Shown one piece after another: positions 1 through 31,931 of a stretch of DNA of 31,931 nucleotides. Location of the stretch: positions 1 through 31,931 of IMG/VR virus record IMGVR_UViG_3300036985_001493; one strand, given 5' to 3'. The translations under genes and the position numbers were made by a program. The notes below the pieces were generated by a model. It was given only the letters and a program-made list of their open reading frames with translations, had not been told where the DNA came from and did not search any database. Every line of letters starts with the position of its first letter. Position 1 is the first letter of the stretch. Source of the DNA: a virus.

Positions 1-430
1 TCTTCGCGTACTCTACACGCGTAGACTCGTCTTCCAACAAGCGGTCGATCTGTGCAAACTGGAATCCTACTGCGGCGTTTTCCACTTGGGCCAACCGGCG
101 CTCAAGGGTCTCGTTGCGGCGTTCCAGCGAACTGATCTTATGCTTTGCGCTAACCTCGCGTTGCTTCGTCAGGTCCTTCTTCAGGCGCCTTTCTTCACGG
201 CGCGCGGCTCGAAGGTTCTCTCTGTCTTCTTCTGTGTCACCCTCAACGTCGCCGCCTTCGGCAAAGCCTTGTGTGTCACCATCACCGTCGTCTGACGATG
301 ATGTATTATCTTCTTCACCCTCAAAAGGGTCAACGTGGTCGTCCATGGCGGCTAACGCACTGCCATCGTCCCGTTCTTTAATGGCGATGTCTTCGCCAGC
401 CTGCATTTCTGCTTTTTGCACTGATTTCAT
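1..430 (-). CDS. Scaffold-like head assembly protein, N-terminal part
   Basis: This reading frame starts at ATG 430 and stays open to the window edge, so only about 143 residues are visible. The first 70 residues are rich in Asp, Glu and Ser (for example GEEDNTSSSDDGDGD). They are followed by a highly charged helical stretch with coiled-coil character (RRNETLERRLAQVENA). An acidic head followed by a coiled coil, placed just after portal and GroES genes, fits a phage capsid scaffold or head-assembly protein. A good AAAGGA ribosome binding site overlaps the stop of the GroES gene upstream. The function is inferred from composition and place; no catalytic motif is visible. Confidence 0.65.
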   Translation of the reverse strand, partial: MKSVQKAEMQAGEDIAIKERDDGSALAAMDDHVDPFEGEEDNTSSSDDGDGDTQGFAEGGDVEGDTEEDRENLRAARREERRLKKDLTKQREVSAKHKISSLERRNETLERRLAQVENAAVGFQFAQIDRLLEDESTRVEYAK

Positions 431-441
431 AACGAAATCCT

Positions 442-870
442 TTACTCAACAAATGCGGGGAACATAGTCCTCGCGGTTTCAAAACTATCAATTGCACAAA
501 TGACCTCGCGGTCCTGCAAAATGATAAACACAACCTCGCCGTCGCCGTGTGGTACTGCCCAGCGGTCGCCGCCGTACTTAATCACACGAACAAGATCCCC
601 TACCTCTACCCACGCGCCTTCTGGCCACGTTTCAAGTGTGCTAAGATCTCTGTATGCCAAGGGGCCTACTGCCACCACCTTTGCAATCACCTCGTTCCAT
701 TTTTCGGTGGCCTTTGTATCACTCACTAGAATGATGCCGCCTTTTGAAACGTCTTTGGCTTTTCGCAGTTGAACCACGATTCGGTTGCCTTTAAGCTTAA
801 TTCCCGGATCAACTGCCGGAAAACAGTCGGATTCACTCCGACCATCCACTTGGTACTTACTCTCTGTCAT
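442..870 (-). CDS. GroES-like co-chaperonin (Cpn10)
   Basis: A 142-residue protein of the GroES family. Residues 30-70 match the family core: RIVVQLRKA, then a mobile-loop-like GGIIL at 44-48, then KWNEVIAKVVAVGP. A second beta strand block with VEVGDLVRVIKYGG follows. GroES caps GroEL during protein folding; phage versions such as T4 gp31 help fold the major capsid protein. Its place between portal and scaffold supports that role. The ATG at 870 is preferred over GTG at 900 because a GAGG site lies 9 bases upstream and overlap with the previous gene is only 14 bases. The protein is longer than bacterial GroES (about 97 residues), with extra sequence at both ends. Confidence 0.85.
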   Translation of the reverse strand: MTESKYQVDGRSESDCFPAVDPGIKLKGNRIVVQLRKAKDVSKGGIILVSDTKATEKWNEVIAKVVAVGPLAYRDLSTLETWPEGAWVEVGDLVRVIKYGGDRWAVPHGDGEVVFIILQDREVICAIDSFETARTMFPAFVE

Positions 871-1054
871 TGTCAGATTCCTCGTCCTCTCGCAGGACAC
901 TGTTGATAATTTCCAAAGCCTCTTGCAGACCTTGGCCTCTTCCTACTAGCTGGTTGTATTTGTCCCAGCTATCGACTCCGTTCAAAACGCCATTTTGTAA
1001 AAACTCAACGGCTTCTTTGATCTTGAAGATCGATTCATATACCGGGTCTTTCAT
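857..1054 (-). CDS. Small acidic protein of the late operon, unknown
   Basis: A 65-residue protein starting at ATG 1054 behind a near-perfect AAGGAGGG ribosome binding site (1061-1068). A TTG one codon upstream is less likely. The sequence is mostly helical and ends in an acidic tail (REDEESDNDRE). Its 3' end overlaps the GroES start by 14 bases, so the two are probably translationally coupled. I do not recognise a family. The position between portal and GroES suggests a head-assembly accessory role, which is inference only. Confidence 0.7.
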   Translation of the reverse strand: MKDPVYESIFKIKEAVEFLQNGVLNGVDSWDKYNQLVGRGQGLQEALEIINSVLREDEESDNDRE

Positions 1055-1073
1055 CAAAAACCCTCCTTATAAC

Positions 1074-1099
1074 TAAGTACACACAAAAGTGTGTACTTA
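1074..1099. other. Perfect 11-bp hairpin between late genes
   Basis: An 11-bp perfect inverted repeat (TAAGTACACAC / GTGTGTACTTA) with a four-base loop lies in the only sizeable gap between the 58-residue gene and the 65-residue gene. Read on the coding strand it is not followed by a T run, so it is a poor intrinsic terminator. It ends a few bases before the strong ribosome binding site of the next gene. It may be an RNA processing or stability element, or an operator. Confidence 0.6.
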
Positions 1100-1108
1100 C
1101 GCCCTAAC

Positions 1109-1285
1109 TTATTTTTTAAGACCGCGACTATTTACGGGCGGTACTTGGTACAAGGGTGCCTTAGGGGCTTGCTTGGAACCAGAGGGTCCTGTCTCTACGG
1201 GCGAGCCGGGGCCGCCTGCATAACCGGGCTTGCCCGTGATCTTGTAGTTCTTGCGAAAACCCATGTCTTGATTGCCTGTTGCCAT
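1109..1285 (-). CDS. 58-residue Gly/Pro-rich protein coupled to the portal
   Basis: A short open frame starts at ATG 1285, which overlaps the portal stop codon as TAATG, and ends in TAA at 1109. The predicted protein has 58 residues, begins MATGNQDMGFRKNYK and is rich in Gly, Pro, Ser and Lys, so it is probably disordered. An AGGAG site lies 7 bases upstream inside the portal gene. The tight coupling and the good ribosome binding site argue that it is real despite its size. I do not recognise it; a small head or tail-completion factor is possible. Confidence 0.65.
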   Translation of the reverse strand: MATGNQDMGFRKNYKITGKPGYAGGPGSPVETGPSGSKQAPKAPLYQVPPVNSRGLKK

Positions 1286-4041
1286 TACTGTGCTCCTGTT
1301 GGTTGTTGTGCTTGTTGTGCCGCTTGGGCCAACTGTTGTTGCGCTTGCATCGCCGCATCGTGTGCACGTTGCTGTTCTGCTTGCGCTTGATCTAACCCAT
1401 GCTTACGCATATCTGCGTACGCTTGGCTTTCTGCTTCCAACGCAGTCATCTCTTGTGAGTGCTGTTGTTGAACCTGTTGTGCGCTCAACTCTTGGTCGGC
1501 GTTGATCATTGCCACACGCTCTCTTGAGGCGTTGTTTATGTCCGCAATCGCCACTTTGGCCGCGTTGTCTTGGTCTGCTAACTCTTGTTGCAACCCAAGC
1601 TTTGCCTGAATCTCTGCAACCTTGGCCTGCATGTCGCGAACCTTGTCTGCCATCTCGGCCTGCATCTTCTCGCGCTCCAACTGGAATCTGGCCTGCGCCT
1701 CTTCCGTCTTGCGTTTGGTCTCCGCCATTTGTGTTTGGATAAGAGCCTGAGACGTTGGGTCCGCCATGGCAACTTGTTGCATTTGAGTCTGTTTGGCCTG
1801 TTGCATCTGTTGCACCAACTGCTGAATAATTGGGTTGATGCCGCTGAACGTCTTTTCCGCGTCTTGGTTGACCAACTGCGCGGCCATGGCCAACGCCTCT
1901 TGGGCGGCTTGGTCCAGCTTGCGTTCTTCGTTCAACTTGAACGCGTCTTCTCCACCAGCGGCGTGCGACACGTAGTTGCGCATCGATTGCAGGTAGTGCA
2001 GTGTCAGGTGTTGCTTGATGTGCTCCAACATCAAAGGCGTCACACTTGGTCCAATAAGTGGGTTGCCGCCGTACGCGGGGTCCATCATGTACGCCAAGTG
2101 AACCTTCAGGTGGTCGATGTGGCTCTGGTCTGGGAACGCGGCGGCCGCGTGGCCCATTGTCATCTGCACGTTCTCCAGTGCAGGGTTGCTCTCAACCGAG
2201 CCCTGTGGGTTAGGCATGACCTTCTCAATGTCAGGCACCTTCATCAACTTCATCACGCGCATGTGCGCCTCACGCACGTTGTACAACTGCGGGGCCTTGT
2301 CTGCCAACTGCATGACCAGTTGAGCCTGAGTCAGGCGCTGTGTTTCGCTGAAGATGTTGGGGTCAGAGATCGGGCTGACGTCTGAGTTGTCTTCAAAGTC
2401 CTCAACCGCAATCTCGGCGCCGGACTGGTTGTCCATGTCTTCCAAGTACCAGTGGTTGATACGTGATAAGACCTGCAAGCTCTTAGCCTGACTGCGGTGC
2501 AGTCGTGCGTGAATGCTTGAGAACACCTTCGAGCCCTGCTCGATCAGCGCCTGTGTTGTGCCAACTGGTGTGTTATTACCCGCGTCGGCAATACGGCCTT
2601 CGCTGGTCTTTACAACACCTTTAGCGGCGTCTGTTAACCAACCTAATAGGTTGTACAGCACCGAGGACGGTGGGTTGAACGGCAGTGGCATGGCCAACTT
2701 GCGCACGTCGTCCACGCCGGGTGAACCCTCGATCTCTACGATTTGAGTTGGTTCAATGCGGTCTGTCTGTCCACCAATGCGTCCGCCTTTTAGCTTCAAC
2801 ATGGTCTGGCTGTTGTTTACGTGCGCAGAGTCCATCAACGCGCGGAGCGACCCAGTCAGTGCCGCTGAGAGGCCACCGATCAGGTGTGGCATGCCAATCG
2901 CATAAGCGCCGCGCCATGGAATAAACTTGTACTCCACCATCCAGTCAAGCTTGCGCATGCGCTGGTCGCCTGATTGCCAGTTACGGTACAGTGCAACCAC
3001 CTTGCTTGTAATCTCGTCCACCGTCATAACGTAGGGTGCGCGCTTGCCGTCTGTTAACGGGTCGTCTTCCAAACGCAAGAACACCGTGATCTCGTACACA
3101 CGGCGCAAACCGTCTACGTTCTTCGTTGGCTCTGTTAGACCTTCAATTTTGTCGTTGGCCTTTTTTGACTGTGTCTGGTTCTCAGGCAACAGGTCAGAGG
3201 TGTATATCTCAATATCGCGATATTCGCCTATCTCGACACGTTGCTTGAACATGTCTTCGGTAATGTCTTGCTGTTCTGTTACGCGCGCGGCTGAGTAAAA
3301 ATTGGTAGACGCAAACGGCAACAGCACGTTGTCAATTGGAACCCACTCAGGCACCGGCCTGTTCAGGTCCTTGTCCCATCTCCATTTGAGATATTGGGAG
3401 CCACCAAGAGGAAGCTGTGTGAACAACTGCTCCATCTCGTCGCGGTACTCTTCAACCTGTTCGGTCAACTGCCAGTTCAGGAAATTAGCCTTACGCTGTG
3501 CTGTCTCCAAACGCTGTTGGTCAGACTTGCCCTTAATGAACGTGCGCACCAAGCCGTCTGCCGGCAATAACTCTTTGCACGCGTTTGCCGCAAAGTCCAC
3601 ACAGGCCTCTGCCATGATGGGGTGAACCACCTTGGACGCGCCGTCAAACGTTGCGCCACCGGGGGCGTCGTTGCCCATACCTGTGCGGCGAATGCCCTCT
3701 TCGTACTGCTTGTCACGTTGCTTGCGGGACTCGCGGTCCACCTCAATCAGGTCAAGGTACTCGGACGCTAAACTGTCAAGGATGGACTCTTCCATCTCTT
3801 CGGCCAAGTTGGCGTAAAACTCTGGGTTCTGTGACGGCTTTTCTGTCTCCATCATGTTCACCACAACGGACCCGTCCTCCAACTCAATAACCTCAGACTC
3901 TACGTCGTCAATGTCCAAGTCCAGCGCGTTGGCCAGATCTTGGATTTCTTTTTCCGTGTCTACTTCTTTTGTCGTCTCATCTTCAGCAAACGACAACGCG
4001 GACAGGTTACCGCCCTTTTGGAGTGGAATAGTTGGTTGCAT
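1285..4041 (-). CDS. Portal protein
   Basis: A 918-residue protein, large for a portal (P22 gp1 has about 725). It follows the terminase on the same strand. The middle region carries portal-like features: a DGASKVVHPIMAEACVDFAANACKEL helix region near residues 130-160 and an aromatic GGSQYLKWRWD segment. From roughly residue 740 to the end the protein is a long Gln/Ala-rich coiled-coil stretch, as expected of the extended barrel of P22-type portals. In the virion the portal forms the dodecameric DNA gate at one capsid vertex and docks the terminase. Its ATG overlaps the upstream stop as TAATG. The portal role is well supported by content and context; the precise family is not certain. Confidence 0.82.
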   Translation of the reverse strand: MQPTIPLQKGGNLSALSFAEDETTKEVDTEKEIQDLANALDLDIDDVESEVIELEDGSVVVNMMETEKPSQNPEFYANLAEEMEESILDSLASEYLDLIEVDRESRKQRDKQYEEGIRRTGMGNDAPGGATFDGASKVVHPIMAEACVDFAANACKELLPADGLVRTFIKGKSDQQRLETAQRKANFLNWQLTEQVEEYRDEMEQLFTQLPLGGSQYLKWRWDKDLNRPVPEWVPIDNVLLPFASTNFYSAARVTEQQDITEDMFKQRVEIGEYRDIEIYTSDLLPENQTQSKKANDKIEGLTEPTKNVDGLRRVYEITVFLRLEDDPLTDGKRAPYVMTVDEITSKVVALYRNWQSGDQRMRKLDWMVEYKFIPWRGAYAIGMPHLIGGLSAALTGSLRALMDSAHVNNSQTMLKLKGGRIGGQTDRIEPTQIVEIEGSPGVDDVRKLAMPLPFNPPSSVLYNLLGWLTDAAKGVVKTSEGRIADAGNNTPVGTTQALIEQGSKVFSSIHARLHRSQAKSLQVLSRINHWYLEDMDNQSGAEIAVEDFEDNSDVSPISDPNIFSETQRLTQAQLVMQLADKAPQLYNVREAHMRVMKLMKVPDIEKVMPNPQGSVESNPALENVQMTMGHAAAAFPDQSHIDHLKVHLAYMMDPAYGGNPLIGPSVTPLMLEHIKQHLTLHYLQSMRNYVSHAAGGEDAFKLNEERKLDQAAQEALAMAAQLVNQDAEKTFSGINPIIQQLVQQMQQAKQTQMQQVAMADPTSQALIQTQMAETKRKTEEAQARFQLEREKMQAEMADKVRDMQAKVAEIQAKLGLQQELADQDNAAKVAIADINNASRERVAMINADQELSAQQVQQQHSQEMTALEAESQAYADMRKHGLDQAQAEQQRAHDAAMQAQQQLAQAAQQAQQPTGAQ

Positions 4042-5690
4042 TATTGGTTAAAGCCTCTGTATGCTTTACGGATTGGTCCGGCCATGGGCAACATGCCCAA
4101 CGAGCTCATGCCCGCGCTAACTGGCTCGCCTTTTCCGATGTAGTGTCCTGTTTCTGCGGCGTACATAGGCGCCATGGCCATTGCGCCAGCGGGGTTTAAC
4201 ATGGCGATGTCTGCCAAACCAAAACCGCCGGGTAAATTACTGGAGGGTCCACCAACTACTGTGTTGGCCATCTTGCGTGCCTTATAGCGATTCATGCCAT
4301 GTTTCTCTAAAAAGTCTTGACCCAATGAAGAGATACGCTCTTTAGGAGAAGCTTTGTACTCGCTGACCGACGGTTGACGGCGCTCGTAGTTTTGCATCAT
4401 TGCCTCGTCGGCAGAATTATCCATTCTTGAACCGCCACCACGAATGTAGTTTGTCAACTCTTCCATTGTGGGTTGTTGTGTTTGTCCGCCATTACCATAG
4501 CCGCGGACCATCATCTCGGCCTGCATGTCGCGGGGAGAGTACATCATGCCGCCTGCGGCTTTACCCTGAACAGCCGCCGCCGCACGGCGACGCTTGTCTT
4601 CCAACTCTTGCATCTGCCAGTCTTGCGCAAACGGCTGGCGCTGTGCTGGCTCGGTGTCAAGCAAGTAGTCACGTTGGTTCTTTGGGAACCAGTCAGACGG
4701 GTGCTTGGTCACCACCGACTCAGGCAGACCCGACATGCGGGCCTCGTCGCGCCACGCGTTCATCTCTGCGGTTGCTGGACCACGACCCTGCACAGGGCGT
4801 TGAGCAATTGGGTTCATGCCGGTGTAGTTGTGACGCATGGGGTTGATCATCGCGTTAATCGCGTTGACAATGTCTTCTTTGTCCGGGTCAATGCCGCGGG
4901 CCTTGAAGTCAGCAACCACTTTATCCACCAACGCGCCGTGCTTACCCAACAACATCTCGTCTGTCAGTTTGTCAATGCCGGGACCCTCTAGTTGCGCGGC
5001 ACGTTCGGCGAACGGCGCGCTGGCGCTGGTCATCTGTGGGATGTCACCCTCAGTCACGCGCAGGGCATCAAGTCCACCCATTGCGTCGTCACCAACGCCT
5101 GTCAGTGCCTCTTCACCCAACTGCTGGCGCGTTGCCAACTCTTCTGTTGAGGGCGTGAATGACTTGTTCCATGTGCGGTTGCCTGTGCGGCCCGTGTTGG
5201 CCATCGACATGAACTCGTCTTCAGGGAACGCGTTCTGAAACTGGCCCTTAGGGTACGCACGCGCCTTGATGTTTGCTGGCGCCATGCCAAACTGGCTTGG
5301 TAAATCTTGGTAAGGACCCACTGACTCGCGTGTTGCCACGCCTTTTGCGCGCTCTGGCGTAATAATTTGGCCTGTGGGGCTTGTTGCTGTTGGATAAGGA
5401 CGGCCTGTTGCGTCAACAAGCTGGTTTGCAAACGGTGTTTGTTGTTGCATGCGCGCCATTGTCTGCGGCGCGTTGCCTGTTGGCTGAGAAAGCGAGCGGA
5501 TGTGGTCTTCCAACTGCTTTACTTCTTCTGGTGACGGGGGTTTGCCTACAGCTTTTGTGTATTTGCGAATTGCGTCTTGAATTCGGCTTGCAAACTGCTC
5601 AATAACGCCAGTTTTCCCACCCGTACCGTAATGTGGCAGGTTGGCCTGTTCGTACATCATCTGTGTGGGGGTTTTAATTGGGTTTAGCAT
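4041..5690 (-). CDS. 549-residue unknown protein between terminase and portal
   Basis: This gene lies between TerL and the portal, and its stop overlaps the portal start. The N-terminal 70 residues look helical. The centre is Pro/Gln/Met rich. From about residue 380 there are several Gly-Gly motifs with Met (KAAGGMMYSPRDMQ, GYGNGGQTQQ, RGGGSRM). The last 70 residues are rich in Ala, Gly and Met (NPAGAMAMAPMYAAETGHY) and weakly hydrophobic. Glycine-doublet linkers like these occur in many phage virion proteins, so a minor structural or ejected internal protein is plausible. I do not recognise a named family. About 70 bases with no other gene separate it from the terminase stop. Confidence 0.7.
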   Translation of the reverse strand: MLNPIKTPTQMMYEQANLPHYGTGGKTGVIEQFASRIQDAIRKYTKAVGKPPSPEEVKQLEDHIRSLSQPTGNAPQTMARMQQQTPFANQLVDATGRPYPTATSPTGQIITPERAKGVATRESVGPYQDLPSQFGMAPANIKARAYPKGQFQNAFPEDEFMSMANTGRTGNRTWNKSFTPSTEELATRQQLGEEALTGVGDDAMGGLDALRVTEGDIPQMTSASAPFAERAAQLEGPGIDKLTDEMLLGKHGALVDKVVADFKARGIDPDKEDIVNAINAMINPMRHNYTGMNPIAQRPVQGRGPATAEMNAWRDEARMSGLPESVVTKHPSDWFPKNQRDYLLDTEPAQRQPFAQDWQMQELEDKRRRAAAAVQGKAAGGMMYSPRDMQAEMMVRGYGNGGQTQQPTMEELTNYIRGGGSRMDNSADEAMMQNYERRQPSVSEYKASPKERISSLGQDFLEKHGMNRYKARKMANTVVGGPSSNLPGGFGLADIAMLNPAGAMAMAPMYAAETGHYIGKGEPVSAGMSSLGMLPMAGPIRKAYRGFNQ

Positions 5691-5760
5691 TGTGATTTTT
5701 GGTTTTATGGAGACCTTCTATAACCAATCACCCATAAATACACCCAATTACGCCCGAAAA

Positions 5761-7200
5761 TCACGCGGCGTAGGGGTTATTGACCCTGTTTCGCGCTATG
5801 TCGTCTGCGTGTGCGTAGTCTCTTGACGGCAGAGGGTCCAACAAGAGCCAACCTGAGTCGCGCAGGACCCTGAGTGCCTGTGAAAGTGCGTCAACATAGT
5901 CGTCGTGGCCTTTTGCTTCCGGAAAAGAGCACACTTGGCGGATAAAACGCTTGGCCCACGGGGCTACCTCGCCCGGAATTGCTGGGTCTTCTGGCACGTA
6001 CACCCTTCCTTTTGCGATTAGAGGCGCCACAATGTTCATCCTCTGCACCTTGTCGGCTCTTCCGGGGTTGTATGACCTCACCGGTAGGTGCGCGGCCTGC
6101 AGTTCTTGAATCAATGAGATACCCGCGGACTTATCTTCCATGAGGATGAGGTCCGTTTTCTTGCCCTTGGCGAACGTGTTGTCCGCGCCGTACACAACCT
6201 CCTTGTAGTCCTCGATCACTTTGCGGCGCAACTCAGGGTACGACAGGTGGTTGTCCCACGCGTCAAGTAAAATGCAACTTGTTGCAAAATCATCTTGCTC
6301 GAATACACCCAGCGCAATGCACGCGGTCGGGTCGTTGTGTGTTTTCTCGGAGGTCGCTGGGTCGTATGACACCAGCACGTACTCCAGCACGGGTGTTGGT
6401 TTGTGCGCGGGCCAGTTTCTAAACCATTTACGCTTGACAATACCCGCGTTCTCTGGGTCCAAGATCTCGCCGTAAATTTCCTGACGACCTAAGTCCGTGC
6501 CCTCGTACGCTTCTAGTTGTTTAAAAAAAGTTGAGGAGAGGTTGGCCCTGTTGTCGTATGAGGATGCTTTGGACACGTACACGTCGCCGCCAACCTTGCC
6601 CTCGTTCAGGTCCGTGATTAGTTCCAGCGGTTTGGGTGTGGTGGTGATGATCGACTGCACACGCTCGATGCGCGGGTCAGTCAGACGCAAAGTAAACTGA
6701 ATCTGGTCGTACGCGTCGTCGATGTACTCGAACGCACACAACTCGTCTGCCCACATGCCGTGCCACTGTGTACCCCGGAAGCGCTCTGGCTCAGACGCCG
6801 GGATGCCGCGGATCATGCTTCCATTCTTTAAGGTAAGCTCAAACAGCGACTTGTTGTAGTCCTTGATCAGCGACGAGGGTATGATGTTAAGAAGCCCTGA
6901 GTCTCCCTCAAAGCACGTTGCGCGAATGTCGTTTGATGTTGGCGCCGTGACCAACCAGCGGGTCTTGTCGTAGATCGCCGCCCTTAGTCCAAGCCAGTTG
7001 GACGCGGTGTGGGTCTTGCCGGAACCCCGGCCGGCTAAAAGTAAAAAGGTATCGTACTCCCCGTCGTCAGGCTCTCGTTGGTGCGGTAGTGCGGTAAGCT
7101 CCCACCTCACACGCCACAACGCTAGGTCCAGTTGCTCCTTGGGCCATCCCTTGTTCTGGTCTGCAAACGCCTTGAGTAGCTTTTGCTGTGTGTCGTTCAT
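5761..7200 (-). CDS. Terminase large subunit (TerL)
   Basis: A 479-residue packaging ATPase/nuclease. Counted from ATG 7200, the Walker A motif GRGSGKTH is at about 57-64, the Walker B MWADE at about 149-153 and the coupling motif ITTTPKP near 185-191. The RNase H-like nuclease has its acidic residues in SYDPATSEK (about 279), LMEDKS (about 355) and GHDDYVDALSQ (about 434). It pumps DNA through the portal and cuts the concatemer. ATG 7200 forms an ATGA overlap with the stop of the Hint gene; an in-frame ATG at 7206 is the alternative. The ATPase core is not interrupted by an intein, which matters because a Hint-like protein is encoded directly upstream. Confidence 0.93.
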   Translation of the reverse strand: MNDTQQKLLKAFADQNKGWPKEQLDLALWRVRWELTALPHQREPDDGEYDTFLLLAGRGSGKTHTASNWLGLRAAIYDKTRWLVTAPTSNDIRATCFEGDSGLLNIIPSSLIKDYNKSLFELTLKNGSMIRGIPASEPERFRGTQWHGMWADELCAFEYIDDAYDQIQFTLRLTDPRIERVQSIITTTPKPLELITDLNEGKVGGDVYVSKASSYDNRANLSSTFFKQLEAYEGTDLGRQEIYGEILDPENAGIVKRKWFRNWPAHKPTPVLEYVLVSYDPATSEKTHNDPTACIALGVFEQDDFATSCILLDAWDNHLSYPELRRKVIEDYKEVVYGADNTFAKGKKTDLILMEDKSAGISLIQELQAAHLPVRSYNPGRADKVQRMNIVAPLIAKGRVYVPEDPAIPGEVAPWAKRFIRQVCSFPEAKGHDDYVDALSQALRVLRDSGWLLLDPLPSRDYAHADDIARNRVNNPYAA

Positions 7201-8069
7201 AGGCATACTGTCAGGTACCCCTCGCTGATTAGGAACGTGTTGTTCGGGTCTGCGGTCTTGATGTGCATGCAGGGCCTAATGTCCACTTTGGTAACGTGGG
7301 TAATCCTGCGCATCTCCTCGTAATGCGGCCGGCGCACAGGGATCTGGTCCTCGACCAGTTTTAGGTTGGTCCTGAACACCATGTGGTAATTTTTTTTGAG
7401 TTCTGCGATTTCTGTACGTATGCCTAAGGATTCTGTTAGGTTGTGGATTGACCTGAACAGCCGCAGGTCCTTAATGTTGAACCTGAACTTTGCCGAAACC
7501 TTGCTGTGGCACTTTGGCCGTGAGGCGCATACCCCCCGGAGTATAGCCAGTCGTTGCTCAAAGGATGAGAACAGGTACTCTTCTGGAATGTGGTCTGGTA
7601 TCTTGCCGTAACTCTCAATCAGCTTGGACGTGATGAGCGTGCGCTTGTCCCTGTGTGGGTCCCCGATCCACACGCCTAGGTCGTAGGGGTGGAGGGGTAG
7701 CGGCTTGGCTTCTGGCTTAATCGGGTAGCACGTTGGCATCCTGCACCAGCCCGTGTCTATGGTGGCTAGGTTCTGTGGCGCGTAGATGGGAAGGCTGTAC
7801 TCTTCTTTGGGGAATTGTTTGCGTCCCCACTTGGACAGTGTAAGGAACGTCTTGCTGTCGTACACCGGAATGCCGGTGCGGCTATCCACCACCAACGTCA
7901 GGCCGTCCTTGGTCCAGATCTTATGACACACCACCGGCGTGTACTCCTGAACAGAAACAACCATGACGGGCAGGCCCGTGTAATCAAAAACCTCATCCCC
8001 CGGTTTGATAAACCTTGCTAACTGCCATCCGGCAGTGGTGGGAATGGGGGTACGTGCGTCGATTCCCAT
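7197..8069 (-). CDS. Stand-alone degenerate Hint (intein-like) protein with homing-endonuclease remnant
   Basis: A 290-residue protein built like an intein but coded as a separate gene. Residues 6-27 match intein block A (RTPIPTTAGWQLARFIKPGD). Residues 52-70 resemble block B, but the usual His is Thr. LGVWIGD (131-137) and RLAILRGVCASR (173-184) resemble the two LAGLIDADG-type endonuclease blocks; the second has lost its acidic residue. Residues 262-290 resemble blocks F and G (VDIRPCMHIKTAD, then FLISEGYLTVCL). Cys1, the block B His and the terminal His-Asn are all absent, so splicing is not expected. An in-frame stop lies five codons upstream of ATG 8069. It overlaps TerL by ATGA, taking the slot where a small terminase often sits. 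Confidence 0.7.
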   Translation of the reverse strand: MGIDARTPIPTTAGWQLARFIKPGDEVFDYTGLPVMVVSVQEYTPVVCHKIWTKDGLTLVVDSRTGIPVYDSKTFLTLSKWGRKQFPKEEYSLPIYAPQNLATIDTGWCRMPTCYPIKPEAKPLPLHPYDLGVWIGDPHRDKRTLITSKLIESYGKIPDHIPEEYLFSSFEQRLAILRGVCASRPKCHSKVSAKFRFNIKDLRLFRSIHNLTESLGIRTEIAELKKNYHMVFRTNLKLVEDQIPVRRPHYEEMRRITHVTKVDIRPCMHIKTADPNNTFLISEGYLTVCL

Positions 8070-8150
8070 GTCTAACCCTAATTACCCATGGATGCGGTTG
8101 TTTACGCCCCAGTTTAGGGTGGGGGGTATATGACCCAGAAATCGGTGTTT

Positions 8151-8261
<111 letters not shown>

Positions 8262-8496
8262 AGATGAGTACTAAGGTATACAGTTTTAAAATTATGCGGT
8301 TGAGGGTGTTACAAATACCCACACTGACAGCAGGGTCTATATACCCCCGGGGGTATATGTACACATAAATGTTAACAAATCAGGGTTTTTGTAAAAATAT
8401 ACAGGAATTGCAAAAACTTGCTGGCTGTGGGGGCCCCCCGCCCGGGTTGTCCGATGGGACCCTAAATGGGGTGTCGCTAAAAAACAACGCCCCCTC

Positions 8497-8655
8497 ATAC
8501 CCTACGGGGTATAGTAGCATACCCTACGGGGTATAGCATCATACCCTACTGGGTATAGTACCCGCTCGGCCGCATACCCTACTGGGTATAGTAGGCACCG
8601 AGGCGCATACCCTACTGGGTATAGTATGCACCGAGGCGCATACCCTACTGGGTAC
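8497..8655. repeat. Six palindromic iterons ATACCC-N4-GGGTAT
   Basis: Six 16-bp copies of ATACCC-TACG/TACT-GGGTAT start at 8497, 8519, 8541, 8574, 8607 and 8640. The first three are 22 bases apart (two helical turns). The last three are 33 bases apart (three turns) and are separated by GCACCGAGGCG-like spacers. The last copy has GGGTAC. The phased spacing suggests binding by a dimeric protein on one face of the DNA, as in an iteron origin or an operator array. A related perfect palindrome lies at 8341. Confidence 0.85.
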
Positions 8656-8674
8656 AGTATGCCCGCGGCCAACA

Positions 8675-8829
8675 TGGCACGGACCTTGCTAGCCTAGCAA
8701 GTATCATGCCAACGTGGACATGGCACGCATGTTGCTACTAGCAAGAAGCATGCCAAGGCACACTGGCACGTATGTTGCTATTAGCAAGAAGCATGCCAAC
8801 GTGGCCGCGGCACGTATCTTGCTAGTGTG
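8675..8829. repeat. Array of 35-bp palindromes with TTGCTA / TAGCAA cores
   Basis: Three full copies (about 8675-8711, 8721-8755, 8764-8798) and a half copy (from 8809). Each starts TGGCACG, has an inner TTGCTA...TAGCAA inverted repeat, and ends CATGCCA, which pairs with the start. Copies can fold into hairpins and are separated by 8-10 bases. A weak open frame through this array is best explained by the repeats. Confidence 0.8.
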
Positions 8830-8986
8830 GCACGCAGGCATACTGGTCAGTCACTATTTAGACTGCGCAGTCATTCATCATACCATAGCACCAATGCGCA
8901 CGCGAGGCCGACGTGCCTGTGTAGCGTCATTGCACTAATATAGAACACCACACAATTGCCCTAGTTGGTCGTCTAGTGCTGATCCT

Positions 8987-9018
8987 AATTCACCCCGAGT
9001 TGACCATAGTAGTATCAG
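8987..9018 (+). promoter_or_regulatory. Start-linked conserved box, copy 1
   Basis: First copy of a box beginning AATTCACCCCGAG and ending TTGACCATAGTAGTATCAG. It lies 44 bases before the ATG at 9063, farther than the other copies, and has no hairpin in front. Confidence 0.8.
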
Positions 9019-9062
9019 CAGGCAAATGCTTGTTGACCAACCCAACCAAACAGGAGCACACC

Positions 9063-9380
9063 ATGCAAACCCTCACACCATCACGCCACACAGGCGACCG
9101 CGACAACATGTTCACAATCAACCTGCCGCGCATGCGCGGCATATACAGCGACGCAAGCTTGTACCAAGGCTATAAGAAAAACGACGACGGCATTTACTGG
9201 GCCCTGCAACATTCGTCCTGTTTACAGGGCCATTACAGCGAGGCAGACATTGCCCATCGCGACCGCCTGCACAACATGAAACCATTGGAAAACGGCGACA
9301 TTGTGCTGATCAATGGCGAGCAGTACAAGACGCGCATTCTTGGCAATTTCAGCGACTGCGCCATTTTCGACAAGGTTTAA
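9063..9380 (+). CDS. Unknown 105-residue early protein
   Basis: The start ATG 9063 follows CAGGAGCACACC, the same ribosome-binding context used by many genes in this block; an upstream in-frame start at 8976 would read through the conserved box and is rejected. The protein is hydrophilic with aromatic patches (YSDASLYQGYKKNDDGIYWALQ) and a beta-rich C-terminal half (GDIVLINGEQYKTRILGNF). I do not recognise it. It is the first gene of the small-gene block and so is likely early expressed. Confidence 0.65.
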   Translation: MQTLTPSRHTGDRDNMFTINLPRMRGIYSDASLYQGYKKNDDGIYWALQHSSCLQGHYSEADIAHRDRLHNMKPLENGDIVLINGEQYKTRILGNFSDCAIFDKV

Positions 9381-9384
9381 TCGA

Positions 9385-9418
9385 TGCGTGATGGCCTGTG
9401 GATCAGGCCATTGCAGAT
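9385..9418 (+). other. Intergenic hairpin, copy 1
   Basis: ATGGCCTG (9391-9398) pairs with CAGGCCAT (9404-9411) around the loop TGGAT. TGCG and GCAGATC flanks can extend the stem. It directly follows a stop codon and precedes a conserved box. There is no T run, so it is a weak terminator at best, or an RNA processing site. Confidence 0.8.
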
Positions 9419-9419
9419 C

Positions 9420-9451
9420 AATTCACCCCGAGTTGACCATAGTAGTATCAG
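9420..9451 (+). promoter_or_regulatory. Start-linked conserved box, copy 2
   Basis: Identical to copy 1 through the terminal TATCAG. It begins one base after the hairpin and ends 22 bases before the ATG at 9474. Confidence 0.85.
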
Positions 9452-9473
9452 TAACCAAACCAAGGAGCCCATC

Positions 9474-9740
9474 ATGACACTCACTACACTTTTCAAAGTA
9501 ACTTACAAACCCGCAACAAACACACGCGCGGCCAAAATGTTGGTCCAACGTATGGACCTTAACGACAAGGCCGAGGCCATGCCGCTGGACTACAGCGCAA
9601 AAAGCATGGCCCGCGCGGCCATCGTGGCATACGCTAAAAAACGCGGCCCACAATGGTGGTTGCCCACCGACGAGGACGACCTACAGTTTGTAGGGGACGA
9701 GAAAAACAGCAACGTCCAGTACTACATCACAAGCAAATAA
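9474..9740 (+). CDS. Unknown 88-residue early protein
   Basis: Starts at ATG 9474 behind CAAGGAG and the conserved box; a longer frame from 9384 reads the hairpin and box as protein and is rejected. The product begins MTLTTLFKVTYKP, with basic and Ala-rich helical middle (KSMARAAIVAYAKKRG) and a beta-strand end (NVQYYITSK). It may be a small nucleic-acid or host-protein binding factor. No family recognised. Confidence 0.65.
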   Translation: MTLTTLFKVTYKPATNTRAAKMLVQRMDLNDKAEAMPLDYSAKSMARAAIVAYAKKRGPQWWLPTDEDDLQFVGDEKNSNVQYYITSK

Positions 9741-9772
9741 TGCGTGATGGCCTGCATGCAGGCCATTGCAGA
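9741..9772 (+). other. Intergenic hairpin, copy 2 (palindromic variant without box)
   Basis: ATGGCCTGCA (9747-9756) is followed directly by its reverse complement (9757-9766). The flanks TGCGTG and TTGCAGAT match the other copies. Unlike them, this one is not followed by the conserved box. Confidence 0.8.
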
Positions 9773-9798
9773 TTATTTTCAACCAAGGAGAAACCACC

Positions 9799-10542
9799 AT
9801 GAAAAAACCCACCGGATACGTTATTTATCGCGGCCCATCGTTGCTAGACGGCACACCCATTGTGGCCGTGGCCCTGCTCGGTTCCAGTAACCGCAAGACA
9901 GGCAATATGGTGCAGACCTATATCCTGCGCGACGACATGCGGCCGACACTGGCCGTCCAAACTGGTGCCGACAGCGCGATCTGTGGCAATTGCAAACACC
10001 GGCCATTTTTAGGTGGCGCGTGCTATGTGGTCGTGGCCCAAGGTCCTACAGTGGTTTTCAAAACCATGCAGGCCGGCAAATACCCGACAGCAACACCGGC
10101 CGATGTGGGCACCATGGTGGCCGGTCGCATGGTGCGTCTCGGCACGTATGGGGACCCTGCCGCGGTTCCTGCCAACGTGTGGCAGGCCCTGACAGCGCAG
10201 GCCGCGGGCCGCACAGGTTATACGCACCAGTGGGCCAACGAGGCCCTGCCAATGGACCACAGGGCAGACATTGCCCAGTTGACAATGGCCAGTGTAGACA
10301 CAGTGGAAGAGGCACAACAGGCACGCGCAAGCGGCCTGCGTTATTTCCGCATTCGTTTGGCCACCGAGGCCCTGCAAGAGCGTGAGTTTGTCTGCCCTGC
10401 CAGTGAAGAGGCCGGTAAGCGCAAACTGTGTGACACGTGTGGCGCGTGCAACGGCACGACCAAATCCACCGGCGCAAGCCCTGTGATCATTGTCCATGGC
10501 AACAAGGCACGACGTTTCACAGAACAGCGCGCGACAGCATAA
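9799..10542 (+). CDS. Cysteine-rich conserved phage/plasmid protein (DUF7227-like)
   Basis: A 247-residue protein beginning MKKPTGYVIYRGPSLLDG. It carries two cysteine clusters: CGNCKHR with a later CYV (Cys62, Cys65, His67, Cys75) and a C-terminal CPASEEAGKRKLCDTCGAC (Cys199, 211, 214, 217). I recognise this layout from uncharacterised proteins found in many phages and plasmids, which I believe are grouped as DUF7227; the family name is from memory. The cysteines suggest one or two zinc or iron-sulfur sites. The start follows CAAGGAGAAACCACC. It is the largest gene of the block and the only one behind a hairpin without the conserved box. Function unknown. Confidence 0.75.
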   Translation: MKKPTGYVIYRGPSLLDGTPIVAVALLGSSNRKTGNMVQTYILRDDMRPTLAVQTGADSAICGNCKHRPFLGGACYVVVAQGPTVVFKTMQAGKYPTATPADVGTMVAGRMVRLGTYGDPAAVPANVWQALTAQAAGRTGYTHQWANEALPMDHRADIAQLTMASVDTVEEAQQARASGLRYFRIRLATEALQEREFVCPASEEAGKRKLCDTCGACNGTTKSTGASPVIIVHGNKARRFTEQRATA

Positions 10543-10546
10543 TTGA

Positions 10547-10580
10547 TGCGTGATGGCCTGTGGATCAGGCCATCGCAGAT
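10547..10580 (+). other. Intergenic hairpin, copy 3
   Basis: ATGGCCTG (10553-10560), loop TGGAT, CAGGCCAT (10566-10573); one flanking base differs from copy 1 (CGCAGATC for TGCAGATC). Confidence 0.8.
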
Positions 10581-10581
10581 C

Positions 10582-10613
10582 AATTCACCCCGAGTTGACC
10601 ATAGTAGTATCAG
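10582..10613 (+). promoter_or_regulatory. Start-linked conserved box, copy 3
   Basis: Full copy ending TATCAG, 19 bases before ATG 10633, with AAGGAG between. Confidence 0.85.
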
Positions 10614-10632
10614 TAACCAAAAGGAGCAAACC

Positions 10633-10818
10633 ATGGACAAGATCCAAGCATTCTTAGACGCCAAAGTAAAAGGCCAAAACATTTATTACCCTGCCAAGGT
10701 CATTGGTTTTAACCGAGAGACAAAGACATGGCAGTCCTATAGTGTGGAAGACTCACACAAACGAGAACTGCGCAAGTTGATGGAGCAGGCCGGTTTCATT
10801 CACGTTGAATTTCAATAA
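10633..10818 (+). CDS. Unknown 61-residue early protein
   Basis: Starts at ATG 10633 in the context AAAAGGAGCAAACC after hairpin and box. The protein is short, basic and mixed alpha/beta (YYPAKVIGFNRETKTWQSY, then a helical RELRKLMEQAG end). Its stop at 10816-10818 lies just before the ribosome binding site of the next gene, so the two are probably co-translated. No family recognised. Confidence 0.65.
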   Translation: MDKIQAFLDAKVKGQNIYYPAKVIGFNRETKTWQSYSVEDSHKRELRKLMEQAGFIHVEFQ

Positions 10819-10828
10819 GGAGCAGACC

Positions 10829-11209
10829 ATGGTTAAATTCAAAAAGACAGTGCCGGACGGCCGGCACGTGACAGAGGCGCGTGATTGCACAGTGCGCGCG
10901 TTGGCCCACGTGGCCGACATGCCATACAGCGAGGCCCACGCGCTCATGGCCTCATTCGGCCGCAAGAACAGACGTGGCGTGCCACGTGGTGACGTGGTCA
11001 GGGCCTATGCAAGCAAGGGCCTGACATACATCAAGCGCAACGACAGGCCCACACTGGCGCAGTTTATGCGCGAGGATGGCGCCAAGCACGAGCGCCTAGT
11101 GATCAACAAAACCGGCCACGTGTTTGCCCTGATCAACGGCACACAGTTGGACATGGCCAAGTGCGGACCACGCACACGAGTGCAAGGGTATTACGTGCCG
11201 GCAAAATGA
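10829..11209 (+). CDS. Papain-like/C39-like cysteine peptidase fold protein
   Basis: A 126-residue protein with a pattern seen in small phage proteins related to papain or C39 peptidases. Cys20 sits in ARDCTVRALA at the start of a helix (the usual catalytic Cys position), a helix with PYSEAHALM follows, then PTLAQFMRE, and His97 in GHVFALINGTQLD with Asp108 as possible third residue. The length is close to a minimal domain. It could cut a host or phage protein or be an inactive binding version. Start ATG 10829 follows AATAAGGAGCAGACC; a start at 10805 is inside the previous gene. Medium confidence on fold, none on substrate. Confidence 0.6.
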   Translation: MVKFKKTVPDGRHVTEARDCTVRALAHVADMPYSEAHALMASFGRKNRRGVPRGDVVRAYASKGLTYIKRNDRPTLAQFMREDGAKHERLVINKTGHVFALINGTQLDMAKCGPRTRVQGYYVPAK

Positions 11210-11243
11210 TGCGTGATGGCCTGTGGATCAGGCCATTGCAGAT
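11210..11243 (+). other. Intergenic hairpin, copy 4
   Basis: ATGGCCTG (11216-11223), loop TGGAT, CAGGCCAT (11229-11236), with the same flanks as copy 1; its TG overlaps the stop region of the previous gene. Confidence 0.8.
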
Positions 11244-11244
11244 C

Positions 11245-11272
11245 AATTCACCCCGAGTTGACCATAGTAGTA
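11245..11272 (+). promoter_or_regulatory. Start-linked conserved box, copy 4
   Basis: Same box ending TAGTAGTA, then CAACAGGAGCAAACC and ATG 11288. The trailing TCAG of copies 1-3 is absent. Confidence 0.85.
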
Positions 11273-11287
11273 CAACAGGAGCAAACC

Positions 11288-11554
11288 ATGAAAAACGCAG
11301 ACGCGATCAGGGCATACGTGCTCGATCAGTACATCGAAACAGGCCGACGCATTTTTGTGTCCGACCTGATGGAGCAATTCAACACCAACGCAGTGGGCAT
11401 TCGCAATGCGTTGGGATACGACGATTTTGTCTTCGAGCACGACGACAAATGGAGTGGCAGTAATTACGCAGGCAAGTACATACAGGCCGCATGCGTCGAG
11501 CCCAACAAGGCCGGCCTGATCAAATTCATCAAACAATTAAGGAGCACAACATGA
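11288..11554 (+). CDS. Unknown 88-residue protein, possible HTH-type
   Basis: Starts at ATG 11288 after the box. The N-terminal half (DAIRAYVLDQYIETGRRIFV, then SDLMEQFNTNAVGIRNALGY) reads like a winged-helix or helix-turn-helix layout, so DNA binding is possible. The rest is a charged tail ending LIKFIKQLRSTT. The stop overlaps the next start as ATGA. The helix-turn-helix idea rests only on sequence feel. Confidence 0.6.
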   Translation: MKNADAIRAYVLDQYIETGRRIFVSDLMEQFNTNAVGIRNALGYDDFVFEHDDKWSGSNYAGKYIQAACVEPNKAGLIKFIKQLRSTT

Positions 11555-11739
11555 AGACAATCACAATCACACAAAAGCAGTGGTCAGAATTAAACGTCGG
11601 CCTACTGTATGAAATGGCCAAGTTCTTGGCAGAAGAGCACAGCGAGGGCCTGACACGCGAAGAGCGCACAGACACCATCAACATGCTGAACGACGCGCTG
11701 TACCAGTACAACAAGATCAAAGAGGCATTCAAAGCATGA
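11551..11739 (+). CDS. Unknown 62-residue helical protein
   Basis: Starts at ATG 11551, overlapping the previous stop, behind TTAAGGAGCACAAC. Mostly helical and acidic (LLYEMAKFLAEEHSEG, then RTDTINMLNDALYQYNKIKEAF). No family recognised. Its stop overlaps the next start as ATGA. Confidence 0.6.
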   Translation: MKTITITQKQWSELNVGLLYEMAKFLAEEHSEGLTREERTDTINMLNDALYQYNKIKEAFKA

Positions 11740-11831
11740 AATACCTTAGAGAGTTTATCGAGGCCCTGATACTGGCCGCGCTCATAGGCGGCCCGTTGTT
11801 TTATTATTTTCTTTATGTAATGAAACCATGA
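11736..11831 (+). CDS. 31-residue single-pass membrane peptide
   Basis: A short frame from ATG 11736 to TGA 11831, linked by ATGA overlaps on both sides. The peptide has a charged start (MKYLREFIE) followed by one hydrophobic segment (ALILAALIGGPLFYYFLYV). The overlaps on both sides and the clear membrane span support a real gene. A role in the host inner membrane is inferred. Confidence 0.5.
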   Translation: MKYLREFIEALILAALIGGPLFYYFLYVMKP

Positions 11832-11926
11832 CAAACTGGCCATTCCCCCCATTCCCAAACCCCAAAGACAAGGGCACCAACGTGCCCAAGTTCAACCCTG
11901 ACAATTACGAGGACGCACCAAGATGA
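11828..11926 (+). CDS. 32-residue proline-rich peptide
   Basis: From ATG 11828 to TGA 11926, overlapping the gene before and the gene after by four bases. Starts MTNWPFPPFPNPKDKG and is rich in Pro, Asn and Asp, so probably unstructured. The chained ATGA overlaps are the main evidence. Confidence 0.45.
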   Translation: MTNWPFPPFPNPKDKGTNVPKFNPDNYEDAPR

Positions 11927-12201
11927 AAACAGCACGACCATACACCGACGACGTCGGAGGTTTTATCTACTACAAAAAGATGGCCGAGCAGGCCGCGAAG
12001 GCCGCACACAGTGCCGCGCATGGCGTCTGTGTCACTGTGGACTACTTCAATGGTGACTACAAGTTCATCATTTGGACACTGGCCCCCAAGGCCACCAACG
12101 GCATTACCAAGCATGAATTATTCGCAGAGGTTACAGACCAAGATCGCTTAAACGCACACGTTATCGGTTTCACACAAAACATTGAGGAGTTGACAAAATG
12201 A
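11923..12201 (+). CDS. Unknown 92-residue early protein
   Basis: Starts at ATG 11923 by ATGA overlap. It has an Ala-rich helix (MAEQAAKAAHSAAHG) and a beta-strand region (VCVTVDYFNGDYKFIIW), followed by an acidic helix. It overlaps the next gene by four bases. No family recognised. Confidence 0.6.
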   Translation: MKTARPYTDDVGGFIYYKKMAEQAAKAAHSAAHGVCVTVDYFNGDYKFIIWTLAPKATNGITKHELFAEVTDQDRLNAHVIGFTQNIEELTK

Positions 12202-12392
12202 GAAAATTTCCACTGTACATCATTGACAGGGCCGGCCAGTTCACCACGCAGGAATTCCCGTCGTACGAGGAGCAGTGCGCGGCCGCGGACAAGTGGGAGG
12301 CCGGTGGCCATGAGACCTACTTCAATTACCTTAACGCGGTCCTGCGTTACGACGCATTCAAACGATTCAACCAATCACAAGGGGCAAAATAA
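12198..12392 (+). CDS. Unknown 64-residue early protein
   Basis: Starts by ATGA overlap at 12198. Sequence begins MRKFPLYIIDRAGQFTTQEF and ends in a basic helix rich in Tyr and Phe (YFNYLNAVLRYDAFKRFNQ). Its stop overlaps the next ATG as TAATG. Confidence 0.6.
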   Translation: MRKFPLYIIDRAGQFTTQEFPSYEEQCAAADKWEAGGHETYFNYLNAVLRYDAFKRFNQSQGAK

Positions 12393-12592
12393 TGATCAAG
12401 TTAACAGCAGACACACTGGACAATTTCACAAATTCGGCAGTGATCAACATTGGCAAAAACAACGGGTACATCGAGGCCTACATTGACAACGCAATGGAAA
12501 GCCCACAGTTGTGCATCTACATATACGACAGCAAGGGCAATGTATTTTCGCGTGAAATTATGCCAGTTGAACTTTTAAAAAGGATCAAATAA
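12392..12592 (+). CDS. Unknown 66-residue early protein
   Basis: Begins at ATG 12392 overlapping the previous stop. It looks like a small beta-rich domain (INIGKNNGYIEAYIDNA, LCIYIYDSKGNVFSREI) with a basic C-terminal helix. The next gene starts in its stop codon. Confidence 0.6.
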   Translation: MIKLTADTLDNFTNSAVINIGKNNGYIEAYIDNAMESPQLCIYIYDSKGNVFSREIMPVELLKRIK

Positions 12593-12927
12593 TGAACGAT
12601 TTCCAAAACGCATACGAGACGGCCAAAATGCAAAAGTGGCACAGGGTCACAAAGACCATGGAAGAGGCGCAGGCACAACACGAGGCCGGCAAACACGTGG
12701 TCATGGTGGAGGCCCTAGCATACTGCCCCTACACCGACGCGGCCATGGGCACCATGCCACACATCATGGAGGCATTCGACACACAGGAAGAGGCGCAGGC
12801 ATACATCAATAAGAATTTTGAAGAGTTCGGGGCCTGTGAGGCCGTCGACATGTTCATATACCCAAGGCCGGTGATCGAGCGCAAGGCGCGCTACATTCCC
12901 GAAGACTTTGACGACATTCCCTTTTAA
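12592..12927 (+). CDS. Unknown 111-residue early protein
   Basis: Starts at ATG 12592, overlapping the previous stop as TAATG. Contains an acidic helix (MEEAQAQHEAGKHVVMVEA), a CPYTDAAMG segment and a Pro/Asp-rich end (YIPEDFDDIPF). The stop TAA at 12925-12927 already forms the first bases of the next conserved box. No family recognised. Confidence 0.62.
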   Translation: MNDFQNAYETAKMQKWHRVTKTMEEAQAQHEAGKHVVMVEALAYCPYTDAAMGTMPHIMEAFDTQEEAQAYINKNFEEFGACEAVDMFIYPRPVIERKARYIPEDFDDIPF

Positions 12928-12956
12928 TTCACCCCCAGTTGACCATAGTAGTATCA
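12926..12956 (+). promoter_or_regulatory. Start-linked conserved box, copy 5
   Basis: Variant with CACCCCCAG for CACCCCGAG, then TTGACCATAGTAGTATCA. No hairpin in front; the box begins inside the stop codon of the previous gene. Confidence 0.85.
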
Positions 12957-12974
12957 ACAACACAGGAGCACACC

Positions 12975-13409
12975 ATGAGCACACAAATTAAAACGATGGC
13001 CGAATTCGAGGCCGAGAAACCCCAAGACTTCCGCAACCCAACAGAGGAGAAAACCATGAACAGGACATACTGGACCGGCCAAGGCCGCTACCAACTGAAG
13101 GCCGACGCGTTAGAGAAGCTTCTGCCGGTCATTGGCGAGGTGGAAGGCGGCCAAGGTGCCAACAAGCACCTAGAGGCATTCAGGCGCGCAGTTAACTGCT
13201 ACTACGACCTGTACAACAACGGCCTGTGCAACAGGGCCCGTGAGTTCAGCACGCTGTTTAAAATTGCAGGCGTGCCCAAAGAGATTAAAGCGCGTCGGTG
13301 GATGGACAGCATGCTCAGTGGCGACACGCAGGAGCGCATCGAGGACAAAATGGGCCTGTTCATACTGGCCGCGTTTCAAGAACAATTTGCAGAGGAGACA
13401 ACAGAATGA
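12975..13409 (+). CDS. Unknown 144-residue early protein with a second internal start
   Basis: ATG 12975 follows CAGGAGCACACC after the box. An in-frame ATG at 13056 has its own strong site (AGAGGAGAAAACC), so a 117-residue short form may also be made. The main domain is helical: ADALEKLLPVIGEVEGG, a middle with NCYYDLYNNGLCNRAREF, and a C-terminal MGLFILAAFQEQF. The first 27 residues look like an added leader. No family recognised. Confidence 0.62.
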   Translation: MSTQIKTMAEFEAEKPQDFRNPTEEKTMNRTYWTGQGRYQLKADALEKLLPVIGEVEGGQGANKHLEAFRRAVNCYYDLYNNGLCNRAREFSTLFKIAGVPKEIKARRWMDSMLSGDTQERIEDKMGLFILAAFQEQFAEETTE

Positions 13410-13933
13410 TTACAGTAGACAAATTCAACGTGCGCATTTTGCGCAAGGGTGACAAGTACGGCCGCGAGTTCTGCCTGACACACGACGAGGACAAACCAGT
13501 GGTCGAGTTCTACGACAGCCGGTACCCACACTGCGAGTTTGGCCAGTTTGTGACACGCTACTATGTGTCCACCATCCTAGGCACCGACAAGTGGGGCCGT
13601 GGTGCAGGCGGCCTGATCTTGGACGGTGGCATCCCTGCGTGGACAGTGAGCGCAGAGGACATGGACACAGTGCGCGAGTACCTGCGGGCCGAGACCGACC
13701 AAGCCCCCAAGGTCATGGTTTGGTTTGGCATGATGGAACACGGCCAGTTTGGTGTGACAAAGCACGACATTGAACGCATGGTGATCATTCACTCGATCGA
13801 CGAGAAGGTCCTAATGGACCCCAACGAGATCGAGAATCACTTGGCCCTGCACCATTACGACAGTTACATCGTGCCCTCTGAGTTTGTGGGATACGTTACG
13901 TATTCATTAGACTACATTAGGAACCTGCCCTAA
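13406..13933 (+). CDS. Unknown 175-residue early protein
   Basis: Starts at ATG 13406 by ATGA overlap; a frame from 13298 begins inside the previous gene. The N-terminal half has a beta-rich region (FNVRILRKGDKYG, CLTHDEDKPVVEFYDSRYP) and a YYVSTILG motif. The C-terminal half is mixed (GQFGVTKHDIERMVIIHSID). No family recognised. The TAA stop begins the next conserved box. Confidence 0.62.
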   Translation: MITVDKFNVRILRKGDKYGREFCLTHDEDKPVVEFYDSRYPHCEFGQFVTRYYVSTILGTDKWGRGAGGLILDGGIPAWTVSAEDMDTVREYLRAETDQAPKVMVWFGMMEHGQFGVTKHDIERMVIIHSIDEKVLMDPNEIENHLALHHYDSYIVPSEFVGYVTYSLDYIRNLP

Positions 13934-13959
13934 TTCACCCCGAGTTGACCATAGTAGTA
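13932..13959 (+). promoter_or_regulatory. Start-linked conserved box, copy 6
   Basis: Box ending TAGTAGTA, then CAAAGGAGCAAACC and ATG 13974. As in copy 5 it overlaps the previous stop and has no hairpin. Confidence 0.85.
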
Positions 13960-13973
13960 CAAAGGAGCAAACC

Positions 13974-14228
13974 ATGAAAAAGTTACAGAAATTTATCAAA
14001 GCAGAAAACGACTGGCGTAAGATTTTCGGCAACCCTGCCCTGACAATCGAAACACCGGAGGGCAGGCAACAGGTGGCAGACTTGATCGACATTCAACTAA
14101 GCCCCGAGAACCTGTACTGTGACGGCGAGATCAGCCACACAGAGGCGCAGATGAAGTACCGCATGTTATCAGGCGCGGCCAAAGACCTGATGAAGATCGA
14201 CCCCAACGTGGTCATTTATGAAATTTAA
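13974..14228 (+). CDS. Unknown 84-residue helical protein
   Basis: ATG 13974 sits behind AAAGGAGCAAACC. The protein is mainly helical and charged (MKKLQKFIKAENDWRKIF, then EGRQQVADLIDIQ). No family recognised. Its stop precedes the next ribosome binding site by one base. Confidence 0.6.
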   Translation: MKKLQKFIKAENDWRKIFGNPALTIETPEGRQQVADLIDIQLSPENLYCDGEISHTEAQMKYRMLSGAAKDLMKIDPNVVIYEI

Positions 14229-14238
14229 GGAGAAAACC

Positions 14239-14505
14239 ATGGACAGCAAAGAACTAGCATCTATCGTGGCCGCATCAAACGGCCGTTTTGTCAGCGTCGT
14301 GTTCGTCAAGAAAGACGGCACCGAGCGCTCTATGCTCTGCCGCCTAGGTGTGACCAAGCACCTGAAAGGTGGCGAGTCAAAGCTGAACGCGGACCAGTAC
14401 TTAACTGTGTTCGACGTGCAGAAGGAGGCCTACAGGGCCATCAACAAAGAGACAATCCTATCGGTCAAGTTGGCCGGCACCACATACGTACAGGAGGCGG
14501 TATGA
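14239..14505 (+). CDS. SH3-like beta-barrel fold conserved phage protein
   Basis: An 88-residue protein with a widely seen phage pattern: a helix, then FVSVVFVKKDGTERSMLCR, LGVTKHLKGGES, YLTVFDVQKEAYRAINKE and a final strand. I recognise this as the small family usually labelled SH3 beta-barrel fold-containing protein; the label is from memory. No enzymatic residues are apparent. ATG 14239 follows TTAAGGAGAAAACC; a start at 14218 lies inside the previous gene. Confidence 0.72.
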   Translation: MDSKELASIVAASNGRFVSVVFVKKDGTERSMLCRLGVTKHLKGGESKLNADQYLTVFDVQKEAYRAINKETILSVKLAGTTYVQEAV

Positions 14506-14657
14506 TCACCCTAGCCACACTGGAAGAACACCTAGCGTTTTTACTGGCCGAAGACAAGGTCTGTTTTGAGGAGGGCGACTGGGACCGACTGGACAGAATA
14601 CGATTAGCAATCGACGACACACGTGAACAAATTAAAAAAGAGGAGCAACAACCATGA
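14502..14657 (+). CDS. 51-residue acidic helical protein
   Basis: Short frame from ATG 14502 to TGA 14657, linked by ATGA overlaps to both neighbours. The sequence is helical and acidic (LEEHLAFLLAEDKV, then DRLDRIRLAIDDTREQIKK), consistent with a small coiled coil. The overlaps support it as a gene. Confidence 0.5.
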   Translation: MITLATLEEHLAFLLAEDKVCFEEGDWDRLDRIRLAIDDTREQIKKEEQQP

Positions 14658-14995
14658 ACGAATTAAGAGTAGACCAAAAACGCCCTAACAGGGTGGAAGT
14701 ATTGATCGGCAGAGACAACGGGTGGGTGTCCGCCACCATGAGCATGGGCACGCTGTGGGTGGAGGTGTATGGGGCCAACGGCACCCCACTAAATTCATTC
14801 AAAATGGACTGGCCCGACGAGAAGAAAAAGTACAAGGTGCGCGCGTCGTACCAAGCCATGTGCGAGGCCGTAATCGAGGCCCACAGCCTAGACGAGGCAT
14901 ACGATTTGGCCAAAGAATTAGACGGGGGCATGTTCGACACAGAATGCGACCCCGACGACTGGCACATTGAAGACGTAACAGAGGTAACAAAATGA
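14654..14995 (+). CDS. Unknown 113-residue early protein
   Basis: Begins at ATG 14654 behind AAGAGGAGCAACAACC. It has a beta-rich front (NRVEVLIGRDNGWVSATMS, LWVEVYGANG) and an acidic C-terminal helix (SLDEAYDLAKELDGG). No family recognised; ends with an ATGA overlap. Confidence 0.62.
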   Translation: MNELRVDQKRPNRVEVLIGRDNGWVSATMSMGTLWVEVYGANGTPLNSFKMDWPDEKKKYKVRASYQAMCEAVIEAHSLDEAYDLAKELDGGMFDTECDPDDWHIEDVTEVTK

Positions 14996-15153
14996 ACACA
15001 TCACTTTTAAAACACGTGCGCACACTGTTTGTGCACGACATGGTGCCAACGAGCACAGCAAGGCACAACATGCGCCAGTGGGTAAAATCTGTGCGCATGT
15101 TGGGTGACAAGCATTTACTGGCCATCAAGGTGCCAAAGAAGGAGAAAGCATGA
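14992..15153 (+). CDS. 53-residue basic protein
   Basis: From ATG 14992 to TGA 15153 with ATGA overlaps at both ends. The product is strongly basic, with many His, Arg and Lys (LLKHVRTLFVHD, RHNMRQWVKSVRML, KVPKKEKA). A nucleic-acid binding role is possible but only inferred from charge. Confidence 0.5.
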   Translation: MNTSLLKHVRTLFVHDMVPTSTARHNMRQWVKSVRMLGDKHLLAIKVPKKEKA

Positions 15154-15368
15154 AAGCGTTAGAAGACTACAATATCCAAGACGTGGCCGATTACCTGCGG
15201 GACTGGGGCTTCGTGGTGATCAAGCCGGACGAGGATGGCGAGGGCCTGTGGGTCACACCGGCCCAGTTGGCAAACATTGAGCACCTACTGGTGTGTGGCC
15301 AAAAAGAGGCCGCACAAAACGACCTGTTTGACATATTAGGGGAAACCCTAGGAAGGAGCATCGCATGA
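15150..15368 (+). CDS. Unknown 72-residue protein
   Basis: Starts by ATGA overlap at 15150 behind GAAGGAGAAAGC. N-terminal helix (DYNIQDVADYLRDWGFVV), a short turn and a helical C-terminal half. No family recognised. Confidence 0.6.
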   Translation: MKALEDYNIQDVADYLRDWGFVVIKPDEDGEGLWVTPAQLANIEHLLVCGQKEAAQNDLFDILGETLGRSIA

Positions 15369-15580
15369 AACAATTAGACCGGTTCACACTGGAAGACCAA
15401 ATTATGCAGTGTTGGGGTGTTACCGACGACATTGACATGGTCTACAGTACCGAGGCCCTGTACGAGGACCAAGACCGCATGATGAACGTGCTGTTGGGCT
15501 TGCAAGAGTTGTACAACATACGTTTTCAGCGCATGTTCGACACGTTTGAGAAAATGGTCCATGAGGGGAAGATCACATGA
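15365..15580 (+). CDS. Small conserved phage protein, unknown
   Basis: A 71-residue helical protein. The pattern MKQLDRFTLEDQIMQCW, VTDDIDMV, DRMMNVLLGLQELYNIRFQ and LFDTFEKM-type ending resembles a small protein I have seen in many tailed phages, with no assigned role. ATG 15365 follows GGAAGGAGCATCGC. The stop overlaps the next start as ATGA. Confidence 0.65.
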   Translation: MKQLDRFTLEDQIMQCWGVTDDIDMVYSTEALYEDQDRMMNVLLGLQELYNIRFQRMFDTFEKMVHEGKIT

Positions 15581-15732
15581 TCAACATACACGTCGCGTAC
15601 AACGCCACCAACGAGCGTTGGGAGGTTTGGGCAGGGTCAGGCCGCACCTACACCGGCAGGTCGCGCCTAGAGGCCATAGAGGCCTTTAAGGCACACCTAC
15701 CACCGGACACACCGGTCAGGGTGGTGTTCTGA
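15577..15732 (+). CDS. 51-residue unknown protein
   Basis: From ATG 15577 to TGA 15732. Two beta strands (INIHVAYNATNERWEVWAG) and a helix (SRLEAIEAFKAHL) suggest a compact small domain. Linked by overlaps on both sides (ATGA before, TGATG after). No family recognised. Confidence 0.5.
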   Translation: MINIHVAYNATNERWEVWAGSGRTYTGRSRLEAIEAFKAHLPPDTPVRVVF

Positions 15733-15830
15733 TGGTGTACGCGGGCTTAATTGGTGTTTTGGCCCTGTGGGCGGCCAAACAGGGCCGGTGGGCCGTCGTT
15801 TTACTGGCCGTGATCTGCTACTTTGATTAA
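15732..15830 (+). CDS. 32-residue membrane peptide
   Basis: Last gene of the small-gene block, from ATG 15732 (TGATG overlap) to TAA 15830. Two short hydrophobic stretches (AGLIGVLALWAA and WAVVLLAVICYF) flank a basic turn (KQGR), as in a small helical hairpin in the membrane. Confidence 0.5.
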   Translation: MVYAGLIGVLALWAAKQGRWAVVLLAVICYFD

Positions 15831-16076
15831 ATTTTAAGCAACGCGTAAGTTTCATGTAAGTTTCATGCGCGTCAAACAAAATTGAGTACTTAGGTACTAA
15901 TCTTGTTCAGGGTGTTCAGGGTGTCAGGGTCATATCTCTATTTTTGATTTTTTTTTTTTTTTTTTTTTTTTTAATAAAATAAATAAATAACCCCGACAAC
16001 CTGAACACCCTGAACAAAACTAAACTAAAGTACTCATTTTTAAAAGTGTTGCTTTTTTACTACTGTGGATAACTTT
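15831..16076. other. Intergenic control region between the two rightward operons
   Basis: No gene seen. The region holds two tandem copies of GTAAGTTTCAT (15845-15866) framed by ACGCG/CGCGT, then the right copy of the A-tract hairpin element (below), then an AT-rich leader to ATG 16077. It probably ends one transcription unit and starts the next. Confidence 0.6.
15904..16016. repeat. A-tract hairpin element, right copy (inverted)
   Basis: The arm TGTTCAGGGTGTTCAGGGTG (from 15904, continuing TC) pairs with 15995-16016 with one mismatch in 22. The loop holds 25 consecutive T residues (15948-15972). The block 15894-15941 is the reverse complement of 8224-8271 with about two mismatches in 48. 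The element lies about 60 bases upstream of ATG 16077. Confidence 0.85.
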
Positions 16077-16265
16077 ATGACTAAAAAGACTGGATGGCCG
16101 GCAGGGTTACTGCAGGATGATGATGGTAGACTAAGCAGGTGGTTTGCAAGCAGACCCGACGCAAGGTATGTTCTTAGACAACAACTGGAGAAAGAACGCA
16201 ATGAAAAGATGGACCGACTTAGACAAGGCAATCATAGGGACAACCCTAACGTACCAAGAGGGTGA
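16077..16265 (+). CDS. Small conserved phage protein with PAGLLQDD motif
   Basis: A 62-residue basic protein starting at ATG 16077; a GTG four codons upstream is an alternative. Sequence MTKKTGWPAGLLQDDDGRLS then RWFASRPDARYVLRQQ matches a pattern I have seen in short phage proteins of unknown function. The last third overlaps the next gene by 65 bases. First gene of the second rightward operon, downstream of the A-tract element. Confidence 0.6.
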   Translation: MTKKTGWPAGLLQDDDGRLSRWFASRPDARYVLRQQLEKERNEKMDRLRQGNHRDNPNVPRG

Positions 16266-16443
16266 ACGTGTGCCTGTGTTAGTGTACAGTGGCGAGGAAA
16301 TCGTAAGTGTACTTATGATTCGAGACGGCATGGGGCGGGACGACGCCATGGATTTCATTGACTTCAACATCGAAGGGGCGTATATTGGCAAAGACACCCC
16401 ACTGCTAGTGTGGCCAATAACCGACGAGGAGCAAGACCTATGA
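16201..16443 (+). CDS. Conserved phage protein, unknown
   Basis: An 80-residue protein. The core VPVLVYSGEEIVSVLMIRDG, MGRDDAMDFIDFNIEGAYIG and a TPLLVWPI end resemble a common phage protein family with no assigned function. ATG 16201 is preferred, with GGAG upstream; a frame start at 16144 would deepen the overlap with the previous gene. The stop overlaps the next start as ATGA. Confidence 0.68.
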   Translation: MKRWTDLDKAIIGTTLTYQEGERVPVLVYSGEEIVSVLMIRDGMGRDDAMDFIDFNIEGAYIGKDTPLLVWPITDEEQDL

Positions 16444-16634
16444 ACCAAGAATTCAACGACGCAGAGCGCGAGTCCAAACTGCGCATGCAGGTGATCTACG
16501 AGGGGTCTAAAAAACCCAAGCGTGAATGGGTCGGCCTGACGGATGAAGAAAAGCAAGAGGCTTATTTCAAAATAGATTTATGGCGTGAGTGCATTGATTT
16601 CATCGAGGCCAAGTTAAAGGACAAGAACACATGA
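16440..16634 (+). CDS. WVGLTDEE-type small phage protein
   Basis: A 64-residue protein starting by ATGA overlap at 16440. It has REWVGLTDEEKQEAYF and a C-terminal DFIEAKLKDKNT. A relative with the same two landmarks is encoded at 18881. The family is frequent in phages with unknown role. Confidence 0.65.
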   Translation: MNQEFNDAERESKLRMQVIYEGSKKPKREWVGLTDEEKQEAYFKIDLWRECIDFIEAKLKDKNT

Positions 16635-16798
16635 AACTGTACGAAGTGCCAAGACACAGCACAGTCATTTTGGACACAGGCGAGGAGATTTACTTCTACC
16701 GCGTCGATGGAGCGTATTCATACTGCAAAAACAAAGAGGGCGACGTGGTGCACCTGCCCGCGTGGTCCGAGGTAACAGTCAAGGAGACACAAGAATGA
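16631..16798 (+). CDS. 55-residue unknown protein
   Basis: From ATG 16631 to TGA 16798, with ATGA overlaps on both sides. It is beta-rich (STVILDTGEEIYFYRVDGAY, then VVHLPAWSEVTV), as in a small barrel. The overlaps support a real gene. Confidence 0.55.
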   Translation: MKLYEVPRHSTVILDTGEEIYFYRVDGAYSYCKNKEGDVVHLPAWSEVTVKETQE

Positions 16799-17385
16799 AA
16801 GCTTATATAGGAGACCACCCACCATACTTTGGCCCGTACCAGTTTGCGGGCCTGTTAAAGTACGTGGGAGTGCCGGAGGACACGGCATTCAACCTAGGCG
16901 GCAAACTACAGGGCACGTGGGTGGAGAAGGTACTGGAGTGGATGCAACCCAAGCGCAGGGTGTGGGTGTCAATCGACAACCACGACACGTGGTCGATGGA
17001 CTACACACTGGCGCTGATCATACTGCCCATGCTCAAGCAGTTAAAAGCCACCAAGCATGGCGCCCCAAACGTGGACGACGAGCACGTGCCCGAGCACCTG
17101 AGGAGCACAGCGGCCGCGCCCAAAGAGGAAGAGTACGACACAGACGAGCACCACTTCAAGAGGTGGGACTGGGTGTTAGACGAGATGATATGGGCATTCA
17201 CTCAGAAGACAATGGACAACGACACGTCACAGTTCTTTGACCACTCGGGGGTAGACCACAGCACCGAGTTGATGGAGCAGGTGCACGCGATCAAGTTTGA
17301 CAAGGTGGGGTTAGAAGCCCACGAGGACCGCAAACAAAAAGCGTTCGAGTTATTCGGCAAGTACTACCAACATTTATGGGATTAA
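16795..17385 (+). CDS. Conserved phage protein with DNHDTWSMDYTLA motif
   Basis: A 196-residue protein starting by ATGA overlap at 16795. Key landmarks: RRVWVSIDNHDTWSMDYTLA (about 54-73), LIILPMLKQLKATKHGAP, VDDEHVPEHLRST, and a helical RWDWVLDEMIWAF (about 123-135). This set occurs together in proteins of many unrelated phages; I know no assigned function. His/Asp/Trp-rich motifs suggest a metal or ligand site, which is inference. Confidence 0.75.
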   Translation: MKAYIGDHPPYFGPYQFAGLLKYVGVPEDTAFNLGGKLQGTWVEKVLEWMQPKRRVWVSIDNHDTWSMDYTLALIILPMLKQLKATKHGAPNVDDEHVPEHLRSTAAAPKEEEYDTDEHHFKRWDWVLDEMIWAFTQKTMDNDTSQFFDHSGVDHSTELMEQVHAIKFDKVGLEAHEDRKQKAFELFGKYYQHLWD

Positions 17386-17386
17386 C

Positions 17387-17788
17387 ATGAATTTAGATGA
17401 CATTAAACAGATGTTGCAAATAGTCAACGTGGACCCACGCACAGTGGAGTTGGTCGAGTTTGCGTACCACCAAGGGGTCAAGCACCCCGACCCCCAACAG
17501 CCTAAGTGCAACCCACACTCAAAGGCACCACACGGGTTTGCGAGAGAGGCAAGCCACCAAGCGGCCCGTTACGTGTGCGAGTGTGAGTCATGGGACGCGT
17601 ACGATGCCGGCAGAGAGGACGGGGTGCAGGCCATGTTGGACTACAACAACCCTGCCCCCTACGTCCAACTGACAGCCGCGGAGATCGTGGACTGTGCCAA
17701 GGTGGTGTACCAGTGCGACCCCAACGACGTGAGCGAGAACGACATTAAGTTTGCGCGCCACATTGAGCGACTGACACTGGAGAGATAA
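17387..17788 (+). CDS. Phage protein with HGFAREASHQAARYVCECE motif
   Basis: A 133-residue protein starting one base after the previous stop. It holds a segment with CNPHSKAPHGFAREASH and RYVCECESW, giving three Cys and several His that could bind a metal. Similar HGF-ASH-RYVC motifs occur in other phage hypotheticals. The last part is an acidic helical region (ENDIKFARHIERLTLER). Its stop overlaps the sigma factor start as TAATG. Confidence 0.65.
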   Translation: MNLDDIKQMLQIVNVDPRTVELVEFAYHQGVKHPDPQQPKCNPHSKAPHGFAREASHQAARYVCECESWDAYDAGREDGVQAMLDYNNPAPYVQLTAAEIVDCAKVVYQCDPNDVSENDIKFARHIERLTLER

Positions 17789-18312
17789 TGCGACGACAAC
17801 TACTGACAGCAGAACAAGAGATCGAGCTACACCACCGGATTGTGCAGGGTGACGAGGAGGCCCACGACCAGTTGGTGGAGGCCAACATGGGACTGGTGGT
17901 GTACATCGTGCAGAAGTTGCCGCAGTGGGACCTGAACAGCAGTATGACACGCGACGACCTACTGCAAGAGGGCTACATTGCCCTGATGAAGGCCGCGCAC
18001 AGGTGGAAACCGCAGGGAAGGTTTGCAAGCTACGCGCGCACACTGATCAAGAGCCAAGTGCTACGTGCGGTGGAGAACAAGGCCCTACTCATTCACGTGC
18101 CGGTGTCGGTGCAGGAGGACCTGCGCAAGATCAAGCGGGTAGAGACCGAGTTGGCCCAAGTGCTGAACAGGGACGCCACACCCAAAGAGGTGGCCAAGTT
18201 AACGGGCCTGACAGAGAGCAGGGTACGTGATAGACTGGTGGTGAGTCAGAGACAACCGGTGTCACTGGACGCGTACAAGAAAGACCAAATAACGGAAGAA
18301 GACTATGATTGA
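17788..18312 (+). CDS. Sigma-70-like factor with regions 1.2 to 3, lacking region 4
   Basis: A 174-residue protein. Region 1.2 is at about 5-30 (LTAEQEIELHHRIVQGDEEA), region 2.1 follows (NMGLVVYIV), region 2.2 DDLLQEGYIALMKAAHRW is at 56-73, and 2.3-2.4 is RFASYARTLIKSQVLRAVEN. Region 3 is at about 105-150, and RQPVSLDAY matches the start of the 3.2 linker. The protein then ends in an acidic tail, so the -35 binding region 4 is missing. Such a factor could direct host RNA polymerase to phage promoters using -10 contacts, or pair with a separate region 4 protein. A region-4-like gene lies at 26630. Confidence 0.8.
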   Translation: MRRQLLTAEQEIELHHRIVQGDEEAHDQLVEANMGLVVYIVQKLPQWDLNSSMTRDDLLQEGYIALMKAAHRWKPQGRFASYARTLIKSQVLRAVENKALLIHVPVSVQEDLRKIKRVETELAQVLNRDATPKEVAKLTGLTESRVRDRLVVSQRQPVSLDAYKKDQITEEDYD

Positions 18313-18565
18313 CAGAATGATTAACTTGGTGGGGGCCTACAAGAGGTCGTACGAGTTGGAACGGGCAAGGGCCGACCGGTTAGTGGACGACGCCATGTTG
18401 GGCCGGTACCTGCGGCCCTTGTTTACCAGAGAGGCAGACAGGTGGACCATACACACGACCATACAGGGCGCCACGATAGACGACGCAATATGGAACCCCG
18501 ATGCACACGATCAACTAAACAGCCTAGCGGCTGAGATGGAGCAAAGACATGAACCCCGTATTTAA
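18305..18565 (+). CDS. Unknown 86-residue protein after the sigma gene
   Basis: ATG 18305 overlaps the sigma stop by eight bases, implying coupled translation. The N-terminal part is helical and basic (GAYKRSYELERARADRLV), followed by a beta-like middle (WTIHTTIQGATIDDAIW) and acidic helix. ATG 18317 is an alternative start. No family recognised; not a sigma region 4. Confidence 0.55.
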   Translation: MIDRMINLVGAYKRSYELERARADRLVDDAMLGRYLRPLFTREADRWTIHTTIQGATIDDAIWNPDAHDQLNSLAAEMEQRHEPRI

Positions 18566-18884
18566 AACCCTCATCATCACAGCGTGCGCCCTATTTGAAG
18601 TGAGTGCTCACTCTCAACAGTTGTCGATCATGCAACTTCAGGCGGCACTCAAGGACCCGTACACACCGGAGGCGGTGCAGGCAACGGGCTACGTGCTAGG
18701 CGCCTACGACGCCATGACGGGGGTCGTGCACTGCCCAAGCGGCATGCCACCAACGAGGGACACACTGCTCAAGTGGACGCGCGAGGGACTGGGGCGGTAC
18801 CACGGGCCCAACAGGGGGGCCGACCACCTACTGGCGGCAGTGTTCGCAGAACGCGCGCCATGCGCGAAGAGGGGGATGACATGA
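18549..18884 (+). CDS. Rap1a/Tai-like secreted protein
   Basis: A 111-residue protein with a signal-peptide-like start (MNPVFKTLIITACALFEVSA). The mature part has the Rap1a/Tai layout: GYVLGAYDAM at about 47-56, HCPSG at 61-65, a helical middle and APCAK near 103-107. The two Cys (62 and 105) likely form a disulfide. Rap1a/Tai proteins include immunity partners of secreted type VI effectors; phages also carry relatives of unknown use. Expected location is the periplasm of a Gram-negative host. Overlaps both neighbours. Confidence 0.65.
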   Translation: MNPVFKTLIITACALFEVSAHSQQLSIMQLQAALKDPYTPEAVQATGYVLGAYDAMTGVVHCPSGMPPTRDTLLKWTREGLGRYHGPNRGADHLLAAVFAERAPCAKRGMT

Positions 18885-19063
18885 CAACAGGGTGGCGCAA
18901 GCGGCAGATAGACGACGACATTCAGGACTACGTGCGCCCATGGCGGGGGCTGACAGACGAGGAGATCGGTGCGTGTTTTGAATTTATCATTGAAGAGGAC
19001 AGCCAAGCAATCCGATTTGCTAGGTTAATCGAAACCAAACTGAGGGATAAAAACCATGGCTAA
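18881..19063 (+). CDS. Second WRGLTDEE-type small protein
   Basis: A 60-residue protein starting by ATGA overlap at 18881. It has PWRGLTDEEIGACFEF and ends RLIETKLRDKNHG, matching the protein at 16440 in both landmarks, so the two look like paralogues. A longer frame from 18773 starts inside the Rap1a-like gene and is rejected. Confidence 0.62.
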   Translation: MTTGWRKRQIDDDIQDYVRPWRGLTDEEIGACFEFIIEEDSQAIRFARLIETKLRDKNHG

Positions 19064-19295
19064 AGGTGATATTAGAGACGTGTGGGAAACAAACCGAAAG
19101 CGCCTAGAGCGTAAGCGCGAAACAGAGCGCGAGTACGCAAGGGCCAACAGGGACAGGATAAACGCGTACAAGCGTGCCACAAAGGCTAGGAAGGCGGCCG
19201 AGTTCGAGGCCAACAAGGTCAAGAGCGCGTACCACGCAGACTGGCGCGCAACAACATACAATGGATCTGAATTAACATATAGGGGGTTGGCATGA
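19056..19295 (+). CDS. 79-residue highly basic helical protein
   Basis: Starts at ATG 19056, overlapping the previous gene by eight bases. Nearly half of the residues are charged (RKRLERKRETEREYARANRD, KRATKARKAAEFEANK), giving a long helix likely to bind nucleic acid. Family not recognised. Ends in an ATGA overlap. Confidence 0.58.
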   Translation: MAKGDIRDVWETNRKRLERKRETEREYARANRDRINAYKRATKARKAAEFEANKVKSAYHADWRATTYNGSELTYRGLA

Positions 19296-19498
19296 AACGT
19301 GCTAGAATGCTACAATTAGCAGAACAGGCGGGGTTTGTCATGTGGTCGGACTGTGACTGGAAGCCTAAGGGCGCCACGATAGACTGGTCCTGCGACTACG
19401 ACAAAGAGTTGAAGAAGTTCACTAAACTGGTGGAGGAAGAGTATGAGCGGGTGGCTAATAGCCCTGACGGGGCTGATCTATGCGGGCGTGGCAGTTGA
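19292..19498 (+). CDS. Small conserved phage protein, unknown
   Basis: A 68-residue protein starting by ATGA overlap at 19292. Pattern LAEQAGFVMW, a Cys/Trp-rich middle (DWSCDYD) and a helix with ELKKFTKLVEEEYERV recalls a common short phage family. The 3' 56 bases also code the start of the next gene in another frame. Confidence 0.6.
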   Translation: MKRARMLQLAEQAGFVMWSDCDWKPKGATIDWSCDYDKELKKFTKLVEEEYERVANSPDGADLCGRGS

Positions 19499-19586
19499 GC
19501 AGGGGCTCAAGGGCAACATGCCTATGTGTCTAACGTATTTAGGCTACGCGTTTGCAAACGTCGGCCTGTACAAACTAGCGAGTTAA
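19443..19586 (+). CDS. 47-residue two-span membrane protein
   Basis: From ATG 19443 to TAA 19586, overlapping the previous gene by 56 bases in a different frame. The protein MSGWLIALTGLIYAGVAVEQ is followed by GLKGNMP and a second hydrophobic segment (LTYLGYAFANVGLYKLA). I recall this EQ..KGN and GYA.aNVGL pattern from tiny membrane proteins in other phages. Two short spans suggest an inner-membrane hairpin. Function unknown. Confidence 0.65.
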   Translation: MSGWLIALTGLIYAGVAVEQGLKGNMPMCLTYLGYAFANVGLYKLAS

Positions 19587-19588
19587 TT

Positions 19589-19780
19589 ATGATCTCAGAA
19601 GTTGACCTTAAAGATTTTGACTACATCAACGTGGAGACAGTCAAAGAGAACGACGACGGGTCCTGTGAGTGCACCATTAACATGGGCCCACTGGCAACAA
19701 GGTACCTGCTAAATTTTGCGTTCATTGGCGTGCTCAAAACCGCCATTGCCGAAGGCAAAATGTTGACACCAAAGGAATAA
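19589..19780 (+). CDS. 63-residue acidic phage protein
   Basis: Starts at ATG 19589, three bases after the previous stop; a frame start at 19526 lies inside the membrane gene. The protein has ENDDGSCECTINMGP and a helical LNFAFIGVLKTAIAEGK end, a layout I have seen in short phage hypotheticals. No function known. Confidence 0.6.
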   Translation: MISEVDLKDFDYINVETVKENDDGSCECTINMGPLATRYLLNFAFIGVLKTAIAEGKMLTPKE

Positions 19781-19783
19781 GAC

Positions 19784-20116
19784 ATGACAGACAACGAGCG
19801 CGCAGTATACGAGGCCAACCTAAAAAAGCTACCGCCCGAAAAGGCGGCACAGTGGACCGAGGAGGTCAGGGAGGCGTGGTTACGCATGCGACGGGCGAGA
19901 AAGGTGTGGCGCGCAACGCGCACACCCGCCACACGTTGTCTAGGGTCAGTCAAAGAGGACGGGCGCCTGACGCCCCTCTTCATTCCAAACACAGAGTACG
20001 TGCGCTACGAGGAAGCGTGGGCAGACTACACACAAAACTACCAACCCAAATACATGTTTGAAGAGCGCGCGCGTGCGGGCGAAGATGACGACGACTACGA
20101 TTGGAGCAAGGCATGA
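19784..20116 (+). CDS. Unknown 110-residue charged protein
   Basis: ATG 19784 follows AAGGAATAAGAC. N-terminal charged helix (NERAVYEANLKKLPPEKAAQ), a basic Arg-rich middle (WLRMRRARKVWRATRT), then an aromatic stretch with YVRYEEAWADYTQNY and an acidic end (GEDDDDYDWSKA). No family recognised. The stop overlaps the next start as ATGA. Confidence 0.6.
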   Translation: MTDNERAVYEANLKKLPPEKAAQWTEEVREAWLRMRRARKVWRATRTPATRCLGSVKEDGRLTPLFIPNTEYVRYEEAWADYTQNYQPKYMFEERARAGEDDDDYDWSKA

Positions 20117-21249
20117 TTTGCATTTTTAACCCTGAAGAATGCGCGTCGATTGTTTCTGCGTTTGATAACGTCGAAAATAAAGTCAACGAGGACACACAGA
20201 ATTTTTACAAAGGCAGTGAAGGGGTGTACAACCTGCCGGCCACATTGGCCTACGCAGACCGGTTGACCAAACAAATTCAAAAATACTACCCCAAAGCAAC
20301 ACTGGCCAACACATACACACGTGTGTACAGACGCGGCAGTTTTCTTGGCATACACACAGACCGAAAAGATTTAGACGTCACAATGAGTGTTTGCCTTGAA
20401 GATAAAAACAACCTGCAGTGGCCGCTTTTTATCAGCACAAAAATTTATGACAAAGAAGAATGGAATGGCGCGGACGACACAGCCAAATACAAAGAAAACC
20501 CAGTGGGTTTAGTACTCCCTTTGGGACACGGGGCTGTTATGGAAGGGCGCAAACACCCACACTGGCGCGAAGAGCTATTGTGCGGTGAGGCACAGAGGGC
20601 GGTGTATGTGTTCTACCACTGGACCCTAGAGGCCAAAGCAAAAGACAAGTCAGAGGTGTTGGTAAAATCTCGCCGACCCGACGCAACTGTGTACAATAAA
20701 TTTTTAGACCAAAGTGAATGCCAAGAAATTATTGCACAAGCAAAGGCTAAACTGGTTGCCTCGCAAGTAGTAGACGACCAAAATGGCGCGTGGGTTTCAC
20801 ATGAAGGCCGCACAAGTTGGGGCATGTATTTTATGCGCGGAGAAACACCAATACTCCAAAAAATTGAGCAAAGAATTGCAGACCTAACCGGCATACCTGT
20901 AGAAAACGGAGAGGGAATACAAATTCTTCGTTATGAAAAAGGACAGGAGTACCGGCCGCATTTTGATTATTTTCCAGAGAACCTAGAAGGGTCTGCGGTC
21001 CACCTTAAAAATGGAGGCCAACGCATAGCAACATTTTTAATGTACTTAAACACGCCTGAAAGTGGAGGGGCAACTATTTTTCCCGACGCGGGGATAGAAG
21101 TTAATGCGCGAGAAGGCAACGCGCTATTGTTCAGGTATAACACACCAACAGAAGACACCAAAACACTACATGGTGGTGCGCCAGTAGAATCAGGTGTTAA
21201 GTGGGTGGCCACAAAATGGTTACGTATCAATGAGTTTAAGGAAAACTAA
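20113..21249 (+). CDS. Tandem 2-oxoglutarate/Fe(II) dioxygenase, prolyl 4-hydroxylase-like
   Basis: A 378-residue protein with two related oxygenase domains. Domain 1 (about 1-172) has TRVYRRGSFLGIHTDRKDLD with His81 and Asp83 and a later His148 or His150. Domain 2 (about 188-372) is the clearer prolyl 4-hydroxylase type: ILRYEKGQEYRPHFDYF with His283 and Asp285, YLNTPESGGATIFP, GNALLF, His353 and Lys364 for the 2-oxoglutarate carboxylate. Such enzymes hydroxylate protein or other substrates using O2 and 2-oxoglutarate. Start ATG 20113 overlaps the previous stop. It seems AT-richer than its neighbours, by eye. Both domains look complete; substrate unknown. Confidence 0.85.
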   Translation: MICIFNPEECASIVSAFDNVENKVNEDTQNFYKGSEGVYNLPATLAYADRLTKQIQKYYPKATLANTYTRVYRRGSFLGIHTDRKDLDVTMSVCLEDKNNLQWPLFISTKIYDKEEWNGADDTAKYKENPVGLVLPLGHGAVMEGRKHPHWREELLCGEAQRAVYVFYHWTLEAKAKDKSEVLVKSRRPDATVYNKFLDQSECQEIIAQAKAKLVASQVVDDQNGAWVSHEGRTSWGMYFMRGETPILQKIEQRIADLTGIPVENGEGIQILRYEKGQEYRPHFDYFPENLEGSAVHLKNGGQRIATFLMYLNTPESGGATIFPDAGIEVNAREGNALLFRYNTPTEDTKTLHGGAPVESGVKWVATKWLRINEFKEN

Positions 21250-21455
21250 TGAAAGCAACACTTGAGTTCGAGTACCCCGATGACGAAGACAAACTGCGGT
21301 ATGCCCTGCACGGCCAAGACGCGATTTTTGCGTTGTTGGACATATCAGAACAACTGCGACTACACTACAAGTACGAAGCAGACGGCAAAGAAATCTTGGC
21401 CAACATTAACGAGTTGGTTATCGACGCTTTAAAAATGTGTCAGGAACACCCATGA
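21249..21455 (+). CDS. Small conserved phage protein, unknown
   Basis: A 68-residue acidic protein beginning MKATLEFEYPDDEDKLRYAL at ATG 21249 (TAATG overlap). It continues HGQDAIFALLDISEQLRLHY. This start is typical of a short phage family with a beta hairpin and a helix, often found near replication genes. Function unknown. Overlaps the next gene by four bases. Confidence 0.68.
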   Translation: MKATLEFEYPDDEDKLRYALHGQDAIFALLDISEQLRLHYKYEADGKEILANINELVIDALKMCQEHP

Positions 21456-21808
21456 AAAAAATAATTTACGCAATCTATTTATTTGGTGCCATACTGGCGT
21501 CGGTGGTCGGGTATTTTTTAGACCCAATCACGGCAACGGCCATCGTTCTAATCATGCCTATGGTGGTGATCACCATAATGGAAATGCAGGGGCTTGTACA
21601 ATTTGGGTACCACGGGCCAGAAGATGACAACAGTGTGCTTAACAAAGCCTCACGACTGGACCTGACGGCCGAGGAGGCCGCGGAGAAGTACGGGCAGGCA
21701 ATTATCAACGAGATGGACGAGCAGATCAAAGAGACCGAGATGGGGCTCATGGAAATGAAGCAAGCGCGAGAAACAGCGTACGACACACTCAGGGGTGTCA
21801 AAAAATGA
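21452..21808 (+). CDS. Membrane-anchored coiled-coil protein
   Basis: A 118-residue protein starting by ATGA overlap at 21452. It begins with two hydrophobic spans (IIYAIYLFGAILASVVGYF and ATAIVLIMPMVVITIM). After a short linker comes an acidic helical region (LTAEEAAEKYGQAIINEMDE, then IKETEMGLMEMKQARE) that looks like a coiled coil. Probably anchored in the host inner membrane with the helix in the cytoplasm. Family not recognised. Confidence 0.62.
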   Translation: MKKIIYAIYLFGAILASVVGYFLDPITATAIVLIMPMVVITIMEMQGLVQFGYHGPEDDNSVLNKASRLDLTAEEAAEKYGQAIINEMDEQIKETEMGLMEMKQARETAYDTLRGVKK

Positions 21809-21841
21809 TAAACTATTCACCAAACACAAAGGCGCAAACAC

Positions 21842-24157
21842 ATGAACAAACCAACAGCACTGGGGGTTCAATTCGAGAACATCCCGATCAGCCTCAAGAA
21901 AATCTCCCGTTGGGTTTTGTGGAGGTTAGTCGAGGTTGGAGAAGAGTCGAACAAGCGGTGGTCAAAGTTACCACTGCAATCAAATGGGTCGTCAGCAAGT
22001 TCAACAAACCCAACAACATGGTGTGATTTTCTCCATGCGCAAGAAGCTTATCAAACTGGTCGTTTCGACGGCGTTGGTTTTGTCTTTGATGGTAGCGACG
22101 GCATCATGGGCATCGATCTGGACGACTGCGTGGATGCCGTTCAGGGTCCAACGTCTCTTACGCCTGAAGCGCAAGCCATTAAAGACGCTGTTTTAGGCTA
22201 CGCAGAGGTCAGCCCCTCAGGCACCGGCATCAAAATCTTCACGCGTGCACAGCTACACGCCGCGCACGTAGACCATGAGAAGGGTTTGGAGATCTACCCC
22301 AAGGGCCGTTACTTCACAGTGACAGGCCACACACTTGGTGGCACCATCCCCGATCAGGAACAAGACCTGCAACACATCGTGCCCGCACGTCGCAGTTACC
22401 GATCAGGTGATTCGTTTGCAGACTACAGCCCACCACTGGACGGGTGGGACTTGGCCCGCGTAGAGACCGACCTGTTGACGCAGTTGGACCCTGACTGTGG
22501 GTACACAGAGTGGTTGGCGGTGGGCATGGCCCTGCACCACCAGTTTGGTGGCGACTACGAGGCACTGGAGTTGTGGGACCGGTGGTCTGATAACGACGGG
22601 GCCTGCGGTGCCTACGCGGCAGGGCAGTGTGCGGCCAAGTGGGACAGCTTCGGTGGCACTGGCGGCACGACCCTGCGGTCACTGGTGTTCAAGGTCAACA
22701 AGGCCAAGGAGGCCGAGGTGGTGGCCAACGGGGACAAGGTGCTCACAGGCGGACCACTCAACCACGCCAAAGAGTTCTTAGCCAGTCAGTTTACGTGCGA
22801 GGAAGGCACGTCGTTGACCACGTACGCGAACGACATGTTCCAGTACAGGGGCACACACTACCAAGACATTGAAGAGGCCACAGTGCGCTCCATGCTGTAC
22901 ACGTTTTTGGACCGGTGCAAGAAGTACGACAAGAAGCAGAACCTGATGCCGTTCAACCCAACGCCTGCGCACGTGTCTGCAATCCTAGACGCGGTGCACG
23001 CGGTAACGCACCTGCCCAACACGGCCAACACCAAACCACCGGTGTGGCTTGAAGGGTATGGCAAAGACAGGCCAGACCCAAGCAAACTGGTGTCGCTTGA
23101 GAACGGCATTTTTCACACCGAGCAAAACATGTTGATACCCCACAGCTTGGGGTTCTTCACGCAGAACAGTTTGCCGTTTGCTTATGACCCTGACGCGACG
23201 TGCCCAACATGGGAGCGTTTCTTGCAGGACATTTGGAACGACGACCCTGAGAGCATTACGTGCTTGCAGGAGATGTTCGGCTACATTCTGAGTGGTGATT
23301 CATCACAGCAGAAATTCTTTAACATCATTGGACCGCGCCGCTCTGGCAAGGGAACGATCAACAAGGTGCTCGTTAGCCTCTTGGGGCAACACAACACAGT
23401 GGCGCCACAACTGGACGAACTATGCGATACTTTTGGACTTCAACCATGGCTAGGAAAACTGCTAGCGAGTTTCACGGACGCACGCGCACCGGAGCGCAAC
23501 AGGGGTGCTGTAGTGAGCCAGTTGCTCCGGATTGTTGGCGGGGATACTGTGACTGTGAACAGAAAAAACAAGGAAGCTTGGAGTGGTTATTTGCCAACGC
23601 GCATTGTGATCTATTCTAACGAGGCCTTGCAGTTGACGGAAAACTCCAACGCGTTAACAGGGCGCATGATTGTGCTGAAGATGAGCAATAGTTTTTATGG
23701 CAAAGAGGACACGTTTTTGGCCGACAAGTTGGCCAAAGAGTTGCCTGCCATTTTCAACTGGGCCATTGCAGGACAGCAACGACGCATGGCGCGCGAGGGT
23801 CAGCGGTTCCAACAACCAACAACAGGGCGCGAGCTACTGGAGTTGATGGAGGAGCTAGGCAATCCTATCGGGTCATTCGTAACAGACGCACTGGACTACG
23901 ACCTAGAGGCCACTTCGCTGAAGGACGACGTGTTTGTGTGTTGGCGCAAATGGGCCACTGCAAAGAACATACCGCCCGGAAGTGACATGGCGTTCAAGCG
24001 TAGGTTTCTTGCGGCAACGCAGGACCATCGCGTGACGGCCGCAAGGGTTCGCATTGAGGGTGAGTTGACCAACGTGTACCTAGGTTTGAAGTTGAAACCC
24101 AAGGCGCAGAAGTACGTGGACAGTATCAGCAACTTTGAACGGGAGGAGATATTTTGA
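21842..24157 (+). CDS. Primase-helicase: archaeo-eukaryotic-type primase, PriCT and SF3 helicase domains
   Basis: A 771-residue replication protein. The N-terminal primase-polymerase domain has WVLWR near 24-28, GIDLDD (90-95) with the metal-binding Asp residues, SPSGTGIK (124-131) and EIYPKGRYFTVTGH (150-163). A PriCT-like domain follows at about 205-285 (WLAVGMALHHQF, WDRWS, KWDSF). The C-terminal superfamily 3 helicase has Walker A GPRRSGKGT (497-505), a B motif in LLASFTDAR (540-548) and motif C with RIVIYSNE near 587-594. It likely primes and unwinds DNA at the phage fork, as in D5-type and phage/plasmid primases. The gene has little room for a ribosome site (AAAGGCG). Confidence 0.88.
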   Translation: MNKPTALGVQFENIPISLKKISRWVLWRLVEVGEESNKRWSKLPLQSNGSSASSTNPTTWCDFLHAQEAYQTGRFDGVGFVFDGSDGIMGIDLDDCVDAVQGPTSLTPEAQAIKDAVLGYAEVSPSGTGIKIFTRAQLHAAHVDHEKGLEIYPKGRYFTVTGHTLGGTIPDQEQDLQHIVPARRSYRSGDSFADYSPPLDGWDLARVETDLLTQLDPDCGYTEWLAVGMALHHQFGGDYEALELWDRWSDNDGACGAYAAGQCAAKWDSFGGTGGTTLRSLVFKVNKAKEAEVVANGDKVLTGGPLNHAKEFLASQFTCEEGTSLTTYANDMFQYRGTHYQDIEEATVRSMLYTFLDRCKKYDKKQNLMPFNPTPAHVSAILDAVHAVTHLPNTANTKPPVWLEGYGKDRPDPSKLVSLENGIFHTEQNMLIPHSLGFFTQNSLPFAYDPDATCPTWERFLQDIWNDDPESITCLQEMFGYILSGDSSQQKFFNIIGPRRSGKGTINKVLVSLLGQHNTVAPQLDELCDTFGLQPWLGKLLASFTDARAPERNRGAVVSQLLRIVGGDTVTVNRKNKEAWSGYLPTRIVIYSNEALQLTENSNALTGRMIVLKMSNSFYGKEDTFLADKLAKELPAIFNWAIAGQQRRMAREGQRFQQPTTGRELLELMEELGNPIGSFVTDALDYDLEATSLKDDVFVCWRKWATAKNIPPGSDMAFKRRFLAATQDHRVTAARVRIEGELTNVYLGLKLKPKAQKYVDSISNFEREEIF

Positions 24158-24807
24158 GCAACGCATATTTTCATGTGGATGTTGGTTTCTTTCCGGTGCC
24201 TGTAAAGATGTGCTTTACATCACAGGCGTTCTACAAGGTGTTGAAGGACCACGGCATAGCGGCACAGCCAGAGATGGCGCCACTGGAGTTGGGCATCGCG
24301 GAGACACACAGCTTCTCTACACCAAAGGAGGCCATTGTCATCGTGGTGTTCAACCTGATTGAGTGTGTTGACAACGCGGCCCTGCTGGCCAGTGTTGTGG
24401 CGCATGAGGCCACACACGTGGTGGCGCGGGTGCTCGAACACATCGGTGAAGACGTGGAGGATTTTGGTGAAGAGTCGCGGGCGTACCTGACCGAATGGTT
24501 GGTGCGTCAAATGTTCACGGCCTGTTTAGTGGAGGTTGCCAAGATTGCAAAACGAAAAGAAAATCGAACAAAGACTGGTAAAAAAGGTCAAGGAGATGGG
24601 GGGCCTGTGCCTGAAGTGGGTAAGCCCGTCGATGACGGGGGTGCCGGACAGGCTAGTGTTCTACAACAGCCGAGTGATTCCAGTGGAGTTGAAAGACCCA
24701 AAGGGAAAACTAAGCGCAAGACAGGAGTTGATGATCAAGGAGTTGTTGGCGCGGGGGGTGAAAACCCACGTGCTATCAAGCGAACAAGACGTAGACCAAT
24801 TCATTGA
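24154..24807 (+). CDS. HExxH metallopeptidase-like protein with overprinted tail
   Basis: A 217-residue frame whose first about 140 residues form a zincin-like domain: VVAHEATHVVARVLEHIGE has HEATH at 84-88, and EESRAYLTEWLVRQ (about 106-119) gives a possible third Glu ligand. Similar HExxH proteins are common in phages with unknown substrates. The remaining about 75 residues are Gly/Pro/Lys rich and coincide with the VRR-NUC gene in another frame (about 260 bases). That tail looks like a by-product of overlap. Starts by ATGA-type overlap with the primase-helicase stop (TTGAG; first codon is TTG at 24154). Confidence 0.65.
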   Translation: MSNAYFHVDVGFFPVPVKMCFTSQAFYKVLKDHGIAAQPEMAPLELGIAETHSFSTPKEAIVIVVFNLIECVDNAALLASVVAHEATHVVARVLEHIGEDVEDFGEESRAYLTEWLVRQMFTACLVEVAKIAKRKENRTKTGKKGQGDGGPVPEVGKPVDDGGAGQASVLQQPSDSSGVERPKGKTKRKTGVDDQGVVGAGGENPRAIKRTRRRPIH

Positions 24808-24817
24808 CCAGCTATGA
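24545..24817 (+). CDS. VRR-NUC domain nuclease
   Basis: A 90-residue stand-alone VRR-NUC nuclease of the PD-(D/E)XK superfamily. Motifs: N-terminal Glu in KKIEQRLVKKVKEMGG, GVPDRLVF (Pro34-Asp35), VELKDPKGKL (Glu48, Lys50) and SARQ (Gln60). Minimal phage VRR-NUC proteins are of this size and probably cut branched or flap DNA. TTG 24545 is chosen because GGAGG lies 9 bases upstream; TTG 24536 lies directly after it. Overlaps the upstream peptidase frame by about 260 bases and the next gene by four bases. Confidence 0.85.
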   Translation: MQNEKKIEQRLVKKVKEMGGLCLKWVSPSMTGVPDRLVFYNSRVIPVELKDPKGKLSARQELMIKELLARGVKTHVLSSEQDVDQFIDQL

Positions 24818-25296
24818 CCGACGACGAAGTCCACGAGGCTAAAAAGCGTAACCACATTGCCAAAACAATGTTCAACATTAAACGACGCGCTAAAGCCGCA
24901 GGTATTCCATTTGAATTGGACCATAAATACCTGTGTGCAATCGCGCCCGATTATTGTCCCATTTTCAAGACCAAAATTCTTTGGGGGTTTGGACAATCGG
25001 GCACTGTGGGATCGAGCGGCCCCGATTCACCAAGCCTAGACAAAATCATTCCTGAAAAGGGGTATGTCAAAGGCAACGTGGCATGGTTAAGCAACAGAGC
25101 AAACACAATCAAGTCCAACGCAACACAAGAGGATCTGTACAAGGTTGCGGACTGGACACACGAAAAGATAAAGGAGGTAAACAATGGAGGTGCACGACCG
25201 CCCCCAATCGGCGACCCTGCAAATACCTACGTCACTCGCCCCACGCGTCATCGCATTGTTAACGACGTTACAGCAAGGGAAAGAGCAGGCTACTGA
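24814..25296 (+). CDS. HNH/endonuclease VII-like nuclease
   Basis: A 160-residue frame starting by ATGA overlap. The domain spans about residues 15-122. It has FELDHKYLCAIAPDYCPI, then SPSLDKIIPEKGYVKGNVAW (72-91), LSNRANTIKSNA and a helical end. The SPSLD-kI.-.-GY..gNv..iS..AN pattern is found in phage HNH and endonuclease VII-like proteins, which cut branched DNA or act as homing enzymes. The classical zinc cysteines are only partly visible. From about residue 123 the frame is shared with the next small gene, so the true domain may end earlier. Sits in the recombination cluster. Confidence 0.68.
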   Translation: MTDDEVHEAKKRNHIAKTMFNIKRRAKAAGIPFELDHKYLCAIAPDYCPIFKTKILWGFGQSGTVGSSGPDSPSLDKIIPEKGYVKGNVAWLSNRANTIKSNATQEDLYKVADWTHEKIKEVNNGGARPPPIGDPANTYVTRPTRHRIVNDVTARERAGY

Positions 25297-25432
25297 TGTT
25301 GACATTAAAAAATTTACACCCCTACCAACAGCGCCTAGTGCAGGAGAGCAAGACTCAGCCTCACATGGGACTGCTGATGGACATGGGACTGGGCAAGACG
25401 ATAACGGCCCTGACAATACTCAGCCAAATTGA
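25184..25432 (+). CDS. Small protein nested between nuclease and helicase genes
   Basis: An 82-residue frame from ATG 25184, preceded by a near-ideal AAAGGAGGT at the right spacing. About the first 41 residues (MEVHDRPQSATLQIPTSLAP, RVIALLTTLQQGKEQ) read as a genuine small protein. The rest is Gly/Ser/Asp-rich and shares bases with the helicase start in another frame. The strong ribosome site is the main evidence. Confidence 0.5.
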   Translation: MEVHDRPQSATLQIPTSLAPRVIALLTTLQQGKEQATDVDIKKFTPLPTAPSAGEQDSASHGTADGHGTGQDDNGPDNTQPN

Positions 25433-26633
25433 GGGCAAGACGCTGATCATTGGGCCAAAGGCCGTCGTTAAAAATGTTTGGAAACAGGAGGCACAAAATT
25501 GGACGCACACCGAGAAGATGAAGTTTGCCCTCATTGTGGGAAGCCCACAGGAGAGGTTGAAAGCGTTGCAGAGCGATTCGGACGTGTATTTGACCAACGT
25601 CGAAAACGTGGTTTGGGTGTTCGAGCAAGCCTCATTGCCGCGTTGGCAGACATTAGTGATCGACGAGTCGAGCAGGTTCAAAAACCCGTCGTCAAAACGG
25701 TGGAAGACGTTGAAAGGGCATTTGAAGAATTTCGAGCACAGATACATACTTACAGGAACACCGACCCCGAAGTCGTACCTAGACCTTTGGACCCAAGTCG
25801 GCATATTGGATTTGGGCCAACGACTAGGGAAATCGATGACTTCCTACAAAGAGAAGTTCTTCGAGCCAGACACCCGAGATCGTAGGACCGGCATGGTCTG
25901 GAGTTGGAAGTTAAAGCCCAACGCCAAGGAACAGATTGACGCCCTGATTGGGGACATTTGTGTGTCCCTGCGCAAGGAAGACTACCTGACCATGCCACAA
26001 CGTCAGGACATTGTGCACACCATCGAGTGGGAGAAGCAGGCCAAACAGGCCTACAACACCATGCGCAAGGAAATGGTTGTCGAGGTGGAAGAGGAGACAC
26101 TGACCGCGGCGTCGGCCGGTGTGCTCACGGGCAAGCTACTGCAAATGACCGCAGGGTCCATTTATTCTGAAACCAAAGAGGTGGTGCACATCCACGACAC
26201 CAAACTGGAATACCTGACCGACATGTTGGACGACACGCCCACAATCGTGTTCTATAACTTCAAACACAGCCTAAAACGGCTTCAGGGCGTTTTTCCTGAC
26301 GCGGTGCTACTCAGCCCTGACGACGATAAAACAATCGCCCTATGGCGCTCTGGTAAGGTCCCAGTGCTACTTTGCCACCCTAAAAGCGTGGGAATTGGCC
26401 TGAACCTGCAGTGCAACGTGGGTGACACGGCACAAATCGTTTGGTTTGACCTGCCATGGTCCAGTGAAGACTACTTACAAGCCAACGCGCGCCTGTTTAG
26501 ACAGGGGCAAGAAAAGCCTGTAATTATTCACCACCTGACCATGCAGAAAAGTATTGACAGTCAGGTCATGGACGTGCTAGAAGGGAAGATCGACATGCAA
26601 AACGCGTTAATGAACGCGCTCAAACTTCAATGA
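25296..26633 (+). CDS. SNF2-family DNA helicase/translocase
   Basis: A 445-residue SF2 helicase of the SNF2 type. Motifs: HPYQ (8-11), Walker A MDMGLGKT (28-35), DESS (123-126, Walker B), LTGTP (152-156), a GIGLNLQ segment in the second RecA domain, and QANARLFRQGQ (395-405, motif VI). Phage SNF2 proteins remodel or translocate on DNA in replication or recombination. It starts in the stop of the nuclease frame (TGATG) and lies among replication genes. Length is typical of phage SNF2 helicases, without extra domains. Confidence 0.92.
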   Translation: MLTLKNLHPYQQRLVQESKTQPHMGLLMDMGLGKTITALTILSQIEGKTLIIGPKAVVKNVWKQEAQNWTHTEKMKFALIVGSPQERLKALQSDSDVYLTNVENVVWVFEQASLPRWQTLVIDESSRFKNPSSKRWKTLKGHLKNFEHRYILTGTPTPKSYLDLWTQVGILDLGQRLGKSMTSYKEKFFEPDTRDRRTGMVWSWKLKPNAKEQIDALIGDICVSLRKEDYLTMPQRQDIVHTIEWEKQAKQAYNTMRKEMVVEVEEETLTAASAGVLTGKLLQMTAGSIYSETKEVVHIHDTKLEYLTDMLDDTPTIVFYNFKHSLKRLQGVFPDAVLLSPDDDKTIALWRSGKVPVLLCHPKSVGIGLNLQCNVGDTAQIVWFDLPWSSEDYLQANARLFRQGQEKPVIIHHLTMQKSIDSQVMDVLEGKIDMQNALMNALKLQ

Positions 26634-26923
26634 TCAAAGTAAACGCCACCATCCGCAGGCTTTCAGACGAAGAACCGGACCCTCTTGAGCACGAGGATTC
26701 GTCCTCCGAACCTACAACCGGCGCAGGGTGGGCGCCGTGGGGTCCAGACACCATCCAAGACGTGTACAACGTCGTGGCTGAGAAGCTGTCCCCACAACAG
26801 AGGGAAATCATTGAGGCGCACCTGTCAGGGTATAACTACCATGATCTGGCAGTGACCCAAAAGTATTGGCGGTATCATTTTGCGGCGGCGGTTGCTAAAA
26901 TACGAAAGGAGTTAAAATTGTGA
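26630..26923 (+). CDS. Sigma region 4-like HTH protein
   Basis: A 97-residue protein. The last half, KLSPQQREIIEAHLSGYNYHDLAV and KYWRYHFAAAVAKIRKELK, reads as a sigma-70 region 4 helix-turn-helix: a QRE-ii start, a G-N/Y-H-DLA turn and the final A.AKIRKEL helix. The first 45 residues are acidic and likely disordered (EEPDPLEHEDSSSEP). No region 2 is present. It may be the -35 binding half of a two-part phage sigma factor with the 17788 gene, or an independent regulator. Starts by ATGA overlap with the helicase. Confidence 0.6.
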   Translation: MIKVNATIRRLSDEEPDPLEHEDSSSEPTTGAGWAPWGPDTIQDVYNVVAEKLSPQQREIIEAHLSGYNYHDLAVTQKYWRYHFAAAVAKIRKELKL

Positions 26924-27114
26924 ACGGATACATCGTGGAGTATGTCAAGCAAGGATGGCCTACAATAGACATTCAGGTTGACGCCAAGCACCCCATGTTC
27001 GAGAAAGATCAAGACGTGCTGTCAATATGGCACTTTGAGAACGAAGACGAACGTGATTTCATATTGCGGGATTTACGCAAGTTTCGAGAACAGCAAACAA
27101 AAGGATTAGCATAA
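26920..27114 (+). CDS. Unknown 64-residue protein
   Basis: GTG 26920 overlaps the previous stop as GTGA and lies 8 bases after AAGGAG. It has a beta-rich start (NGYIVEYVKQGWPTIDIQV), an acidic middle (FENEDERDFILRDL) and a short helix. Overlaps the next ATG as TAATG. No family recognised. Confidence 0.58.
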   Translation: MNGYIVEYVKQGWPTIDIQVDAKHPMFEKDQDVLSIWHFENEDERDFILRDLRKFREQQTKGLA

Positions 27115-27305
27115 TGGCAAATGAAGCAACAAATTTATTAACGTCTTTGGGCGTGAAACCAAAAGAGCAACGCATTCAGGAAATGGCCGGAGCGGTGACA
27201 AGATTGGTGGTAAACGAGGCATTACGCGAGGCAAAGGCCCGTGCGCAGGTGCGAGACTCAAATACTCAGGCGCAGAAGGTCGAAAAACCCTCTCAAAATG
27301 GGTAA
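27114..27305 (+). CDS. Unknown 63-residue helical protein
   Basis: Starts at ATG 27114 in the previous stop. Helical and Ala/Glu/Arg rich (RIQEMAGAVTRLVVNEALR, EAKARAQVRD). A small oligomerising protein is possible; no family recognised. A hairpin follows its stop. Confidence 0.58.
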   Translation: MANEATNLLTSLGVKPKEQRIQEMAGAVTRLVVNEALREAKARAQVRDSNTQAQKVEKPSQNG

Positions 27306-27317
27306 TTCTATATAGGA

Positions 27318-27336
27318 AAGGCCTTTTTTAGGCCTT
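27318..27336 (+). other. Hairpin between operon end and TerS-like gene
   Basis: AAGGCCT (27318-27324), loop of five T, AGGCCTT (27330-27336). It has no trailing T run, so it is a weak terminator; it lies 19 bases before the next ATG. Confidence 0.6.
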
Positions 27337-27354
27337 GAATATAAGGTATACACC

Positions 27355-27744
27355 ATGGCAACGAAATCCAAATACGAGTTTAAACCGGAGATGTGCGACC
27401 AACTGATAGAGTTGGGCAAGGTAGGCGCGTCCCAAAAAATGATGTTTGCAAGCGTCGGAATTAGTTCCGCGGCCGCGCAGACGTTTAAGAAAAACCACCC
27501 AGAGTTTGCTGAAGCACTGGACATGGCTATTACCCACTCACAAGCTTACTGGGAAACCCAGTTGCTTGCTAACGTGGAGAACAAGGCATTTAACAGCAGG
27601 GTGGCTGAGATAGCGTTGAGGGGTCAATTCCCCTCTGACTATCGCGACGACAAGAGCAGTAAGCTTGAAGTCAAGGCGGACGTCGTGTTGGATTTTTCTG
27701 GTGCAGTTACCGATTTGATCACGGCGCTCAAAAAAGCGGCGTGA
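27355..27744 (+). CDS. Terminase small subunit-like protein (TerS)
   Basis: A 129-residue protein. The N-terminal part has an HTH-like DQLIELGKVGASQKMMFASV then GISSAAAQTFKKNHPEFAEA, followed by a helical THSQAYWETQLLANVENKAF, LRGQFPSDYRDD and a C-terminal segment. That order (HTH with a GIS turn, hPEF, sQAyWE, FPsdYRDd) fits phage small terminase subunits, which bind pac or cos DNA and feed it to TerL. It lies about 20 kb from TerL. No strong ribosome binding site is visible before ATG 27355. It is flanked by hairpins on both sides. Confidence 0.6.
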   Translation: MATKSKYEFKPEMCDQLIELGKVGASQKMMFASVGISSAAAQTFKKNHPEFAEALDMAITHSQAYWETQLLANVENKAFNSRVAEIALRGQFPSDYRDDKSSKLEVKADVVLDFSGAVTDLITALKKAA

Positions 27745-27784
27745 CAATACGTCGGTACTTAGCAATAAGTTCCGACATTTCGTA

Positions 27785-27804
27785 AGCCCCGAGAGGGGCT
27801 TTTT
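27785..27804 (+). terminator. Rho-independent terminator after the TerS-like gene
   Basis: AGCCCC / GGGGCT stem with a GAGA (GNRA-type) loop, followed by T5. A clean intrinsic terminator. Confidence 0.88.
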
Positions 27805-27828
27805 CACCTTTGCATAAAGGAGAGCATC

Positions 27829-28950
27829 ATCGCTACACATGCACTACTCAGTGCCTCAGGGTCCAAACGATGGATGTCTTGTACACCCAGCGCGCGACTA
27901 GAGGCGTCACTCCCCGAACCTAAACGAAAAGCCGGCGCGTTCGACTTCAGCCAAGAGGGCACCACAGCCCACACCATGGCAGAGGCCAAGCTACGCCGGC
28001 ATTTTGGACAGATGACGGCCAAGGAGTACAACGAGGCAATTGCAGAGGTCAAGGCAACACCCTACTACGACGAAGACTTTGAGGCGCACGTGGACAACTA
28101 CGTGCTCTACGTTCGTTCGCAAATTGGTGAGGGGGATATCCCTTACTTTGAGCAACGGGTGGACTTCAGCGAGTGGGTGCCTGACGGCTTCGGCACAGCC
28201 GACGTGGTCATAATGAGCGAGAACAAGGTTCGAGTAATCGACCTAAAATTCGGCAAGGGGGTGCCGGTGGACGCCGCGGACAACCCGCAACTGAGGCTGT
28301 ACGGCCTTGGTGGTTGGTACAAGTACAAGGATGAACACCCAAACATCACCCACGTTGAATACACCATTCACCAACCCCGACTGGACAGCATCACCACCGA
28401 AACGGTGACGCTAGAAAGTTTGCAAGACTGGGCCGTGCATGTAGTAAAACCCAAGGCTAAAAAGGCACACGCCGGCCAAGGGGAGTTCATGGCAGGAAGC
28501 CACTGTCAATTCTGCAGGGCCAAGTCACAGTGCAGGGCCCGAGCAGACTTTAACAACGTGGCCGCGGCGGCCGATTTCAAGGCGCCAGCGCTCCTGTCAG
28601 AAACCGAGTTGATAAAGATACTCTCAGACGCGGCTAAGACACGCAAGTGGCTTTCCGATGTTGAAGATTACATGTTGACACAGGCGACGGACCATGGCAT
28701 AGTGCCTACAGGTTACGAGTTGGGGCAGACAAGCACAAACCGTAAAATAGAGGCGCAAGAGGATGCGGCGAAAAAGTTGCAGAAAGCAGGTTTTGATGAT
28801 ATATTCACAACACCTGCATTAAAATCTGTGGCACAATTGGAAAAGCAAGTGGGCAAGGGGCACCTCCAAGATATTCTTGGTGACCTGATTGTCAAACCTG
28901 CCGGCGAGCCCAAGTTGGTCCCGTCAAAAGCCAGAGAAGATTTTGCGTAA
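27829..28950 (+). CDS. Cas4/AddB-like PD-(D/E)XK nuclease (DUF2800) with unusual start
   Basis: A 373-residue nuclease of the DUF2800 family. Landmarks: WVPDGFGTADVVIM (catalytic Asp), VRVIDLKFGKG (D-x-K), an N-terminal Cys in RWMSCTPSARLE and a C-terminal CQFCRAKSQC that together suit a 4Fe-4S cluster, as in Cas4 and AddB. It probably processes DNA ends in replication or recombination. The best start is ATC at 27829: ATC GCT ACA CAT would give MATHALLSASGSKRW, matching the expected family N-terminus, and AAAGGAG lies 6 bases upstream. No ATG is in frame before 27874, which would lose conserved residues. Confidence 0.85.
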   Translation: MATHALLSASGSKRWMSCTPSARLEASLPEPKRKAGAFDFSQEGTTAHTMAEAKLRRHFGQMTAKEYNEAIAEVKATPYYDEDFEAHVDNYVLYVRSQIGEGDIPYFEQRVDFSEWVPDGFGTADVVIMSENKVRVIDLKFGKGVPVDAADNPQLRLYGLGGWYKYKDEHPNITHVEYTIHQPRLDSITTETVTLESLQDWAVHVVKPKAKKAHAGQGEFMAGSHCQFCRAKSQCRARADFNNVAAAADFKAPALLSETELIKILSDAAKTRKWLSDVEDYMLTQATDHGIVPTGYELGQTSTNRKIEAQEDAAKKLQKAGFDDIFTTPALKSVAQLEKQVGKGHLQDILGDLIVKPAGEPKLVPSKAREDFA

Positions 28951-28960
28951 GTAGGGTATT

Positions 28961-28986
28961 GAGAGCCGCCCTTTTTAAAGGCTCTC
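28961..28986 (+). terminator. Possible hairpin terminator
   Basis: GAGAGCC (28961-28967) pairs with GGCTCTC (28980-28986) around a 12-base loop rich in T. No T tail follows, so efficiency is doubtful. Confidence 0.5.
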
Positions 28987-28990
28987 GAAC

Positions 28991-29022
28991 AAGCTAACAA
29001 GCTAACAAGCTAACAAGCTAAC
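28991..29022 (+). repeat. Four tandem 8-bp repeats before the ssDNA-binding gene
   Basis: AAGCTAAC repeated exactly four times, directly followed by the AAGGAG ribosome site of the next gene. Copy-number change by slippage could alter leader length. Confidence 0.9.
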
Positions 29023-29034
29023 AAGGAGACCAAG

Positions 29035-29550
29035 ATGGTCAAAGTAGTTGAAAAAGTGGTTACCAATAAAGTTCGTTTTTCTTTTGTACACGTGTTCAAA
29101 GCCGTTGCAATGGAAGAGGGAATGACACCCAAGTTTTCTGTGTCAATCATTATTGACAAGAAAGACAAGGAAACAATTGACAAAATTAACGCGGCTTTTG
29201 AAAGAGCTAAAGTGGCAAACGCTTCAGTTTTTGGTGGAGCAATCCCTAAAAACCTCAAGGGTGGTTTGCGTGACGGCGACACGGAGAAGGACGATCCTGC
29301 GTACGCAAATTCGTATTTCATCAACGCCAACACTCACCAAAGGCCCGGCGTTGTGGACGCTGATTTGAACCCAATCCTTGACCCAGATGAGGTGTATTCC
29401 GGTTGCTACGGCAGGGCGTCTTTGACATTCTACGCATACAACCAACAGGGCTCCAAGGGCATTGCCTGCGGTTTGAACCACTTGCAAAAGTTGGAAGATG
29501 GCGAGCGTTTGGGCGGTAGTTCTTCCGCCGCTTCGGACTTCGCGGTCTAA
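29035..29550 (+). CDS. Enc34-type ssDNA-binding protein (DUF2815)
   Basis: A 171-residue single-strand DNA-binding protein of the DUF2815/Enc34 family. Landmarks: VRFSFVHVFKAVAMEEG near the start, FSVSIIIDKKDKETID, the PAYANSYFINANTHQRPGVV region, EVYSGCYGRASLTFYAYNQ and a GLNHLQKLEDGERLGG end. The C-terminal Ser/Ala-rich tail is short and acidic only at Asp, less than in classical SSBs. It coats ssDNA at the phage fork. Start ATG 29035 follows CAAGGAGACCAAG. Followed by an intrinsic terminator. Confidence 0.88.
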   Translation: MVKVVEKVVTNKVRFSFVHVFKAVAMEEGMTPKFSVSIIIDKKDKETIDKINAAFERAKVANASVFGGAIPKNLKGGLRDGDTEKDDPAYANSYFINANTHQRPGVVDADLNPILDPDEVYSGCYGRASLTFYAYNQQGSKGIACGLNHLQKLEDGERLGGSSSAASDFAV

Positions 29551-29557
29551 GTAGGTT

Positions 29558-29580
29558 GGGGGCCTCGGCCCCCATTTTGT
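29558..29580 (+). terminator. Rho-independent terminator after the SSB gene
   Basis: GGGGGCC / GGCCCCC stem around TC, followed by ATTTTGTTT. Confidence 0.85.
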
Positions 29581-29601
29581 TTAATATACTGAACATTTAT
29601 T

Positions 29602-29784
29602 ATGATCAAACTTGAATTTTCTGTGGACGAAGTTAACCACATTTTGATGTTGTTGGGCAAGCTTCCCTTTGCTGACGTGAACATGACCATCATGGCCATC
29701 GTTGACCAAGGACGCCCACAAGCAGAAGCTTTGGAAGCCGCGAAAGCCGCTGAAGAAGTAAAAGAACCAACAGCAGAAGAATAA
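29602..29784 (+). CDS. Small conserved phage protein
   Basis: A 60-residue protein. MIKLEFSVDEVNHILMLLGK then LPFADVNMTIMAIVDQGR, followed by a helical acidic tail (EAAKAAEEVKEP). This start is common in short phage proteins near replication and structural genes; no role known. No clear ribosome binding site; TATACT-like bases lie upstream (29585-29590) but a matching -35 was not seen. Confidence 0.68.
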   Translation: MIKLEFSVDEVNHILMLLGKLPFADVNMTIMAIVDQGRPQAEALEAAKAAEEVKEPTAEE

Positions 29785-29801
29785 ACGCTGTTGCACCCGA
29801 C

Positions 29802-29828
29802 GCCCACCCTCACGCGTGGGCTTTTTTT
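29802..29828 (+). terminator. Rho-independent terminator
   Basis: GCCCAC (29802-29807) pairs with GTGGGC (29816-29821), followed by seven T. It separates the replication genes from the GIY-YIG and reductase genes. Confidence 0.82.
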
Positions 29829-29850
29829 GTCTCTAAAATTTATCACCACC

Positions 29851-30285
29851 ATGCATAAAAACAAAGATGTTTATTACATTTATGTACATAAAGATCCACC
29901 AACACAAACAACAAAATACATTGGCATAGGCCAGCTAGACCGCGCGTGGAACGTGCGAAAATCGCACCGAAAAGAATCTCATGTTGAATGGGTTCAAACT
30001 CTTTGTAATGAAGGTTATACGCTGTCAGATATTGTTGAAATAACACATAAACAGCTATCTAAACAAGAAGCACTACAAATTGAAAGTGCTTTGATTAAAG
30101 ATCAAAAACCAGAATTCAATGAGCTTAGTAACCCTGACCATTGGAACAGGGGAAGATCTTATGACAAATCAATTGCGGAGTTTGCAAAAACGCTCCATGA
30201 AATGGGTTATGGATATATCAGAATTGCTTTCTTGATAGGAAGCGAAAGTCACATGTTAGCAAAAAGGATGGTAAAAAATGGTTAA
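29851..30285 (+). CDS. GIY-YIG endonuclease
   Basis: A 144-residue nuclease. YYIYVHKDPPTQTTKYIGIG (8-27) is a GIY-YIG motif variant; Arg31 (LDRAW), a Glu near 74-79 (QEALQIESALI) and Asn90 complete the usual set. A C-terminal helical part (about 107-140) could bind DNA. The base composition looks more A+T rich than neighbouring genes, by eye. The position directly before a ribonucleotide reductase gene fits a free-standing homing endonuclease, as seen next to or within such genes in other phages. ATG 29851 lacks a clear ribosome site. Its end overlaps the reductase start. Confidence 0.78.
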   Translation: MHKNKDVYYIYVHKDPPTQTTKYIGIGQLDRAWNVRKSHRKESHVEWVQTLCNEGYTLSDIVEITHKQLSKQEALQIESALIKDQKPEFNELSNPDHWNRGRSYDKSIAEFAKTLHEMGYGYIRIAFLIGSESHMLAKRMVKNG

Positions 30286-31931
30286 AATGGATCAATACAG
30301 AGAATATATCCACAAAAGCAGATACGCCAAGTTCATGCCAGATCAAAACCGACGTGAGGACTGGAACGAAACTGTAAACCGCTACGTGAACTACATTTTT
30401 GAAAAGACCCCCAAGCTTGATCCAAAACTGTATCAAGACATTTTTAACGCCATATCTGGCCATCACATCATGCCGTCAATGCGCGCCATGATGACTTCTG
30501 GAAAAGCCGCCGACCGTGACAACACCTGTGTATACAACTGCTCATACCTCCCCGTGGACGACGTCAAGTCGTTTGACGAAGCCATGTTCATCCTGCTCTG
30601 TGGTACAGGTGTCGGCTTCTCTGTGGAATCTAAGTACACCAACAAACTGCCGGACGTGCCAGAACGCCTGTTTGAGTCCAGCCACGTTATCAACGTGCAC
30701 GACAGCAAAGAAGGTTGGGCCAAGTCATACCGCCTGCTGTTAGCCAACCTGTACGCCGGCGAGATCCCAAAATGGGACGTGAGCAAGGTACGTGCCGCAG
30801 GAGCGCCTCTGAAGACCTTTGGTGGCCGTGCGTCAGGCCCAGAGCCACTGGTTGACCTGTTCCACTTCACAATCAAAATCTTCAAGGCCGCACAGGGCCG
30901 CAAACTCAACACCCTTGAGTGCCACGACATAATGTGCAAGATCGGTGAGGTTGTTGTGGTGGGTGGCGTGCGCCGTTCTGCCATGATCTCTTTGTCCGAC
31001 CTGAACGACGAGCGCATCCGCTATGCCAAATCTGGCAACTGGTGGGAGACCGCAGGCCATCGTGCGTTGGCTAACAACAGCGCGGTGTACGACGTCAAAC
31101 CCACTGTGGGCACGTTCTTGGAAGAGTGGACGTCGCTGTACAACAGCCACTCAGGCGAGCGTGGTATCTTTAACCGCGAGGCCGCCAAGGCCGCGGTGGC
31201 CAAGTACGGCAAGCGTGACCCCAACTTTGAGTTTGGCACAAACCCCTGCAGTGAGATCATTCTGCGCCCCTACCAGTTCTGTAATTTGACAGAGGTCATG
31301 GTGCGCCCTGAGGACACACTGGAGAGCCTAAAACAGAAGGTGCGCATGGCGGCCATTTTAGGCACCATACAGGCCACGTTCACACACTTCCCATACCTGC
31401 GTAAGGTCTGGCAACGAAACACCGAGGAAGAGCGTTTATTGGGTGTGTCCTTGACCGGCATCTATGACCACAAGGTCACGAGTAGCACAAGCGGCGCTGA
31501 GTTGTGGTTGCCCCAGTTGCGTTTGGTTGCTGAACAGGCTAACGCTGAGTACGCCGACCTGCTCGGTATCCCACGCTCAACAGCCATTACAGCCGTTAAG
31601 CCTAGTGGCACAGTGAGCCAGTTGACAGACACAGCAAGCGGCATCCACCCACGTCACTCGCCCTACTACGTTCGCCGCGTGCGCGGTGACATGAAGGACC
31701 CACTGTCCCAGTTCTTGATTACCCAAGGCATCCCCAACGAGCCCTGCGTGATGAAGCCCAACAACACGATCGTGTTCAGCTTCCCACAGAAGGCGCCAGA
31801 GGGATTGACCACACGCGACGACATTGACGCCATTGACCACTTGGGTCTGTGGCTGACGTACCAACGCCACTGGTGTGAGCACAAGCCCTCTGTGACCATA
31901 TCGGTCAAGGAGAGCGAGTGGCCCAAGGTGG
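30278..31931 (+). CDS. Class II (adenosylcobalamin-dependent) ribonucleotide reductase, 5' part
   Basis: An open frame of at least 551 codons to the window edge. Landmarks match monomeric class II enzymes such as Lactobacillus leichmannii RTPR: NTCVYNCSYLP with Cys88, GTGVGFSVE (109-117), GVRRSAMIS (230-238), NNSAVYD, GERGIFNR, NPCSEIIL with the radical Cys at about 324 and Glu326, FCNL with Cys335, and KPSGTVSQL further on. It reduces ribonucleoside triphosphates to make DNA precursors and needs vitamin B12 from the host. ATG 30278 overlaps the nuclease gene; ATG 30287 is an alternative. No intron or intein is visible in the part shown. The 3' end is outside the window. Confidence 0.93.
   Translation, partial: MVKMDQYREYIHKSRYAKFMPDQNRREDWNETVNRYVNYIFEKTPKLDPKLYQDIFNAISGHHIMPSMRAMMTSGKAADRDNTCVYNCSYLPVDDVKSFDEAMFILLCGTGVGFSVESKYTNKLPDVPERLFESSHVINVHDSKEGWAKSYRLLLANLYAGEIPKWDVSKVRAAGAPLKTFGGRASGPEPLVDLFHFTIKIFKAAQGRKLNTLECHDIMCKIGEVVVVGGVRRSAMISLSDLNDERIRYAKSGNWWETAGHRALANNSAVYDVKPTVGTFLEEWTSLYNSHSGERGIFNREAAKAAVAKYGKRDPNFEFGTNPCSEIILRPYQFCNLTEVMVRPEDTLESLKQKVRMAAILGTIQATFTHFPYLRKVWQRNTEEERLLGVSLTGIYDHKVTSSTSGAELWLPQLRLVAEQANAEYADLLGIPRSTAITAVKPSGTVSQLTDTASGIHPRHSPYYVRRVRGDMKDPLSQFLITQGIPNEPCVMKPNNTIVFSFPQKAPEGLTTRDDIDAIDHLGLWLTYQRHWCEHKPSVTISVKESEWPKV

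Follow-up and report, generated by a model that had tools for sequence, protein, structure and literature searches.

A phage gene beside TerL is almost certainly a free-standing class 3-type intein that has lost its splicing residues

Inteins are viewed as parasites or, at most, as switches, and the best-known case of a domesticated intein, HO, has retained its endonuclease. The gene described here encodes a stand-alone protein with a Hint domain and a LAGLIDADG domain (hereafter the Hint protein) next to the terminase gene TerL of a phage, and several known systems resemble it in part. The class 3 inteins, defined in PMC7664689 and PMC3196547 and found in phage TerL, portal and DnaB (for example 6rix and 6bs8), are like the Hint protein in full-length fold and at both termini, but they have exteins and retain the block B His and Trp, the block G Thr and the terminal His-Asn. 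HO and WHO of yeast are also stand-alone intein genes without exteins, and WHO adjoins its target gene FBA1 (PMC7282813). They have a zinc finger, an active endonuclease and no block G, whereas the Hint protein has block G, lacks a zinc finger and has lost the Asp pair. WhiA (DUF199) is a degenerate, non-catalytic LAGLIDADG protein that has been kept as a regulator in many bacteria and relies mainly on a separate HTH domain for DNA binding (PMC3781837). The Hint protein is likewise a retained, degenerate LAGLIDADG protein, but WhiA is bacterial, lacks a Hint domain and has the HTH that is missing here; in the Hint protein nothing follows block G. The HK97 HNH protein (gp74 type), an active nuclease that cooperates with terminase in cos cleavage (PMC10448857), is another endonuclease-derived gene product encoded directly upstream of terminase, with a different fold. 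Finally, the Arth_1007 intein pseudogene of Arthrobacter FB24 (PMC3196547) is also a dead class 3 intein outside its normal host gene. It is one decayed copy with residual exteins, while the Hint gene belongs to a conserved, unbroken family that ends exactly at the intein boundaries.

The Hint gene overlaps TerL at the head of a leftward gene run. In the window (the whole stretch of viral DNA analyzed, 31,931 nucleotides), it is the first gene of the run and is followed in order by TerL, an unassigned protein and portal. The first-pass annotation had placed it at 7197-8069, and an ORF of 290 aa is indeed found there on the minus strand. TerL is uninterrupted, as that annotation had also claimed, with Terminase_6N followed by Terminase_6C in a single complete frame by profile matches, and the 3' end of the Hint gene extends over the TerL start. 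Such an overlap is found in about 80 of 90 relatives. A Shine-Dalgarno-like GAGGGG sits within the codons of the invariant residues Glu283-Gly284 of the Hint protein, and the invariance of these two residues may be explained by the ribosome-binding sequence that their codons hold. The features of the two genes are:

7197..8069, minus strand: stand-alone Hint and LAGLIDADG protein, 290 aa (ORF, TerL-intein profiles, AlphaFold2 fold, structure matches)
7770..8066, minus strand: N-terminal half of the Hint domain with blocks A and B, residues 2 to about 100 (class 3 alignment, VIA-align; the residue-100 boundary is approximate)
7335..7724, minus strand: LAGLIDADG-like domain, about residues 116-245 (alignment and residue tallies; boundaries approximate)
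7200..7331, minus strand: C-terminal part of the Hint domain with blocks F and G, residues 247-290, ending at the position of the intein terminal Asn
7218..7223, minus strand: Shine-Dalgarno-like GAGGGG, read from the sequence, likely the TerL ribosome-binding site
7197..7206, minus strand: overlap of Hint stop and TerL start, ATGCCTATGA, read from the sequence
5761..7206, minus strand: TerL, uninterrupted, 481 aa (PF03237 and PF17289 in order)

The unassigned protein between TerL and portal (window 4041-5690, 549 aa) has no match to any family. Its slot is occupied in related phages by proteins of very different sizes, including one of 923 aa in G009 and a PcfJ-like protein in DSL-LC04.

Sequence profiles and predicted structure indicate that the Hint gene is, almost certainly, a complete class 3-type intein made free-standing, with gene ends at the intein boundaries. 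Its product matches PHROG profiles built on intein-containing TerL proteins (phrog_19299, E=2e-12; phrog_15, E=1e-9), a likeness that by profile score is far beyond chance. The best matches in a PDB sequence search were class 3 DnaB inteins, with weak E-values. An AlphaFold2 model built on an alignment of 33 relatives (pLDDT 89.9, pTM 0.88) has the predicted fold of a complete intein, with a Hint domain and a LAGLIDADG domain. When it was compared to the PDB with Foldseek, PI-SceI and archaeal VMA intein-endonucleases ranked first and class 3 DnaB inteins next, and the matches to the LAGLIDADG proteins PI-SceI, TliVMA and I-DmoI extend over the full length. VIA-align gave Z scores of 20 to 22 for the model against class 3 DnaB inteins and PI-SceI; the latter, which has the intein-endonuclease fold in common with the Hint protein, scored about 20. 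Model residues 2 to 290 were placed on intein residue 1 to the last residue in each case (6rix 1 to 145, 6bs8 1 to 139, PI-SceI 1 to 454), so the start and stop codons of the Hint gene lie at the intein boundaries. The start Met immediately precedes intein residue 1, the stop codon stands at the intein end, and exteins are absent. Hint blocks A, B, F and G and a LAGLIDADG-like insertion had been noticed in the sequence beforehand; they are present, and the structure prediction that had been proposed as a check returned a full intein with an endonuclease domain.

The Hint family is closely related to class 3 inteins but lacks residues needed for splicing. The family profile matches end to end the TerL intein of Synechococcus phage B23 (E=4e-40), a portal intein and inteins of other genes, and most of these matching inteins combine Ala1 with the WCT motif, as is characteristic of class 3. 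The portal intein is a class 3 intein (Ala1, WCT) within the portal protein of L056 (L056:3781-6960). Position 1 in 33 diverse Hint members is Gly, Ala or Ser, and Ala or Gly in all but one, which is the non-nucleophilic first residue of class 3. The earlier remark that the protein lacks Cys1, the block B His and the terminal His-Asn is borne out by the alignment. The missing Cys1, however, is ancestral and no sign of decay: in the nearest inteins, which belong to class 3, position 1 is naturally Ala or some other residue. The WCT motif is incomplete, as neither the block B Trp nor the block G Thr occurs in any of the 33 diverse members. None of the 33 has the block B His or an Asn at the aligned terminal position either, and the His-Asn terminus is missing from all 76 Hint members tallied. 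Block F Cys267 is invariant, in a register that is ambiguous by two residues relative to the class 3 nucleophile. With the residues for splicing gone, the Hint protein is, judging by its sequence, splicing-dead.

DNA cleavage has probably been lost as well. The two LAGLIDADG aspartates occur together in 0 of 76 Hint members, and each member checked is without at least one of them. Many members keep a single Asp, the first in the window's group and the second in the L108 group; in the window's protein, Asp137 is present and the second catalytic Asp is replaced (GVCASR). In an unrooted tree, one fully supported branch parts 17 Hint family members from 15 inteins. The tree and the distribution of the gene are consistent with a single origin, with the gene entering once, in the ancestor of a clade of freshwater phages, at the position directly upstream of TerL. 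As for the gene in which the intein originally resided, the closest relatives are compatible with an origin in TerL, but portal, DnaB and other genes also harbor class 3 inteins.

The Hint gene is under purifying selection throughout the clade. TerL-based searches gave 95 distinct loci in the Hint clade (TerL identity at least 75%), six of which end too near TerL to be tested. The search for relatives with the same gene order that had been suggested found the Hint ORF in all 89 testable loci, with no broken copy, although some copies are cut by the contig end. The sample covers TerL identities of at least 75% (Hint clade) and about 53% (sister clade), and all Hint family members found here are metagenomic. 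Between the window and its close relatives, dN/dS of the Hint gene is 0.06 to 0.20. Over 250 pairs the median is 0.128 for Hint and 0.047 for TerL, and the Hint value is at most 0.32 in every pair measured. Hint and TerL distances are correlated (Spearman 0.80, n=76), with Hint diverging much faster. Invariant residues are spread from 1 to 290, and purifying selection acts along the whole protein. The family has invariants of its own: Ala18, Gln41, Glu213 and Thr272 are near-invariant and are absent from seven reference inteins. Net charge is +6 to +24 in all Hint members, compared to -5 to +9 in the same seven inteins, and this positive charge is suggestive of DNA binding. Overall the Hint gene is best described as a domesticated class 3 intein that is dead for splicing, probably dead for cleavage, and likely put to a new job near packaging. 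UniProt protein A0A6J7WN65 from an uncultured Caudovirales phage ('DOD-type homing endonuclease domain-containing protein') is 42% identical over its full length, with a TM-score of 0.91, and is apparently a member of the family that is already in the database under an automatic name. A prior description of such a protein was not found in the open-licence literature.

The Hint gene occupies a slot that holds the small terminase gene, TerS, in related phages. The nearest sister clade (for example MW202545) has TerL about 53% identical. The Hint gene was found in 0 of 80 sister-clade loci, and in all 71 sister loci listed with upstream sequence a TerS gene lies no more than about 750 bp from TerL, in the same position directly upstream of TerL as the Hint gene. 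The first-pass description of this position as the usual small-terminase slot is thus accurate, since every sister-clade locus examined has TerS and no Hint gene there. Searches of whole contigs with PF20901 and PF03592 found no TerS in the Hint clade, a weak result because PF20901 also missed several sister genomes. This test was replaced by a clade-specific profile of sister TerS, which found no TerS in six near-complete Hint-clade contigs. A core-gene comparison of the window with these six contigs revealed a different candidate:

27355..27744, plus strand: TerS-like protein, 129 aa (phrog_309 at E=1e-7, matches to annotated TerS, core gene, Foldseek match to Sf6 TerS)

This protein is conserved in all six near-complete relatives and is encoded in the replication module, far from TerL. 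It matches TerS families of PHROG, phrog_309 among them, and annotated TerS of Rhizobium, Listonella and Vibrio phages, and it has a helical tail resembling that of TerS. TerS of phage Sf6 takes the top six places in a Foldseek search with its AlphaFold model, at weak E-values and a modest Z of 7. The 129-aa protein was not found in four sister genomes tested. From sequence and model, it is likely the true small terminase of the Hint clade. TerS thus most likely resides in the replication module, with the Hint protein as an extra component. Replacement of TerS by the Hint protein had first been suggested by the mutually exclusive occupancy of the slot, and the TerS-like core gene has led to its rejection for the most part.

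Two observations concern the sister-clade TerS genes themselves. Their products (L133-L212) have at least three different N-terminal domains and a common C-terminal tail, VVIEHNxNVFGELLKxIKxxRQAE, a pattern that in sequence looks like domain swapping around a TerL-binding tail. In Caulobacter phage RLK (L032:2445-3113) and in L144 near position 774, TerS and the full TerL are separated by a short ORF whose only resemblance is to the TerL ATPase domain.

HNH genes are found on both sides of the Hint gene. Terminase neighborhoods are hot spots of homing endonuclease genes (PMC10448857; also PMC5304195). The earlier statement that Hint lies directly upstream of TerL is correct for most loci; in about ten contigs (L071:2-262; L248-L257) the two are separated by an inserted HNH gene of endonuclease VII-like type, and tight coupling of Hint and TerL is therefore not essential. 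Replacement of Hint by an HNH gene in L071 was considered and rejected, as comparison shows that the HNH gene lies as an insertion between Hint and TerL and that the contig breaks off within it. In L113 another HNH gene is immediately upstream of Hint. Small genes beginning MKRxNPxT are also found upstream of Hint (L113:526-1041; L083, L096, L108, L112, L115 and L119), and their N-terminal domain is common with an HNH endonuclease. The HNH part is present in L113 and apparently missing in the others.

Upstream of the Hint gene, about 1 kb of apparently non-coding DNA separates it from a divergent rightward operon. This gap contains two families of repeats:

8341..8655: array of a palindromic 16-mer, ATACCCNNNNGGGTAT, candidate binding sites
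8675..8824: second repeat family, TGGCACGNATNTTGCTA, direct and inverted copies

The window contains 8 matches to ATACCCNNNNGGGTAT where 0.03 are expected. Seven of the palindromes are in 8341-8655, the last six at 22 or 33 bp spacing. Of 52 relatives, 37 have arrays of other sequence upstream of Hint and 18 have DnaA boxes there. The corresponding figures upstream of sister-clade TerS are 4 of 57 and 0 of 57, a contrast confounded by the largely coding nature of the sister region. A scan of the intergenic region for sigma-70 promoters found nothing. The repeat region at 8341-8824 may be a replication origin.

The reading preferred here is that the Hint protein acts as an accessory DNA-binding factor of the packaging operon, with a probability of roughly 0.4 for this functional part. 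The loss of both activities, the retained fold, the lasting linkage to TerL and the positive charge point to binding rather than catalysis. WhiA, despite its use of an HTH to bind DNA, and the HK97 HNH protein are precedents for this reading, as HO/WHO is for a stand-alone intein gene. A class 3-type intein would have been freed as a separate gene upstream of TerL in the clade ancestor, and it would have lost the splicing residues and the endonuclease Asp pair while the fold and the gene were retained under purifying selection. The overlapping stop and start would couple production of the Hint protein to that of TerL. The Hint protein would be a DNA binder that neither splices nor cleaves, probably using the old LAGLIDADG DNA-binding surface to recognize target sites on the phage DNA. 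These sites may lie in the repeat-rich stretch that immediately precedes the Hint gene, though the repeats there could serve another protein. In this role it may aid terminase in starting or controlling packaging, with the TerS function supplied by the unlinked TerS-like gene. A packaging role, which the first-pass annotation had raised, is possible, and it is unlikely that the Hint protein is itself the small terminase, given the TerS-like protein encoded elsewhere. The fuller proposal is more doubtful. It holds that a released class 3 intein, with both activities lost, became a third, site-recognizing component of packaging, or of packaging and the origin, made together with TerL and retained by all phages of the clade, while TerS is in another operon.

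Two other functions are unlikely. The Hint protein might be a DNA-binding regulator of late transcription or of a replication origin, acting by binding to the palindromes that lie between the divergent operons. As the first gene of the late operon, Hint directly faces the repeat-rich gap, relatives often have repeats or DnaA boxes in the same place, and WhiA is a precedent (PMC3781837). However, the repeats vary among subclades and are missing by the repeat test in 15 of 52 relatives, and the constant partner of Hint is TerL and no regulatory gene. Equally unlikely is a selfish lineage, in which the Hint protein still nicks or homes with an altered active site or in which a dead copy shields the TerL region from active homing endonucleases. 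The concentration of homing endonuclease genes near terminases (PMC10448857), the HNH genes flanking Hint in several relatives, the single Asp retained by many members, and the ability of HO/WHO, a stand-alone intein gene, to home beside its target (PMC7282813) all favor it. No member has both aspartates, though, and Hint is universal within its clade, absent outside it and tracks TerL, whereas homing genes are patchy.

The remaining explanations have much lower odds. That the Hint protein took over from the small terminase and performs its job is improbable: it sits in the slot held by TerS at the sister loci, and the sister TerS profile has no match in the near-complete Hint-clade contigs, but its Hint/LAGLIDADG fold over residues 1-290 is not that of TerS, and the clade has a different TerS-like core gene with Sf6 TerS as top Foldseek match and a TerS-like helical tail. 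It is more improbable again that only the 3' end of the gene counts, as the ribosome-binding site and start region of TerL, and that the protein is incidental. The GAGGGG in the Glu283-Gly284 codons and the overlapping start fit this, but selection over the whole protein, invariant residues from 1 to 290 and the ten contigs with an HNH gene between Hint and TerL do not. Least probable, and hardly tenable, is a decaying intein relic. Although the catalytic residues for both activities are gone, as in the Arth_1007 pseudogene (PMC3196547), there is no broken copy at 89 loci, dN/dS has a median of about 0.13 and never exceeds 0.32 in the measured pairs, and the family has its own invariant residues. 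Of the two readings offered by the first-pass annotation, the relic is contradicted by these results and the domesticated fold is favored by the same unbroken copies, low dN/dS and family invariants (for example Ala18, Gln41 and Glu213, found in the proposed check of the remaining residues).

In the Hint family, an entire intein persists as a gene of its own although splicing and the catalytic pair of the endonuclease are gone, and it does so at all 89 testable loci of a phage clade that is widespread. Should a function be found, it would show how a phage can recruit a defunct mobile element for its packaging module or for the vicinity of that module. It would also test directly whether genes of the homing-endonuclease kind next to terminases are parasitic or functional.

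Follow-up and report, generated by a model that had tools for sequence, protein, structure and literature searches.

To our knowledge, no function has been proven for phage start-associated repeats since they were first described, in mycobacteriophages of cluster K. There, a short asymmetric repeat (SAS, GGGATAGGAGCCC) stands immediately 5' of the start codon of many unrelated non-structural genes, mostly in one orientation, about half of the copies have a linked inverted repeat (ESAS), with sequence varying by subcluster, and the authors found little support for mRNA hairpins in the ESAS. Temperate phages of the L5 type carry stoperators, which are repressor-bound sites reading GGTGGMTGTCAAG. 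Sigma factors without region 4 and repeated promoters without a -35 element occur in phiEco32, whose gp36 uses a single -10-like element (PMC8948821), and in T4, with gp55 and gp33 (PMC2988020); these promoters are middle or late and 8-9 bp long. Hammerhead ribozymes flanking phage genes are also known, and their placement between genes before ribosome sites suggests cutting of long transcripts (PMC3088659).

The window, i.e., the whole stretch of DNA analysed here, is an entire linear IMG/VR virus record of 31,931 bases from a freshwater phage and is probably a fragment. Its repeated box resembles the cluster K repeats in layout. The box, however, ends 14-48 nt before the start codon, and the hairpin in front of some boxes, unlike the ESAS, has compensated base pairs. 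In the window, GGGATAGGAGCCC had three matches at 2-3 mismatches, which is fewer than chance, with none at the boxes, in agreement with the initial annotation that the box differs from the cluster K sequence. The box is also longer than the phiEco32 and T4 promoters (28-29 bp) and stands before early genes, and the late-type motif of the window differs from those promoters in sequence. Host sigma-70 promoters share with the box the span of about 29 bp and the -10-like end, and both hexamers match in one lineage (G006), whereas the window lineage is without a -35 match and has the whole spacer conserved.

Box array and hairpins in the window

The leftward part (1285-8069) comprises the genes for a portal and for a terminase that is split. 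From about 9 kb the genes point rightward; numerous small proteins come first, followed by sigma factor, primase-helicase, endonuclease, SNF2-type helicase, DUF2800 exonuclease, and Enc34-type single-strand binding protein. The terminase large subunit is seemingly split into two overlapping genes, 5761-7206 and 7197-8069 (5761-8069, minus strand). Relatives in culture, judged by terminase (Caulobacter phage RLK, about 43% identity), carry neither the sigma factor nor the box or late motif. One related contig sits in a betaproteobacterial metagenome-assembled genome, which is too weak as a pointer to the host. On either side of the early region that holds the boxes lies one of two related long inverted repeats (8151-8252 and 15898-16022), with arms TGTTCAGGGTGT / ACCCTGAACA and A/T-run centers. 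The divergent intergenic region at 8493-8660 holds six palindromic repeats, CATACCCTACTGGGTATAGTA, at spacings of 22, 22, 33, 33, and 33 bp, a possible operator or origin array, and several inverted-repeat copies (TGGCACG-ATGTTGCTA-TAGCAAGAAGCATGCCA) lie at 8672-8830.

The six near-identical boxes named in the initial annotation were all recovered, each on the plus strand just 5' of a gene or short gene block (Table 1); the short gap before the ATG that it described also stood, with its limits of 15-44 nt proving slightly too narrow. The boxes have the form AATTCACCCCSAG-TTGACCATAGTAGTA, and exact AATTCACCCCGAGTTGACCATAGTAGTA is found in five of the six. The 15-mer TTGACCATAGTAGTA occurs six times exactly in the window and at seven sites with ≤3 mismatches, against 0.37 expected from shuffles. 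The boxes fold no better than shuffled sequences (z of -0.2 and -0.9).

Folding of the hairpins, which have 18 pairs and a 2x2 internal loop, is much stronger than that of shuffled sequences (z of -3.0 to -5.5). Three stand in front of boxes and one stands without a box, the latter reported at 9741, and all four were confirmed. In an alignment of 15 sequences, five pairs are changed on both sides and 96.7% of the cells pair, compared with ≤42% in slid controls, so the hairpin is selected as RNA. Among 74 sources searched, it is confined to the window's clade but for one marginal match (L214, E 0.056). Because it begins near the stop codon of the preceding gene and a T-rich tail is present only at 9744-9769, a role in transcript processing is more likely than termination. 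Unlike the hammerheads of prophage genes, the hairpin is without the three-stem core (CUGANGA...GAAA), and the hammerhead assignment was rejected; neither box nor hairpin of the window gave an Rfam match.

Table 1. Coordinates of window features and repeat variants in related phages
Feature	Source	Positions	Strand	Core end to start codon (nt)	Context or sequence
Box 1	Window	8987..9014	+	48	5' of gene 9063-9380
Box 2	Window	9420..9447	+	26	5' of gene 9474-9740; hairpin in front
Box 3	Window	10582..10609	+	23	5' of gene 10633-10818; hairpin in front
Box 4	Window	11245..11272	+	15	5' of gene 11288-11554; hairpin in front
Box 5	Window	12926..12953	+	21	5' of gene 12975-13409; single change (CCCCCAG); overlaps the preceding gene's stop codon
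Box 6	Window	13932..13959	+	14	5' of gene 13974-14228; overlaps stop codon of upstream gene
Hairpin	Window	9379..9425	+		RNA element before box 2
Hairpin without box	Window	9735..9778	+		5' of gene 9799-10542; both strands of the outer stem altered (AAATAAT/ATTATTT)
Hairpin	Window	10541..10587	+		RNA element before box 3
Hairpin	Window	11204..11250	+		RNA element before box 4
Phage sigma factor	Window	17788..18312	+		Pfam regions 1.2, 2, and 3; no region 4
Second promoter-like motif	Window	5726..5735	-		Before leftward gene 4041-5690
Second promoter-like motif	Window	8080..8089	-		Before leftward terminase gene 7197-8069
Second promoter-like motif	Window	27298..27307	+		ATGGGTAATT, then TATAGG-like tail; 5' of gene 27355-27744
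Box variant	Window's clade				AATTCACCCCCA(A/G)TTGACC... or AACCACCCCCA...
Box variant	G002				ACCCCCACCCGAATTGACCAGA...
Box variant	L057				ACCCCCCTGCCAATTGACC...
Box variant	G006, L015, L072				TTTACATGTACGGATTGACC...
Box variant	G013				TAAGCCCTACAGTTTGACCATAGTTATA
Other repeat	G007			22-25 nt before ATG	GAAGTGTATACGAAAAACCCATATAATACC; four near-identical copies
Other repeat	L120				ACCCTCAAAAAACCAGTAAGATACC; five near-identical copies
Strict hammerheads	L120	467-3243			Type I, four
Strict hammerheads	L155	5010-6290			Type II, four
Strict hammerhead	L157	5003			Type II, one

Boxes in related phages and the promoter reading

Viral contigs were scanned with the 15-base core, resulting in 77 stretches, many of which are single matches within genes of unrelated viruses; about 20 contigs bear copies 5' of start codons, mostly several per contig and in a single orientation. 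The search in related phages proposed by the initial annotation thus found the box in relatives carrying the same genes, so the refutation that it had set did not occur. The metagenome relatives gave 114 distinct sites, in one orientation and 5' of ribosome sites and start codons, with mostly 14-30 nt (full range, 9 to 52 nt) from core end to start; gene starts were called by a simple script, and since most of the relatives are incomplete sequences of uncultured phages and many are close to one another, counts are not independent. Across these sites, the A next to GACC is near-invariant, as are three positions of the 3' part (T, T, and A). TTGACCA is the best-conserved part of the box, with GACC required by the search.

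Phages with a related primase and without this core have different repeats at the same place (G007 and L120). When six lineages with different box sequences were aligned on the -10-like hexamer (TAGTAT; TATTAT in two G002 boxes; TATAAT in the four G007 copies), the conserved block began 22-25 nt upstream and ended at the hexamer or shortly after. This span of about -24 to the hexamer is that of a -35/-10 promoter, hence the reading as a promoter-sized element.

Box sequences also agree within genomes. For the 5' 13 bases in the window's clade, mean mismatches were 0.44 within a genome versus 1.23 between genomes, and 0 of 2,000 permutations were as low, while the 15-base core had no within-genome effect in the same comparison. 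In G017, all seven boxes read AACCACCCCC, and most relatives have AATTCACCCCC. The 5' likeness is what a set of sites tracking a single reader would show; it could alternatively come from shared descent of the cassettes or gene conversion, so the coherence would fit a trans-acting reader as well as either of these.

The initial annotation had listed a promoter, a translation signal, an operator, and a recombination joint as possible functions. The promoter is the best supported, given the promoter-sized span in six lineages, the -10-like 3' end, and the terminators in front of boxes in one lineage: in G006, two boxes come directly after the strong stems of intrinsic terminators, whose ends are at L171:1522 and L171:2000, and a consensus scan gave TTTACA-18-TATTAT and TTTACA-18-TAGTAT at these boxes. 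We therefore regard it as fairly probable that the boxes form one set of matched promoters for early phage genes, and from these sequence comparisons we infer promoter activity, its timing, the start site, and reading by the host RNA polymerase with an additional factor. Each 28-29 bp box would occupy the -35 to -10 place and end in a -10-like hexamer, mostly TAGTAT, and would start a short transcript, beginning just 5' of the ribosome site, for one small gene or a few-gene block. The array would switch many small early genes together, a gene block would be gained or lost along with its own promoter, and the hairpin before three boxes would end the preceding transcript, either through RNA processing or by weak termination.

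Several observations bear on how such a promoter would be built. The consensus scan for sigma-70 promoters (TTGACA-like and TATAAT-like hexamers, 16-18 nt apart) gave none at the six window boxes, where no -35 hexamer is recognizable, and a sigma-70 promoter by consensus was rejected for the window. By simple count, TATAAT-like hexamers before early genes were not generally enriched across all lineages. In an ordinary promoter, TTGACCA would lie within the spacer, which is a point against the promoter reading. The ribosome site begins 3-4 nt after the core in two window boxes (4 and 6) and in roughly one-fifth of the sites from relatives, so that a transcript starting 7 nt after TAGTAT/TAGTAC would lose it; the -10 element may instead be CATAGT, five bases upstream, which leaves the -10 assignment uncertain. 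A translation signal is unlikely, since the distance to the start codon runs from 9 to 52 nt with a ribosome site in between.

Sigma factor, late motif, and competing explanations

The sigma factor of the window aligns to residues 109-265 of a 368-residue SigA, and because the alignment ends at residue 265, region 4 is absent. It matches phrog_351 and cyanophage sigma factors, the homologues found in relatives all stop at the same point, and no region 4 was above the cut-off in 21 records. As a side observation, a sigma factor without region 4 is common to nearly all relatives and resembles those of T4-like cyanophages. A second motif lies 5' of primase, terminase, and structural-region genes, i.e., middle and late genes, reading ATGGGTAATTNNNTATAGG in the window's clade and G002 and TTTGCATTAGTAGTTATAGG or close variants in G006, G007, G008, G011, and G035. 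This late motif ends in TATAGG like T7 promoters, yet a T7-type polymerase promoter was rejected, as no single-subunit RNA polymerase (PF00940) was found in 22 records, including those of 53-68 kb, and two complete relatives, with T7 detected as the positive control.

One alternative is that the box is the promoter for the phage's own sigma factor, which would need no -35 element for lack of region 4. The sigma factor is present in every box-bearing genome of sufficient length for a judgment, every homologue found is without region 4, phiEco32 gp36 offers a precedent, the box and late motif of G006 have TTnnCnnTAGTAGT in common, and the two complete relatives without the sigma factor have neither motif before their genes. 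We nevertheless consider this alternative rather unlikely: each genome has two motif classes, and the class other than the box, ATGGGTAATTNNNTATAGG or TTTGCATTAGTAGTTATAGG before late genes in sigma-bearing lineages, is the better fit for a late-type sigma factor. Moreover, the boxes stand with the small early genes, upstream of the sigma gene, in the window's clade they do not resemble the late motif, and the sigma factor is also present in lineages without this box. Since the second motif class fits a late-type sigma factor and the sigma-less relatives are without both motifs, the sigma factor would read the late motif, and the boxes would be early promoters for the host polymerase, perhaps helped.

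It is also improbable that the box is a regulator site acting on elongating polymerase or silencing genes, such as a stoperator of the kind in L5-like mycobacteriophages or a nut-type antitermination site. Sites of this kind would account for the asymmetry, the single orientation, the short intergenic gaps, and the best conservation lying in TTGACCA (GACC required by the search) rather than in the -10 hexamer. No integrase was found in the nine records examined, however, so there is no sign of lysogeny; the box is without a fold, which speaks against an RNA-level site; and the G006 terminators before two boxes mean that transcription must start between terminator and gene. No early protein common to all box lineages and missing elsewhere was found, and the stoperator pattern had no match overlapping a box.

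A recombination joint for cassette exchange is the least credible of these explanations and very improbable. Gene order was compared among relatives as the initial annotation had suggested, and the units between boxes are indeed reshuffled: they differ among relatives (M105 versus I99), and A247 has moved into its own box unit in L029 and L042. Of the similarity breaks, 34.5% fall within 30 bp of a box, compared with 10.6% of random positions, about three times as often. Gene starts without a box are nearly as rich in breaks, however (4.45 of 12 partners versus 5.40 of 12 with a box), and with no clear excess over other gene starts the joint was rejected; a tyrosine-type site-specific recombinase was also absent from the nine records. 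The box travels with gene blocks and need not promote their exchange.

Promoters remain the favored reading of the boxes, and the relatives put it in testable form, with lineage-specific promoter-sized blocks, terminators preceding boxes, and, in the same genomes, a sigma factor devoid of region 4 alongside a distinct late motif. If true, it would show where early and late transcription units lie in an uncultured freshwater phage group and supply a natural series of promoter variants.

RNA elements in sister phages

In sister phages, hammerhead ribozymes occupy this place, and all nine strict three-stem hammerheads precede ribosome sites of small early genes, 15-22 nt from the start codon. A swap-in design of small early genes in a family of uncultured phages can tentatively be proposed, and is possible though doubtful, in which each block would carry either a lineage-specific 29 bp promoter or an RNA element that cuts the transcript just ahead of the ribosome site. 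Within one genome, the promoters would change together, their reader would be an unrecognized factor contacting the conserved spacer TTGACCA, and the RNA element would be the hairpin in the window or a hammerhead ribozyme in sister phages. The more likely reading of the boxes as matched early promoters, some preceded by a conserved RNA hairpin, would make them a neat piece of regulation and not an element of a new kind.

Near-match hammerheads were seen in L151 and L161. Another repeated hairpin (GAGAGT / GAGCAGGG-loop-CCCTGCTC / ACTTTC) stands before ribosome sites in L139 (34-1190) and L151 (725-1465), and a start-associated palindrome, GGAGTGTTTAAACA-ATG, is repeated at gene starts in L136, L146, L148, and L158.
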